Shown here in pieces: positions 1-51,213 of a stretch of DNA of 51,213 nt. Position 1 is the first letter of the stretch. Every line of letters begins with the position of its first letter. A program made the translations under genes and the position numbers. This DNA is from Chryseobacterium sp. FP211-J200. Lineage in GTDB: Bacteria > Bacteroidota > Bacteroidia > Flavobacteriales > Weeksellaceae. The stretch is from assembly GCF_001643375.1 (NCBI RefSeq), contig NZ_LSHB01000007.1, forward strand, positions 1 to 51,213, written 5' to 3'. Under the pieces are notes generated by a model. The model did no database searches. It was not told the DNA's origin and saw nothing but the letters and a program-made list of their open reading frames with translations.

Positions 1-117
1 TCTAAACAACCTGATTAAACCAAATACAAGTTGTGGTTTTACATAAACAATCTGTTTGTTTTAATTTGATTCAAATTACAGCCTAAATACAAATCTCTAA
101 AAATTCAAATTCAGAAA

Positions 118-150
118 CAAAAAAAACCTTTCAACAGAATTGAAAGGTTT
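118..150 (-). terminator. Rho-independent terminator after aceF
   Basis: A 10-bp perfect inverted repeat (125-134 and 140-149, stem AACCTTTCAA) with a 5-base loop is followed, read on the minus strand, by a run of T. It lies 24 bases past the stop of the E2 gene and would end the pdhA-aceF transcript. Confidence 0.75.
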
Positions 151-173
151 TATAAAATATTTCGAACAAGTTT

Positions 174-1805
174 TTATCCTAATAAAAGCGTCAATGGACT
201 TTCCAGGTAAGTTCTCAGCGTTTGCAAGAACTGAGCTCCTGTTGCGCCATCAATTACTCTGTGGTCACAAGCCAATGATAATTTCATGGTGTTTCCAACA
301 ACGATCTGTCCGTTTTTCACAATCGGTTTCTCAACGATTGCTCCTACAGATAAGATCGCAGAATTCGGTTGATTGATGATCGATGTAAACGTTTCAATCC
401 CGAACATTCCAAGATTTGAAACAGAGAAAGTAGAACCTTCCATTTCGTTGGCTTTAAGCGCTTTTGTTTTCGCTCTTCCAGCCATGTCTTTCACAGATGC
501 AGAGATATCGTTGTAAGACATAAAGTCTGTATTCTTCAATACTGGAACTACCAATCCGTCTGGAACAGCTACTGCTACCCCAACGTTGATATTCCCGTGG
601 TGGATGATCTTGTCACCTGCCCAAGAAGAATTAACCTGTGGATGTTTTCTAAGAGCTACTGCAACCGCTTTGATCACCATATCGTTGAAAGATACTTTGG
701 TGTCTGGCACAGCGTTCATTTCTTTTCTCGCTTCGATCGCCTTATCCATGTTGATCTCAACAGTCAGATAATAATGTGGCGCAGTGAATTTACTTTCACC
801 CAATCTCTTAGCGATGATGTTTCTCATTTGAGAATTCACAGTTTCAGAATCTTCTCCTGGTGTGAAAGCTACACTTGGCTGAGCAAAAACCGCTTTCGGA
901 GCTGAAGCTGCAGCTGCTGGTTTTGCAGACGGCTGATAATTTTCAACATCTTTTTTCACGATTCTTCCGTTCTCCCCAGAACCTTTGATAGCTGAGAAAT
1001 CGACTCCTTTATCTTCAGCAATTTTCTTAGCCAAAGGAGAGATTGCGATTCTTTCGCCTGTAGAAGATGCAGCTACTGGCGCTTCTTCTTTTTTATCTTC
1101 AGACTTAGTTTCGGTTTTTGCTTCTGCTTTTGGAGCAGCTGTTTTTTTACCACCACCGGAAACCACACCAGAAACATCTGTTCCTGCAGGTCCGATGATT
1201 GCTAAGATCTTATCAACTTCCGCAGCGTCGCCTTCAGCAACACCTTGGTATAATAAAGTTCCGTTCACTTCAGATTCGAAATCCTGAACAGCTTTATCAG
1301 TTTCGATTTCAGCAAGGATGTCACCTTCTTTTACGGTATCACCTACGTTCTTTTGCCATTTGGCAACTTTACCTTCGGTCATTGTATCAGAAAGACGAGG
1401 CATTGTGATCACCTCTACACCTTCAGGAATATCAGAAGATGAACCTTCGTCAGCCGTTTCTACAGATGTAGATTCGCCTTGCGTTTTGGATTCTTCTTCA
1501 GATTTGCTTTCAGCAGCAGCTTCTGGTTTTGCACCTCCGCCATTGGTCAAAGAAGAAATATCTTCTCCTTCTTTACCGATGATTGCCAAAATAGAATCCA
1601 CTGGCGCCGCAGCACCTTCTTCTACGCCTACGAATAGAAGTGTTCCGTTGATCTCCGATTCAAAATCCTGAACTGCTTTATCTGTTTCGATCTCTGCAAG
1701 AATATCACCTTCTTTTACAGTGTCACCAACTTTTTTGTGCCATTTTGAAACTTTGCCTTCCGTCATCGTATCCGACAAACGGGGCATCGTAATTACTTCT
1801 GCCAT
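174..1805 (-). CDS. aceF: Pyruvate dehydrogenase complex E2, dihydrolipoamide acetyltransferase
   Basis: This is the E2 core of pyruvate dehydrogenase: it takes the acetyl group from E1 on a swinging lipoyl arm and passes it to CoA, in the cytoplasm. The 543 residues hold two tandem lipoyl domains (about 1-80 and 133-212, lipoyl lysines K43 and K171 in ETDKA), each followed by an Ala/Pro/Glu/Lys-rich linker. Next come a peripheral E1/E3-binding domain (about 252-290, ISPLAKKIAEDKGVD) and the catalytic acyltransferase domain (about 320-543) with the active-site motif DHRVIDG (H515). The start is fixed by the lipoyl domain beginning at residue 3. It follows pdhA by 16 bases, so the two form one operon. 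The two lipoyl copies are very alike, a recent internal duplication or gene conversion. Confidence 0.96.
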   Translation of the reverse strand: MAEVITMPRLSDTMTEGKVSKWHKKVGDTVKEGDILAEIETDKAVQDFESEINGTLLFVGVEEGAAAPVDSILAIIGKEGEDISSLTNGGGAKPEAAAESKSEEESKTQGESTSVETADEGSSSDIPEGVEVITMPRLSDTMTEGKVAKWQKNVGDTVKEGDILAEIETDKAVQDFESEVNGTLLYQGVAEGDAAEVDKILAIIGPAGTDVSGVVSGGGKKTAAPKAEAKTETKSEDKKEEAPVAASSTGERIAISPLAKKIAEDKGVDFSAIKGSGENGRIVKKDVENYQPSAKPAAAASAPKAVFAQPSVAFTPGEDSETVNSQMRNIIAKRLGESKFTAPHYYLTVEINMDKAIEARKEMNAVPDTKVSFNDMVIKAVAVALRKHPQVNSSWAGDKIIHHGNINVGVAVAVPDGLVVPVLKNTDFMSYNDISASVKDMAGRAKTKALKANEMEGSTFSVSNLGMFGIETFTSIINQPNSAILSVGAIVEKPIVKNGQIVVGNTMKLSLACDHRVIDGATGAQFLQTLRTYLESPLTLLLG

Positions 1806-1821
1806 AATTTTTTTTATAAAA

Positions 1822-2826
1822 TTAATTATTCTCTAATTTGTTGATGAATGGATAATCCGGAGTGGAATATACATAATCGTAAAGTTTAGAAGCGTCTGGA
1901 TATGGAGATTCTTCCATAAACTCAACACACTCCTCTACGAAAGCTCTTGATTTTTCTTCCAAAGCGTCCAATTCTTCTTGAGTCGCCCATTTGTTCTCAA
2001 AAATTCTGTGTTTCACAATCTCGATCGGATCTTCCAATTTGTATTGTGCCACTTCGTCTTTGGATCTGTAAGGTTCAGCATCTGACATAGAGTGACCTCT
2101 GTAACGGTAAGTTCTAGCCTCGATGAAAGTTGGTCCGTCTCCTCTTCTTGCTCTTTCGATCGCTTCGTAAGCAGCTTCCGCCACTTTCTCTGGATCCATC
2201 GCATCTACAGGAAGACAAGGCATCTCGTAACCTAATCCTAATTTATAAATATCTTCGTGGTTGGCAGTTCTTTTCACAGAAGTTCCCATTGCGTAACCGT
2301 TGTTCTCACAAACGAATACCACAGGAAGTTTCCAGTTCATTGCCATATTGAAAGTCTCGTGAAGCGCACCTTGACGTACAGCACCATCTCCCATAAAACA
2401 GATGTTAACCGCTTTTCTGTCAAAATATTTGTCTCCAAAAGCAATACCTGCTCCTAAAGGGATCTGACCACCAACGATACCATGACCACCATAGAAACGG
2501 TGTTCTTTGCTGAAAATGTGCATAGAACCTCCCATACCTTGAGATGTTCCTGTAGCTTTTCCACAAAGTTCTGCCATGATTCTTTTTGGGTCAACGCCCA
2601 TCGCCATTGGGTGGATGTGACATCTGTATGCAGTGATCATACTGTCTTTGGAAAGGTCCATTGCGTGGGTAAAACCTGCTGGAATAGCTTCCTGACCGTT
2701 ATAAAGGTGTAAGAAACCTCTGATTTTCTGTTTAAGATAAAGAGAACGGCATTTGTCTTCAAACCTTCTCCACATCGTCATTTCTTCATACCATTTAAGG
2801 TAGACTTCTTTTGAAAATTCTTTCAT
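1822..2826 (-). CDS. pdhA: Pyruvate dehydrogenase E1 component, alpha subunit
   Basis: This is the alpha chain of the thiamine-diphosphate-dependent E1, which decarboxylates pyruvate and acetylates the lipoyl arm of E2. The thiamine-binding signature is plain: GDGAVRQG followed by about 20 residues and ENNGYAMGTS. The phosphorylation-loop-like motif YRGHSMSD is also present, typical of the alpha2-beta2 type. The length of 334 aa is normal for the family. The gene is first in an operon with aceF. The E1-beta gene is not adjacent, a common arrangement in Flavobacteriia. A TAnnTTTG-type element lies just upstream on the minus strand. Confidence 0.96.
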   Translation of the reverse strand: MKEFSKEVYLKWYEEMTMWRRFEDKCRSLYLKQKIRGFLHLYNGQEAIPAGFTHAMDLSKDSMITAYRCHIHPMAMGVDPKRIMAELCGKATGTSQGMGGSMHIFSKEHRFYGGHGIVGGQIPLGAGIAFGDKYFDRKAVNICFMGDGAVRQGALHETFNMAMNWKLPVVFVCENNGYAMGTSVKRTANHEDIYKLGLGYEMPCLPVDAMDPEKVAEAAYEAIERARRGDGPTFIEARTYRYRGHSMSDAEPYRSKDEVAQYKLEDPIEIVKHRIFENKWATQEELDALEEKSRAFVEECVEFMEESPYPDASKLYDYVYSTPDYPFINKLENN

Positions 2827-2846
2827 TGTAATTTCGAAATATGTAG

Positions 2847-2854
2847 CAAAAATA
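2847..2854 (-). promoter_or_regulatory. Possible Bacteroidota -7 promoter element for pdhA-aceF
   Basis: On the minus strand the bases read TATTTTTG, matching the Bacteroidota -7 consensus TAnnTTTG, about 20 bases before the pdhA start codon. I see no convincing -33 TTG at the usual spacing, so this is a weak call. Confidence 0.35.
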
Positions 2855-3029
2855 AGAAAAAAAATCTTTCCTTATTGTATGCATATTATCATATTTTTTT
2901 CAATTAGAAAATCATGACAATAAATTAACGTCCAAAGTTGCAATCGATTGCATTACGATTAAATTTAATTAAACCCAGAAGTTTGTGAAAATTGATAAAA
3001 TTTGTATATTGAAGTCGAAATTTTTCTGA

Positions 3030-3629
3030 ATGGAAATCAAAAACCCAATTATTCTCAACCTGTCGAAAGTCATTTCGAATTTCTTCAACCCGCTGGTTTC
3101 TCTGGTCATCTACTTTTTTTACTACAGTTACAAGAATTACACTTGGGAACAGGCATCTGCAAAGTTTTTACCGATTTTGCTTTTATTAATCATTCCAGTC
3201 GCGCTCTGGATATACAGAAATGTAAAAAACGGGACCTACACGAATATGGATGTTTCGAACCGGAAACAGCGTCATTCGCTCTACATCTTCATTATTATTG
3301 CAACCATCATTTTTTTAGCAGTCGATTTTTACCTTCACAAGGAAATGGACTGGGCGATCTTTATGCTTTGTATTCTATTGATATTAATGCAGATCAGTAA
3401 TTTTTTCATCAAAAGTTCGATGCATACGAGTCTCAATATCTATGTTGCGGCTTTGTTTTTTACTATTGAACCCGTAATTGGAATTTTTTGGTTTTTGTTA
3501 TCGATATTAATCGGAATTACCCGTGTAATTCTGAAACGACATACACCAAAAGAAGTTTTTTCCGGTGGCGCCATTGCGATTTTTGTATCTTTAATTTATC
3601 TTATAATGGTAAAAGCCATTATTTTCTAA
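3030..3629 (+). CDS. PAP2-family (phosphatidic acid phosphatase type 2) membrane protein
   Basis: A 199-residue multi-pass membrane protein with about five or six hydrophobic segments. It carries a degenerate set of the three PAP2 motifs: a KNGTYTNMDVSNRKQR region in place of KxxxxxxRP, SSMHTS in place of PSGH, and ITRVILKRHTPKEV in place of SRxxxxxHxxxDV. The family removes phosphate from lipid phosphates such as undecaprenyl pyrophosphate at the membrane. The first motif lacks the normal RP and the third has E for the usual D, so activity is uncertain. The gene is divergent from pdhA and 13 bases upstream of the BlaI-type gene, probably cotranscribed. Confidence 0.7.
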   Translation: MEIKNPIILNLSKVISNFFNPLVSLVIYFFYYSYKNYTWEQASAKFLPILLLLIIPVALWIYRNVKNGTYTNMDVSNRKQRHSLYIFIIIATIIFLAVDFYLHKEMDWAIFMLCILLILMQISNFFIKSSMHTSLNIYVAALFFTIEPVIGIFWFLLSILIGITRVILKRHTPKEVFSGGAIAIFVSLIYLIMVKAIIF

Positions 3630-3642
3630 AAATATTATTTTT

Positions 3643-4131
3643 ATGATGTTACAAACGTTAACACCTTCCGAGGAAGAAATAATGCAGTTGATCTGGCACA
3701 AAGGTCAAATCTACTTTCGTGAATTGATGGACATCTATCCGGAACCAAAACCCCATCAAAATACTGTTTCAACCTTCCTTAAAATTCTGGTCGAGAAGCA
3801 TTATTTAGCGACAGAAAAGCAAGGCAGAATATATCTGTACTCACCATCTATCGGTTTTGATGATTATAAAAATTTTGTCTTGAAACGATTTTTGGAAAAT
3901 TATTTCGACAACTCAGGAGCTGAACTTTTGAAAGTTTTGGTTGATGAAAAATACCTTGAAACAAAAGATTTTGAACCATTCACGGAAGGAAACAGCAAGA
4001 AAACCTCACTGAAAGAAAACATCGAAGAAGAAAATCACATCCAGGAGTTTATCAAAGAAATCACTGGTGAGAAAAAATCTAAGAAGAAAGACAAAAAGGA
4101 AAAGAAAAAAGGTAAAAAGAAGAACAAGTAA
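3643..4131 (+). CDS. BlaI/MecI/CopY-type winged-helix transcriptional repressor with lysine-rich tail
   Basis: Residues 5-75 form a BlaI/MecI-type winged helix (LTPSEEEIMQLIW, then HQNTVSTFLKILVEKHYL as the recognition helix). Residues 80-120 form the dimerisation region. The last 25 or so residues are almost all lysine and glutamate, unusual for the family, and could add non-specific DNA contact. BlaI proteins are usually paired with an M56 sensor peptidase (BlaR1/MecR1). None is adjacent: the next gene encodes a DUF4153 membrane protein, 31 bases on. Role here unknown; it may control this small operon. Confidence 0.8.
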   Translation: MMLQTLTPSEEEIMQLIWHKGQIYFRELMDIYPEPKPHQNTVSTFLKILVEKHYLATEKQGRIYLYSPSIGFDDYKNFVLKRFLENYFDNSGAELLKVLVDEKYLETKDFEPFTEGNSKKTSLKENIEEENHIQEFIKEITGEKKSKKKDKKEKKKGKKKNK

Positions 4132-4162
4132 CTTTAGTTCTTTATAAAAAAACATAAATACC

Positions 4163-5962
4163 ATGAACCAAAAAATAAGCGAGATATTCGGGAAAGCGGT
4201 CTATGCCATTCGTCAGTTTCCATTAGTACTACTGATGGCTTTGGCAGCTTCGATTTGCCTGATGTTCATCGCAGAAGATGATTTTCGCTCCAGTGAAAAA
4301 GTTTTCAATTTGACCAAATTGACCTTGGTTTTCTCCCTGGGAATTTCGTTGATGTTTGGTTTGAAGATCCTTTCGCAGAGAATTGGGAAACAGATCTTGC
4401 TGGAACTTGGCGGAATCCTTTTCTTAATTGGATTCTACTTTCTCTTGCCTAGACTACAAAAAGATTTCACGGAAGTCTATGCATTTATGCTTGTTCCGGC
4501 TTTCGTTTTATCGCATCTTTTTGTTTCATTTGCTGCCTTTTTCAGGAAGAAGACCGAGATGGATTTTTGGCAATACAACAAAAATCTCTTCATCAATATT
4601 TTCCTGACTGCAGTTTTCACAGGCGTTTTGACCGGCGGAGTCGAATTGGCGATCGTTGCCGTTGACCAGCTTTTTGATTTTAATTTTAATGATAGGATTT
4701 ACCTCAAGGTTTTCTACCTTTTAGCCATATTTGGAAGTAGTTTTATTTTTTTACTTTTCAATGAAAAAGGTCTGGAATACTTGGAAAAAGAAGGCAGTTA
4801 TCCTGTTGTTTTGAAATTCTTCACGCAGTATATTCTGATTCCACTTCTTATTATATACGTCGTTATTTTATATTTTTATTCAGCGAAGATCCTCATCAAT
4901 TGGGAATTACCAAGAGGTTGGGTTTCGTATCTCGTTCTCGCCTACTCGGTTGTCGGGATTTTGGCAATATTGCTGGTTCATCCTTTGAAAGAAAATTCGG
5001 CGAAATCTTGGGTCAAGATGTTTTCGAAGATCTTCTATTTTACATTAATTCCGTTATTAATATTACTTTTTACCGCCATTTTTACCAGGATCTTGGAATA
5101 TGGCTACACGGAACCAAGATACTTTGTCGTGTTACTTTCAGTTTGGTTGGCGACCGTTGTTTTCTATTTTATCATTAATAAAAATGCGAGTATCAAATTC
5201 ATTCCGAAAAGTCTTTTTGCTTTCGGATTGTTTGCATTGGTCTTTCCTTTTCTCAACACATTTTCTGTGGCGCAACGGAGTCAGAAAAATCAATTACTTC
5301 AAATCCTTACTAAAAATAAGTTACTCGATAAAAGTCAAAAAATCGATTTCACAAGAAGGATTGTTGACAGCACAGCGACGGAAATTGCGAACAAGTTTGA
5401 ATTTTTGACCGACCGAAATGAGTCTGGATCTCTATTAAAATTAATTGACCCTAAAAAACAAAAAGAATTAGCAAAAAAAATCGATGATGCAGACAATTCA
5501 TATTCGGTCTATTACAGTGTAAAAGAACAATTTTCTAATATCAAAAAGACCGACAGATCAACTTCGGAATATGAAAGATTGGAATTGATCTCTGCCCAAG
5601 AAATTATCGCAATTGGCGATTACGACTATGTATTCTACTTCAACCGATACAATCACAGAAAAAAAACGATTGGACAGGATACTTTTGAGATCTTCGACAG
5701 GATCACAGATGAGGAACCTCAATTCAAAGTGATGTTAAACGCTAACGAAGAAGCCGATTTTTCAGCATTGATCAAAGATCTAAAGACCAAATACAAGGGT
5801 AAGATCGGAAAAATAAACCTGCCGGAAATGGCGATGGAAGCTGACTTGGAAAAGTATCATCTCAAAATAACGCTTGGAAATCTGATCATAGAAAAAAACA
5901 AGGAAAATTCCTCAACAACGCTCAGTTTTGATGATGCTTATTTGTTGATCAAGAAAAAATAG
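4163..5962 (+). CDS. DUF4153-type polytopic membrane protein
   Basis: A 599-residue protein. The first 380 residues contain roughly ten or more hydrophobic membrane segments. The remaining 220 or so are soluble, charged and rich in lysine and glutamate. Layout and composition match the DUF4153 family of uncharacterised Bacteroidota membrane proteins. No catalytic motif was recognised. It follows the BlaI-type regulator, suggesting that the pair, perhaps with the PAP2 gene, forms an envelope-related operon. Confidence 0.7.
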   Translation: MNQKISEIFGKAVYAIRQFPLVLLMALAASICLMFIAEDDFRSSEKVFNLTKLTLVFSLGISLMFGLKILSQRIGKQILLELGGILFLIGFYFLLPRLQKDFTEVYAFMLVPAFVLSHLFVSFAAFFRKKTEMDFWQYNKNLFINIFLTAVFTGVLTGGVELAIVAVDQLFDFNFNDRIYLKVFYLLAIFGSSFIFLLFNEKGLEYLEKEGSYPVVLKFFTQYILIPLLIIYVVILYFYSAKILINWELPRGWVSYLVLAYSVVGILAILLVHPLKENSAKSWVKMFSKIFYFTLIPLLILLFTAIFTRILEYGYTEPRYFVVLLSVWLATVVFYFIINKNASIKFIPKSLFAFGLFALVFPFLNTFSVAQRSQKNQLLQILTKNKLLDKSQKIDFTRRIVDSTATEIANKFEFLTDRNESGSLLKLIDPKKQKELAKKIDDADNSYSVYYSVKEQFSNIKKTDRSTSEYERLELISAQEIIAIGDYDYVFYFNRYNHRKKTIGQDTFEIFDRITDEEPQFKVMLNANEEADFSALIKDLKTKYKGKIGKINLPEMAMEADLEKYHLKITLGNLIIEKNKENSSTTLSFDDAYLLIKKK

Positions 5963-6048
5963 AATTCTAGGAATGTTTCTTCTCTGGATCAAGCTGACGG
6001 TTCAGATTAAGCTGATATAAAAGTATTTGAATTATAAAAGCATAAAAA

Positions 6049-6074
6049 AAAGCGATCTAAAAATAGATCGCTTT
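6049..6074. terminator. Bidirectional terminator between convergent genes
   Basis: An 11-bp inverted repeat (AAAGCGATCTA, loop AAAA, then TAGATCGCTTT) has A/T runs on both sides. It serves the DUF4153 gene on the plus strand and the RRM gene on the minus strand. Confidence 0.85.
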
Positions 6075-6097
6075 CTTGTTCGTTCTGTTAAGGGATA

Positions 6098-6445
6098 TTA
6101 CCAACGGCCGCCTCCACCGCCTCCACGGTTTTCTCCACCACCGTAACCACCTCCACGGCTGTTACCACCTCCACGGTTGTTATCGAAAGATCTTCTTGGT
6201 TTCTCTTCTCTTGGTCTAGCCTCGGTAACATTTAGTATTTTACCGTTAAATTCTTTCTGATTTAAAGCATCTAATGCTTGTTTTCCTTCTTCGTCTCCCA
6301 TTTCTACGAAACCAAATCCTTTTGATCTCCCAGTGTCTCTGTCAGTAATAATTTTTGCAGAAGTTACTTCTCCAAATTCTTCGAATAATTCTTGCAACTG
6401 ATAATCTTTAGTTGCGTAATTGATGTTTGAAACAAAAATGTTCAT
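6098..6445 (-). CDS. Glycine-rich RNA-binding protein with one RRM
   Basis: Residues 1-80 are a single RNA recognition motif with RNP2 (IFVSNI) and RNP1 (KGFGFVEM) intact. Residues 85-115 are an Arg/Gly-rich tail ending in GGGRW. Such small RRM proteins are common in Bacteroidota and cyanobacteria, bind single-stranded RNA, and act as cold- or stress-related RNA chaperones or post-transcriptional regulators. The gene is monocistronic with its own terminator. Confidence 0.93.
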   Translation of the reverse strand: MNIFVSNINYATKDYQLQELFEEFGEVTSAKIITDRDTGRSKGFGFVEMGDEEGKQALDALNQKEFNGKILNVTEARPREEKPRRSFDNNRGGGNSRGGGYGGGENRGGGGGGRW

Positions 6446-6601
6446 TTTAAAAAAAATTAAGTTAACTGTTGTTTTTTAATATTATATAAGGAAAAACAAC
6501 AAAAGAAGATTATTGATTTCAAATATAATTTGGTGCAATTTACAATTATTTTCGAATAATTAGAAACTTTCCAATTAATTTTCAAAAGAATTTAAAAATA
6601 G

Positions 6602-7462
6602 TTAATCCACCTCTATTCCGCGGCTTGCTTCAAGGATTTTGAACCAGTCTATTGCTTCAAAATCAATCATTAATGAATTTTTCAACTGTCTGATTGTTGC
6701 GGCTTTCGAAGTGCCGATCACAGGAATTATATTGGCGGGATGTTTCAAAATGAATGCTAAAAGAAGTTGGTTTTCCTCCATATTATATTTCTCGCAGAGT
6801 TCTTTCAGAACATTTGAAATAACGATATTCTGATCGGTTTTTTCCGAGAAGTAATTTCCCATCACAGACCACGCCATTGGTCTCAGACCTTTCACCATCA
6901 ACTGATCTAAAGTTCCATTATAAAAAGAATCCAGATGATTGACAGAAACTTCGATTTGATTTGTTGTTAATGGAAAATATTGATTCAATAATTCGAATTG
7001 AGAAACGGAAAAATTACTCACACCAAATTCTTTCACTTTGCCTTGGGACTTTAAAGTTTCAAAAACCTTGGCCGCTTTTTCCGGATCCAACAAAGGCGAA
7101 GGACGGTGTAACAGCAGAAGATCTAGGTAATCTGTTTTTAAATTAGTGAGACTTTCATCAACACAATTCAAAATATAATAAGAATCGTAGTTGTAATATT
7201 TAAGCGGTGATGGTTTTTTCTCAGAATTCATCACAATTCCACATTTTGAAATGAATTGGACCTGGCTTCTATCCATATTCATTTCTTTCCAGGCATTCCC
7301 GAAAAGTTCTTCCGTCGTATGACCTCCGTAAATATCGGCGTGATCGAAGGTAGTGATCCCTTCATCAAGACAAGCCTCTATCAATTCCTGTACTTTTCTC
7401 TCGGAAAGATCAGCGCCCCAAACGCCCCAACGCATCGTTCCTGCTATTAATTCTGAATACAT
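6602..7462 (-). CDS. Aldo/keto reductase family oxidoreductase (YdhF-like)
   Basis: A 286-residue TIM-barrel NAD(P)H-dependent reductase. The catalytic tetrad is visible: Asp and Tyr in FDHADIYGG, Lys in FISKCG, His in LLLLHRPSP. The C-terminal cofactor-binding region includes IIPVIGTSKAATI. The motif order and the short MYSELIAGTMRWG start resemble the E. coli YdhF subgroup. The substrate is unknown. It is transcribed away from the neighbouring beta-helix gene. Confidence 0.92.
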   Translation of the reverse strand: MYSELIAGTMRWGVWGADLSERKVQELIEACLDEGITTFDHADIYGGHTTEELFGNAWKEMNMDRSQVQFISKCGIVMNSEKKPSPLKYYNYDSYYILNCVDESLTNLKTDYLDLLLLHRPSPLLDPEKAAKVFETLKSQGKVKEFGVSNFSVSQFELLNQYFPLTTNQIEVSVNHLDSFYNGTLDQLMVKGLRPMAWSVMGNYFSEKTDQNIVISNVLKELCEKYNMEENQLLLAFILKHPANIIPVIGTSKAATIRQLKNSLMIDFEAIDWFKILEASRGIEVD

Positions 7463-7539
7463 TTTAGTAATTTTTTACAAATATATTATGTTAAAGACAA
7501 AATACATTGATAAATTTGAAATTCAAAAAATTTATATTT

Positions 7540-8988
7540 ATGAGAAAAATGACTCTTTTATTGGTGTCGTTCTGTGCATTTGCAAACGCTCAGTTCTCAT
7601 CTCCGGGTAACGGTACAAGCTATACTTTAGCCAGCTTGTCCGCCGCGGCGCCAACCGTTTTGGTAAACAATGGAACAGGTTATACCTTGACCGCCGACCT
7701 TACGCTTTCTGCGACCGACAAACTCACGATAAGTGAAGATACGACGTTGAAAGTCAATTCTGGTGTTGCGATATTTGTTTATGGGGAATATAAGACAACA
7801 GCGGGCAACTTCACAATTACAGCTAGTGATATTGCTGCACCTTACAGAGGAATCCGATTCGAGGAAGGATCTTTGGCCGAGATGAAAAATACCAGAATAG
7901 AATACGGCGGTGGCGTACGTGTACTTACCGCGACACCTTTCCTGATGGATAATTGTATTCTTTATAAAAATAACAACTCTGGCTCTACCAATCTTGCTAG
8001 CAGTGCAGCATTAGCTCTGTTTCAGGGAACTGGACACGTTGTCAAGAATTCACAATTTTTGGAAAACTCAAGGGCTGGTATCAATTCAGGGGCTTCAGGA
8101 ACAGTCTCTATTGATATAATCAACAACTATTTCTATGGTAACAATACAGACAACGGCAACTACCCTCAGATCAATATGGGACCTGGTGGTGTAGATTCCA
8201 CCAGAGTATTAAACAACGTCGTCACTGGAAACAGAGCAATTTTGAGAGCCGGTGGAATTTCGGTTTCAGGACTTTTGGGCGGCACCAACAGATTCCGAAT
8301 TCAGGGCAATACAGTGAAAGATAACCGCTACGGAATTACGCATCAAGGCGGAGGAAGCAGTGGAATCATCATCAATAACATTATCGAAAATAATAATACG
8401 GAGAACAATCCAAACCTTGGAGGAAGCGGAATATCTCTGACAGGAACTCAAAAAGTGATTGTCAGAAACAACCAGATCCGTGGAAACCTGTGGGGAATCA
8501 CCGTATTGAGCAATGCTATAATAGACCTTGGAATAGTGGAAGACCCTGGGAACAATATCTTTAAAAACAACGGAAATTCAGGAAATACGGTTGCTTTCTT
8601 CAACAATACACCTAATCTCGTAAACGCGATCGGAAATTGCTGGCGAGAAGATGAACTTTCTAATGACACAATGGTACAATCTGTCATCGGAAGTTTGAAT
8701 CCAAATACAGTTACTTTCAAACCTTACAACTGCGCAGAGTCATTGGCTGTTTCAGATGTTTCAAAATCAACGATGAAAATCTATCCGAACCCGAGCAAAA
8801 ACCATTTCTTCCTGGAAACTGAAAACGCAGGAAACATCGTGATCCAAGACCTAAGCGGAAAAGTAGTTCATTCTGCTATCGTGAACAAAGGTAAAAACGA
8901 GATCAATACCAACCTACAGTCTGGCGTTTACATCATCACACAACAGTCTGAAGGTAAAAAATCAAATACCAAATTGATCATCAAATAA
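7540..8988 (+). CDS. Secreted right-handed beta-helix protein with T9SS type A sorting domain
   Basis: I place the start at 7540, where MRKMTLLLVSFCAFANAQ gives a standard signal peptide; an in-frame ATG 33 bases upstream would spoil it. Residues about 100-390 contain repeated Asn/Gly-rich beta-helix coils (NNYFYGNN, RIQGNTVKDNRYGI, NNIIENNN, VRNNQIRGN), as in pectate-lyase-like adhesins and enzymes. The last 80 residues form a type IX secretion sorting domain (KIYPNPS near its start, then SGVYII and a KLIIK end). The product is expected at the cell surface or released. The substrate is not evident; it may bind or cut polysaccharide. Confidence 0.88.
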   Translation: MRKMTLLLVSFCAFANAQFSSPGNGTSYTLASLSAAAPTVLVNNGTGYTLTADLTLSATDKLTISEDTTLKVNSGVAIFVYGEYKTTAGNFTITASDIAAPYRGIRFEEGSLAEMKNTRIEYGGGVRVLTATPFLMDNCILYKNNNSGSTNLASSAALALFQGTGHVVKNSQFLENSRAGINSGASGTVSIDIINNYFYGNNTDNGNYPQINMGPGGVDSTRVLNNVVTGNRAILRAGGISVSGLLGGTNRFRIQGNTVKDNRYGITHQGGGSSGIIINNIIENNNTENNPNLGGSGISLTGTQKVIVRNNQIRGNLWGITVLSNAIIDLGIVEDPGNNIFKNNGNSGNTVAFFNNTPNLVNAIGNCWREDELSNDTMVQSVIGSLNPNTVTFKPYNCAESLAVSDVSKSTMKIYPNPSKNHFFLETENAGNIVIQDLSGKVVHSAIVNKGKNEINTNLQSGVYIITQQSEGKKSNTKLIIK

Positions 8989-9012
8989 TTAAATTCGATA
9001 TCAATTCTTACA

Positions 9013-9040
9013 AAAGCATCACAAATTGTGGTGCTTTTTT
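9013..9040 (+). terminator. Rho-independent terminator after the T9SS cargo gene
   Basis: An imperfect hairpin of AAGCATCACAA against TTGTGGTGCTT is followed by a run of six T. It lies 25 bases after the stop codon. Confidence 0.75.
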
Positions 9041-9069
9041 CATATCCGGATTTTGACTAAATTTGAACT

Positions 9070-9627
9070 ATGAAGATCTCTATCAAAAATATGGTTTGCA
9101 ACCGTTGTATCTATGCTGTTCAGGCTATTTTTGATAAGCTTGAGATTGAAATCTCCGACATCGACCTTGGTGAAGTTGAAACTAAGAATGAAATTTCCAC
9201 TCAAGTTCTGCAAAACCTGAATTCTCAATTAAAGTCTACTGGTTTTGAAATCCTGGAAGACTCATCCAAAAAACAAATTGAGAAGATCAAAAACCTGATC
9301 ATCCAAAAAATTGCGGAGGAAGACATTGCAGAAGATTTTGTCTTGACAGAATACTTAAGTTTAGCATTAAACAAAGATTACAGCGCCATTTCCAAACTAT
9401 TTTCACAAAATGAGAATGTGACGCTGGAGCAATATTTCATCCTTCAAAAAATAGAAAAGGTGAAAGAACTTTTGCTTTATAAGGAATTCAATCTGACAGA
9501 AATTTCTTTGAAGCTTGGATATAAAAGTGTGCAGCATCTATCCAATCAATTCAAGAAAATAACAGGTTTCTCTCCTACCCAATTTTTAAGGTCTAAGGAG
9601 AAGAGAATTGCTTTGGATAAAATTTAA
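9070..9627 (+). CDS. AraC-family regulator with an HMA-like N-terminal domain
   Basis: The first 65 residues look like a heavy-metal-associated fold, with CxxC at NMVCNRCI near the start. Residues about 95-185 hold a C-terminal AraC helix-turn-helix pair (LTEISLKLGYKSVQHLSNQFKKITGFSPTQF). The architecture is common in Flavobacteriia and suggests a metal- or redox-responsive activator, but the ligand is unknown. The next gene, also a regulator, starts 10 bases after the stop. Confidence 0.82.
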   Translation: MKISIKNMVCNRCIYAVQAIFDKLEIEISDIDLGEVETKNEISTQVLQNLNSQLKSTGFEILEDSSKKQIEKIKNLIIQKIAEEDIAEDFVLTEYLSLALNKDYSAISKLFSQNENVTLEQYFILQKIEKVKELLLYKEFNLTEISLKLGYKSVQHLSNQFKKITGFSPTQFLRSKEKRIALDKI

Positions 9628-9637
9628 TTTGTCAATA

Positions 9638-10177
9638 ATGGCCAACCTCAAAACCCTTCGCGAAGCCAAAAATCTAACTCAGACCGAGTTGGCGGAGAAA
9701 TCTGGACTTTCGTTGCGCACCATCCAAAGAATTGAGTCAGGAAACATCCCAAAAGGTTTTACTTTAAAAGCTATTGCAAAAGCGCTGGACTTGGATCCGG
9801 AAGATTTATTTTCAAGCACTGAGGAATCTATAGATCTTAACAGAGCGAAACTCATTAATCTTTCAGCATTGTCTGGATTGATCATTCCATTCGGCGGCAT
9901 TATTTTTCCAGCCATCTTGACTTATAAAACGAAAGATCCCGTCAATAGAGAGTTGGGGAAAAATATCATTTCTCTTCAGATCGTGTTGGCAGCTGTAGTT
10001 TCTATCTTAATGATCATTTCGCCGTTCATTCAAAAAGCAATTTCTATTAAATTTCCACTTTTCTTAATTCCATTGATCTTATTTATTGTTGTAAAAATGT
10101 TCATCATATTCAAAAATGGAATCAGTCTGAACAAACGTCATGAGCTTAGTATCAAACTGAAAACCAACTTCTTATAA
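9638..10177 (+). CDS. XRE-type helix-turn-helix protein with membrane segments
   Basis: The start is taken at 9638 (MANLKTLREAKN), where the helix-turn-helix begins; an earlier in-frame start overlaps the previous gene. Residues 1-60 are a Cro/C1-type domain (LTQTELAEKSGLSLRTIQRIESG). The remaining 120 residues have three or four hydrophobic helices resembling DUF4870-type membrane proteins. It is a membrane-tethered putative regulator of unknown target, probably cotranscribed with the AraC-type gene. Confidence 0.75.
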   Translation: MANLKTLREAKNLTQTELAEKSGLSLRTIQRIESGNIPKGFTLKAIAKALDLDPEDLFSSTEESIDLNRAKLINLSALSGLIIPFGGIIFPAILTYKTKDPVNRELGKNIISLQIVLAAVVSILMIISPFIQKAISIKFPLFLIPLILFIVVKMFIIFKNGISLNKRHELSIKLKTNFL

Positions 10178-10265
10178 GCAAAGTCATAAACTGACGTAAG
10201 ATTGTCATATCATTTTCAGCAAGAATAACATTTCAAAATCCGAATCTTGCAGAAAAATTTTGACA

Positions 10266-11177
10266 ATGAAATTATTCAAGAAAATCGCGATTGGATTTTT
10301 AACTGCTTTGATTTTAATTTTAGCCAGCGGTTACATTTACTTTGACCAGAAATTTACGCCGGAAAAAAATTATTTAACAGTAAAAAACGAAAGCGGAAAC
10401 ATCCCGATCAACTGGCTTGGAAATGAGAAAAATGTTTTGCTCTTGCCTATCCATTTCAAAGGAAATCAGGAAACTTATTATCTTCAATTTGACACTGGAT
10501 CACCTTACACGATGTTTTATTCTAATTCGATAAAAGGTATCCGAGAGATCAGTTCCAATAGTAATCGCGCAAACACTTTATTCTCTATTGGAAAAACCGA
10601 AATTTCGTCAGATCAATTCAAGCTCTTCAAAACTGAAAAAGGCGACAAAAATGATTCGATAAAGATCATCGGAACGCTTGGTGCGGATATCCTAGAAGAT
10701 AGAAAAACACTGATTAATTTTAAAGAAAATAAGGTTGTTCTAAATGTTTGTAAGGTTCCGGAAAATGTCAAAAGTAATTATATCGATTTCAAATTCAAAA
10801 AGAGAAAGATCATTATTCCCGGAATTTTGAAAGGCGAAGAACGTAAATTCCTCTACGACTCCGGGACCAGCGCTTTCGAATTACTAACCTACAAAGAGGA
10901 ATGGCAAAAATTAAAATCTAAAAATTCCAAAGTAAAGATTGAGAAATCTAGAAGTTGGAATAATATTCTGACAACTTACACCGCTAATTGTAATGAGAAA
11001 ATCGGATTTAAAGGCATAGAAATTCCAGTTAAAGAAGTGACTTACGTGGAAGGTTTTTCGAACGCTCAATTTTCATTGATGAAATTCTCCGGAATGTCTG
11101 GAATGCTCGGCAACAAGATCTTTCTTAACAATAGCATTTTTATAGATTGTGTTCATAATAAGATTGGGATCAATTAA
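10266..11177 (+). CDS. Retropepsin-like aspartyl protease-fold protein
   Basis: About 303 residues. An N-terminal membrane anchor or signal segment (KIAIGFLTALILILASGYIYF) is followed by two aspartic-protease-type motifs, FDTGSPYT and LYDSGTSAFE, as in bacterial retropepsin-like proteins with an internally duplicated fold. It is probably periplasm-facing. The ATG at 10266 is chosen over a TTG two codons upstream. The substrate is unknown. Confidence 0.6.
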   Translation: MKLFKKIAIGFLTALILILASGYIYFDQKFTPEKNYLTVKNESGNIPINWLGNEKNVLLLPIHFKGNQETYYLQFDTGSPYTMFYSNSIKGIREISSNSNRANTLFSIGKTEISSDQFKLFKTEKGDKNDSIKIIGTLGADILEDRKTLINFKENKVVLNVCKVPENVKSNYIDFKFKKRKIIIPGILKGEERKFLYDSGTSAFELLTYKEEWQKLKSKNSKVKIEKSRSWNNILTTYTANCNEKIGFKGIEIPVKEVTYVEGFSNAQFSLMKFSGMSGMLGNKIFLNNSIFIDCVHNKIGIN

Positions 11178-11226
11178 AATAACTTAAATTTTAGATAATT
11201 CGTAGTTTTGAATTTATTATCAAAAA

Positions 11227-11460
11227 ATGAAAAAACTATTGACCATCATCTTTATTGTTTTAATCTTTCTTCCAATGCTACTCTATCTTAATCCTTTCAC
11301 TTGGGGAATGAGAAGAAGACCGCATTACGAAGCATCAACAAAGACCGTAAATCTGATGTGGGATCTGGATAAAAAATACGGGATGAAAATGACTGTCGGA
11401 GAAGTGATAGATACGCTTTGGTATTTCCGGGACATCAAAAACAACAAAATAGCCAAACTT
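11227..11460 (+). pseudogene. 5' fragment of an unknown membrane-anchored protein, truncated at a junction
   Basis: An intact start and an N-terminal signal anchor (MKKLLTIIFIVLIFLPMLLYL) lead into about 55 residues of plausible soluble sequence. The frame then runs into DNA that is the antisense of a GH28 gene (from about 11461). The open frame continues to 11544, but its last 28 residues are antisense GH28 and so not native. Family not recognised. The break is a rearrangement or deletion scar. Confidence 0.6.
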
Positions 11461-11832
11461 GAAAAAATCATTGATATCGTCGCTTCCTTTAAGTTTTGCT
11501 CCATTTTCCAGATGCAAATGCGTTCCCTGCTTGAAGAAAACTGAACTGATAAGGAATGTTCCTTTCGGTACCACCACAACTCCACCACCATTTTTAGCCG
11601 CCAAATCAATGATTGCCTGAAGTTCTTTTGTCTGAAGAATCGTGCTGTCGTTCTTCATTCCATTGGCAGTAAGAATGTATTTTTTGCCTAATTTGTTGAT
11701 GTCTGTTGGTTTGTTTTCTTTAAACCATTTGTCGATTTTGGTTCCGTCCGGCCAAACGTCTTGACTTTTTACAGTTGATGAAAATATAAAAAGAGCAAAT
11801 AGAGATAATATAAAGTTGTTTTTAAATTTCAT
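11461..11832 (-). pseudogene. 5' fragment of a GH28 polygalacturonase-type glycosidase
   Basis: Starting from the ATG at 11832, the frame encodes a signal peptide (FILSLFALFIFSSTVKSQ), then the typical start of Bacteroidota GH28 enzymes: the ILTANGMKNDSTILQTKELQAIID region, GGGVVVVPKGTFLISSVFFK and LENGAKLKGSDDINDF. After that the frame enters unrelated sequence, the antisense of the adjacent truncated plus-strand gene. The catalytic core, normally 300 or more residues further on, is missing. The gene must be inactive. Confidence 0.8.
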
Positions 11833-12129
11833 AATTGGATTTTTAATAAAGCTAATAAAGGGCTTTATTTTCAACTTTATAAAAATATACATTTTGAATT
11901 CTTGCGGTATCCTGCACTTGCATGTTGAATGAGTTTAAGACTTCTCATCATATCAGGTAAGTGAATACATCCGAAATCATCTGACCAAATTGAATTTTAA
12001 AACCAATATTAAAAACTCAGTAATCCAATAAAATCCACTTTATCATCACACATCTTTAAAGTCTAATTTTGATTGTCATTCAATAAAATATTGACGATCA
12101 ATTAATTCGAAAATCAAAAACTCTACAAA
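11833..12129. other. Intergenic region between the GH28 remnant and the tssD promoter
   Basis: An AT-rich stretch of about 300 bases with no convincing open frame or RNA. It probably holds the leftover promoter of the GH28 gene near 11833-11900 and the outer edge of the T6SS locus. I see nothing further in it. Confidence 0.5.
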
Positions 12130-12149
12130 GTGTAGTAATTCTACTACAC
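12130..12149 (+). promoter_or_regulatory. Palindromic operator upstream of tssD copy 1
   Basis: A perfect dyad, GTGTAGTA-ATTC-TACTACAC, ends exactly 20 bases before the -7 element of tssD. The same site recurs with the same spacing before the second tssD (50484-50503) and, one half-site degraded, before the LysM-PAAR-effector operon (31004-31023). Position and sharing point to a T6SS-specific activator or repressor site. Confidence 0.75.
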
Positions 12150-12169
12150 AGAATGTAAAACAGTGGTTC

Positions 12170-12177
12170 TATCTTTG
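12170..12177 (+). promoter_or_regulatory. -7 promoter element of tssD copy 1
   Basis: TATCTTTG matches the Bacteroidota -7 consensus TAnnTTTG and is conserved with its flanks (GGTTC before, GG after) at the second tssD. The start codon lies 53 bases downstream, after a conserved AT-rich leader. The -33 position falls in the right half of the palindrome. Confidence 0.7.
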
Positions 12178-12230
12178 GTATATTAAAAGTAAGAAACAAA
12201 TCATTTATTAATATTTAAAATTTAGAAATC

Positions 12231-12638
12231 ATGGCAAACAATTCAAGAGCCGTATTAAAATTCAACGGCGGAACAGAACAAAAAATTCTTAAGCTAAATT
12301 ATGGTGTATCTAGAAACACCGACGTATCAGGAAGAGTGGCATCTGACCCTTCTAACGCATTGATCAAGATCACTGTGGAAGCAACAGAAGATTCCGGGAT
12401 CTTGGAAAGCTTACTGAACGGGAAATACAAGCCAACAAGCGGTGAAGTAACGTTCAACAAGTCTCACGAAGAAGGTACATTGACGACTTTGAAATGGGAT
12501 AACGGTTATGTGATCCAGCATGAAGTAGATTATGATGCTTTGAACGAGGACAATATGTTCGTCAGCTTCGTGATCAGTGCAGAGAAAATCGATTATGGTA
12601 ATTCTGCTTATGATGGAATCTGGCCAGGTGCAAAATAA
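12231..12638 (+). CDS. tssD: T6SS tube protein TssD (Hcp), copy 1
   Basis: A 135-residue Hcp/TssD of the Bacteroidota type. Hexameric rings of this protein stack to form the inner tube, which is expelled by sheath contraction. It begins MANNSRAVLKFNGG and ends IDYGNSAYDGIWPGAK. It differs from the second copy (50586-50993) at only three conservative positions (T/S, D/E, V/I), although the DNA has drifted at synonymous sites. The gene is a single-gene unit with its own palindrome, promoter and terminator. It marks the left edge of the T6SS locus. Confidence 0.95.
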   Translation: MANNSRAVLKFNGGTEQKILKLNYGVSRNTDVSGRVASDPSNALIKITVEATEDSGILESLLNGKYKPTSGEVTFNKSHEEGTLTTLKWDNGYVIQHEVDYDALNEDNMFVSFVISAEKIDYGNSAYDGIWPGAK

Positions 12639-12665
12639 TCACCAGTCTTAAAAAAATAAAGGTCT

Positions 12666-12711
12666 AATCCTGATGAAACACTTTTCCAGTGGTATCATCA
12701 GGATTTTTTTT
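12666..12711 (+). terminator. Terminator after tssD copy 1
   Basis: Arms ATCCTGATGA and TCATCAGGAT are followed by eight T. The same arms occur after the second tssD at 51031-51078 with a different loop, so promoter, gene and terminator were duplicated together. Confidence 0.85.
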
Positions 12712-12857
12712 GTTCTGATTAACATTTATTTTACAAAGACATTTTTATAACTGCTGATATGCTTTATTTAATTTTCCATTGAACGAAGCTATTTTTGCTT
12801 CTTCAAAATGAAAGACTCTCGCATACCACTCTTATATTTCATCAAAACAATAAAAAC

Positions 12858-13820
12858 CTATTCTATATCATCTGCAGATTTGGCATATTTAAGTGGAAAA
12901 ATATTTGTTTTAGTAGCTTCTTCTTTGTTTTCCACTAAGTTACTTTCAATCCAAAATTGATTCTTATCTTCAAATATTTTCCCTATTTCTTTGGAATCGT
13001 CTGCTCTGTATAAGTGTAAAGAATCATTGATCTCTTTATAGGTTATATCAAAGCTGAATGAACTGTTTCCACTAAAACCAAAATCTGAATGACCGGACTT
13101 GATGTCTATATAGTAGTTTCCTATAGAATCGCATCTTTTATAAGGATTATAATAATATACACCATCCCATTTTTCATTTTTAAAAGTATTTATCATTTGG
13201 AAGGCTCCTTTGAATTGAAAAGTTCCAATTTTGAGAAGATATGAATTGTTTTTTTCGAATAAACTTGCTTTGGAGTTTAGATATAGGTTTCTGATATCAT
13301 CGTGTGTTTCAAAATAAAAATGATCATCAGAAAAGATCTTGTTTTGCTGATCGTATTTTAGGATTTGAAAGGTCAAATATTCTTCTGTAGCTGTTGGGAA
13401 TAGAAAAATAATGTTACCATTTTTATTTTTAAGAATTTTAATTTCTTGAATAGCATCTTCAATATTAATGTCATAAGTAAAATTAAGACCGATCAAAATT
13501 TCTTGATCTTCTATTTTTAAAATTGCTGATTCCTTTTCTAGATCTAAATTTATAAATACATTTTTTAATACTGAAGATCCCAGTTCATAAATTATATTCT
13601 TTTCGTTCTCATTAATTTTAATTTTTTCAAGGTTGAGCTCTAAATAATCGTCTGAGATTGTTATTTTGTCATTGATGTTTTGACCTTGTTTTTTGCATTC
13701 ATAGACATTTACACCAAATATTAACAGTAAAGAAACAAGGACTACATTTTTGACACAGTCTTTCAATATATTGTTCATAACATCTTTATTTTTGTAAGTA
13801 TCTTTTACCATAAAATTCAT
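12858..13820 (-). CDS. Hypothetical secreted or lipid-anchored protein at the distal end of the lipoprotein array
   Basis: A 320-residue protein, or 306 if it starts at the ATG at 13778. A hydrophobic signal (NVVLVSLLLIFGVNVYEC) may end in a weak lipobox. The rest is soluble, Asn/Lys/Asp/Ile-rich and beta-prone, with no motif I recognise. It starts 4 bases after the stop of a truncated paralogue and is the last gene of the minus-strand run. An immunity-type role is a guess from context. Confidence 0.6.
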   Translation of the reverse strand: MNFMVKDTYKNKDVMNNILKDCVKNVVLVSLLLIFGVNVYECKKQGQNINDKITISDDYLELNLEKIKINENEKNIIYELGSSVLKNVFINLDLEKESAILKIEDQEILIGLNFTYDINIEDAIQEIKILKNKNGNIIFLFPTATEEYLTFQILKYDQQNKIFSDDHFYFETHDDIRNLYLNSKASLFEKNNSYLLKIGTFQFKGAFQMINTFKNEKWDGVYYYNPYKRCDSIGNYYIDIKSGHSDFGFSGNSSFSFDITYKEINDSLHLYRADDSKEIGKIFEDKNQFWIESNLVENKEEATKTNIFPLKYAKSADDIE

Positions 13821-13824
13821 AAAT

Positions 13825-14172
13825 CTAACAAGATTTTGTTGTGGATTGTATAGTCTGATGCCAAAACTTCAAGTTTAATTCATTATCATTTTCTGAAGCA
13901 CTTAACAGTATTAAAATATCGCCTACAATATATCTGATTTCTTCATTTTCATTTCCAAAAGCTTCCGCCTTAAGTATCGGAGATCGATCTGCTAATTTTT
14001 GAAGTGAAGGCATTTGAAAATAAGTCGCTTTTTCATGTGATGAAGAATCAATTTTCGAAATGGCAACCTGATTTTTATGATCTGGTTTATCTGTTTTTGA
14101 GCATGAATTTACAGTCAATCCGAACGTTGTCAATACTCCGATTAAAAATAGAAAGATCAATAGTTTTTTCAT
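13825..14172 (-). pseudogene. Truncated paralogue of the 24429-25244 lipoprotein
   Basis: From the ATG at 14172 the frame encodes a lipoprotein signal (KKLLIFLFLIGVLTTFGLTVNSC) and about 65 mature residues. These are close to identical to the start of the 271-residue protein at 24429-25244, through GDILIL. The reading then jumps to an unrelated tail (LSASENDNELNLK) and stops at 115 aa. The breakpoint coincides with the end of a 399-bp duplication. It may still be expressed as a short lipoprotein but lacks the domain carried by its full-length relative. Confidence 0.7.
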
Positions 14173-14303
14173 CTTAGTATCATTATAAAAGTGGAAGCAG
14201 AGCATTATCTATTCTAAACTGGCTATTTATAGTCTGAGTTAATGATTCAGCTTTTTTAAATCATCCGAATTAGCGTTTTCAAAATTGATTGTTTTAAAGT
14301 CTT
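13905..14303. repeat. 399-bp duplication, copy A (with 24977-25375)
   Basis: The stretch aligns without net length change to 24977-25375. It includes the 3' end of one gene (KDFKTINF...KKLNH stop), the intergenic leader, and the first third of the next lipoprotein gene. Identity is highest in the leader. Outside these bounds the copies are unrelated. Confidence 0.8.
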
Positions 14304-15366
14304 TGCTGGTATAGATTTCGTCACGAATCGATTTATCGGGATCTCTTCTATCTGTGAAAGATCTGCCATATTTGCTTAGAATAATTTCTTTTTTAGTTAT
14401 GTCGTACTTAAAAGTAGTGTATGTGTCGATAAACAACCAGCCAGCACCTTCTTGCTGTTCAATAGTGAAGTAATTATTTTTTACAACTACGTCCTTGAAT
14501 CCTTCTGCAGGAGTATTAGGCATAAACGTGTAGATTAAATCCCTATTCCTTAACGATTTATATGTTTTGTCTCCATTATTTAGCAAAACATAAATAGGAG
14601 AATCTAATGTTATTATATCGTTTTGGGTGAACTCTTTTTTGATACTGACGACCAATATAATATCTTGCAAACCGTCTCCATTGAGGTCGCATTTTTTTTC
14701 AAAGATCAATTTGTAGGAGTTATCTGCAAGTTCTTTTAATAAGGAGTCCAAATTTAGATTCTGCGAATCATAATCTCGAAGTCTTTGAGAGGAAAAATTT
14801 GCAATAGCGATTGAATAGGCTTTAGGATTACAATTTTTGATCTTAAACAAATATTGCGGAATTTCAGTTTTTTTCTTTACCCCATTAGCAATAAAGTGCC
14901 AAATACTTTTTTGTTGTTCATCAGAGTAATTGTTTAATTGCTCACATATTAAGCTGGGGTTTTTGGAGATCATGGTTTCTAGTTCCATTTGAAAGAAATT
15001 TTCAGCATCAACATCCCATTTTGCATTAATGGAAATATCTAGAGCTTTCTTAATGAATTTAGGATTATTTTTTAAGCATTGAAAAAACATCTTAATGTAA
15101 TCGTAAGATTCGTTGTACAGCGGTTTCCCTTTTCCAAGCTTGTCATCATATCCAAATGTTTCTTGAAACTGAGAAAAATCATTGGGGAAATTCGCAATAT
15201 ATTTTTTTTCATTTTCTTTTGTATCACTTTTGTTGACTCTTTGGTAATCATCTTTTAAAGAATCTATTTGAAGTTTAGATCTATTATCAATCTGTACCAT
15301 TTTTTTTTGTCCAGAAGAATCACATCCTATGAATAATAAAAAGAATGCTATAATATATATTTTCAT
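14239..15366 (-). CDS. Lipoprotein with VCBS/FG-GAP-like calcium-type motif
   Basis: A 375-residue lipoprotein: signal IIAFFLLFIGC with Cys15, then a helical region (about 40-210) and a beta-rich C-terminal half. The motif DLNGDGLQDIILVV resembles FG-GAP/VCBS repeats, which often bind calcium. The tail segment YFTIEQQEGAG resembles YFTIEQSYREGE in the protein at 25534-26118. The 3' end of this gene is duplicated as a remnant at 25311-25375. Likely anchored in the periplasm. The family is not recognised; immunity function is inferred from context. Confidence 0.65.
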   Translation of the reverse strand: MKIYIIAFFLLFIGCDSSGQKKMVQIDNRSKLQIDSLKDDYQRVNKSDTKENEKKYIANFPNDFSQFQETFGYDDKLGKGKPLYNESYDYIKMFFQCLKNNPKFIKKALDISINAKWDVDAENFFQMELETMISKNPSLICEQLNNYSDEQQKSIWHFIANGVKKKTEIPQYLFKIKNCNPKAYSIAIANFSSQRLRDYDSQNLNLDSLLKELADNSYKLIFEKKCDLNGDGLQDIILVVSIKKEFTQNDIITLDSPIYVLLNNGDKTYKSLRNRDLIYTFMPNTPAEGFKDVVVKNNYFTIEQQEGAGWLFIDTYTTFKYDITKKEIILSKYGRSFTDRRDPDKSIRDEIYTSKDFKTINFENANSDDLKKLNH

Positions 15367-15530
15367 TTCGTTTAAAATTTTTCTGTTACTAAAAGCTCAG
15401 CACCTTGTTTTCAAAAATTATGTTTTTTTCACCTATCATTGCAGATGCATTTGATTCATAAAACTTTAAAATTTGAAGAATTTTTTATTTAAATCTTGAA
15501 AAAGTTTTTCTTGCTTTGTTCCTCCTAAAA

Positions 15531-16565
15531 TTATAAATCTTTGTTAAGTATCTGCCAATCAGGATTTAAGAATTGTTTGCTTTTTATATAATATTTTCCA
15601 TTTTCTTTTTTAAGAAAAAAGTCAAATTCGTAAACTGGGTCGCATTTACCTCCTTTAGCATGTAAAATATCATTCTCATTTGTTAATTTAAAACTTCCCT
15701 CACATCCGTAATCCTGAACGCTATCAGCTCCAATACTTAAAATAGCGGTATCATTGGACTTAACAGTGATTGAGTAAAGTAAATCAATTTCTAGATTATC
15801 ATATCGGCTGATTGCCTTGGTTGTTATTGTATAATGACCTTTCCAATCGATTGAATATTTTGTGTTTTCTATTATTTCTTCAAGGTTTTTTATTTTAGGT
15901 TTTTTAACAGACGAAACTAATTTAACATTTCCATCCTCAGAAATTTGTATATGCTCTTCTTTCACAAATGTTGTCTTTTCTTCATCTGTTTCAAATTCCT
16001 TTACATATAAATCTCCTTGATTATTTAGATAACCAAGTCTCATTCCGACAGCATATGGATAATTTAGGTAAGAATATATATTGACTTTCTCTTTAAACTT
16101 TGATTTTGAAAAAATAAGCAGATCAATATCTTGGAATGTAGGAGGAATTTCATAATTACCATTCTCGGTTTTATAGGATTTGATATAAACAAAAGTGATG
16201 TCTTTATTTGAAATAGAATCCAAAACAAACAATGAATCAATTTTTTGGTTTTTTTTAGTTAATAAATTATTATAAATTTTAGTCTTTATCAATCGACCTT
16301 TAACTGAATCAAAATAATCTAAATCATTTAGTTTTTCTTCGAAATAATGAGCTTCTTTAGTTATTGGTGGAGCTTCGATATCATTATAAGCTTGAATATT
16401 CCAATAATCGGGAAATTGCACTTCAGATATATCTTTCCGTCCTATCTCCATAAAATAAAATGTTTTTTTAGTTAGCTTATCTTTCTCAATATGTGATATT
16501 TTATTACATGATGATATCAATAAAAAAATCCATATAAAACTAATTAAGTGACCCTTATGTTTCAT
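15531..16565 (-). CDS. Hypothetical lipoprotein
   Basis: A 344-residue protein with signal peptide and lipobox (FIWIFLLISSC, Cys20). The mature part is mixed alpha/beta, rich in Lys, Glu, Asp and Ile, with no enzyme motif that I recognise. It is flanked by intergenic gaps of about 160 bases upstream and 80 downstream, longer than most in this run, so it may have its own promoter. Low GC like its neighbours. Possible orphan immunity protein, by context only. Confidence 0.6.
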   Translation of the reverse strand: MKHKGHLISFIWIFLLISSCNKISHIEKDKLTKKTFYFMEIGRKDISEVQFPDYWNIQAYNDIEAPPITKEAHYFEEKLNDLDYFDSVKGRLIKTKIYNNLLTKKNQKIDSLFVLDSISNKDITFVYIKSYKTENGNYEIPPTFQDIDLLIFSKSKFKEKVNIYSYLNYPYAVGMRLGYLNNQGDLYVKEFETDEEKTTFVKEEHIQISEDGNVKLVSSVKKPKIKNLEEIIENTKYSIDWKGHYTITTKAISRYDNLEIDLLYSITVKSNDTAILSIGADSVQDYGCEGSFKLTNENDILHAKGGKCDPVYEFDFFLKKENGKYYIKSKQFLNPDWQILNKDL

Positions 16566-16644
16566 TCTTTTATAATTTTAATTTTTGATATACTAAATTT
16601 TCCAATATTTAAGCAACTTCAGATATCACCAAAAGTTTAAGCTC

Positions 16645-17286
16645 TTACTTCATATCTTCTTCTTTTTCGGAAATTACATTCCACCCATTATTTTTGTCTA
16701 ATTGAAAAATTGTTGTGGATGTTTTGCAACAACCGACAGGTACAATTGTTGTTAATGTATGATTGATATGATCAATTTTTTTTGGAAAACTTCCTTGATT
16801 TAATAGAAAATCTTGATCCAAATAAAACTCTTCATTATTATTTTGAAAATAGTACGCATAAGATGGGCCTCCATTTCCTCCAGAATCATAGAGTATGGCA
16901 AAATCCTCTAGACCATCAAAATTGTAGTCACCTATAATGAAGTCATGAAAATTCTCAACACCTTCCTTTATTGGTGTATTGTTTTGAAAGTAGCTGATCT
17001 GACTTACTTCAAAAGGTTCTTCGGCAACTTGCCAAAAATTAGGTTTGTAAGTTATGGTCTGAGAAATTTTATTATTTCGGGTAATTTCTATTTTAATTTC
17101 TATTGGTCTATCATCGCCATCTTTTTTTAAAATTTTAAAAGTAAAAGCTGGACTATTCTGTTTTTTATTTGAAATTATTTTTTTTTCAATACTTATTTTT
17201 GGTTTTGGTACAGCTAGCTTTTCAGCCTTCTGACAACTTAACAAACAAGCGAAAGTTACGCTTACAATTATATATTTCTTTTTCAT
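16645..17286 (-). CDS. Lipoprotein with XAC2610/FG-GAP-like fold
   Basis: A 213-residue lipoprotein (signal VSVTFACLLSC, Cys18). The region GDYNFDGLEDFAILYDSGG followed by PSYAYYFQ resembles the calcium-type loop of the XAC2610 family. In Xanthomonas, XAC2610 is the periplasmic immunity protein against a GH19-type lysozyme effector. If the match holds, this is a candidate inhibitor of the GH19-like domain of the effector encoded at 26747-29155. Assignment is from motif memory only, so family confidence is modest. Confidence 0.6.
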   Translation of the reverse strand: MKKKYIIVSVTFACLLSCQKAEKLAVPKPKISIEKKIISNKKQNSPAFTFKILKKDGDDRPIEIKIEITRNNKISQTITYKPNFWQVAEEPFEVSQISYFQNNTPIKEGVENFHDFIIGDYNFDGLEDFAILYDSGGNGGPSYAYYFQNNNEEFYLDQDFLLNQGSFPKKIDHINHTLTTIVPVGCCKTSTTIFQLDKNNGWNVISEKEEDMK

Positions 17287-17366
17287 ATGAGTAGATTTAA
17301 ATAATTCTAACTTTTGATTTGGTTAAGTTTTAATCCATTTGTTGCTAGCAGTTGTTCCTACTTTTA

Positions 17367-17600
17367 CTAAAGTGTCAGTTCCCGTAATGATAATATCCTT
17401 TCGACTGATGTTATTTTAATTTGATTTTATCCGGCTTTTATGCACATATCCTTCCTTTCCTTCTTTTGTTTTCACAAGGAACCAATCTCCAGAATTATCT
17501 AAAACATCGACACTCTCACCAGATTTTATTTTTTGTACGATTTCTGAAGTAGCGCCTTTTTCCTTTCGTAAATTTGAAAATCCATCGCTATCGTAAATTT
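17367..17600. repeat. SH3-tail homology block, copy A (with about 23207-23440)
   Basis: The last 180 or so bases of the gene at 17416-18543 and about 50 bases beyond its stop align with the same part of the gene at 23255-24373. The shared downstream stretch CTAAAGTGTCAGTT lies outside both coding regions, showing DNA-level copying rather than protein convergence. Confidence 0.7.
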
Positions 17601-18543
17601 TGAAACTCATAACTTTATTAACGATTTCATATGAGGGTTGGTGAATTGTTTCAGCATAGTCTCTTAATCTTTCAAACCCATAAAAATTATTCTTTTCTAA
17701 GAAATCTTTATAACTGCTATTTTTATTAAGCGTTTCCTCAATATTACCAGTTACACCAATTCTCAATTGTTTATCATACAGATAGGCGATTGTTTCCTCT
17801 GGTTGAAAGTATTGCGTTTTATTTTCGGATATTTTATCAATGATATTACTTACTCTATTGTAACCAACACCATCCTTTGCATAAGAGAAATCTTCTGTTT
17901 CACCTCCAAAAATGATGTTTTCGATATCATCAAAAATCCCTTTTCTGATGTAAAATTTTTTATCAGAAATATTGTAAGAAAAAATCAAGTCATGAAAGGA
18001 GATCTCATTATTAAAATCGAATCCGTCAAACGCAAATTTCACTAATTCTTTATCCTTATTGTAACCGAATAATCGCACCAGGTCTTTTAGTAATATGGAT
18101 TGGTTTAGTTTTAAATAGTTGTATGCAATTCTATCATTATTGAAAAGATAATTGTTATAATAAAATAGGAGATCTGCGTTTATTTTCTCTTTGTTATCAA
18201 AATCTGGATCTTCTATGAGTATGAATTTTTTTTCTTTTAGGGCAATGTTCGGAAACATGGAAGGCTTCAATACAACAATTTTATTTTTATATTGAGTAAT
18301 GTCAAACTCAAATATGTCCTTAATTCTAGTTTCAAAGGTTTTATCTGTGGGGAATTTGTATGACCTATCTATTAAACTTTTGTTTGCTAGGGCAATATAT
18401 TCGACAGAGAGCGTGTCGTAATTAAACGTTATTCCATCTCCTTCTTTTGATATGTTGTAGGGTGCAGTTTTTAAAGAATCCTGTCCGTTACAAGATGTAA
18501 TAAATAAAGTTGTCGCAAGTCTAAATATAAATAAATACTTCAT
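17416..18543 (-). CDS. Lipoprotein with C-terminal bacterial SH3 domain (family B)
   Basis: The start is set at 18543 (MKYLFIFRLATTLFITSC, lipobox Cys18); an upstream in-frame ATG overlaps the previous gene and would bury the signal. The 375-residue product has an N-terminal region homologous to the protein at 21967-23166 (shared SYKF/SFKF...F..K..IF and VRLFGYN/CKVYGYD segments). It ends in an SH3-like domain (DSDGFSNLRKEKGAT, then GESVDVLDNSGDWFLVKT and GYVHKSRIKSN). Bacterial SH3 domains often bind peptidoglycan peptides. It is a mosaic of two families in this array. Confidence 0.75.
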   Translation of the reverse strand: MKYLFIFRLATTLFITSCNGQDSLKTAPYNISKEGDGITFNYDTLSVEYIALANKSLIDRSYKFPTDKTFETRIKDIFEFDITQYKNKIVVLKPSMFPNIALKEKKFILIEDPDFDNKEKINADLLFYYNNYLFNNDRIAYNYLKLNQSILLKDLVRLFGYNKDKELVKFAFDGFDFNNEISFHDLIFSYNISDKKFYIRKGIFDDIENIIFGGETEDFSYAKDGVGYNRVSNIIDKISENKTQYFQPEETIAYLYDKQLRIGVTGNIEETLNKNSSYKDFLEKNNFYGFERLRDYAETIHQPSYEIVNKVMSFKIYDSDGFSNLRKEKGATSEIVQKIKSGESVDVLDNSGDWFLVKTKEGKEGYVHKSRIKSN

Positions 18544-18553
18544 TTTAATAGAT

Positions 18554-18660
18554 GCAGGTAAATTTTCTACTGCTATTTTTGTTAAAAAGTTCTCATTTCT
18601 CTTATTGAATCCGGTCATAAACTCTCTTAGGAATTTTTGATGAATCTTTGTTTTGGCTTT
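18554..18660. repeat. 107-bp duplicated patch, copy A (with 25395-25501)
   Basis: Includes the last 20 codons of the gene at 18602-19570 and the following spacer. The copy at 25395-25501 has lost coding capacity. Confidence 0.7.
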
Positions 18661-19570
18661 TCATTAAAGATATGTATTTCTTATAAGCCTCTTTAGCCGC
18701 TATTTTATTATTCATTCCCCATAAAGAATCACCATAATTGATCCATGCTACTACGCGAATGGGATATTTTCCTAAAATATTTTTAAGCAAGAAAACTGAT
18801 TCCCGATACTGTTTATTTTGTTCCAGATAATATGCAAGGTTATTGTAACTATTAACAGAATTATTGTCCAATACACTTTTTTCTATAAGAAAATCTAATT
18901 CTTTCGTGCTTAGCGGTGACGTGCAATTATATTTTTGATTTGTTCTCGTTGTAATTTCAGTTGCTTCTTTGAGGTTGATATCTCTCACCAATGCATATAA
19001 AAACTGCAGGTTAAAAAAATCTACTTGGGAAAAGTAGATGTTGTCTTTAGGAAGATAGGTGTAGTTTAATTTGCATATATCATAGTTTTCAACATACGTT
19101 TCTTTTTTAAATTCAACTTTCTCCAAAATGACAGAATTGTTCAATTCATTGAAATAGTATTTATAATTAATAAGATCGTGAGGATTATTGTCCTCCAATT
19201 GTTTCTGAATAATTAGAGACTTTTTATCAAGAAAAATTTCTCTCTCCCAATTTTTATTTCCCTTTATAGTTCCGTCATTAAAATTAACTTCAAAGTTCTC
19301 CTTATTACCGTCCAAATTTAAATCAATAAAGATGTTTTGAGTTGTTATTGTACTGTGTTCGTAAGGAGTTTGTTTTTGCAGTTTTTTAATTTCATCTTTT
19401 TCATTCGGTGCGATAGAAGCGTCATTACTTTTAATACTGCTTTTGTTACTTATTTTTTTATACCCTTTCTGTTGAGTTACCACTTGTTGTGAAGCAACAT
19501 CATTATTTTGATCTTTACCAGAACAGCTTATTAGAGTTAAACTTAGTATTAATGCAAAAAAATTATTCAT
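18602..19570 (-). CDS. Lipoprotein with TPR-like C-terminal region
   Basis: A 322-residue lipoprotein (FALILSLTLISC, Cys16). After a low-complexity Ser/Lys/Asn stretch comes a beta-rich part containing IDLNLDGNKENF, an FG-GAP-like loop. The C-terminal 100 residues form helical repeats like TPRs (NNLAYYLEQNKQYRESVFLLKNIL, WINYGDSLWGMNNKIAAKEAYKKY). Its 3' end overlaps the upstream extension of the next open frame but not that gene's likely start. TPRs suggest protein binding. No specific partner is evident. Confidence 0.65.
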   Translation of the reverse strand: MNNFFALILSLTLISCSGKDQNNDVASQQVVTQQKGYKKISNKSSIKSNDASIAPNEKDEIKKLQKQTPYEHSTITTQNIFIDLNLDGNKENFEVNFNDGTIKGNKNWEREIFLDKKSLIIQKQLEDNNPHDLINYKYYFNELNNSVILEKVEFKKETYVENYDICKLNYTYLPKDNIYFSQVDFFNLQFLYALVRDINLKEATEITTRTNQKYNCTSPLSTKELDFLIEKSVLDNNSVNSYNNLAYYLEQNKQYRESVFLLKNILGKYPIRVVAWINYGDSLWGMNNKIAAKEAYKKYISLMKSQNKDSSKIPKRVYDRIQ

Positions 19571-19585
19571 ACTCTTAAAATTAAA

Positions 19586-20691
19586 TTAATCGTTCTTATT
19601 TTTTTGTAATTGTTTTTTTAAAGCATCTATTTCTTTGTAAACTTTTTCTCTCTGTTTCCATGGCAAAAAGTACATGTAGAAAGCCATTTGCTGTGGAAGT
19701 GCATCAACTTTGTATGTATGACCATATTCCTCGTTTTTATATTCGTAAAGATCAACTATATCTTTCATTGATGTAATTTTTTTGTACGGATAGTTCCAAT
19801 CATCAAACAAGATATTTTCGTTCACTACATCAATAAAATTTACTTTCTCATTACAGGTCAACCAAATTTTTAATTGTTCTTCGCTTATAGAATTATCTAT
19901 TATTTTAGATTCTCTTTCAAAAAAAGAGGGCTTATAAAAATCTTTTTGAAGAATATAATTTCCAATTACTGTTTCAATCTTCTCTACAGTTGAAATGTCT
20001 TTTATATTATTTTTATTAATTCCATTTTTCAAATACTTATATAGTAAGATTGTTTGGTATTTTTTATCTGTATCAACAGTTGTTTCATAGTCGTCCTGGT
20101 CAATTAAATTTTGTGTATTATTTAATTTATTCAGATAATTTAAAGTTATAATGTTGGTGTTCGAAACTATTTTTTCTTCTTTTATAAGTAAGCACTCATG
20201 ATTTTCGTTTTGATATTTATAATTTTTTTTATTAAGGGATAGGAATACAATAATTCATCTTTCTCTATCTTCAAATACTGAGGAGTAATATATTCTGAAA
20301 AAATATCATAATTACTTATATTCAGTTTTTGGCGTATTAATTTATTTAAATTATTATAATAATTTTCATCAGGGGCCTCTTCATAAGTTAGATTGTTTTT
20401 AGAATCAAAGTTATCCCATAACTGTTGTAATTCTTTATTTTTCCCTAAATAATATAATGTAAATTGTCCAATTTTTTTGTCATAATAAGACATCGTTGGT
20501 ATTTTATTATTAGCATCTAAGGAATATAGAGAAAAATATTTTTTATCAAGAAAATCAATTTTGTTTTCCTTGGTATGTTTTTTTTCCTGTTGTTTTGTTG
20601 GTTTATCATCTTGTCCTTTACACGTTATAAAAAACAGCAAAAGCCACAATATTTTAAAAATTTTATTTAACTGTATTTCCATTTTTATCAA
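19586..20691 (-). pseudogene. Frameshifted family A lipoprotein (paralogue of 20767-21846)
   Basis: Two open frames join into one gene if the run of eight A (minus strand; T8 at 20223-20230) gains one A. The 5' part encodes a lipoprotein signal (WLLLFFITC) and ends in IKTKIMSAYL. In the shifted frame translation continues NYKYQNENHECLLIKEEK without a stop for about 60 codons into the 3' frame. That frame ends WNYPYKKI...FYMYFLPWKQREKVYKEI, matching WRYPYDEI...ALYTSLVSWKKRKSFFEEI of the neighbour. Restored length is about 365 aa against 359 for the intact paralogue. It could be a pseudogene, a phase-variable tract or a sequencing error. Confidence 0.75.
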
Positions 20692-20766
20692 ATTTTTCTG
20701 TCATTATGTTTTCTGCGTCAATTTTCGAACTCTAAATATTATTTTTTAATGGAAATATTAATTTTA

Positions 20767-21846
20767 TCAATCTTGAATAACTTCACTTTTTATTTTTATT
20801 TTGACTTGCTTTATTTCTTCAAAAAAAGATTTTCGCTTTTTCCATGAAACTAAAGAGGTGTATAATGCCATATGATAAAAAGGAATACTATAGGTTTTGT
20901 CAGTATCTGCTAAATCAGTGTAAAATAAAAGGACGGGTTTAAAGGAATTAATTTCGTCATATGGATACCTCCAATTTGGAACATCATCATGAGGAATTAC
21001 ATCATCCAAATCTAAAGTTTGAATCGAATTTAACCATATGGGTAATAATTCAACATATTTTTTATTGGTTGTAGCTCCTTTTAACATTCTTTGATGAAAT
21101 TCCTTTGTATTGAAATCTTTAGCATTATAATAATTGTGAACTACTGTTTCAATTTTACTTCTAGCATTGACCGATAAAATATTCCTTTCGTTGATATCAT
21201 TAAGTATGAATTGATAGAGTAGTTCTTTTTGGAATAATAAGTAATCATTTGCTTCGATTTTGGCAGCTTGTTTGGCAATACCAAATTTATAATTTGAATC
21301 ATCATCACTTATGTAGTCGTTCGGAATCGGACAAAAAGTATCAATACTCAAGTTGTATTTTTCTATCTTGATATTTTGACTGATTTTATAAACTTGTAAC
21401 ACTTGAAAATATTCAGTTTGTGAGCTATATTTCCCTACATATATCCTGTCTTTATCATTTTTGTTGTCATGGTATATTGAATAATCAAAGCCTTCGTCTA
21501 TTTTGAGAGTATCTTTTAGTATATTTCTATCAAATAATAGAAGGTATCTTCTCATATTTTTCGATAAAATAGATTTGTTTTTTTTATTATTAACAATACC
21601 TATTTCCAGTAATGAATATTTTTCATAATTAGTACCTCCGATGTCTTTATAGGTACCATTTTTAATTTCGAATAATCCATCTAATACTTTAGATGGATAC
21701 AAACTATTATTTTGACTTTTATCAATTATAGTCTCAGAATCGATATATTTTTTATCTTGAGAACTACAACTTATAAAAGTTATTAAAAATAGTAGTAATA
21801 CACTACTTTTTAGACTTGTAAATATGGTTTTTTTTTGATTCTTCAT
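20767..21846 (-). CDS. Family A lipoprotein, paralogue of the effector-linked immunity candidate
   Basis: The start is chosen at 21846 (MKNQKKTIFTSLK then VLLLFLITFISC, lipobox), giving 359 aa; the longer frame lacks a signal at its end. The middle region (LKDTLKIDEGFDYSI, IYVGKYSS, FCPIPNDYISDDDSNYKFGI) is clearly homologous to the protein directly downstream of the GH19/M23 effector (LKDTLKIKKKFDYSI, LAVGKYKM, DCPAPSDYVKDEEPDSYTFGV). The C-terminal half (IETVVHNYYNAKDF, WRYPYDEI, FYHMALYTSLVSWKKR) is shared with the broken neighbour but missing from the effector-linked copy. An immunity role is inferred from that homology. Confidence 0.72.
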   Translation of the reverse strand: MKNQKKTIFTSLKSSVLLLFLITFISCSSQDKKYIDSETIIDKSQNNSLYPSKVLDGLFEIKNGTYKDIGGTNYEKYSLLEIGIVNNKKNKSILSKNMRRYLLLFDRNILKDTLKIDEGFDYSIYHDNKNDKDRIYVGKYSSQTEYFQVLQVYKISQNIKIEKYNLSIDTFCPIPNDYISDDDSNYKFGIAKQAAKIEANDYLLFQKELLYQFILNDINERNILSVNARSKIETVVHNYYNAKDFNTKEFHQRMLKGATTNKKYVELLPIWLNSIQTLDLDDVIPHDDVPNWRYPYDEINSFKPVLLFYTDLADTDKTYSIPFYHMALYTSLVSWKKRKSFFEEIKQVKIKIKSEVIQD

Positions 21847-21966
21847 CTTTATTCTGCAGTTGGAGAAAATATTTGCTCTGTTTTTTATTCGCATCTTAAT
21901 AAAAAACAATAGTAGAAGGATGTATGTAATTTTTTATAAAATTTATTAATTCAGATTCTACTTGCA

Positions 21967-23166
21967 TCAATCAGGAGCACCCACAGAGTCAAATTGGTTT
22001 GCATAGTCTAATGACATTTTAAGATTAGGAAGGTTATAATAATTATTTTTAACAATTATAGAAGTGATTTCGTTCCATTCTGCATCATAAAATTCTTTAG
22101 CATCTGCTAAGATTGTAAGAGTTCCCCAATCTGTGTTATCATTATGGTAGGTCTTAAAAAGAGGATCAAAAACGTTTGCTAAGTAGCTAACTAACATCAC
22201 CTTATCTTCTCTCGAAAATTTTTCATACTCAGGACTACTCATTACCCGCGAAGCAATGTTTTTTAATATTATAGCATCATTGGATTTTTTGGAGATCTTG
22301 AGTGTATTGTTGAATGAATTAATAAAATTCTTATGAATAACAAGCTTTTTACCACAACTCTCGTTGACAAAGAAATTGATATTTTGATCAATACTGTTAT
22401 TTACTATAATTTTTTTTATGAAATGTTGGTTTATTTTATCATTATTATCATAACCATAGACTTTACAAAGCATCTCTAGGAAACTTTCATCATTAGATAA
22501 AAGCCAGGTTAATTGCTCATTTTTATCATTAAATAAAAACAAATTCCGACTAACAAGTTTCTCTATATTATTATTCCTGATTTGTGCAAGATTTTTATCT
22601 TCATTCCATTTTGTGATTTTCACATCACCTTGATTTTTATTGACCTGTTCTTCTTCATACTTTATGGATTCTGGAAATTCTTTTTGATAATCAATAATTT
22701 CAGGGATAGATAATAATTCGGTAATAAAACTTTTGTTTTTTACTAAATAATAAGATTGAGGAACCATTTCATCATCAGAATTTTTATTATAGATAATTTC
22801 TTTATTACATGCGTTATTACCATCAATATAGAGGTATTTTGTAGTCTTACCATAATCTATTTTCCTGTGGAAAATTTCATAAACCTTGGTCGAAAAATCT
22901 TCTGGGGATAAAAATTTAAACGATTTTTTTTGTAATTCCCTATCTAATAGAGGAATTGAACAGTCTAAATCCGATATTTTATATTCATAATTAGGATAAT
23001 CTGTTTCACTTTTTTCAGCAGAGTAACCTGCTTTAAGTTGAGGATACAAACAATTAGGTACTTCCATAGTTATATTGTTGGATGCAATTTTTGCTGATTT
23101 TTTGTCATTTTTTTGACAAGAAAGTAATTGAAATACTATCAATGATATTATTAATGCTTTTTTCAT
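21967..23166 (-). CDS. Family B lipoprotein without SH3 tail
   Basis: A 399-residue lipoprotein (LIVFQLLSC, Cys17). It aligns over much of its length with the N-terminal region of the protein at 17416-18543 but ends NQFDSVGAPD with no SH3 domain. It therefore represents the family without the swapped tail. Function unknown; likely periplasmic. Confidence 0.68.
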   Translation of the reverse strand: MKKALIISLIVFQLLSCQKNDKKSAKIASNNITMEVPNCLYPQLKAGYSAEKSETDYPNYEYKISDLDCSIPLLDRELQKKSFKFLSPEDFSTKVYEIFHRKIDYGKTTKYLYIDGNNACNKEIIYNKNSDDEMVPQSYYLVKNKSFITELLSIPEIIDYQKEFPESIKYEEEQVNKNQGDVKITKWNEDKNLAQIRNNNIEKLVSRNLFLFNDKNEQLTWLLSNDESFLEMLCKVYGYDNNDKINQHFIKKIIVNNSIDQNINFFVNESCGKKLVIHKNFINSFNNTLKISKKSNDAIILKNIASRVMSSPEYEKFSREDKVMLVSYLANVFDPLFKTYHNDNTDWGTLTILADAKEFYDAEWNEITSIIVKNNYYNLPNLKMSLDYANQFDSVGAPD

Positions 23167-23206
23167 AATATTTAACTTCTAGTTGTTGAAGAGGAGTCTA
23201 CATCTT

Positions 23207-23440
23207 CTAAAGTGTCAGTTCTTGTAATGAAATATCCTTTCGTCTGATGTTGTTTTAATTTGATTTTATCCGGCTTTGATGTACATATCCTTTTCTATCT
23301 TGTTTGGTAACAACCAACCACCAATCTCCGGAACTATCTAAAATTTCTACTTTTTCTCCTGATCTTATTGTTTGTAAGATTTGTGATAACGAATTTTTTT
23401 CTTTTCTCAAGTTCGTAAAACCATCTGCGTCTTTAATAGT
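23207..23440. repeat. SH3-tail homology block, copy B (with 17367-17600)
   Basis: Covers the SH3-coding 3' end of the gene at 23255-24373 plus about 48 bases downstream of the stop. It matches the block at 17367-17600, including non-coding bases. Confidence 0.7.
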
Positions 23441-24373
23441 AGAATATTTTTTTTCTTGACTATCCTCTTTTATTAGTTCGTAGCTAATTGAATATTTTTC
23501 AAGATCTGCGTAGCCATAATATTTGTTTTTTAGAAAGATTTCTTTTAATTCGGGATGCGAAACGTATATGTTGTTAAGTAAAGTGTAAGATTTATCTATT
23601 TGCATATCGATGTGATTCTTGTTTTCAAGACCTAGTTGCAAAATATAGGCAGTAGCCTTTTCTATAAGATCGGAAGGAACACTGTTTGTTTTCGTTATTT
23701 TTTCTTTATGATCGGCTAAATAAAAAGTTAATGCATAAATAAAATCGTTTTTTTGCTGTAGTCCTTTTAAGAGTCTTTCTCTAATTTTAAAATTATTATT
23801 AAAGAAAACAAATGATAATCTATTACTTTGCTCGATATCTTCCCAGTTTTGAATATTTCTGATAGCGGCTTGTAATAACGATTCATTTTTTTCATAGTTA
23901 AACATCACTACTAGGTCGATTGCAAGATCCGGATGTTTAGAAGCAATATTCAAAATTGAAGTGAGGTCATTTTGATAAATAATTTTATTTAATGACAAAA
24001 GCTCATCAAAATAAGGTTGCCTTATATTATCCTCTATATTACTTTGAATACTATCCAGGTCAGGCAAGATATCGTTACCAATTTTGATGTATTTGCCCTC
24101 TTTTGAAATTTGATAATTGGTTGGCTCGTTAAAAATTATTATATCATTGTAACCTTTTTGTAAAACGTCTGGTTGAATGCCCAACAAATTTTCATTGACA
24201 TTATTGAAGTTTTCTTCATTATTGTTAAAATGATGTTTTTTGAAATAATTTTCTGTTATTTCTATTTCTTTTTTATCCATTGGATTTTCTTTTTCTTGCG
24301 AGTGACAGGAATGAAACACCATTACAGATAATATGATGGTCGTTAAGAATGATATTTTTTTGTAGAATGTCAT
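23255..24373 (-). CDS. Lipoprotein with helical body and C-terminal SH3 domain
   Basis: The start is at 24373 (MTFYKKISFLTTIILSVMVFHSC, lipobox Cys23), giving 372 aa. The body (about 30-300) is helical and not clearly related to the family B body. The C-terminus is an SH3-like domain (DADGFTNLRKEKNSL, GEKVEILDSSGDWWLVVT, GYVHQSRIKSN) nearly the same as in the protein at 17416-18543. The same tail on two different bodies shows domain exchange. SH3 domains may hold the protein near peptidoglycan. Confidence 0.72.
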   Translation of the reverse strand: MTFYKKISFLTTIILSVMVFHSCHSQEKENPMDKKEIEITENYFKKHHFNNNEENFNNVNENLLGIQPDVLQKGYNDIIIFNEPTNYQISKEGKYIKIGNDILPDLDSIQSNIEDNIRQPYFDELLSLNKIIYQNDLTSILNIASKHPDLAIDLVVMFNYEKNESLLQAAIRNIQNWEDIEQSNRLSFVFFNNNFKIRERLLKGLQQKNDFIYALTFYLADHKEKITKTNSVPSDLIEKATAYILQLGLENKNHIDMQIDKSYTLLNNIYVSHPELKEIFLKNKYYGYADLEKYSISYELIKEDSQEKKYSTIKDADGFTNLRKEKNSLSQILQTIRSGEKVEILDSSGDWWLVVTKQDRKGYVHQSRIKSN

Positions 24374-24428
24374 GTTGATCAAAGGAGGTTGAGTTTTTTT
24401 GGTTTCTTTCTACAATGTAGCAGCAAAT

Positions 24429-25244
24429 TTATTTTTCCAATGAGACAAGTCTAACATGCAAAGCGCTTGGTGAGAGATCAATTCGCTCCAAAAAGCCTAA
24501 AATCAGTATTCCTGTTTTTTGTTTATCCATAGAGATTTCTCCAAGAAGATCTCCATTATAGATTATTATGGATTTACATTCCGAACATAATTGGTTTTTT
24601 GAAGTTCGATCAAGAAAAATTGTTTTGTGATCATTAAGATCAATTTGAATTTCTACTAGTTCCTGTAAATCATGTTCAGTGGTTTCAAAAATTCTTTTTA
24701 AAGACGTTTCTTTTATTTGATCATATGGTAGCAAAGAAAGCTTTTGATCTAAAGGTTTCGTTTTTTCTTTCTCTAAAATTACTAAAATTTCATCTTTGAA
24801 ACTTTCATAAAACTCTGCCAGGACAATTGACTTTCCATTGTCATTATTGATCAACCATTCTTTCGCAACTGTGGGAACATTATCATTTTTGTCTTGAACA
24901 ACTAAGTTTATATAAAAATTATCATCTTCGGTAGTTTTTGGTAAAAGACTCAAATAAGCTATTTTCGTATCAACAGACAGTATTAAGATATCTCCTACAA
25001 GATATCTAATTTCTTCATTTTCATTTCCAAAAGATTCCGCCCTTATTATCGGCGACCTATCTGCCAATTTTTGAAGTGGAGGCAAGTGAAAATAAACCGT
25101 TTTTTCATTTGATGAAGAATCAATTTTCGAAGTAACTACCTGATTTTTATAATCTGGTTTATCTGTTTTTGAGCATGAATTTACAGTCAATCCAAACGTT
25201 GTCATCAAACCGATTAAAAATAGAATGATCAATAGTTTTTTCAT
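24429..25244 (-). CDS. Full-length lipoprotein duplicated in part at 13825-14172
   Basis: The start is at 25244 (MKKLLIILFLIGLMTTFGLTVNSC, lipobox Cys24), giving 271 aa. The mature protein has a conserved N-terminal segment (LQKLADRSPIIRAESFGNENEEIRYLVGDILIL) and then about 170 residues ending in a beta-rich tail (ILGFLERIDLSPSALHVRLVSLEK). No family recognised. The first third and the leader are part of the 399-bp duplication. The copy at 13825-14172 is truncated, so this is the intact version. Confidence 0.68.
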   Translation of the reverse strand: MKKLLIILFLIGLMTTFGLTVNSCSKTDKPDYKNQVVTSKIDSSSNEKTVYFHLPPLQKLADRSPIIRAESFGNENEEIRYLVGDILILSVDTKIAYLSLLPKTTEDDNFYINLVVQDKNDNVPTVAKEWLINNDNGKSIVLAEFYESFKDEILVILEKEKTKPLDQKLSLLPYDQIKETSLKRIFETTEHDLQELVEIQIDLNDHKTIFLDRTSKNQLCSECKSIIIYNGDLLGEISMDKQKTGILILGFLERIDLSPSALHVRLVSLEK

Positions 25245-25375
25245 CTTAGTATAATTATAAAAGTGGAAGCAGAGCATTATCTATTCAAAACTGGCTATTT
25301 ATAGTCTGAGTTAATGATTCAGCTTTTTTAAATCATCCGAATTAGCGTTTTCAAAATTGATTGTTTTAAAGTCTT
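24977..25375. repeat. 399-bp duplication, copy B (with 13905-14303)
   Basis: Same extent as copy A with no net indel. The part past the start codon is non-coding here, because only the last 20 or so codons of the upstream gene were copied with it. Confidence 0.8.
25311..25375 (-). pseudogene. 3'-end remnant of the 14239-15366 lipoprotein gene
   Basis: Encodes only the last 20 or so residues (KTINFENANSDDLKKLNH and a stop), the same as the end of the gene at 14239-15366. The sequence upstream is unrelated. It is a by-product of the 399-bp duplication. Confidence 0.7.
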
Positions 25376-25394
25376 CGTAGACGAATCTGATATG

Positions 25395-25501
25395 GCAGGT
25401 AAATTTTCTTCTGCTATTTTTGTTAAAAAGTTCTCATTTCTCTTATTGAATCTGGTCTTAAACTCTCTTAGGAAATTCTGATAAATCTCTGTTTTGGCTT
25501 T
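25395..25501 (-). pseudogene. Degenerate 3'-end remnant of the 18602-19570 lipoprotein gene
   Basis: Matches 18554-18660 over 107 bases. In the copy the frame is interrupted: where the source reads GTT TAT GAC, this reads GTT TAA GAC. It lies 19 bases from the previous remnant, so the 25.3-25.5 kb spacer is built from the ends of two different genes of the array. Confidence 0.7.
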
Positions 25502-25533
25502 GATTGGTGTTATTATTAAGTTTGTAATATTCT

Positions 25534-26118
25534 TTAATCTCTTAGCGAAGCCAGAAACTCGGAAGTAACATCTTCTATTTTAACTTTTCCTATTGTTTTT
25601 TGGTCAAGACGAAGACCTAAAACGTCCTCTTCAAGATTATGGATATTGGTGTAATCAATCGCATACTTGTACAAATAAATTGATTGGGCTTCTTTCTTAA
25701 ATGTAATATATTCATAGTTGGTGTGTTCTCCTTCTCTATAAGATTGTTCAATGGTAAAATAAGGGAATTTAATAACCATTTTCTCGAAACCCATATAAGG
25801 TGAATCTTCCTTCGGTATTCGGATAAATTTTCCGGATTCAATAGTTCCAATTTTAAGTTTTCCATATTTGTAAAAGTTATCTGATTCTTCTGAAAGAAAA
25901 AGAAAAATTGTTTCTTTATTAAATGCCCATTTATCAGCAAATTTTTCTTGAACTTTTAGTGTGTCAGGATTAATTTTAGTTTTGTTCGGCTTTACTAAAT
26001 CACTGACTATTATTTTTGATTGCAAATTCTTACTTTCATTTTTAAAATGATTATTTGAATTTTGTTCACAACCAAAAAAAATAAGTGCACTAGAAATTAT
26101 AGTTATTAAGTGTTTCAT
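25534..26118 (-). CDS. Small lipoprotein next to the effector-immunity pair
   Basis: A 194-residue lipoprotein (IISSALIFFGC, Cys17). The C-terminal part (FPYFTIEQSYREGEHTNYEYITFKKEAQSIYLYKY) resembles the corresponding stretch of the protein at 14239-15366 (NNYFTIEQQEGAG...TFKYDITKKEIILSKY). Its start codon abuts the stop of the upstream gene, so the two are translationally linked. Candidate accessory immunity protein. Confidence 0.68.
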   Translation of the reverse strand: MKHLITIISSALIFFGCEQNSNNHFKNESKNLQSKIIVSDLVKPNKTKINPDTLKVQEKFADKWAFNKETIFLFLSEESDNFYKYGKLKIGTIESGKFIRIPKEDSPYMGFEKMVIKFPYFTIEQSYREGEHTNYEYITFKKEAQSIYLYKYAIDYTNIHNLEEDVLGLRLDQKTIGKVKIEDVTSEFLASLRD

Positions 26119-26799
26119 TTATTGATTATTTAAAGAGTTTTCATACCAGTATCTGTTAAGTTTTTTTCCTCCCACAACTCCAAATGTATACGAATCTGGT
26201 TCTTCATCTTTTACATAATCACTGGGAGCCGGACAGTCAAAAACAGTAGTACTCAATTTAATTTTTTTAATTTTTCCTTCAGTATCTATTTGATACAAAT
26301 GATGAATTTCAAAAAATTCATTACCTGCACTCATTTTATATTTGCCTACTGCTAGACCAATTTTTCTGTTCTCCTTGTCTAATTGACAAATAGAATAGTC
26401 AAATTTCTTTTTAATTTTCAAAGTGTCTTTTAATATTTTATTTCCAGTGATAAACAAATATTTTGTGCTTCTTTTAGATTCTATTTTGGATAAATCAGTT
26501 TCATTACTTGCGATTAATTCAGTAACTATATAATCACTTTGACCAATTTTTTGCCATCCCTTTTGAATAAAATATTTAGAATTTTCATTAAAAATTTCCT
26601 TAATTTTTTTTGACTGCAAAACAGTAAATGAACCATCATTGCAAATCTTTTCAGAATATTTTTCTAATGAAAAAGGTTTGTTAATAATATCCATCTCTTG
26701 TCCTTTACAAAAAATGCAAACCGAAAATATCACAATAAATCTAAATTTATAAACCTCGTTGATCAGCTTTTTGAGGATTCCATTTTGTTTTTGTACCAT
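26119..26799 (-). CDS. Putative immunity lipoprotein of the GH19/M23 effector (family A, short)
   Basis: I take the ATG at 26799 (MVQKQNGILKKL, then FIVIFSVCIFC lipobox), giving 226 aa. The gene begins inside the 3' end of the effector gene, overlapping by 53 bases, the classic layout of effector-immunity pairs. The mature part contains LKDTLKIKKKFDYSI, GLAVGKYKM and DCPAPSDYVKDEEPDSYTFGVV, shared with the family A proteins at 20767-21846 and the broken 19586-20691. A lipid anchor puts it in the periplasm, where a peptidoglycan hydrolase would have to be blocked. Function inferred from position and location. Confidence 0.72.
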   Translation of the reverse strand: MVQKQNGILKKLINEVYKFRFIVIFSVCIFCKGQEMDIINKPFSLEKYSEKICNDGSFTVLQSKKIKEIFNENSKYFIQKGWQKIGQSDYIVTELIASNETDLSKIESKRSTKYLFITGNKILKDTLKIKKKFDYSICQLDKENRKIGLAVGKYKMSAGNEFFEIHHLYQIDTEGKIKKIKLSTTVFDCPAPSDYVKDEEPDSYTFGVVGGKKLNRYWYENSLNNQ

Positions 26800-29155
26800 C
26801 TTGTTTATATTTGTAGTTGACAGCATCATCTTGATCTTTCGTATCATAAGAATTTAATTTTATAAATCTAGCTGGGTTAGTTCTTTTTGCCTTTTTTGTA
26901 CCATAAGCATTTTGTACAGTCGCTATTTCTAAATGTAGATGAGGACTTGGAATATTGCTTGCAATACTTCCAGAAACTCCAGAGTATCCGATAAGTGTGC
27001 CTGCTGTAACTTTTCCGCTTTGTACTACTCTTTTACTCAAGTGCATATAAATAAGGTAAACATCATCAGTTTCTTTTATGTCAATCCCTTTTTCTTCGCC
27101 TTTTGTAAATTCTAATTGATAATTAACCTTTTTTTCTTGTTCTAATAAGTCTTTTACATTTTCAATTTTGATTCTAATAGTTTGTCCCGCAGAATTTCCT
27201 GGGGTTGATTCCACAACATCGCCATCCAGGCAAGCATAAACTGGAGTTCCTTCAAATTCATCTTTAATATATGGTAATGCAAATAAATCTAGACCAGAAT
27301 GGTATTTGGTATAGCTGTCTCTAACATCTCCATAAGCTCCATTTACAGGTTTTATATTTCCTGATGAATTATATTTAGTTCTCCGTGGGTTATCAACAGG
27401 ATTATGCCATTTTCCCGATGGTTTTGTTGTTTTCGGTTGAACCACACCTGGTTCACATTCATCTATTCTGAAAACCTTACTTGTAATATTCTGAAAATTA
27501 GATTTTCTTTTTTTCTTAGATTCTTCGTCATCTTCTTTATTAATGAGATAAGTGACTTTATCTACAATTTCAGGAGATTTATCTTTTTTAATGACGTCGC
27601 TGATCTTTTTCCATTTCCAAAATCCCATTGCAGAATAAACAGCATATTTTTTGTCGGTAAGAATATCCTTAGGAGACGAAACAATATCTACACTTGGATC
27701 AAAATGTTTAATTTCATTATTTACTTTTTCATAATTCTCTTTCCAAGTTAATTGAATTAGACCTTTGCCTCTATATTTACTTCCATCGCCAGATTCTACA
27801 CTGCCATTGCCGTATTTGTTAGAATAAGCATAATTAGCAAGCATATCTTCATTTGCAGCTTGAACTCCTTTATCTCGATAACTATTTAAATCTTTTCGAC
27901 CATATTTTTCAGCAACATCCGGATTACTTCTAAAATAAGATAAATTACAAGATTTCTTTTTGCTGCCATTTGCAAAATATCCACCTTTTTTGGTATTCAA
28001 ATTACCTTTTACCCAATTCGTGCCTTCACTATACCAATAGCCATTTTTAAGAGCATCGGTGGAGTAATTCATACTTTCAGGGCTTTTAATTGTTAAAGAA
28101 CTTCCCGTTTCTTTTAGTACTTGCGCAAAAAAGTGCGCTTTCTTTAAACAAGTGTCAATTCCGAAATATTTTGCTCCATTGTTGAAATGTTTTACAATCT
28201 CTTCCAAATCACTAGGATTTTTAACAGCTGTAAATATTTTTTGAAGTTCTTCAATAGTTACTTTTTTACATCTAGGACATTCTCTATCTTCTTGTTTTTG
28301 TCCGCTGGGTTGTGGATTTACCTGTGTAGTAGATTTCACCTGGTCCACAATAAAATCACCAATCTTACCAAGCCCATCTGCGACAACATCAGTAGTATTT
28401 TGGATGATAGAATAAACAGTAGATTCAGGTTGTGTTGTGGTTTTGGGAGTAGTAGTTGTTGGTGTTGATGAATTGCTTACTTCTACAGATTCCTTGTTAG
28501 AAATAGTTTTGTTTTCATATTGAGCAGTAACAAAAAATTTCTTTGTGGCATTTGAATTTCTTGTGAAAAAGCTCACAAGAGTTGGTTGCGTAGCATAATC
28601 CATTAAACTAAACTGCACTTTTGCTATTCCATTTTTATCAACTCTTGCCGTTTTTGGTTTCTTATATTTTTCAGATTCTGAAGCTCCTTCTTCCCAAAGG
28701 TAGAATGTAATTTCTTTTCCAAACAGATTGGCTGTCCGTGCTTCAGCACTCAAGCTTTCATTGAATTTTGCTTTATTGATATTGGCGTTTCCACGATTCA
28801 ACAATATTACCCTGCCAATTACTGGTTCTTTAAAACTTCTAGGAGTTACTATTAAATTTGCAATTAACTTTTTTTCAGTCACATTCATTAAGTTTTTCCC
28901 TTCCTTGTGCACCTCGATTTTATATGGAATCCCTACTACTTTTTCGCCAAAAATATAAGGTACTTTTTCACCATATTTTATATTATTTGAAACTTGTTTC
29001 CAGCCAAGTGTTTTATCTTTTTTAAATAATGTCCAGATATATTTTTCTACCGGCTGTTTTGCAAATAGAGAAGTTCCAAATTCAAACATTGAACTAATTT
29101 CATAGAAATTTTTTTCTTCTGCTTTTGGGCTTGTATTTCCTTTTATTACATTCAT
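26747..29155 (-). CDS. T6SS effector with two peptidoglycan-hydrolase domains (GH19-like and M23)
   Basis: An 802-residue protein without a signal peptide. Residues 1-230 are a beta-rich N-terminal region of unknown fold, probably the loading part. Residues 231-290 are a Thr/Pro/Gln linker. Residues about 297-545 form a GH19 chitinase/lysozyme-like domain (AHFFAQVLKETGS with catalytic-type E349, YRGKGLIQLTWKENY at 461-475). Residues about 580-770 form an M23 metallopeptidase: H619 and D623 in YHSGLDLF, H705 in YMHLS, and HLH at 739-741, the zinc set of lysostaphin-type endopeptidases. It would cut both glycan strands and peptide cross-links of target peptidoglycan. It follows the PAAR-like gene by 13 bases and is followed by an overlapping immunity candidate. 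Confidence 0.88.
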   Translation of the reverse strand: MNVIKGNTSPKAEEKNFYEISSMFEFGTSLFAKQPVEKYIWTLFKKDKTLGWKQVSNNIKYGEKVPYIFGEKVVGIPYKIEVHKEGKNLMNVTEKKLIANLIVTPRSFKEPVIGRVILLNRGNANINKAKFNESLSAEARTANLFGKEITFYLWEEGASESEKYKKPKTARVDKNGIAKVQFSLMDYATQPTLVSFFTRNSNATKKFFVTAQYENKTISNKESVEVSNSSTPTTTTPKTTTQPESTVYSIIQNTTDVVADGLGKIGDFIVDQVKSTTQVNPQPSGQKQEDRECPRCKKVTIEELQKIFTAVKNPSDLEEIVKHFNNGAKYFGIDTCLKKAHFFAQVLKETGSSLTIKSPESMNYSTDALKNGYWYSEGTNWVKGNLNTKKGGYFANGSKKKSCNLSYFRSNPDVAEKYGRKDLNSYRDKGVQAANEDMLANYAYSNKYGNGSVESGDGSKYRGKGLIQLTWKENYEKVNNEIKHFDPSVDIVSSPKDILTDKKYAVYSAMGFWKWKKISDVIKKDKSPEIVDKVTYLINKEDDEESKKKRKSNFQNITSKVFRIDECEPGVVQPKTTKPSGKWHNPVDNPRRTKYNSSGNIKPVNGAYGDVRDSYTKYHSGLDLFALPYIKDEFEGTPVYACLDGDVVESTPGNSAGQTIRIKIENVKDLLEQEKKVNYQLEFTKGEEKGIDIKETDDVYLIYMHLSKRVVQSGKVTAGTLIGYSGVSGSIASNIPSPHLHLEIATVQNAYGTKKAKRTNPARFIKLNSYDTKDQDDAVNYKYKQDGTKTKWNPQKADQRGL

Positions 29156-29168
29156 AATTTGTCTTTTT

Positions 29169-29885
29169 TTATTCTACCTCAAAACTATCCGGATTCATTT
29201 CTTCCTGAAACTCTTCAAAATCCACAATAGGATTATATGCCTGCTGTTCCTGAGAATTTGCATTATTCACATTACTTTTTCCAGCTTCGCTTTGCTGGCC
29301 GTGTTTCATGACTGTGATTTTCCCACCTGTTGCGCACATCAATTCTGATATTTCTGTCACGGCACTTTTGCCCATCACTTTTACCTTGTCGTAAGTCTTT
29401 GTCCATTTGCCGGCAGGTGCGTAAGCACAGGGATTTCCGTTTTTTACACTGCACGTCCCAAAAGGCATTGCAGGCGGATTGAAGATAAGATCATCTTCCG
29501 TAACAGCTAAATAATCAACTTCACCTTTTTCGTCATTCCAAAAATGTTTTTGATGGCTGGTCACTTTGAAGTTCGGAAACTTTGCGCCTTTGTCACAACA
29601 CGCCATTCCTTTTTGAACAACGAAGTATTTACCATCATGTTCGCTAGAGCTGCTCTCACTTTGCTTATCTTGCTCTGTTTCACTTTCGTTTTCGTCAGTT
29701 GATTCTTCATTTCCCTCCGGCTGTGAAGTCTCTTCTTCCATCGTGTCCTGTCCTTCGTCTATCGATTCATCTTCGAAGTCATTCGTAGGATCAGATTCGT
29801 CATTATTTTCCAATCTTTCCAGATCAGGTTGAACAAATTCATCTTCTTCTTGAGACAAATTATTGTGGTCAGGATATTTTTTCAT
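29169..29885 (-). CDS. PAAR-like (DUF4280) T6SS spike-tip protein with acidic N-terminal extension
   Basis: Residues about 85-200 match the DUF4280 PAAR-like family (VQKGMACCDKGAKFPNFKV, NPPAMPFGTCSVKNGNPCAYAPAGKW, SELMCATGGKITVMKHGQ). These proteins cap the spike and carry effectors. Residues 1-80 are extremely rich in Glu, Asp, Ser and Gln, which is unusual and likely disordered. The C-terminal 35 residues are also acidic. The start overlaps the end of the LysM gene by 17 bases and the effector follows, so the three form a delivery cassette. Confidence 0.85.
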   Translation of the reverse strand: MKKYPDHNNLSQEEDEFVQPDLERLENNDESDPTNDFEDESIDEGQDTMEEETSQPEGNEESTDENESETEQDKQSESSSSEHDGKYFVVQKGMACCDKGAKFPNFKVTSHQKHFWNDEKGEVDYLAVTEDDLIFNPPAMPFGTCSVKNGNPCAYAPAGKWTKTYDKVKVMGKSAVTEISELMCATGGKITVMKHGQQSEAGKSNVNNANSQEQQAYNPIVDFEEFQEEMNPDSFEVE

Positions 29886-30912
29886 CGTGTGTTATTTTTA
29901 AAGTTTGTTTTCTGTAAAGCTCATCCTCATTCCTGAAAGTTACGGAAGCCTCTGCCTCAAGCATTTTCTTTGTCTTTTTGTCCGTTAAATATCGTATTTC
30001 GATTTCGCCATCTGCTAATTCCTCAGATTCCTGATCAAACGATATTCCGCGTAGAATTTCCTGAAGGCTGAAAGCATCTTTGATATTTCCAGTAAGCAAA
30101 GTCTCTACAACTTCAGTTCCTTCATGATTGTACTCTGCACGCATAGAACACTTTAGCAAAAACGAATTTTGTAGGAAATAAAATCCTTCTGTCCAACTAT
30201 CAAACTTGTGAAACCACTCCATTTTTGGGAAAAGGACTTGATAAAGTAAGGAGGACGAAAACTGTTTCAGAATATGATCTCGATTCTCCAAACTTTCTTG
30301 GAATTTATCAAGATATGATCGATAGACCTCGCCGATAAAGAACTCTTCCAGATCTGGTCTTTCATTTCGGAACTTATCTTTAAGCTTTTCAAATTCAAAA
30401 ATACCGGAGATCTTGCCCTGAAAAGGAACGATGAAAGACATTGGATAGATTGCCTCGATGCATGCAAGTGAGATCAAACTCATTTTGTCATCAGGTTTTG
30501 TTCCATTCTTTTTGAAATCTGTACAACTTACATCTATGATCTCATCAGCAATATTGGTTTCCTTTTTTGACCTGAAATTGACCTCAACTTTATAATCCAG
30601 TTCCAGATCATCCTGCGACGTATTGACAAATGTCTCCTTCACAGCATAGGAATTTGAATAGAAATCCCGTGTGACACTTGATGATGGAAGTTCTATTTTC
30701 CTTGCAAGACTTAGTTGTTCGGGACTTTGATATGCTTTTGGGATGATGATCTGCTTCACGCCAACGAGATTGTTGAACCATAACTTTTCCATCTTTTCGC
30801 AATGGCTGTTATGGAAATCCTTCAACTGGTCGCCTGTCATTCCAATCTTTGCTCCGATAAGGTCGAGAGTTTCTCCAGGCTTCACCTCATATATCAGAAT
30901 ATTTTCATCCAT
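29869..30912 (-). CDS. LysM-domain protein of the PAAR-effector cassette
   Basis: 347 residues with an N-terminal LysM (about 6-55, YEVKPGETLDLIGAKIGMTGDQLKDFH) and no signal peptide, so it acts in the cytoplasm or as part of the injected complex. Residues 60-345 have no motif I know. Such LysM proteins sit beside DUF4280 genes in Bacteroidota T6SS loci and may be adaptors that join spike and effector, as LysM domains do in phage-tail-like machines. It is the first gene of the unit behind the 31004-31023 palindrome. Function inferred. Confidence 0.75.
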   Translation of the reverse strand: MDENILIYEVKPGETLDLIGAKIGMTGDQLKDFHNSHCEKMEKLWFNNLVGVKQIIIPKAYQSPEQLSLARKIELPSSSVTRDFYSNSYAVKETFVNTSQDDLELDYKVEVNFRSKKETNIADEIIDVSCTDFKKNGTKPDDKMSLISLACIEAIYPMSFIVPFQGKISGIFEFEKLKDKFRNERPDLEEFFIGEVYRSYLDKFQESLENRDHILKQFSSSLLYQVLFPKMEWFHKFDSWTEGFYFLQNSFLLKCSMRAEYNHEGTEVVETLLTGNIKDAFSLQEILRGISFDQESEELADGEIEIRYLTDKKTKKMLEAEASVTFRNEDELYRKQTLKITHDEKIS

Positions 30913-31003
30913 GGTCTTGTATTTTTGAAAAAATAAAATTGTGCTTTATAAATTTAAAAAATTAATCATGATGATCTATTGTTCTAAAAGACTATTTCAA
31001 AAA

Positions 31004-31023
31004 GTGTAGTAATTCTACGATAT
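31004..31023 (-). promoter_or_regulatory. Palindromic operator upstream of the LysM-PAAR-effector operon
   Basis: Reads GTGTAGTA-ATTC-TACGATAT on the plus strand. The left half is identical to the perfect palindrome before tssD copy 1; the right half is partly degraded. Seen from the minus-strand operon, the good half is proximal. I find no clear TAnnTTTG at the 20-base spacing used by the tssD genes. It lies 91 bases before the LysM start codon, comparable to tssD. Confidence 0.6.
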
Positions 31024-31036
31024 GGGTCTATTAAAC

Positions 31037-31067
31037 AAAAAATCCCAAAGACGTAATGTCTTGGGAT
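31037..31067 (-). terminator. Terminator after tssK
   Basis: Arms ATCCCAAGAC and GTCTTTGGGAT (one bulged base) with loop ATTAC, followed on the minus strand by six T. It separates the structural T6SS operon from the LysM-PAAR-effector operon. Confidence 0.8.
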
Positions 31068-31098
31068 CATGATTTTTATAAAGTGAAAATAGTGAGCG

Positions 31099-32244
31099 TT
31101 AGTCAATGACACTCCAACCTTTTTTCGGGTCGTTGTTGGATCTTACTTCCTGTTCATTGACGATGATATTCTCTTTTCTTTGACCAATGTAATCCAGTTC
31201 ACTCAATTTACCGAAGATCAATTCCAGACTTTTCAACATCTGATTGATATTGAAAAAATATTCTCCCGTATTGTGATGATCGTAGGTGATCTCGGCAGAA
31301 AGCGTCAACTGATTGAGTAGAGAATGTGGCGTGATCTCGCTCCATTCCAAACTGTAGTTCAGCATCTCCTCTAGTTCAGCCTGAACCATAAGTTGGGTAT
31401 CATTGTATAGTTGAAGTGCCAGTTTTGAGAAAATATTGATAAGAAAAATTGGTGGTTGCTCTGTCACAATATTTTTGAACTGAAAATAGTTTTCTCCAAT
31501 ATTTTTCACAATGGTCTTGCAGAGTGTTTTCACATTTTCCGCAAGTGTCGTATTTTGATTTTTATGCGCCGTTTTTTGAATGATCTTGAATGCGTATTGT
31601 CTCAGATTACTCAAAGAATTGGAATAGCTATTGTAATACTCTACCAGCTTTGGATGACTTTCTACGGAGCTGCAGGGCGGGATAAAGTTGGCATCTATCT
31701 GCGCCATTCCGGATTTCATCGCTACTTTTCCAAGCACCAGATAATTTCCGCCTGAATAGCTGCTATTGAGAACAGAAACATCTACCAGCTCGATGCGGTA
31801 ATTTGGTTTTGTAAACGGATGTCTTGGCGGAATCTCATCGGCATCTATATCACCAAAAGAAACGTGGTCAAAAGGATTGACCGACGCCAGGATATAGAAT
31901 TCCCCATCTACTTCTTCCTGATTCTGAGACATATTTTTCGCAAGATTCCTGATATTGACCTTGTAATCAAATAATTCAATTCGGTAGCCTGCAAGAGTAA
32001 CGGCTGTACATTTTTTGATAATGAGTTGGGCATCATTTGTCGCTGTGCTTTGTAACTCATAGATGGTTTTATCGCCAAATTTTTCTGTGATGGGAAGCAG
32101 TCCGAAATTAAAGGAATTGATCTGTATAGAATTGGAATCCCTTATAGAATCTATCATAAAGTCCTCCTGTTGTACAAGATGATCCTTGGATATCTTCATG
32201 CCGTCTACCCAATTTACGGCGTAATGTTTTATTGGCTGTATCAT
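31099..32244 (-). CDS. tssK: T6SS baseplate protein TssK
   Basis: 381 residues beginning with the conserved TssK-type opening YAVNWVDGMKISKDHLVQQEDF. TssK trimers link the baseplate to the membrane complex. The length is shorter than proteobacterial TssK (about 440 aa) but usual for subtype iii. The start overlaps the tssN stop by 4 bases (ATGA), so translation is coupled. It is the last gene of the minus-strand structural operon. Confidence 0.88.
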   Translation of the reverse strand: MIQPIKHYAVNWVDGMKISKDHLVQQEDFMIDSIRDSNSIQINSFNFGLLPITEKFGDKTIYELQSTATNDAQLIIKKCTAVTLAGYRIELFDYKVNIRNLAKNMSQNQEEVDGEFYILASVNPFDHVSFGDIDADEIPPRHPFTKPNYRIELVDVSVLNSSYSGGNYLVLGKVAMKSGMAQIDANFIPPCSSVESHPKLVEYYNSYSNSLSNLRQYAFKIIQKTAHKNQNTTLAENVKTLCKTIVKNIGENYFQFKNIVTEQPPIFLINIFSKLALQLYNDTQLMVQAELEEMLNYSLEWSEITPHSLLNQLTLSAEITYDHHNTGEYFFNINQMLKSLELIFGKLSELDYIGQRKENIIVNEQEVRSNNDPKKGWSVID

Positions 32245-33158
32245 AATGTTGAGCTTATTTGGTTAGCAATATTACCTTCCTCCTGATGTCTGATGACCCT
32301 TTTACAGATCACGATCTGGTTCTCGGTGATTTTATTGGTTATTATGTCTTGTTCAAAATCAATGTATTTTCTAATGCTAAAGAATGACCTCTTGATATAG
32401 AAGATCCAATAATATGGTTCGTTTCCAGAATCCATCAGTTTGATAGTTGCATTCGGGTTTTTGTGGTTGTAGTCGTCCACCACTCTGTAGAACCAATCTC
32501 CAAAAGTAATACCTGTCGGAAGTGTCTTTGCTTTCACGATAAATCTCTGTTGGTCTTCAGAATTCTTGCTCAGTTCTACATTTAGCACCATCAATTTATC
32601 AAAATCGACTCCTTGGAAATTGTGCGGTTTCTGGTCCGGATCGAACTTCCAGGTTTTGTAGATATCAAAAGGAATACTAATGAATTGAACATAGCAATAA
32701 TAGAAAATCAACGGAACGACGAAAATAACGATGCTAGTCGCAGCCATATACGGATTCCCCAGATCTTTACTCATCCATTTGAAGATCAAAGTAAACAGGA
32801 AACCACCAATGAGAATGCATGTGAGACTTAAGATCGCCTCAAAAAGAATGCTCATCCATAGCTTATCGATATGCTTTCTGAAATAATAATGCAGCAGATT
32901 GACATGCGCTATGCCTAATCCGAGGTACACCAACTGTGCGAAAAGATACCAATATGGATTGAAAAGATTACCAGAGAAGCCTAGAAATCCCGGTAAACAG
33001 AGACAAAAGCCTGATATCAGAACATAGAAAATGATGTGCTTTATCTTGATAGCAGGTTTACTTTTGCGAATGAGTGCCAGAATAAATACTAAAATCCCTG
33101 CAATGATTGGCATCAGAAGATATCTCAAGAAAATTCCTTTTACAGAACCTATTTCCAT
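32241..33158 (-). CDS. tssN: T6SSiii inner-membrane protein TssN
   Basis: 305 residues. The first 190 contain about five to six membrane helices (FLRYLLMPIIAGILVFILALI, IIFYVLISGFCLCLPGFLGF, ISIPFDIYKTW near the end of the last one). The C-terminal 115 residues are soluble (NFQGVDFDKLMVLNVELSKN). TssN belongs to the trans-envelope complex that replaces TssJLM in Bacteroidota. The position between tssG and tssK and the topology fit. Confidence 0.82.
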   Translation of the reverse strand: MEIGSVKGIFLRYLLMPIIAGILVFILALIRKSKPAIKIKHIIFYVLISGFCLCLPGFLGFSGNLFNPYWYLFAQLVYLGLGIAHVNLLHYYFRKHIDKLWMSILFEAILSLTCILIGGFLFTLIFKWMSKDLGNPYMAATSIVIFVVPLIFYYCYVQFISIPFDIYKTWKFDPDQKPHNFQGVDFDKLMVLNVELSKNSEDQQRFIVKAKTLPTGITFGDWFYRVVDDYNHKNPNATIKLMDSGNEPYYWIFYIKRSFFSIRKYIDFEQDIITNKITENQIVICKRVIRHQEEGNIANQISSTL

Positions 33159-33190
33159 ATTTCGTTTTTAGTTTTGTTTTGTTAAATATA

Positions 33191-34138
33191 TTAAATATAT
33201 GTCGAATATCCCAAGCGATTTGTATTTTCTGATGCATTTATAATAAAAGAATTGTCGCTCTTTTTTGTAATAAATTTTTCCTCGATCTTCACCGTGATCG
33301 GGATGAGATAATCATAGATACTTTGAAGCAGATCACGGAACGGCGTCCCCGGAACATATTTGTGTATCTGACCATAGGGGATCGCCCCAATGCTGACCTG
33401 CCAATTTCTTTCTCCATCCATATGATTACCACTTGGGATGAGTGTAATGCCCAACTTTGCATTTCCCAAAGAACAAATGCCAGATTCATCATCGTGTTCA
33501 TCGATTGTATTTGGCACGAAATCTATCTGTACTTTTACATTCAAAAAGGCGGTTAAAAATCTTTCTATCCAGCGTTTGTTCCCTCTCACCTCATGCAGGA
33601 AAGGCAGGATATAAAAAAAAGTCTTTGCGGTTTCCGAGTCCACTTTTTTCAGGAGTGGCCAAAGTTCGGCAAAGGTATTGACAAGTGTATCGGACTGATC
33701 AGCGATATCAAACTCCATTTCTTTCAGCAACGCAGAAACTTCCGTATAAAAAAACTCTTGTTCAAAAGGTTGGAAAAAATTTCTAGCGTTCTCCTCTACT
33801 TCTTTTTGCTTCCTGATCTCCTTCACCACACTTTCTACACCTCTACTAGAAGCAGCGCCCAAAGATGGCGGATGAAATAATCCCTCTGGCAGATAATCAT
33901 AGATGCTCTCCCGATAGGTCTCCATGATAATGGTCTCGTTGTCCAACCCATAATAAGTGGAATAGATATTCTTGATATCCTTGAGGTAAGGTCTGTCATT
34001 GATACCAATTCTCTTCACGTAGATGCTGGAACTGTTGTTGTAATATTTCAACAGGTTGGCTGCAACAGATTCTATTTTAAAATCGGTGCCTAGCTTATTG
34101 TATTTCAGTTCTGAGATATGCGGATTTTCTTTTATCAT
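33191..34138 (-). CDS. tssG: T6SS baseplate wedge protein TssG
   Basis: 315 residues with the divergent TssG pattern of Bacteroidota: FFYILPFLHEVRGNKRWIERFLTAFLNVKVQI in the middle and LGNAKLGITLIPSGNHMDGERNWQVSIG towards the end. TssG joins two TssF chains into the baseplate wedge. Its start is 12 bases after the tssF stop. The order tssE-tssF-tssG is conserved. Confidence 0.85.
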   Translation of the reverse strand: MIKENPHISELKYNKLGTDFKIESVAANLLKYYNNSSSIYVKRIGINDRPYLKDIKNIYSTYYGLDNETIIMETYRESIYDYLPEGLFHPPSLGAASSRGVESVVKEIRKQKEVEENARNFFQPFEQEFFYTEVSALLKEMEFDIADQSDTLVNTFAELWPLLKKVDSETAKTFFYILPFLHEVRGNKRWIERFLTAFLNVKVQIDFVPNTIDEHDDESGICSLGNAKLGITLIPSGNHMDGERNWQVSIGAIPYGQIHKYVPGTPFRDLLQSIYDYLIPITVKIEEKFITKKSDNSFIINASENTNRLGYSTYI

Positions 34139-34150
34139 TCCATTATTGAT

Positions 34151-36028
34151 TTAAACTTCCAAATGCATTGCATCTTCCACTATCATTACCCGATATTCTA
34201 CGCCATCGATTGCTTTTGCTTTGATATTATTCTTTAGAACATCGGATAGATTATCCCAATATTTTCTTCCGTAGAAAGTGTAATTCTGTGGTGTGATCTC
34301 TACATCGACAGTTCTGATAAAACCTTCTCTAGGCTTATCACTGATCATAGTACCACGTCTGACCGTAATTTTTTTCAGTTCACTGTTCAGCATCATTTTG
34401 CAATAGTTTTTCACATCTTCTGCGGAAATGATCTTATCTCTGCTGGTGAGAGCATATTTGTAAGCAAGGATGGTATCGGACTGTTTTTTCTCTTCCGCAC
34501 CACCTGTAGTTTCCGTAATTAAGGTAATGACCTGAAGTTTCTTCTGAGAATTGAGATCTGTGCCAGGTCGAAGGCTATTTGCCAATGAAGCATGCGAGAT
34601 CCAGAATGAAGCATACGTATGGACCGAATTCTCCAAAGGTTCAATGATAACATAGTTGACGTCTTCCTTCAGTTCCTTGTTTGCCTGGTCTACTTTTTTC
34701 ATCAGGCCTTTCATTTTATCCGAGATCTCGCCCAAGACATCTTTCACTTTGTCCCTATTGATGATGGCAAAAGCCGCAACTTCATCTCTCAACAGCTCCA
34801 TGACATGTGACATCAGGTCTGTTGCATTACGTTGGGTAAAACGCTCCATACCACCTTTTCTCACTGTGAAAAGGCCCTTTTCAATCTCATCATTTGGAGT
34901 GAATGGTATTTCTGTATATCTTTTTCCTAAACCATCTACCACTTCTTCGACATACAGGAAAAATTCTTCTTCATTGGTTTCCATAGGAATGTTATTTCCC
35001 ATGATATCCAGATTGTATTCTGTTTTTTTCCAGCCACGATTGTAGACAGGAAAAGCATTTAGCACAAAAGAGAAATTCTCGAGGATCTCCGAGGTAAACT
35101 GTGGCGGAAATTCCATCTTGAGCCAAAGTATTTTTTTATTTCTGAATTGATCAAATGCCGAACTTCCATCATCTATATTTTCTGGAAGACCAGAAGACAA
35201 TTTTTTGAAAAGAGATGGGTAGATCCCACTGACCTCTATGAATTTATGGTGATACAGATTTTTGACATCCTGCTTGATCTTGTGCCGGATCGATTGCTCT
35301 TCAAAAATACCTTCATAACCTTCCGATTCAGCAGCTTCATTATAACTAATACCAGATGAGACCTGCAATGGAATATTATTGTGAAAAACCTTGATGTGAG
35401 GCAGAAGTCGATACACAAAATCTACTTTTTCATAAGTTGGATTGGAACAAAAAAGACTTATTTTCTCGGGAAACATTTCCGAACTGTAATGGCTGACATC
35501 TATACCAATAGTAATATTCCTATACTCAGAAACATCCTGTGAGATGCGCTGTATAGGAATTTTGTTAAGTTGTTCATCGATATGATAGACCGTACTTCCT
35601 GCAACCATCAAAATATTTTGTGCCCTCACAAGATTGATATTATCTACCGGCGTAAATGGAATCTCCACCTGTTTGTCTGACTGCGTCTTGCGAAAAGAAT
35701 TAAGATGCTTTTTAAAGAAAAATTCAGAGTGTTCCATCAGAATCTCCGTGTCTTCTTCAGGCGTACAGAATGCGATGGCATGCGAAGGCGTAGGATGTGT
35801 ATAATTGGTCGGCGTCAGCAACTTTGCCAAACGTTCGAGTATCCTGCCATTGACGGTCTGTATCTCGTTATTAGCTTTAAAAACTTCTGTACTAAAGGCA
35901 TCTATCAAAAGCTTCACAAATGGATCGAGAGATTGAATATTCTTCAGTCCCCAAAGTTTGGTGGCATTTTGAAGCATACGTGCTTTTATGACTTCTTTGG
36001 AAAAAGTCTGTTGTTGATCAAAATTCAT
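34151..36028 (-). CDS. tssF: T6SS baseplate wedge protein TssF
   Basis: 625 residues opening with the TssF-type head (EVIKARMLQNATKLWGLKNIQSLDPFVKLLIDAFSTEV, then ILERLAKLLTPTNYTHPTPSHAIA). Length and position between tssE and tssG fit the phage gp6-like baseplate component. No membrane segments. Confidence 0.9.
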   Translation of the reverse strand: MNFDQQQTFSKEVIKARMLQNATKLWGLKNIQSLDPFVKLLIDAFSTEVFKANNEIQTVNGRILERLAKLLTPTNYTHPTPSHAIAFCTPEEDTEILMEHSEFFFKKHLNSFRKTQSDKQVEIPFTPVDNINLVRAQNILMVAGSTVYHIDEQLNKIPIQRISQDVSEYRNITIGIDVSHYSSEMFPEKISLFCSNPTYEKVDFVYRLLPHIKVFHNNIPLQVSSGISYNEAAESEGYEGIFEEQSIRHKIKQDVKNLYHHKFIEVSGIYPSLFKKLSSGLPENIDDGSSAFDQFRNKKILWLKMEFPPQFTSEILENFSFVLNAFPVYNRGWKKTEYNLDIMGNNIPMETNEEEFFLYVEEVVDGLGKRYTEIPFTPNDEIEKGLFTVRKGGMERFTQRNATDLMSHVMELLRDEVAAFAIINRDKVKDVLGEISDKMKGLMKKVDQANKELKEDVNYVIIEPLENSVHTYASFWISHASLANSLRPGTDLNSQKKLQVITLITETTGGAEEKKQSDTILAYKYALTSRDKIISAEDVKNYCKMMLNSELKKITVRRGTMISDKPREGFIRTVDVEITPQNYTFYGRKYWDNLSDVLKNNIKAKAIDGVEYRVMIVEDAMHLEV

Positions 36029-36039
36029 GGTTTTTTGTT

Positions 36040-36480
36040 TTAATCGATGGACATTGGACTTAGAAATAACTCTGTAGAAAAGTTGAATCGCTCTCCTGTA
36101 GATTCCAATTTGGCGTTGATGCCAACTTTCACCTTTTTCTTCACCTCGCTGAAGCCTTTGGTCTCGTAACTGTGTTCTACGTAGTTGATATGTGCCTGTA
36201 CAATAGCATTCACAAGTCTGGGCTCATGTTCTGCAATCTGTCTTTGTAAACTGCTGACAAATAGATTTTCCCACATTGCGGGTGTGACACCATTGTCAAA
36301 TTCTACATTCCAGACATCGTTGCCGTAGTTTTCATCATATCTGTTCTCACCTTTTTTTGTGATAATAAGAAGCATGATATTTTGTGCGATACTCTCGGCA
36401 ATGTCGCAGGTTTCTATCTGGCCATTGCTGGTCATCATACTGGAAGGATTGAAAGGGATCTTGTAGTTTTGATTTTCCAT
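36040..36480 (-). CDS. tssE: T6SS baseplate protein TssE (gp25/gpW-like)
   Basis: 146 residues of the gp25-like family: SIAQNIMLLIITKKGENRYDENYGNDVWN carries the conserved ENR-and-YG signature. TssE starts sheath polymerisation on the baseplate. It lies 15 bases downstream of the lytic transglycosylase gene and 11 upstream of tssF. Confidence 0.9.
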   Translation of the reverse strand: MENQNYKIPFNPSSMMTSNGQIETCDIAESIAQNIMLLIITKKGENRYDENYGNDVWNVEFDNGVTPAMWENLFVSSLQRQIAEHEPRLVNAIVQAHINYVEHSYETKGFSEVKKKVKVGINAKLESTGERFNFSTELFLSPMSID

Positions 36481-36495
36481 GTTTGCGGTTTACTA

Positions 36496-37341
36496 TTAGT
36501 TTTTCAGAGAGCTGGTCAGTATTTTATTTTTGTTCATCAAAAAATTGACCATTAGATCCTTGGGTAAGTAAAAATCGCTTTCTCCCTTTTCATTAAGTTC
36601 TTGTTCCAACTTAGGATTCCAGGTCAAGATCTGTTCTTTATCGATCTCCAGCCAACTGGCAATTGCATCGATACTGAAAGCGCCATTTAGCTTTGTCTCA
36701 GCCAGATTTTCCTGTGAGGCGGAAAAATCAGATTTAAAAGGAACGAAAGCCTTTCGGTTGGCTGCAAAATTCCTGTAATCATTCAGCACCTGCTCCAGTT
36801 CTCCGGTGGCGTAGCTGGCATTCAGATATTTTTTGACATGATTTTGCGTTTCTGAAGGCAGATAAGGTGCAAAATCTGTGTACGCTCTAGAACCTGCCTT
36901 ATTCATCGCCTTTTGAATGTTACCTTCACCACAATTATACGCAGCGACCACCGTCACCCAATTTCCATATTTCTTGTATAGATTTTTCAGGGAAATGGCA
37001 GCGGTCTTGGTGCTTTTGTACATATCACTTCTGTTCGCATCTGTCAAACCATAATCATTGGCATGGCCACTCATAAACTGCCACAAACCTTTTGCTCCCG
37101 CATGAGAAACCTGGTTGTGGTCCAATCCCGATTCTATGACTGCAAGATTTTTTAGATGCCTCGGAATTCCTTTCTGCACAAAAGTATATTCAATGAAATC
37201 TACCAATTGTTTGTTGCTTTTTATAATGTTTTGGTACCTTTTTACGCTCTCTTTGGAAGTGTCGGAAGCCGTTAAACCTTGCGCACAAGTTAACGAACAG
37301 GAAATGACAAAGAACGTAACTGCCAAAAATTTCTTTCTCAT
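36496..37341 (-). CDS. Periplasmic lytic transglycosylase (MltD-like) with LysM-like tail
   Basis: 281 residues with a signal peptide (FLAVTFFVISCSLTCAQG). Residues about 45-185 are an SLT domain with catalytic-type Glu70 (AVIESGLDHNQVSHAGAKGLWQFM) and AAYNCGEGNI. Residues about 222-265 look like a LysM (IASWLEIDKEQILTWNPKL). It cleaves peptidoglycan strands and, from its place inside the baseplate operon, probably opens the cell's own wall for the secretion apparatus rather than acting as an effector. No immunity gene adjoins it. Confidence 0.87.
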   Translation of the reverse strand: MRKKFLAVTFFVISCSLTCAQGLTASDTSKESVKRYQNIIKSNKQLVDFIEYTFVQKGIPRHLKNLAVIESGLDHNQVSHAGAKGLWQFMSGHANDYGLTDANRSDMYKSTKTAAISLKNLYKKYGNWVTVVAAYNCGEGNIQKAMNKAGSRAYTDFAPYLPSETQNHVKKYLNASYATGELEQVLNDYRNFAANRKAFVPFKSDFSASQENLAETKLNGAFSIDAIASWLEIDKEQILTWNPKLEQELNEKGESDFYLPKDLMVNFLMNKNKILTSSLKN

Positions 37342-37402
37342 GGGTTATTGGTATATGTTTTAATTTTATTTCTGCGGTTTTATTTACTTATGTACAATGT
37401 TT

Positions 37403-38137
37403 TTAAATTGTTTCTTTCAAAGGATCTTTGAAAAAAGTATTGTAAAAATCAAAATAATGCAGCTTTTCAAGTTCTTTTCCTGTGGCATCATCCACAACAA
37501 CGACCACTCTTTCTACTTTTTTGTTCAAAGGATTTTCGTATTGTGGCCGATTAAATTCTATATACCAATACCGTTTTCCAATCTCTTCTTTTCTGCGGAT
37601 AATAACATAATCCTGCTCCCAATTGGTGTTGTCATTTATTACACCATCTATCGCTGTTTCTGCTTTGTAATCGTATTTTTTCTTGTATCTGGTGGCTATC
37701 TCGGTAATACTTTCAAAAGATGTATGCCAGTCTTTTTCGAAATCTGTGGTTTTTGTGAGTTGTCCCTGCTCATTGAATTCGTATAGTAATCCATAATCAC
37801 CATTATAGGTTTTGTTTTCAACTCCCTTAGATTTAATATTCCCATTTGCGTAATATTCTTTATATATATTGAACCAGCCTCGCTTTTTATATATTCTGTT
37901 ATATGAGTTTGAAAATTCAATTTTGTCACCATTAGAAATAGTTTCATAAACTATTTCATAAACTATTTCACTATTAGGCATAGTAGGTTGAATATCTGCC
38001 TTTTTAAGCTTAGAAAAGTTGAGCGTTTCAAAAGAATTATTTATTAACACTTTATTATTTTTTATATTACTTTGTGATTGACATTGAAAAAAACCTAATG
38101 AAATTATTATATGAAAAAGAAATTTTATTATTTTCAT
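37403..38137 (-). CDS. Putative immunity lipoprotein for the metallopeptidase effector
   Basis: 244 residues. The signal (FLFHIIISLGFFQC) has a weak lipobox at Cys19. The mature part includes a MORN-like beta segment (GWFNIYKEYYANGNIKSKGVENKTYNGDYGLLYEFNEQGQL) and a beta-rich C-terminal half (RYWYIEFNRPQYENP). The start overlaps the effector stop by 4 bases, coupling translation. Position, coupling and likely periplasmic location suggest immunity. The family is not recognised. Confidence 0.65.
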   Translation of the reverse strand: MKIIKFLFHIIISLGFFQCQSQSNIKNNKVLINNSFETLNFSKLKKADIQPTMPNSEIVYEIVYETISNGDKIEFSNSYNRIYKKRGWFNIYKEYYANGNIKSKGVENKTYNGDYGLLYEFNEQGQLTKTTDFEKDWHTSFESITEIATRYKKKYDYKAETAIDGVINDNTNWEQDYVIIRRKEEIGKRYWYIEFNRPQYENPLNKKVERVVVVVDDATGKELEKLHYFDFYNTFFKDPLKETI

Positions 38138-39596
38138 TCCGTTAATAATTTAGAATTTCTAAGTTTGTCCCATTGCCACTTCCAGGTGGCATATTTTTCC
38201 TTATGATCCAGGTTGGCATAGTCCATGACATTTTCAGTACGCATATATTCATAAAGGTAAGGCGTAGTTGCATTGATGTTTTCATTTTTACCGAAAGCGT
38301 GCCCCAAAGCAATGGCGTGCATCGCTTCGTGGGCGACATCTATATCACTAATCCCGTCGAACATAAAGCCCCTTTCTCCTCCTATGGGAGTACCGATCCT
38401 TGCAATAGGCACATTGTTTCCTTTATCGACTATAAAAGCCTTTTCTTTGAAAAAATACAATCTTAAATATTTATCATATTTTCCCGAGCCATCCGGCATT
38501 GGAAATTTTTGTTTGAGTTTTGAATCCATATAATCGGAAAATTTTGTCCCGCGAATGTTTCCGGACATATTAATGCTTGTTCCATCTGTTACAGTCGGTA
38601 AGCGTAAATCTGTATTGGGTGTTTTATCACTATTTAAAGTAATCTTTAAAGTTATTTCTTCACTAATGTTAATCTTTATTAAAGATTCCAAAAGATAAAT
38701 TTCTAAATTTGATTTACCTTTAATAATTCCAGTATTTTCGTTTTTGTTTCTTATACTAGCATTAACTTTTACACAAACCACATTCAATTTTTTAACTATA
38801 TTCGGATACAATTTCAAAAACCCTGCTTCTTTATCATCACAAAGCACCTTTATGGTTTGTGCTGTATTAATATCTTTGATTACTTTTATTTTTACTTCAT
38901 CTTCCAGCTTGTAGTCATCATCTTTATCAATTGTTATTTTGGCATAATGGGTATTTTTTGCAGGGTCTGCTTTCTCGTTTTCTGTTCCTTTGCCCTGTTT
39001 TGTAGATATTTCGCATAATGTTTTATCATAAGCAATTACCAATTCCTTAGGAAGGTTTTTCTTGTCCTTTAGCTGTACCCGTAATGACAATGTAACTTCT
39101 TTGTCTTTTTCCACACAAAGCCAGCTTGCAAAATAATCTGTAGGTTTCTTATCTTTCAGCAGCCACGGAACTTTATAAACAGGATTGGAGTATTCTTTTT
39201 TCAATTTGTCATACATAGAAACAGATTTTGTAAACGTAGAAAGTGTGGCATTGGATTCTCCTGTATTGTTTCCAGAGGGGTATGTGTCGTATGTACCCAC
39301 AATATCTCTATATTTACTTCTCCGGGCAGTCCGCTGTCACCTATTCTCATCCAGTCAAAACCATAGTCTTTTCCTTTCCAGTCTTTCATGGGACGGAAAT
39401 GTACTATTGCATCTGCAAAAATATCTATTTCAGCAATTGGAGGGTCTTTAGGTTCTCCGTAACTTACTCCTTTTCCAACACCGGTTTCAGTAACTTCTTT
39501 TCCCGCAGTTGTAATAATACTCTCATTAGAATACATACTATGACCACCCCGGGAAATTTTAGTATAAGTGCCTTTTATGATTATAGTTCTGCTCAT
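38134..39596 (-). pseudogene. T6SS metallopeptidase effector gene, split by a frameshift
   Basis: Two overlapping frames form one gene. The first (start 39596) encodes about 90 residues of an N-terminal domain (VHFRPMKDWKGKDYGFDWMRIGDSGLPGEV). The second (open to 38134) carries on as YRDIVGTYDTYPSGNNTG and ends in a zinc-metallopeptidase domain with HEAMHAIALGH (H324, E325, H328, H334 counted from the internal ATG at 39300) and a Met-turn-like NVMDYA. Adding one A to the AAA at 39313-39315 (minus strand) joins them into about 487 aa. I recall the GFDWMRIGD head from Bacteroidota T6SS toxins. As sequenced the effector is broken, unless the indel is an error or the frame is switched on purpose. 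Confidence 0.8.
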
Positions 39597-39648
39597 ATTA
39601 TTGTGTTTTTATTCGCTACTAAAATATATCTCAGAAAAAAAATAAATT

Positions 39649-42132
39649 TTATTTAATTTCCCAAGACGGTTCCTGATTTTCGCTATTCCAGCCTACATTG
39701 ATGGTTTGTCCCGATTTTACTTCCTCGCGAACGATTTTTTTAGATATTGGTCTGGCTAATTGTGCTCTGATAACGCCGGAAATCTGACGTGCACCATATT
39801 TGCTGCTGAAGCCATTCAGTGCCAGATTTTTTATCGCTTCATCACTGATATTAAAATCAATTCCAAGTCTTGTTAACGCTTTTCTCAATGATTTCAACTG
39901 AATACTGAAGATCTTTTCCGCCATATTTTCGTTGATTGGCGCAAACGGAATGATCTCAGTTATTCTCGCCAAAAACTCAGGTCTGAATCTTCCCGATTCT
40001 GTCATTATTTTCATTAAATTTTTTGAAGTAGGGATTTCATTTTTCTCAAAATGTTTCACGATTTCCTCACTTCCGATATTTGAAGTGAATAATATTAATG
40101 AATTGCTGAAATCGCCTTCTTTTCCCAGTTTATCGTGCACTTTTCCCTCGTCCATAATCTGTAAGAAAACGTCGAACACGGAAGTATGTGCTTTCTCTAT
40201 TTCATCAAAGAGAACAACTGAGTAAGGTTGCTGGCGGATTTTATTAACCAACATTCCACCTTCCTCATAACCGACATATCCCGGAGGCGCACCATAAAGT
40301 AGTGCAGCCGAATGTTCTTCTTTAAACTCTGACATATCGAAACGAATCATTGCAGATTCATCATTAAATAATAATTCAGCAATAGATTTTGCTAATTCGG
40401 TTTTTCCTGTTCCCGTTGGTCCTAATAAGAAAAATGATCCAATTGGTTGTCCCGGTTTGTTGAGTCCGCTTCGGTTTTCTACAATGGCGTCGGAAAGAAT
40501 TTTCAAAGCGTGGTCCTGTCCTACTACTCTTTTGATGAGCATTTCCTCCATATTTAGGAGTTTTTCTTTTTCTTTAGCCTGAATTTTTCCAATCGGAATT
40601 CCAGTTTTAGCGGCCATTACTGCGGCTAATTCCAATTTACCAACTTTTTCTCGTTTGATGGATGCCAATTGAATCAATTCTTCAAATGTAGAATCGATTA
40701 TTTTTTTTATCTGACCAATTTCCATGGACGTTTCCAAAGTGTGTTGCTCAGAAAGAGAACCCCATAAAATTGGACTTAATTTATTTTGAAGCAGATTGAA
40801 ATTCCAGATCAACTCATCTACCAAAAGCGGATCATTCTCATCACTCTCAGCAATGATCTGGTCGTAATTGTCTTTCCATGTCTTCAGTTCTGTTTCGGAA
40901 AGTTCGTCCAGCATTTTGATGGAAGCCATCGTCCTGTCTAATAAATCGATGGCAGAATCTGGTAGTTTTTTTCCTTTGGAATAACGCTTTGCAAGGCTGA
41001 CACAGTCCGCAAGAGCACTTCTGTCTACTTCAACCTTATGATGATTTTTGTAACCGTCCAAAAGAACATCGATCATTTTGACGCAGGTGATATCATCAGG
41101 TTCTTCTACATTCAAAACTTCAAATCTTCTATCGAAGGCGCGTTCTGGTTCAATGATCTTGCGATATTCCTCCTGAGTGGTCGCACCAATGACAGTGATC
41201 TCACCTCTTGCCAATTCAGGCTTCAGAAGGTTGGCTACATTTCCCGCACTTCCCTTGCTGTCAAGTAAAGAATGGATCTCGTCTATAAAAAGAACAGCTT
41301 TATTAATATTCTTACATTCGTTGATCACCTTCTTCAATCGGTCTTCAATCTCGCCTTTGTAAGATGTTCCTGCAAGTAATGAGCCTGTATCCAATTCCAA
41401 CAAAGTGGCTTCCTTAAGCATCTCCGGAACATTCCCTCTGTTGATCTCGATAGCAAAACCTTCCAACAATGCTGTTTTACCAACACCTGGTTCTCCTACG
41501 ATGATCACATTGGGTTTTGTGCGGCGGCAAAGAATCTCGACCAACATCCTCAGTTCTTTATCGCGGCCAACGATATCATCAAGCTTTCCGTCTCGGGCTT
41601 GAGCAGTTTTGTCTACACAATAGCTTTTGATCGCTGGAAATGAATTTTTATTTGGAGTGGAATTTCCTGTCAATTGACTCTCCTGAAAACTAACTTTCTT
41701 GTCTTCTCCTCGAAAAACATTCAGGATCTCGTGTTCCCGAAGTGGGAAAGATTTCAGTTCCTGAACAGTGTAGGCGATGTTCGGTTTTGCGATGGCTGCT
41801 AGTAGACAAAGCGGCGTGATCTCATCCAAACCAAGTTTCAGCCTAATGTCATCTGCCTCGTCTAAGATAAGATTGATATTATCATCTTTTGAAACATCAT
41901 CTGTACGATGAGCTGTCTTGGGAATCTCTTCGATTCGAACTTCTGCCCATTCATGAATGTAGCCTGGATCTTTATCTAAATTGATGAGAAAATCCTTCAG
42001 TCCGAAATCGTTGTGTAAAAGTGCTTGTAAAAGATGGGAAGCTCCATATTGTGAATTGTGATTTTCTCTTGCCAAGGATTGTGCAATATGAAAGACTTCT
42101 TTAATGGTTTCATTGGTTATTAATACACTCAT
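39649..42132 (-). CDS. tssH: T6SS sheath-recycling AAA+ ATPase TssH (ClpV)
   Basis: A ClpB/ClpV-type protein of 827 aa from the ATG at 42132 (MSVLITNETIKEVF); nine extra codons upstream are unlikely. It has an N-terminal Clp repeat domain, a first AAA+ module (Walker A GEPGVGKT, Walker B VLFIDEIHSLL), a shortened middle region and a second AAA+ module (GPTGTGKTEL, VLFDEIEKAH), then the C-terminal D2-small domain. ClpV takes apart contracted TssB/TssC sheaths. It is the first gene of the minus-strand structural operon. Confidence 0.93.
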   Translation of the reverse strand: MSVLITNETIKEVFHIAQSLARENHNSQYGASHLLQALLHNDFGLKDFLINLDKDPGYIHEWAEVRIEEIPKTAHRTDDVSKDDNINLILDEADDIRLKLGLDEITPLCLLAAIAKPNIAYTVQELKSFPLREHEILNVFRGEDKKVSFQESQLTGNSTPNKNSFPAIKSYCVDKTAQARDGKLDDIVGRDKELRMLVEILCRRTKPNVIIVGEPGVGKTALLEGFAIEINRGNVPEMLKEATLLELDTGSLLAGTSYKGEIEDRLKKVINECKNINKAVLFIDEIHSLLDSKGSAGNVANLLKPELARGEITVIGATTQEEYRKIIEPERAFDRRFEVLNVEEPDDITCVKMIDVLLDGYKNHHKVEVDRSALADCVSLAKRYSKGKKLPDSAIDLLDRTMASIKMLDELSETELKTWKDNYDQIIAESDENDPLLVDELIWNFNLLQNKLSPILWGSLSEQHTLETSMEIGQIKKIIDSTFEELIQLASIKREKVGKLELAAVMAAKTGIPIGKIQAKEKEKLLNMEEMLIKRVVGQDHALKILSDAIVENRSGLNKPGQPIGSFFLLGPTGTGKTELAKSIAELLFNDESAMIRFDMSEFKEEHSAALLYGAPPGYVGYEEGGMLVNKIRQQPYSVVLFDEIEKAHTSVFDVFLQIMDEGKVHDKLGKEGDFSNSLILFTSNIGSEEIVKHFEKNEIPTSKNLMKIMTESGRFRPEFLARITEIIPFAPINENMAEKIFSIQLKSLRKALTRLGIDFNISDEAIKNLALNGFSSKYGARQISGVIRAQLARPISKKIVREEVKSGQTINVGWNSENQEPSWEIK

Positions 42133-42945
42133 ATAATAGAATTTATTCTGTGTTGTCAATTAGTTCTAGTCTTATAAAATACAGATACCCTTTGAAATTT
42201 CTAATGTTTTACCTAAATAAAAGATAGATAACCAATAGAAACACGATTCAGTTCCCTAAATCTCAATAAAAATGATGCCACACTTATTATTCCTAAAATT
42301 AACAATTGTTAAAAAAAATATTTAAACAAAAATTTAACCTTTTGAAAAACATAAAAAAACCTCGAACCACAACGAAGTTTCACTGATTAAAAATAAATTC
42401 ACATCACTGAATTACAAATACTTAAACCCAAATGAGACAACCAGCGATAATGTGAATTGAATATTAATGCTATTGAAATATAAAGTTGTGATTGATGGTC
42501 AAACCTACAATTTTTAAAAAAACATTTTTTATTGGCAAAATTTTTGCTTTTTATTTTTTCGATATCATTTCAGTTATAAAATTATCATATTTAAAGAAAA
42601 ATTAATAATCTCTTAAAACCTGTTCAATGATTTTATCTAATAACCTACTATACCATTTCTTCACTACCCTTTGTGCTCGCATCAGAGCAAAGGCACCTCC
42701 ACTCCATTTTTCGTACGCAAGGTCTATGGCCTCATCTGGCGAACTTGCGAGATTCAAGTCCCACCGTTTTTAGTAGATATTACACCTTTCATTAATTTCA
42801 GTCCAGACAGATACTGATAAAATATTGCATTGCAAATATCTCTCAAATTGAAACTTGAAGGTCAATCCGATTGTATCTGATTACAATTATTCTTTATTTC
42901 AGCGAACATATTTTTCATAAGACCAAACATTGACAAATATCTAAT
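42133..42945. other. Long divergent intergenic region between tssH and the LuxR-type regulator
   Basis: About 800 bases that must hold the promoters of both arms of the T6SS. I find no copy of the tssD palindrome and no strong TAnnTTTG. The only distinctive element is a less AT-rich patch at 42602-42772 with a 55-codon open frame on the minus strand. The rest is very AT-rich. Confidence 0.5.
42602..42772 (-). pseudogene. Possible gene remnant or very small protein
   Basis: On the minus strand an open frame of about 55 codons runs from just after a TAA to a TAA at 42602-42604. It reads WDLNLASSPDEAIDLAYEKW, then GGAFALMRAQRVVKKWYSRL and an end of LLDKIIEQVLRDY. Composition is protein-like and amphipathic, and the DNA is less AT-rich than its flanks. 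It has no upstream ATG; an internal ATG would give 25 residues. It may be the tail of a lost gene. Family unknown. Confidence 0.35.
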
Positions 42946-43617
42946 ATGTACAGTAACTCTACAAAAGCAACAAGATTTTCGATTGCGGAAAATGATTTCT
43001 ACTTCAAGCAGTTTCTCGTAAAAATGCTTTTGGAAAATCCCTTGTTCTCTATTGTCAATGATTGCAACAATGGAAACGAGCTAATCAACAGGTTGTATAG
43101 AAAACAGGAAGACATCTTTATCATCAATCTATTCATGCCCATATTGAGTGGTATCGAAGCTATCAAATATATCCGCCAAAGTAACAAGGACATCCCGATA
43201 CTCACCTACTCTACTACTTACCAGGAAGATATGGCTGCAACGATCAGCGACATCCCCAACACCTTTTACTGCCAAAAGAACAGCATCATTATAAAAGATA
43301 TCCTAAGAAATTGCATTCTCAGTAAAAACTCAGATTACGAAGAATATAAAAAAGAATGGGCCTCGCAGGAAGATGTTGTGAAAAATTATATGGACCGCCA
43401 AAAGAAACAGCAGGAAGAACTGAACGTGACGGAGATCCAGATCATCAAACTTTGTTACGAAGGTTTTAGCAATAAGGAAATTGGCGACAGGATCAATCTC
43501 AGCACCAGAACAATTGACACATATGTCAATAGGCTTACCGAAAAACTGGGACTTAAAAGTAAACTGGACCTAGCGAGATTTTGTGTGGAAAACGGATATT
43601 ATAACTCTAGTATTTAA
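42946..43617 (+). CDS. LuxR/NarL-type regulator with degenerate receiver domain
   Basis: 223 residues: an N-terminal receiver-like domain (about 8-120) and a C-terminal LuxR-type helix-turn-helix (about 158-216, LNVTEIQIIKLCYEGFSNKEIGDRINLSTRTIDTYVNRL). The usual phospho-acceptor Asp is Asn61 in IFIINLFMPILSG, while the acidic pocket (AEND), Thr/Ser (LTYST) and Lys111 remain. It is probably not controlled by phosphorylation, and no histidine kinase adjoins. It heads the plus-strand T6SS arm, 5 bases before the next gene, and is the best candidate to bind the GTAGTA palindromes. Confidence 0.85.
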   Translation: MYSNSTKATRFSIAENDFYFKQFLVKMLLENPLFSIVNDCNNGNELINRLYRKQEDIFIINLFMPILSGIEAIKYIRQSNKDIPILTYSTTYQEDMAATISDIPNTFYCQKNSIIIKDILRNCILSKNSDYEEYKKEWASQEDVVKNYMDRQKKQQEELNVTEIQIIKLCYEGFSNKEIGDRINLSTRTIDTYVNRLTEKLGLKSKLDLARFCVENGYYNSSI

Positions 43618-43622
43618 AAGAA

Positions 43623-44156
43623 ATGGCTTCACACGGACAAAAAAAACTTAATAACGATGACGTAAGAAATGGGATCTTACGCTTCGTTTTTTCGTTCTGT
43701 ATTTTACTAACGTTCAGCTTCCTGACCGTATTCTTATTTTTCAAAAGCGCCAAGATACAGAAAGAACAGATACACAAGGAACTCAATGATTATAAAAGTG
43801 TTCTCAGCAGAAATGAACTCCTAAAGATAAAGATGGATACGATCTACTACAAAATGTCTCTACTGAACTCCAATAAAGTTGAAAACGACATTTTCCTTCG
43901 GAACTCCATCTTGGAAGATCTGCGGGACACCAAAAATATCATGGGCGAAGACAGCGCAAGATCATTCAAACAATACGCAACATTGACAAAGAATATCGGA
44001 AAAATGACAGTCTTCAAAAATGAGCTTATCAATATTACCGCAAAAGAACAGAATGCGCTTCGAAGCTTGAACGAATGCATGGAAAAAGTCGGAAAAATGA
44101 CTGTAAAAATGAAAAACAGTGAACCAGGAGGTAAAATCGCCAAAAAATTAAAATAA
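43623..44156 (+). CDS. Single-pass membrane protein of the T6SSiii envelope complex
   Basis: 177 residues with one N-terminal transmembrane helix (FVFSFCILLTFSFLTVFLFF) and a long helical, coiled-coil-prone periplasmic part (KEQIHKELNDYKSVLSRNELLKIK). The topology is that of a trans-envelope complex subunit. It starts right after the regulator and ends one base before the TssO-like gene. It may be TssO or an additional subunit; I cannot decide between these from sequence alone. Confidence 0.65.
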   Translation: MASHGQKKLNNDDVRNGILRFVFSFCILLTFSFLTVFLFFKSAKIQKEQIHKELNDYKSVLSRNELLKIKMDTIYYKMSLLNSNKVENDIFLRNSILEDLRDTKNIMGEDSARSFKQYATLTKNIGKMTVFKNELINITAKEQNALRSLNECMEKVGKMTVKMKNSEPGGKIAKKLK

Positions 44157-44157
44157 A

Positions 44158-44685
44158 ATGATGCAGGTAAACATTACGCTTTCCAACAAAGAAAAAAGAT
44201 ATTACTTCCTCTACCTATTGGGGTTGTTATTCTTTGGTGTATTGCTTATTTCAGTGATCACTTTGTACAGAACAGAATCGCCGTTCAACAATTCTGATAT
44301 TCTGGCCATCCAGACCTTGCAGGAGAAAGCAAAATTTGATGAGAGACAAAAAGTGGCGCAGCCGTTGATAGACAGCACCTTCAACAAGATCGAAAAAATA
44401 TCGGTCGACAATAATGATCCACTGCAGGAAAATGAGATCAAATACAGCATCAACGATATTGCCAATATCTTCGAAACCGTGAACATCTCCGACCCGAGAA
44501 AAGAGTCTTACAAGCAGATCGCTCAATTCTACAAAATGTATATAGAGGACAAGAACATTGCAGGCAAAAAAAATGAAAACATCAAGACCTTCAACAAGCA
44601 ATTTGAAGACTGTACAATCGGTTTCAAGGAACGGAAAAACCAAAAATTACAAAAAGACAACGCATTACTTATGAAAAATAACTAA
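44158..44685 (+). CDS. tssO: T6SSiii transmembrane protein, TssO-like
   Basis: 175 residues, one N-terminal membrane helix (FLYLLGLLFFGVLLISVITLY) after the segment NITLSNKEKRYY, then a helical periplasmic region (ILAIQTLQEKAKFDERQKVAQPLIDSTFNKI). Size, topology and the opening match what I recall of Bacteroidota TssO. TssO works with TssN, P, Q and R as the membrane complex replacing TssJLM. Confidence 0.65.
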   Translation: MMQVNITLSNKEKRYYFLYLLGLLFFGVLLISVITLYRTESPFNNSDILAIQTLQEKAKFDERQKVAQPLIDSTFNKIEKISVDNNDPLQENEIKYSINDIANIFETVNISDPRKESYKQIAQFYKMYIEDKNIAGKKNENIKTFNKQFEDCTIGFKERKNQKLQKDNALLMKNN

Positions 44686-44698
44686 CAACTGATCACTC

Positions 44699-45619
44699 AT
44701 GAATTATATCCAAAAAAACAAGAAGAACATTATCATTGCAGTCATAAGTCTTTTGCTTTTAGCAGCAGTAATTATTCTGTGGTTACAAAGGAAGGTCATC
44801 CATAGTTCCGACGATATTGTAGCGGCTGTCTATCCCAACTCTCTTAATGTTGGGGACACACTCACCTTTGAAGATAAAACCAACTTCGGGAAAAGTAGAA
44901 AATGGGATTTCGGAGATGGATTTAACTCCGAAAAGAACAAAGGTGCACACTTTTTCAAAAAACCAGGCTATTATCAAGTTTCTATCATCATCGATAACAA
45001 ATACACCAAGTCTTTCCCGGTTTTGGTCTCTGCAGGTGTTGCCAAAATGGTTGATACTGCAAAAGTGCCAAGCAAAATAGATGCTCCTACACAGGCGATG
45101 CAGCTGGAAAATGTATTCTTCCGCGCAGATTCTCCGGATGCTAAGAACTTCACATGGAAATTTGGTGAAACAGGCAATATCGATGCGAAAGAAAAAATGG
45201 CAACCTACGCCTTCAAAAATCCTGGAAACTACATTGTCACTTTATATACCGATGTGGACCAAGAACCAATCCAACATATGATCAAGATCCTGCCGGCTTA
45301 CGAAGAATTGGATGATGAAGCCGTTACAACACCTACAGTGACAGATATCTACAGCAAAATCAATGATGACTTCAAATACCATCTGCAACAAATAGCTGAC
45401 GGAAATAGTTTCAACAGCCATTATAATTATTTGCTAAGTACTTATCTGTGTAATAAAGACAATATCTCCGTCAATGTAAATGATAAAAACAACTCTTTTT
45501 ACTACTACTGCACCGGTTTGCAATTTGATAAAAAAAATTCTATACAGGAAGTGAAAACAACTTTGGATACCAACCAAAACTGTGTGATCAAAGTTGAAGT
45601 AAAACAAAGCAAGCAATAA
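44699..45619 (+). CDS. tssP: PKD-domain membrane protein, probable TssP
   Basis: 306 residues: an N-terminal membrane helix (IIIAVISLLLLAAVIILWL), then two PKD-like immunoglobulin-fold domains (about 38-110 with RKWDFGDGF and GYYQVSIII; about 125-200 with FTWKFGET and GNYIVTLYT), then a periplasmic C-terminal region. PKD domains mediate protein or glycan contacts. Position between the TssO-like gene and tssR, and membrane topology, fit TssP. The gene name is a context-based assignment. Confidence 0.62.
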   Translation: MNYIQKNKKNIIIAVISLLLLAAVIILWLQRKVIHSSDDIVAAVYPNSLNVGDTLTFEDKTNFGKSRKWDFGDGFNSEKNKGAHFFKKPGYYQVSIIIDNKYTKSFPVLVSAGVAKMVDTAKVPSKIDAPTQAMQLENVFFRADSPDAKNFTWKFGETGNIDAKEKMATYAFKNPGNYIVTLYTDVDQEPIQHMIKILPAYEELDDEAVTTPTVTDIYSKINDDFKYHLQQIADGNSFNSHYNYLLSTYLCNKDNISVNVNDKNNSFYYYCTGLQFDKKNSIQEVKTTLDTNQNCVIKVEVKQSKQ

Positions 45620-45637
45620 AAACTAAAAAAATAAATT

Positions 45638-48013
45638 ATGAAACGAAACTTTTTTAATGCTATCTATGTTTTAGGAGCTGTATATATATTATCTGGATGT
45701 CAAGTCCGCATTCCATCTCAGGAAACTCCGGATTCGCGGTTTTACGGTTACGTGGACCAAGTAAGAGTGAGTGATGGATTTCCGAAGAAGGCTGAACCTT
45801 GGGTGGTCATTTCCGACCGTGCTAATAATAGTGTTTTTATGGACAAAGGTGATGAGAAGTCACCAAAAGAGATCAAATTCCTGGAGCCGCTTTTGGTTGT
45901 TAAACAGAAAGAATCAAAAAATCTGGTAAAAGTTGCAGAATACAATCCGGATGCCTTGATGAAAAAAATACCTTCCAGATCTGTCAAAACATATGGTTGG
46001 ATTCCAAAAGATCAGTTATTATTATGGTCAAATTCTCTGAAAAGAAGTGATAATGGTTTTAATGTAAAAGCAGTTTTGTCTCCCAACAATTCTGACGTTT
46101 TGAAGAACGGATCCAAATATCTTAAAAATGATTCTGTTCTTATCTTCTCTTCACCAGACCTTACGAAACCAATCAATAAAAAATTACCTGTTGGTCAATT
46201 GGTTTACATATACAAGCAGTCGGAATCCAATCACAGATTTCTTATTGGAAAATCACCCTCCCTGAAAATAGACAGCATCTCTAAGGATATCTACGGTTGG
46301 GTTAGCTCAAACATGATTGCAAATTGGGGCGACAGAACTGCACTGAAAGTGGCATCCAATTTCAATTATGCAGGTGACAATAGCCAGGCAATTACAAAAC
46401 AATCTCCTGACGGCTCGGTTTCCGAAACAAAATTTGAAATCACAGATGCTGTCAATAGATCGGCTGTAGAAAATCTGGTTTCCGTTTCTCCCGCAACTAT
46501 AGACAGCACTAGAAAAGCGAGATTCTTTACCAACGCTTTGGACTACAGCAAGAATTTCGTTTACAATGTTTTGGGTCAGCCTGTTTATTATGATAGATTC
46601 AAGGAAATTACGAACCGCAGCAAAAACCTGAATATTATCTTCACTGTTGACATCAGCAGGAACAATACCCAAAATGCAGCACTTGCAAAATCTGTTTTTC
46701 AGGATATCCAGTTGAAATTGGACCAATTGAAATATTTTAGAAATATAAAATATGGCGTGGTCTTGTACAAGAATAATACTTGTGGTGAAGATATCCTTCC
46801 ATCATCATTAAGCAACAATTTTGAAGAGATCAACTCTTTCATAGATGTTCAAAGTGCCAATCAGAATTGCAGTAGCAACGGCGCTCAACCATTGCAGGAA
46901 GCACTTGAAATCACTGGCGAGATGATCAGCAAAGTTCCGGATGAGACCAATATTGTGGTGGTCGTTGGATCGACGGCTTCTAATTATGGAGGTCTCAGTT
47001 CTGCAATGCGCAATCTAACACTTGGAAGAGCAAAAATGTTATTTTTCCAGTCAGCATCTGGCTCGTCTGATTTTTATAACAATTTCGTTCTGTTATCAGA
47101 AAATATTTTGACTAGTACAGCAAGAAATATAGCCGAATTGGACAAATCAAGAATTGTGGACCAGAAGATGATCCTTGATAAGAATAATTACAATCTTGTC
47201 ATGGGAGAAGGCGGCGTTTATTCTTTGGATTATCCTAAAGCCAGTATGTCCCAGGGTTTCGTAGTTTATCCAAAAAAAGGAGAGATCAACTCTAGCAACC
47301 TTCTTGTAAAATCATTGGACAGCTTGATTGTTCAGGTCACCGATTATAATACCAATGTGAATGCATCTTTGAAAAGCTATTTCAAGTCGGCAGTTGGAAG
47401 TTCCAAAACAACTTTGAAGCCCGATTTCAGAAACCAATTTGCAGATGCTCCAGCTCTTATACCCACAGAAACTACAACACAGCTGATCACGTATGACAAT
47501 CCTTTCGTAACAAAAGGAACGTACTCTGATGAGTTCAAAGAAAGTTATCCGGCTGTTGAAAAAGGAATCCTATTGTCTGAGACCGAATATGATAAACTTC
47601 GCGCTTTCTATCAGGAAGTCTATCAGGAAACAAAAAGCTTCAGTCCTACCTTCAGTCAAGGCTCAGCAATCAATAGCTATGTTAAGGCGCTGAAAAAGTA
47701 TTATTCCGGAGAAGCAAAGTTTGATAAATCAAAACTTAAAAACCAATCTATGGCCTATTCTGTAGCAGTAAGCACCGGTTTTGACAATGCATCCGAAGAT
47801 ACACTTTCCAAATACAAGCTCAACGGATGGAAAAAACCGAAGGTCATTGCGAGCGATAATGTTAAAAATTATTTCAAACAATATAAAACATTGGCAGACA
47901 GATTGCTAAATAACAAAAGTAACCCGAAAGTGATCATCGATCAAAATGGTGAAAAGTTTTATTGGCTTAATAGATTCTTCATGCCAACCACGCAACCTGT
48001 AGAATCTCTGTAA
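45638..48013 (+). CDS. tssR: T6SSiii periplasmic protein TssR (lipoprotein, vWA-like)
   Basis: 791 residues with a lipoprotein signal (IYVLGAVYILSGC). The middle region (about 325-500) has a von Willebrand A-like fold, with a degenerate metal site in NIIFTVDISRNNTQNA. TssR is the large outer part of the T6SSiii membrane complex. Its stop codon shares a base with an ATG that would give TssB a 24-residue extension. Confidence 0.82.
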   Translation: MKRNFFNAIYVLGAVYILSGCQVRIPSQETPDSRFYGYVDQVRVSDGFPKKAEPWVVISDRANNSVFMDKGDEKSPKEIKFLEPLLVVKQKESKNLVKVAEYNPDALMKKIPSRSVKTYGWIPKDQLLLWSNSLKRSDNGFNVKAVLSPNNSDVLKNGSKYLKNDSVLIFSSPDLTKPINKKLPVGQLVYIYKQSESNHRFLIGKSPSLKIDSISKDIYGWVSSNMIANWGDRTALKVASNFNYAGDNSQAITKQSPDGSVSETKFEITDAVNRSAVENLVSVSPATIDSTRKARFFTNALDYSKNFVYNVLGQPVYYDRFKEITNRSKNLNIIFTVDISRNNTQNAALAKSVFQDIQLKLDQLKYFRNIKYGVVLYKNNTCGEDILPSSLSNNFEEINSFIDVQSANQNCSSNGAQPLQEALEITGEMISKVPDETNIVVVVGSTASNYGGLSSAMRNLTLGRAKMLFFQSASGSSDFYNNFVLLSENILTSTARNIAELDKSRIVDQKMILDKNNYNLVMGEGGVYSLDYPKASMSQGFVVYPKKGEINSSNLLVKSLDSLIVQVTDYNTNVNASLKSYFKSAVGSSKTTLKPDFRNQFADAPALIPTETTTQLITYDNPFVTKGTYSDEFKESYPAVEKGILLSETEYDKLRAFYQEVYQETKSFSPTFSQGSAINSYVKALKKYYSGEAKFDKSKLKNQSMAYSVAVSTGFDNASEDTLSKYKLNGWKKPKVIASDNVKNYFKQYKTLADRLLNNKSNPKVIIDQNGEKFYWLNRFFMPTTQPVESL

Positions 48014-48084
48014 TGTTTTCTTTTAATAAGATTCTAAAATATTTTAGTAAAAAATCAATTAATCAATCACAAAAAATAGATAAT

Positions 48085-48531
48085 ATGGCAATGTTTAATT
48101 ATGGTGTTGGGGGAAACGAAGTAAAAGTTGACGCCAACGAAGCGATCCAGGAAATCCAAGAGAACCGATCTCTAATTGTAGGTCAACTGACGGCAGATGA
48201 ACCTTTCATTCCAGAAATTGTAAAAGGTCTCAAATCGGTAGATGATGTTTTCAAGCATTTTCAACCATCAATCTCTGTACAACATGAGACAGAGGATGGA
48301 ACGTATGTGGACGAGGAGTTCAGGTTTCAGCAATTGGGAGATTTCACACCGAAAAATCTGACCCAAAACTCAGAATATCTAAAAACTTTGAGCATAGAGC
48401 AAGAGCAATATAATAAGATATTGAGACAATTGAAAAATAATAAGATTCTTAAAAACATCCTCGAAAATCCGCAGACGAAAGATGCATTGATAGAAGTGTT
48501 GAAGGAAGTTGCAGGAGAATTAGAAAAATAA
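48085..48531 (+). CDS. tssB: T6SS sheath protein TssB (VipA-like)
   Basis: 148 residues from the ATG at 48085 (MAMFNYGVGGNEVKVDANEA), the form I know from other Bacteroidota TssB. An in-frame ATG at 48013, overlapping the tssR stop, would add 24 basic residues. TssB pairs with TssC to form the contractile sheath. It lies 15 bases upstream of tssC. Confidence 0.92.
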   Translation: MAMFNYGVGGNEVKVDANEAIQEIQENRSLIVGQLTADEPFIPEIVKGLKSVDDVFKHFQPSISVQHETEDGTYVDEEFRFQQLGDFTPKNLTQNSEYLKTLSIEQEQYNKILRQLKNNKILKNILENPQTKDALIEVLKEVAGELEK

Positions 48532-48546
48532 AAAAAAACATAAACT

Positions 48547-49911
48547 ATGGATAATAAACCACAAGCACAGCAAAACCAGCAAGCCGGACAACAACAGCAA
48601 GACCACCGACAAGGTTCTGGATCAGCGATAAATGACCTGAACAAAGTTGGAGGATTCAATTTCATTGAAACTGTTGTAGATGGCATCGCCAATATGAATC
48701 CTACAAGAAAGGCTCGTAAAGAGATTTTTTTAAACGATTCCAACAAGCAGACCGAAAGAAAAGACCTTGCCCAGAAACTGAATCTGTGGATCTCATTATT
48801 GGAAAATAATGCAACCGCAGAGGAAATGGCTGAAACGTGCAAGAACAAAGCAATTTCGGCTGAGAAAAACCTTAAGACAAATCTCAAAAATAGTCTTTCG
48901 GAAATCCGTCAACTTGAGACCGCTTACCGTACGATGGCCCAGTTCTTCAAAAATACAGAACTTGATAAAGTGGACAACGTAAGCATCGTGAATGCATCTC
49001 TGGAACAGATGAAAGATCTGGACAATCCAATATTTATTGATGCCATCGCAGATGAATTCAAGCAAAACTATGACAGATTGGATCTGCGTGACAACTACTC
49101 TATCCTTGCGATCCCAGGATATCTAGGATCTAATAAAGTAGTTGAGAAATGGGCGAAGATCTGTAACGAGAACAAAGTTATGCTCGTAACCGATTTTGCC
49201 AACCTTGATAAACCGGATGATGTCGTAGACTTATTCCATTCTGCAAATCTGACTGGCGGTGAGCTACACAGAAGTAATGTCATCATGACTACAAATTGGC
49301 TTGTAGGAAGAGGAAGAGCTGAAGAAGTAGGCGAAGAGGAAAATGTAGACCTTCCACCATCAACTTCTATGGCCGGTAAAATCTACAAAACCTTGATGTC
49401 TCAGGTTGCAGCTGGTAAAAAACATGGTAACATCAATGAAGTGGATGCGGTAAAGTTTGACCTGAAGAAAAGTGAGATTTCCCAACTCGAAAAAATGGGA
49501 TTGGTGCCAATGGTCAATGAGTATGGAAAGATCATGGCTTTTTCGGCTAAGACGCTTTTCACAGGCGATAACATTGGTCTACAAACCTATTCTGTAGTTC
49601 GTGTTTTCGATTATGTGACAAAAGTTCTATTGGACTTCCTAAACAGAAGAGCTTTTGAAAACTGGAATCCAAGAAATGAAGATGATCTGAGAAGACAAAT
49701 TGTTACCTTCCTTGATGGCATCAAAGGTCCAGATAAACTGATCGAGAAATTCAAGATCGTGAGGTTCGAGCAGGATAAAGTCAACAAAGACCGCGTTTGG
49801 TTGGACATTAGAATGACACCTTACTTCCCAACAAAAAGTTTCGTTATAAAATTAGACGGACACAAAGGAGACGACGGAAACGAATGGGATGCTGAATACC
49901 AACAAGAATAA
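48547..49911 (+). CDS. tssC: T6SS sheath protein TssC (VipB-like)
   Basis: 454 residues: a Gln-rich, probably flexible N-terminus (about 1-25), then the sheath domain (LDNPIFIDAIADEFKQNYDRLDLRDNYSI, LAIPGYLGSNKVVEKWAKI, the LGS-like core) and a C-terminal region with TPYFPTKSFVIKLDGHKGD. It is the major sheath subunit. A terminator follows the stop codon. Confidence 0.93.
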   Translation: MDNKPQAQQNQQAGQQQQDHRQGSGSAINDLNKVGGFNFIETVVDGIANMNPTRKARKEIFLNDSNKQTERKDLAQKLNLWISLLENNATAEEMAETCKNKAISAEKNLKTNLKNSLSEIRQLETAYRTMAQFFKNTELDKVDNVSIVNASLEQMKDLDNPIFIDAIADEFKQNYDRLDLRDNYSILAIPGYLGSNKVVEKWAKICNENKVMLVTDFANLDKPDDVVDLFHSANLTGGELHRSNVIMTTNWLVGRGRAEEVGEEENVDLPPSTSMAGKIYKTLMSQVAAGKKHGNINEVDAVKFDLKKSEISQLEKMGLVPMVNEYGKIMAFSAKTLFTGDNIGLQTYSVVRVFDYVTKVLLDFLNRRAFENWNPRNEDDLRRQIVTFLDGIKGPDKLIEKFKIVRFEQDKVNKDRVWLDIRMTPYFPTKSFVIKLDGHKGDDGNEWDAEYQQE

Positions 49912-49932
49912 TATTAATTTAAAAAAATTAGT

Positions 49933-49972
49933 AAAGGGAATTTACAACTTCATGTGTGGATTCCCTTTTTTA
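49933..49972 (+). terminator. Terminator after tssC
   Basis: Arms AAAGGGAAT and ATTCCCTTT enclose a loop of about 18 bases and are followed by T-rich sequence. It may only attenuate, because the next gene starts 16 bases on with no obvious promoter of its own. Confidence 0.65.
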
Positions 49973-49987
49973 TTAAAATCCAGAGAA

Positions 49988-50443
49988 ATGAGAATATCAA
50001 GCCTTTACATCATCTACACAGCCATTGTCATTATCTCATTACCAGTTTCGTGCAAAAAGGAGTACGAGCGACCTGACCATTTTTCGGTAGACTTATTTGA
50101 AAATGAAAGAAATGAACAGCAGAAAAAAATGCTTTCACCAGAAGAAGCCACAGAGAAGAGCCTTATTGTGATCAAAAGTAATAGTACCGAATTGGTAAGC
50201 AAGTCCAAGATCAATAATAAAGTTTTATTCATATACCATATCAAGTCAGGGGAAACTATAAAATCGAGTAATGATACGATTCAGTTTCCAATCAGGCTCA
50301 TCTCGGATTACGATTTGAAAATAAGCAAATCTAACTCTGATTCTGCATCGATATATCTTATTCGTCCGCAATCATATAAGCTTTTAGTAAATGAGCTACA
50401 GGTACAATATCAAGCACTTCCGTCCGCACCTCTTTCAAATTGA
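49988..50443 (+). CDS. tssQ: Small lipoprotein, probable TssQ
   Basis: The start is at 49988 (MRISSLYIIYTAIVIISLPVSC, lipobox Cys22); the longer frame upstream runs back into tssC and the hairpin. The 151-residue product is mostly beta-rich. A short lipoprotein near tssB/tssC fits TssQ, the lipid-anchored part of the T6SSiii complex. I assign the name from context rather than a motif. Confidence 0.58.
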   Translation: MRISSLYIIYTAIVIISLPVSCKKEYERPDHFSVDLFENERNEQQKKMLSPEEATEKSLIVIKSNSTELVSKSKINNKVLFIYHIKSGETIKSSNDTIQFPIRLISDYDLKISKSNSDSASIYLIRPQSYKLLVNELQVQYQALPSAPLSN

Positions 50444-50483
50444 AATGAGAATTTAGACACAGTTCTAGAAATATTCTATAAAA

Positions 50484-50503
50484 TTGTAGTAATTCTACTA
50501 TTG
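50484..50503 (+). promoter_or_regulatory. Palindromic operator upstream of tssD copy 2
   Basis: TTGTAGTA-ATTC-TACTATTG: the inner TAGTA-ATTC-TACTA is identical to the site before tssD copy 1. It is placed at the same 20-base distance from the -7 element. The TTG at its right end also falls at the -33 distance. Confidence 0.75.
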
Positions 50504-50523
50504 AAAAAATAAGGTTATGGTTC

Positions 50524-50531
50524 TATCTTTG
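50524..50531 (+). promoter_or_regulatory. -7 promoter element of tssD copy 2
   Basis: TATCTTTG, identical to that of copy 1, followed by a 54-base leader whose last 30 bases are the same in both copies. Confidence 0.7.
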
Positions 50532-50585
50532 GAATATTGAAAGCGAGACAACAGATCATTTATTAATATTTAAAATTTAGAAATC

Positions 50586-50993
50586 ATGGCAAACAATTCA
50601 AGGGCCGTACTGAAATTCAACGGCGGATCAGAACAAAAGATCCTAAAACTAAATTATGGTGTATCAAGAAACACCGATGTCTCTGGAAGAGTAGCATCCG
50701 ACCCTTCTAACGCACTCATCAAGATCACCGTTGAAGCAACAGAAGATTCCGGGATCTTGGAAAGCTTGCTCAATGGAAAATACAAACCGACAAGTGGTGA
50801 AGTGACATTCAACAAATCTCACGAAGAAGGTACATTGACCACTTTGAAGTGGGAAAATGGCTATGTGATCCAGCACGAGGTTGATTATGACGCTTTGAAC
50901 GAGGACAACATGTTCATCAGCTTCGTTATCAGCGCAGAGAAGATCGATTATGGTAACTCAGCATACGACGGGATCTGGCCAGGAGCAAAATAG
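50586..50993 (+). CDS. tssD: T6SS tube protein TssD (Hcp), copy 2
   Basis: 135 residues, differing from copy 1 only by S for T in the NGGSEQ segment, E for D in KWENG and I for V in NMFISF. It has its own operator, promoter and terminator although it follows the sheath genes. The near-identity at protein level with clear synonymous drift shows strong selection on both copies. Confidence 0.95.
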   Translation: MANNSRAVLKFNGGSEQKILKLNYGVSRNTDVSGRVASDPSNALIKITVEATEDSGILESLLNGKYKPTSGEVTFNKSHEEGTLTTLKWENGYVIQHEVDYDALNEDNMFISFVISAEKIDYGNSAYDGIWPGAK

Positions 50994-51030
50994 TGTTTAA
51001 TCATCAATTCTACACCATATCATTGAGAAC

Positions 51031-51078
51031 AATCCTGATGAAAATCCATTTTTTTGGTGTTTTTCATCAGGATTTTTA
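51031..51078 (+). terminator. Terminator after tssD copy 2
   Basis: Arms AATCCTGATGAAAA and TTTTCATCAGGATT are followed by T. The core ATCCTGATGA arms are the same as after copy 1. The rest of the window to 51213 shows no gene. Confidence 0.8.
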
Positions 51079-51213
51079 CTTAATGATCATATTTTGAACA
51101 ACAATTGCATCATTCTTGATGTGGATCTCTAAATTAAGAAAATGAACATCTAATTGTAAACATTTTCATGGGTCTTACAATGGCCTTTTTTTAAAATTAC
51201 TAAAATCACCACA

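What the first reader, a model, noticed from the sequence alone, without database searches (positions are those of the whole stretch)
12858..26799. A run of mosaic lipoprotein genes behind a T6SS effector: a putative recombining immunity array
Seen: about thirteen consecutive minus-strand genes, nearly all with lipobox signals, AT-richer than the flanking T6SS core. They fall into a few cross-related families (A: 19586-20691, 20767-21846, 26119-26799; B: 17416-18543, 21967-23166; SH3-tailed: 17416-18543, 23255-24373; D: 13825-14172, 24429-25244). The family A member nearest the effector overlaps the effector gene. Inference: the array stores immunity or orphan-immunity proteins against cell-wall-attacking effectors, comparable in logic to acquired interbacterial defence clusters but built of periplasmic lipoproteins.
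Basis: partly seen in the sequence, partly recalled or inferred. Interest (0 to 1): 0.9.

Follow-up and report, generated by a model that had tools for sequence, protein, structure and literature searches.

The report
Two-part antidotes behind a bacterial weapon
Behind a cell-wall-cutting injected toxin, this bacterium keeps a string of surface antidote genes, most of them apparently left over from other toxins, and the antidotes look as if they are built from two halves, one for each of the toxin's two cutting domains.

Summary
Fourteen AT-rich minus-strand genes (12858-26847), mostly lipoprotein-like, follow a T6SS-iii effector with a GH19/endolysin-like and an M23 domain. The immunity-array reading is well supported in silico. 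In related genomes, 12 of 14 array genes have homologues directly behind an effector with the same delivery part. E. lactis carries five of the genes at 54-95% identity, one directly behind a different effector. The array looks like a record of displaced effectors: a 22-codon effector-end fossil, with its stop, abuts gene 8 (score 66, null maximum 48), and in relatives 24 of 26 such fossils precede the matching antidote (null mean 5.2). The new part: full-length antidotes seem two-headed. N-halves track the effector's tip, C-halves its middle domain (tip-only pairs N 23/34, C 2/34; middle-only pairs N 3/58, C 20/58). The window fits as a held-out case: gene 14 is an N-half, gene 13 a C-half, each pointing to effectors close in the corresponding domain, with one counterexample (L133). 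Displacement arrays are known from Vibrio. Nothing was tested at the bench.

The parts
26747..29155 (-). T6SS effector, 802 aa: delivery chassis (about residues 1-245), GH19/endolysin-like middle domain (about 285-570), M23 peptidase tip (about 633-802)
   Evidence: Pfam M23 1e-12; GH19 1e-3, below its cut-off; PDB sequences: 8xcl (named EF-hand domain-containing protein) 2e-14, glycoside hydrolase and endolysin chains 2e-9 to 1e-8 within 409-520, LytM 0.0015 on 691-744; 88-96% to E. lactis over residues 1-200, under 50% after; chassis in 159 of 320 family genomes
29169..29885 (-). DUF4280 (PAAR-like) gene upstream of the effector
   Evidence: Pfam 4e-17; that DUF4280 is PAAR-like is recalled
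29869..30912 (-). Gene with a possible LysM start, first gene of the effector cassette
   Evidence: found upstream of the cassette in E. lactis and others; LysM only E 0.04
26119..26847 (-). Gene 14, family A, probable cognate antidote for the M23 tip (N-module alone); likely start 26799
   Evidence: hits only N-modules, those of L107 and L162, which carry the two closest tips of the 77 effectors of that test; 91% orthologue in G013 begins at the 26799 equivalent. Against: L133
25534..26118 (-). Gene 13, probable cognate antidote for the GH19-like middle domain (C-module alone)
   Evidence: hits only C-modules (7 of 77); the 4 closest middle domains are all among them
24429..25277 (-). Gene 12, family D, target unknown
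   Evidence: no +1 homologue; 1 hit far down an array; 8 of 320 genomes
23255..24382 (-). Gene 11, SH3-tailed orphan immunity-type gene (SH3 about 23267-23416)
   Evidence: 11 +1 homologues, only 1 without the SH3 tail; SH3_3 2e-10
21967..23166 (-). Gene 10, orphan immunity-type lipoprotein, 93% in E. lactis
   Evidence: 11 +1 homologues; in 6 of 10 further loci read, a relative lies directly behind a gene of about 1400 aa, in 3 of them with a GH19-like stretch like the window effector's
20767..21909 (-). Gene 9, family A full length, 95% in E. lactis; beta N-domain and helical C-domain in a model of middling confidence
20663..20731 (-). Fossil of an effector C-terminus: 22 codons plus stop, overlapping the start of gene 8
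   Evidence: score 66 against null maximum 48 (0 of 100) and 35-37 in three control stretches of the window; 6 of the 8 matching tails belong to effectors whose +1 gene is of the gene 8 family
20182..20691 (-). Gene 8, N-terminal ORF of a split immunity-type gene
   Evidence: 13 +1 homologues; N-modules only
19586..20032 (-). Gene 8, C-terminal ORF of the split gene (an intact homologue of 357 aa exists in E. lactis)
   Evidence: 54% over 142 aa to L034 8894-9967
18602..19570 (-). Gene 7, orphan; its E. lactis counterpart (459 aa) is directly behind the effector there
   Evidence: 84% over 273 aa
17416..18618 (-). Gene 6, SH3-tailed orphan immunity-type lipoprotein (SH3 about 17428-17574), 90% in E. 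lactis
   Evidence: 13 +1 homologues, 6 without the SH3 tail
16645..17286 (-). Gene 5, C-module type orphan
   Evidence: 3 +1 homologues, C-modules only
15531..16565 (-). Gene 4, two-headed orphan; its C-half type is found behind effectors some of which have weak Phage_lysozyme2 matches in the middle
   Evidence: 10 +1 homologues; (Pfam matches below cut-off)
14239..15366 (-). Gene 3, two-headed orphan: helical N-domain, beta C-domain of the GH19-associated type
   Evidence: 10 +1 homologues; model pLDDT 82 with a dip at 194-200
13825..14205 (-). Gene 2, truncated copy of the start of gene 12
   Evidence: 13905-14303 vs 24977-25375, 92%
12858..13820 (-). Gene 1, orphan immunity-type gene
   Evidence: 4 homologues in the fetched loci, all at +1
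25395..25501 (-). 107-bp relic of a gene 7/gene 6 junction between genes 12 and 13
   Evidence: 93% to 18554-18660 and 91% to E. lactis

Best explanation
The array is a set of periplasm-facing lipoprotein antidotes against peptidoglycan-cutting T6SS effectors. The effector is modular: a fixed delivery chassis, a glycan-cutting middle domain and an exchangeable tip, here an M23 peptidase. Full-length antidotes are modular too: an N-terminal half directed at the tip and a C-terminal half directed at the middle domain, in reversed order. Here the cognate antidote is split into gene 14 (tip) and gene 13 (middle). The remaining genes are mostly antidotes of earlier or foreign effectors, left behind when a new tip-antidote cassette was recombined into the effector gene and later shuffled. 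Kept as orphans, they would protect against kin that still carry the old effectors. Shown: homology, position, covariation and fossils. Inferred: binding, inhibition, protection, and export to the periplasm or outer membrane.
For: 12 of 14 genes have homologues at +1 behind other chassis effectors; 65 of 118 +1 genes hit an array family, 60 of 118 without SH3-only matches; downstream genes 165 of 497 (151 without SH3-only), other genes 24 of 966. +1 genes are lipoproteins by a simple rule in 101 of 119 cases against 386 of 1512 ORFs overall, themselves included. E. lactis has genes 7, 6, 10, 9 and 8 behind a different effector at the same T6SS place. Displacement snapshot: L101 and L095 share the PAAR-like gene and about the first 410 effector residues (97% of DNA), then effector end and antidote differ, and the old last 43 codons plus old antidote are kept at 99%. 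Fossils 24 of 26, null mean 5.2, maximum 12 in 1000. Window fossil. Two-headed covariation: both domains alike N 21/24, C 23/24; middle only N 3/58, C 20/58; tip only N 23/34, C 2/34; neither N 8/1508, C 8/1508; same direction in ten settings. Window as held-out case. Two-domain models. Gene 10 family only in TssC genomes, 75/75.
Against: No experiment. L133 has the closest tip of all (59-62%) but its +1 gene is not like gene 14. C-halves also carry information on the tip once the middle is fixed, so the C-half rule is less exclusive than the N-half rule. 38 of 58 middle-only pairs share neither half, two tip-only pairs share the C-half (L060/L115, L098/L060), and one of the ten settings is weak (tip 130, C-part 100: middle-only N 9, C 14 of 34). 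Physical linkage in a recombining locus could add to the covariation, and relatedness was only partly controlled. Family D has no match at +1. Gene 11 has only one +1 relative beyond its SH3 tail. Gene 7 is shorter than its E. lactis counterpart, gene 8 is split and gene 2 truncated, so some orphans may be dead.
Confidence: 0.85

Rival explanations
1. Plain orphan immunity array by displacement, with single-target antidotes. The apparent N/C split of specificity only reflects linked recombination: a swapped segment tends to carry the tip and the adjacent N-half together.
For: Tip and N-half are neighbours on the DNA; the C-half also carries tip information given the middle.
Against: Middle domain and C-half are not neighbours yet covary when the tip differs (20 of 58 against 8 of 1508), while chassis similarity does not correlate with either half (r 0.008 and 0.033). 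The result holds for pairs of low chassis similarity (middle-only N 3, C 12 of 31; tip-only N 22, C 2 of 31). Separate single-half genes exist and in the window fall as predicted. Models show two domains.
Confidence: 0.25
2. Paralogue amplification without immunity function, or a lipoprotein gene family with an envelope role (for example peptidoglycan binding through SH3).
For: SH3 tails, lipoboxes, some close internal copies (genes 2 and 12; SH3 tails 77% in DNA).
Against: Position behind effectors in many genomes, family-to-tip matching, effector fossils, and co-occurrence of the gene 10 family with TssC.
Confidence: 0.05
3. Acquired interbacterial defence type cluster: orphan genes collected from outside by a recombinase element, not left over from own effectors.
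For: Orphans are mosaic and AT-rich; some are close to other species' genes.
Against: The array sits directly behind an effector inside the T6SS locus; effector ends are found in front of orphans; no recombinase among the genes scanned by Pfam, though only four left-flank genes were scanned.
Confidence: 0.07

Closest known systems
T6SS orphan immunity arrays by sequential effector displacement, Vibrio cholerae (Kirchberger et al. 2017, PMC5361080; abstract, start of the introduction and section 13 read)
   Same: One effector followed by its antidote and a row of antidotes matching other strains' effectors; old effector ends left in front of shifted antidotes; conserved upstream region as recombination anchor.
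   Different: Here T6SS-iii of Bacteroidota, lipoprotein antidotes, cell-wall-cutting warheads with two domains, and antidotes that look two-headed or split.
Polyimmunity loci and polyimmunity proteins (Zhang et al. 2012, PMC3482391; passages read)
   Same: Tandem immunity genes; proteins fusing unrelated immunity domains.
   Different: There the fused domains are taken as polyvalent protection against several toxins; here the two halves covary with the two domains of one effector. That paper's collection had a single lipoprotein immunity family (Imm65).
Double-blade WHIX effectors with two immunity proteins (PMC12135965; abstract and passages read)
   Same: One T6SS effector with two toxic domains, each needing its own antidote; DUF3828/Tai3 among the neighbouring genes.
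   Different: In the case studied there, two separate antidote genes flank the effector; here both halves lie downstream, often in one gene. The WHIX motif was not tested for.
TseP/TsiP of Aeromonas dhakensis (PMC11893102; passages read)
   Same: Bifunctional amidase-lysozyme effector neutralised by one antidote that binds both domains.
   Different: No mention, in the passages read, of separately exchangeable halves.
Recombinase-associated acquired interbacterial defence in Bacteroidales (PMC12247911; abstract and outline read)
   Same: Arrays of orphan immunity genes against T6SS effectors in Bacteroidota.
   Different: Recombinase-associated arrays, with SUKH-domain antidotes in the case studied; here the array is part of the effector cassette.

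Membership tests
T6SS-iii effector-immunity locus | Bacteroidota-type T6SS core next to the effector | tested here: met
   TssN 1e-80, TssO, TssR, TssC 1e-224, TssD 7e-31
Displacement-type orphan immunity array | Array genes match antidotes of other strains' effectors | tested here: met
   12 of 14 genes have +1 homologues; E. lactis comparison
Displacement-type orphan immunity array | Remnants of displaced effectors in front of shifted antidotes | tested here: met
   Window 20663-20731; 24 of 26 in relatives; L101/L095
Displacement-type orphan immunity array | Orphans protect against the old effectors | not testable with these tools
   needs competition assays
Acquired interbacterial defence cluster | Orphan array separate from a T6SS effector cassette (feature partly recalled) | tested here: not met
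   Array directly follows the effector
Acquired interbacterial defence cluster | Recombinase association | tested here: inconclusive
   None among genes scanned; only four left-flank genes scanned
Polyimmunity protein | Two or more immunity domains in one polypeptide | tested here: inconclusive
   Two-domain models of genes 3 and 9, separate covariation of halves, DUF3828 as N-half of L038's antidote; immunity function itself untested
Double-blade WHIX effector | WHIX domain | not tested
   no WHIX model was searched

The most novel reading that the evidence does not exclude
Bacteroidota T6SS cell-wall effectors and their antidotes evolve as matched modular kits: the antidote is a two-headed lipoprotein whose halves are arranged in reverse order to the effector's two cutting domains, each half being exchanged together with its own domain, and sometimes split into two genes as in the window. 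The downstream array is a record of used warheads, from which half-antidotes can be recombined, with SH3-coding gene ends as hinges.
Probability: 0.65. Interest if true: 0.75.

Novelty: new variant of a known kind. Interest (0 to 1): 0.62.

Why it matters
It gives a readable link between toxin domain and antidote half for a large, mostly unannotated set of lipoproteins in Chryseobacterium relatives, so the target of many 'hypothetical proteins' could be predicted from sequence. It would explain how a bacterium can change one of two warheads without losing protection from the other, and it makes array order usable as a history of weapons once held. Each point can be tested with purified domains.

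Tried and rejected

Sampling: of the chassis matches listed (not all are listed), 100 stretches were fetched down the list to about E 1e-13, a few skipped (both G152 matches, the second G190 match, G172, the third G253 match), plus 18 stretches and 4 of the 10 loci; some of these overlap. Redundant effectors were removed by identical last 120 residues (136 to 122). The two-headed test used 77 effectors over 600 aa with a lipoprotein of at least 280 aa at +1, reduced to 66 by similarity; shorter or non-lipoprotein +1 genes were left out. Of 20 gene 10 loci fetched, 10 were read. Fragments ending within 500 bp of the effector were left out of the fossil count as possible frameshifts of the effector itself. 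The TssC and gene 10 genome lists were copied by hand into; the totals (204, 75) agree with those calls. The test outside the largest genus assumes that G037-G209 are one genus, as the listed ones are.
Full report
What is there. It carries a subtype-iii T6SS. Behind a DUF4280 gene and an 802-aa effector lie 14 AT-rich minus-strand genes. The effector has an N-terminal delivery part, a GH19/endolysin-like middle domain and an M23 peptidase tip (the GH19 match is below Pfam's cut-off, the endolysin matches in PDB are 2e-9 to 1e-8, and the best PDB match, 8xcl at 2e-14, is named only EF-hand domain-containing protein).

The array genes are antidotes by position. The delivery part occurs in 159 of 320 genomes of the family. 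From fetched loci, 136 chassis ORFs were found, 122 after removing those with identical ends. The next gene is a lipoprotein by a simple rule in 101 of 119 cases, against 386 of 1512 ORFs of at least 120 aa overall, these included. Searching with the mature array proteins, 12 of 14 genes have homologues at +1 behind an effector in another genome; the exceptions are the D pair, genes 2 and 12. In all, 65 of 118 +1 genes hit an array family at E up to 1e-4; genes downstream of effectors do so in 165 of 497 cases, other genes in 24 of 966. Seventeen non-array genes of the window had no hit at +1, though several had hits elsewhere. Many matches of genes 6 and 11 rest on the SH3 tail: without it they have 6 and 1 homologues at +1, and the totals become 60 of 118 and 151 of 497.

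Because those loci were chosen for their effectors, two searches without that bias were run. The gene 10 family occurs in 75 of 320 genomes, all 75 among the 204 with TssC (hypergeometric 4e-18; outside the largest genus 15 of 15 against 34 of 147, 2e-11; relatedness not corrected within those sets). Of 10 such loci read, 6 have a gene 10 relative directly behind a gene of about 1400 aa, in 3 of them with a stretch like the window effector's GH19-like domain. The D family is rare (8 of 320; two weak partial matches lie in genomes without TssC).

Comparison with the T6SS core held fixed. In E. lactis (L034), at the same place between the effector cassette and hcp, the effector is 88-96% identical to the window's over the first 200 residues and below 50% after that. 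Behind it lie the counterparts of genes 7 (84%), 6 (90%), 10 (93%), 9 (95%) and 8 (54% over its C part), then four others. Gene 7, directly behind the effector in E. lactis, is far down the array in the window. G013 has another effector, then a gene 3-like gene, then a 91% copy of gene 14; G016 and G017 have one antidote only, of gene 3 type. So the array is not conserved and changes with the effector. Elsewhere in the window's own genome, contigs C58 and C25 each hold a whole chassis effector with its own lipoprotein at +1; the antidote on C58 shares a C-half type with gene 7 (56% over 89 aa), so gene 7 might also serve at home.

How it grew. Effector pieces lie inside arrays. Of 77 fragments in downstream regions, 31 reach the effector's C-terminal end and 26 of these have an ORF starting within -70 to 100 bp after. 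In 24 of the 26, that ORF resembles the antidote found behind effectors of the same kind as the fragment (null by random effectors: mean 5.2, maximum 12 in 1000 draws). The fragments range from tails of about 30 residues to effectors lacking only the chassis. One snapshot is clean: L101 and L095 are 97% identical in DNA over the PAAR-like gene and about the first 410 effector residues; L101 then has a different effector end and a new antidote, followed by the last 43 codons of the L095 effector and its antidote at 99% identity. In the window, 20663-20731 encodes 22 residues and a stop matching effector C-termini (best score 66; 100 Markov-random arrays reach 48 at most; three control stretches of the window 35-37), overlapping the start of gene 8. 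Six of the eight matching tails belong to effectors whose own next gene is of the gene 8 family. This is the sequential displacement model of Vibrio cholerae (PMC5361080; abstract and section 13 read). DNA comparison also shows shuffling: the SH3-coding end of gene 11 is joined to genes 10 and 9 in the window, while in E. lactis the same 94% block begins in the SH3 end of gene 6, so the shared SH3 ends look like recombination hinges.

The antidotes look two-headed. With effectors cut into tip (last 170 residues) and middle (the 310 before), and +1 lipoproteins of at least 280 aa cut into N-part and last 150 residues, N-parts follow the tip and C-parts the middle. After removing SH3 tails (9 of 77 proteins), pairs alike in both domains share N in 21 of 24 and C in 23 of 24; alike in the middle only, N 3 and C 20 of 58; alike in the tip only, N 23 and C 2 of 34; alike in neither, 8 and 8 of 1508. 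Ten settings gave the same direction, including pairs with unlike chassis; the weakest was tip 130 with C-part 100 (middle-only N 9, C 14 of 34). Chassis likeness does not correlate with either half. Conditional information: tip with N given middle, and middle with C given tip, exceed all 500 permutations; middle with N given tip does not (p 0.12 to 0.33). Against a fully clean rule, tip with C given middle also exceeds all 500, and 38 of 58 middle-only pairs share neither half. Pairs are not independent, and relatedness was only partly controlled.

The window was not in that set, since its +1 gene is short, so it serves as a held-out case. Gene 14 matches only N-halves, those of L107 and L162, which carry the two closest tips of the 77. 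Gene 13, which starts at the very next base, matches only C-halves (7 of 77), and the four closest middle domains of 77 are all among them. L107 has a tip like the window's (58%) but a different middle domain, with a weak Phage_lysozyme2 match; its antidote joins a gene 14-like N-half to a gene 4-like C-half. Against this, L133 has the closest tip of all compared (59-62%) but lacks a gene 14-like antidote; it fell outside the 77 because its +1 gene is short. Models of genes 3 and 9 each show two domains of different secondary structure meeting near residue 200-220, with no clear PDB relative for gene 3. In L038 the N-half is DUF3828, which a paper passage equates with the antidote family Tai3 (PMC12135965).

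What is known and what is not. Displacement arrays, polyimmunity proteins, and effectors with two toxic domains that need two antidotes are each in print (PMC5361080, PMC3482391, PMC12135965; abstract, sections or passages read). Searches for two-domain or fused immunity proteins and for T6SS effectors with two toxin domains or two activities (30 of 32 papers found were listed) showed, by title or the start of the abstract, none on antidote halves exchanged in step with the two domains of one effector. Searches for T6SS immunity in Chryseobacterium and Flavobacterium (27 of 65 listed) showed no array of this kind. Only an open-licence library was searched.

Verdict. The two-headed, reverse-ordered match between antidote halves and warhead domains is the new part; it rests on sequence covariation and needs binding tests.

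Noticed in passing
12231-12638 and 50586-50993: Two TssD (Hcp) genes, 132 of 135 residues identical, flank the T6SS region. Compared with E. lactis and G013, the tssO-to-hcp operon lies on the other side of clpV, with a solo hcp left at the array end. The contig ends just past the second copy.
   Followed up: partly
38134-39596: Two overlapping ORFs (39201-39596 and 38134-39300) match two parts of one 463-aa protein elsewhere in the genome (L049 1191-2582), so this looks like one broken gene. Its first 50-60 residues recur at the start of five ORFs in that stretch of G000:C9, some next to lipoproteins: perhaps a second delivery-leader family.
   Followed up: no
L036 7865-7947: 83-bp piece of a DUF4280 (PAAR-like) gene between two antidote genes in G013, a possible cassette scar.
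   Followed up: partly
L042 9774-10201 (G000:C25): In the same genome a second effector array holds a fossil effector made of a piece like N-terminal residues 12-91 and a piece like the last 62 residues.
   Followed up: partly
17428-17574, 23267-23416 and many arrays: SH3-coding gene ends recur, sometimes as solo remnants, behind unrelated antidotes.
   Followed up: partly
L133 5004-5603: 199-aa ORF between two antidote genes; by eye a cysteine-peptidase-like displaced effector end (it overlaps a stretch aligning to the end of the L059 effector).
   Followed up: partly
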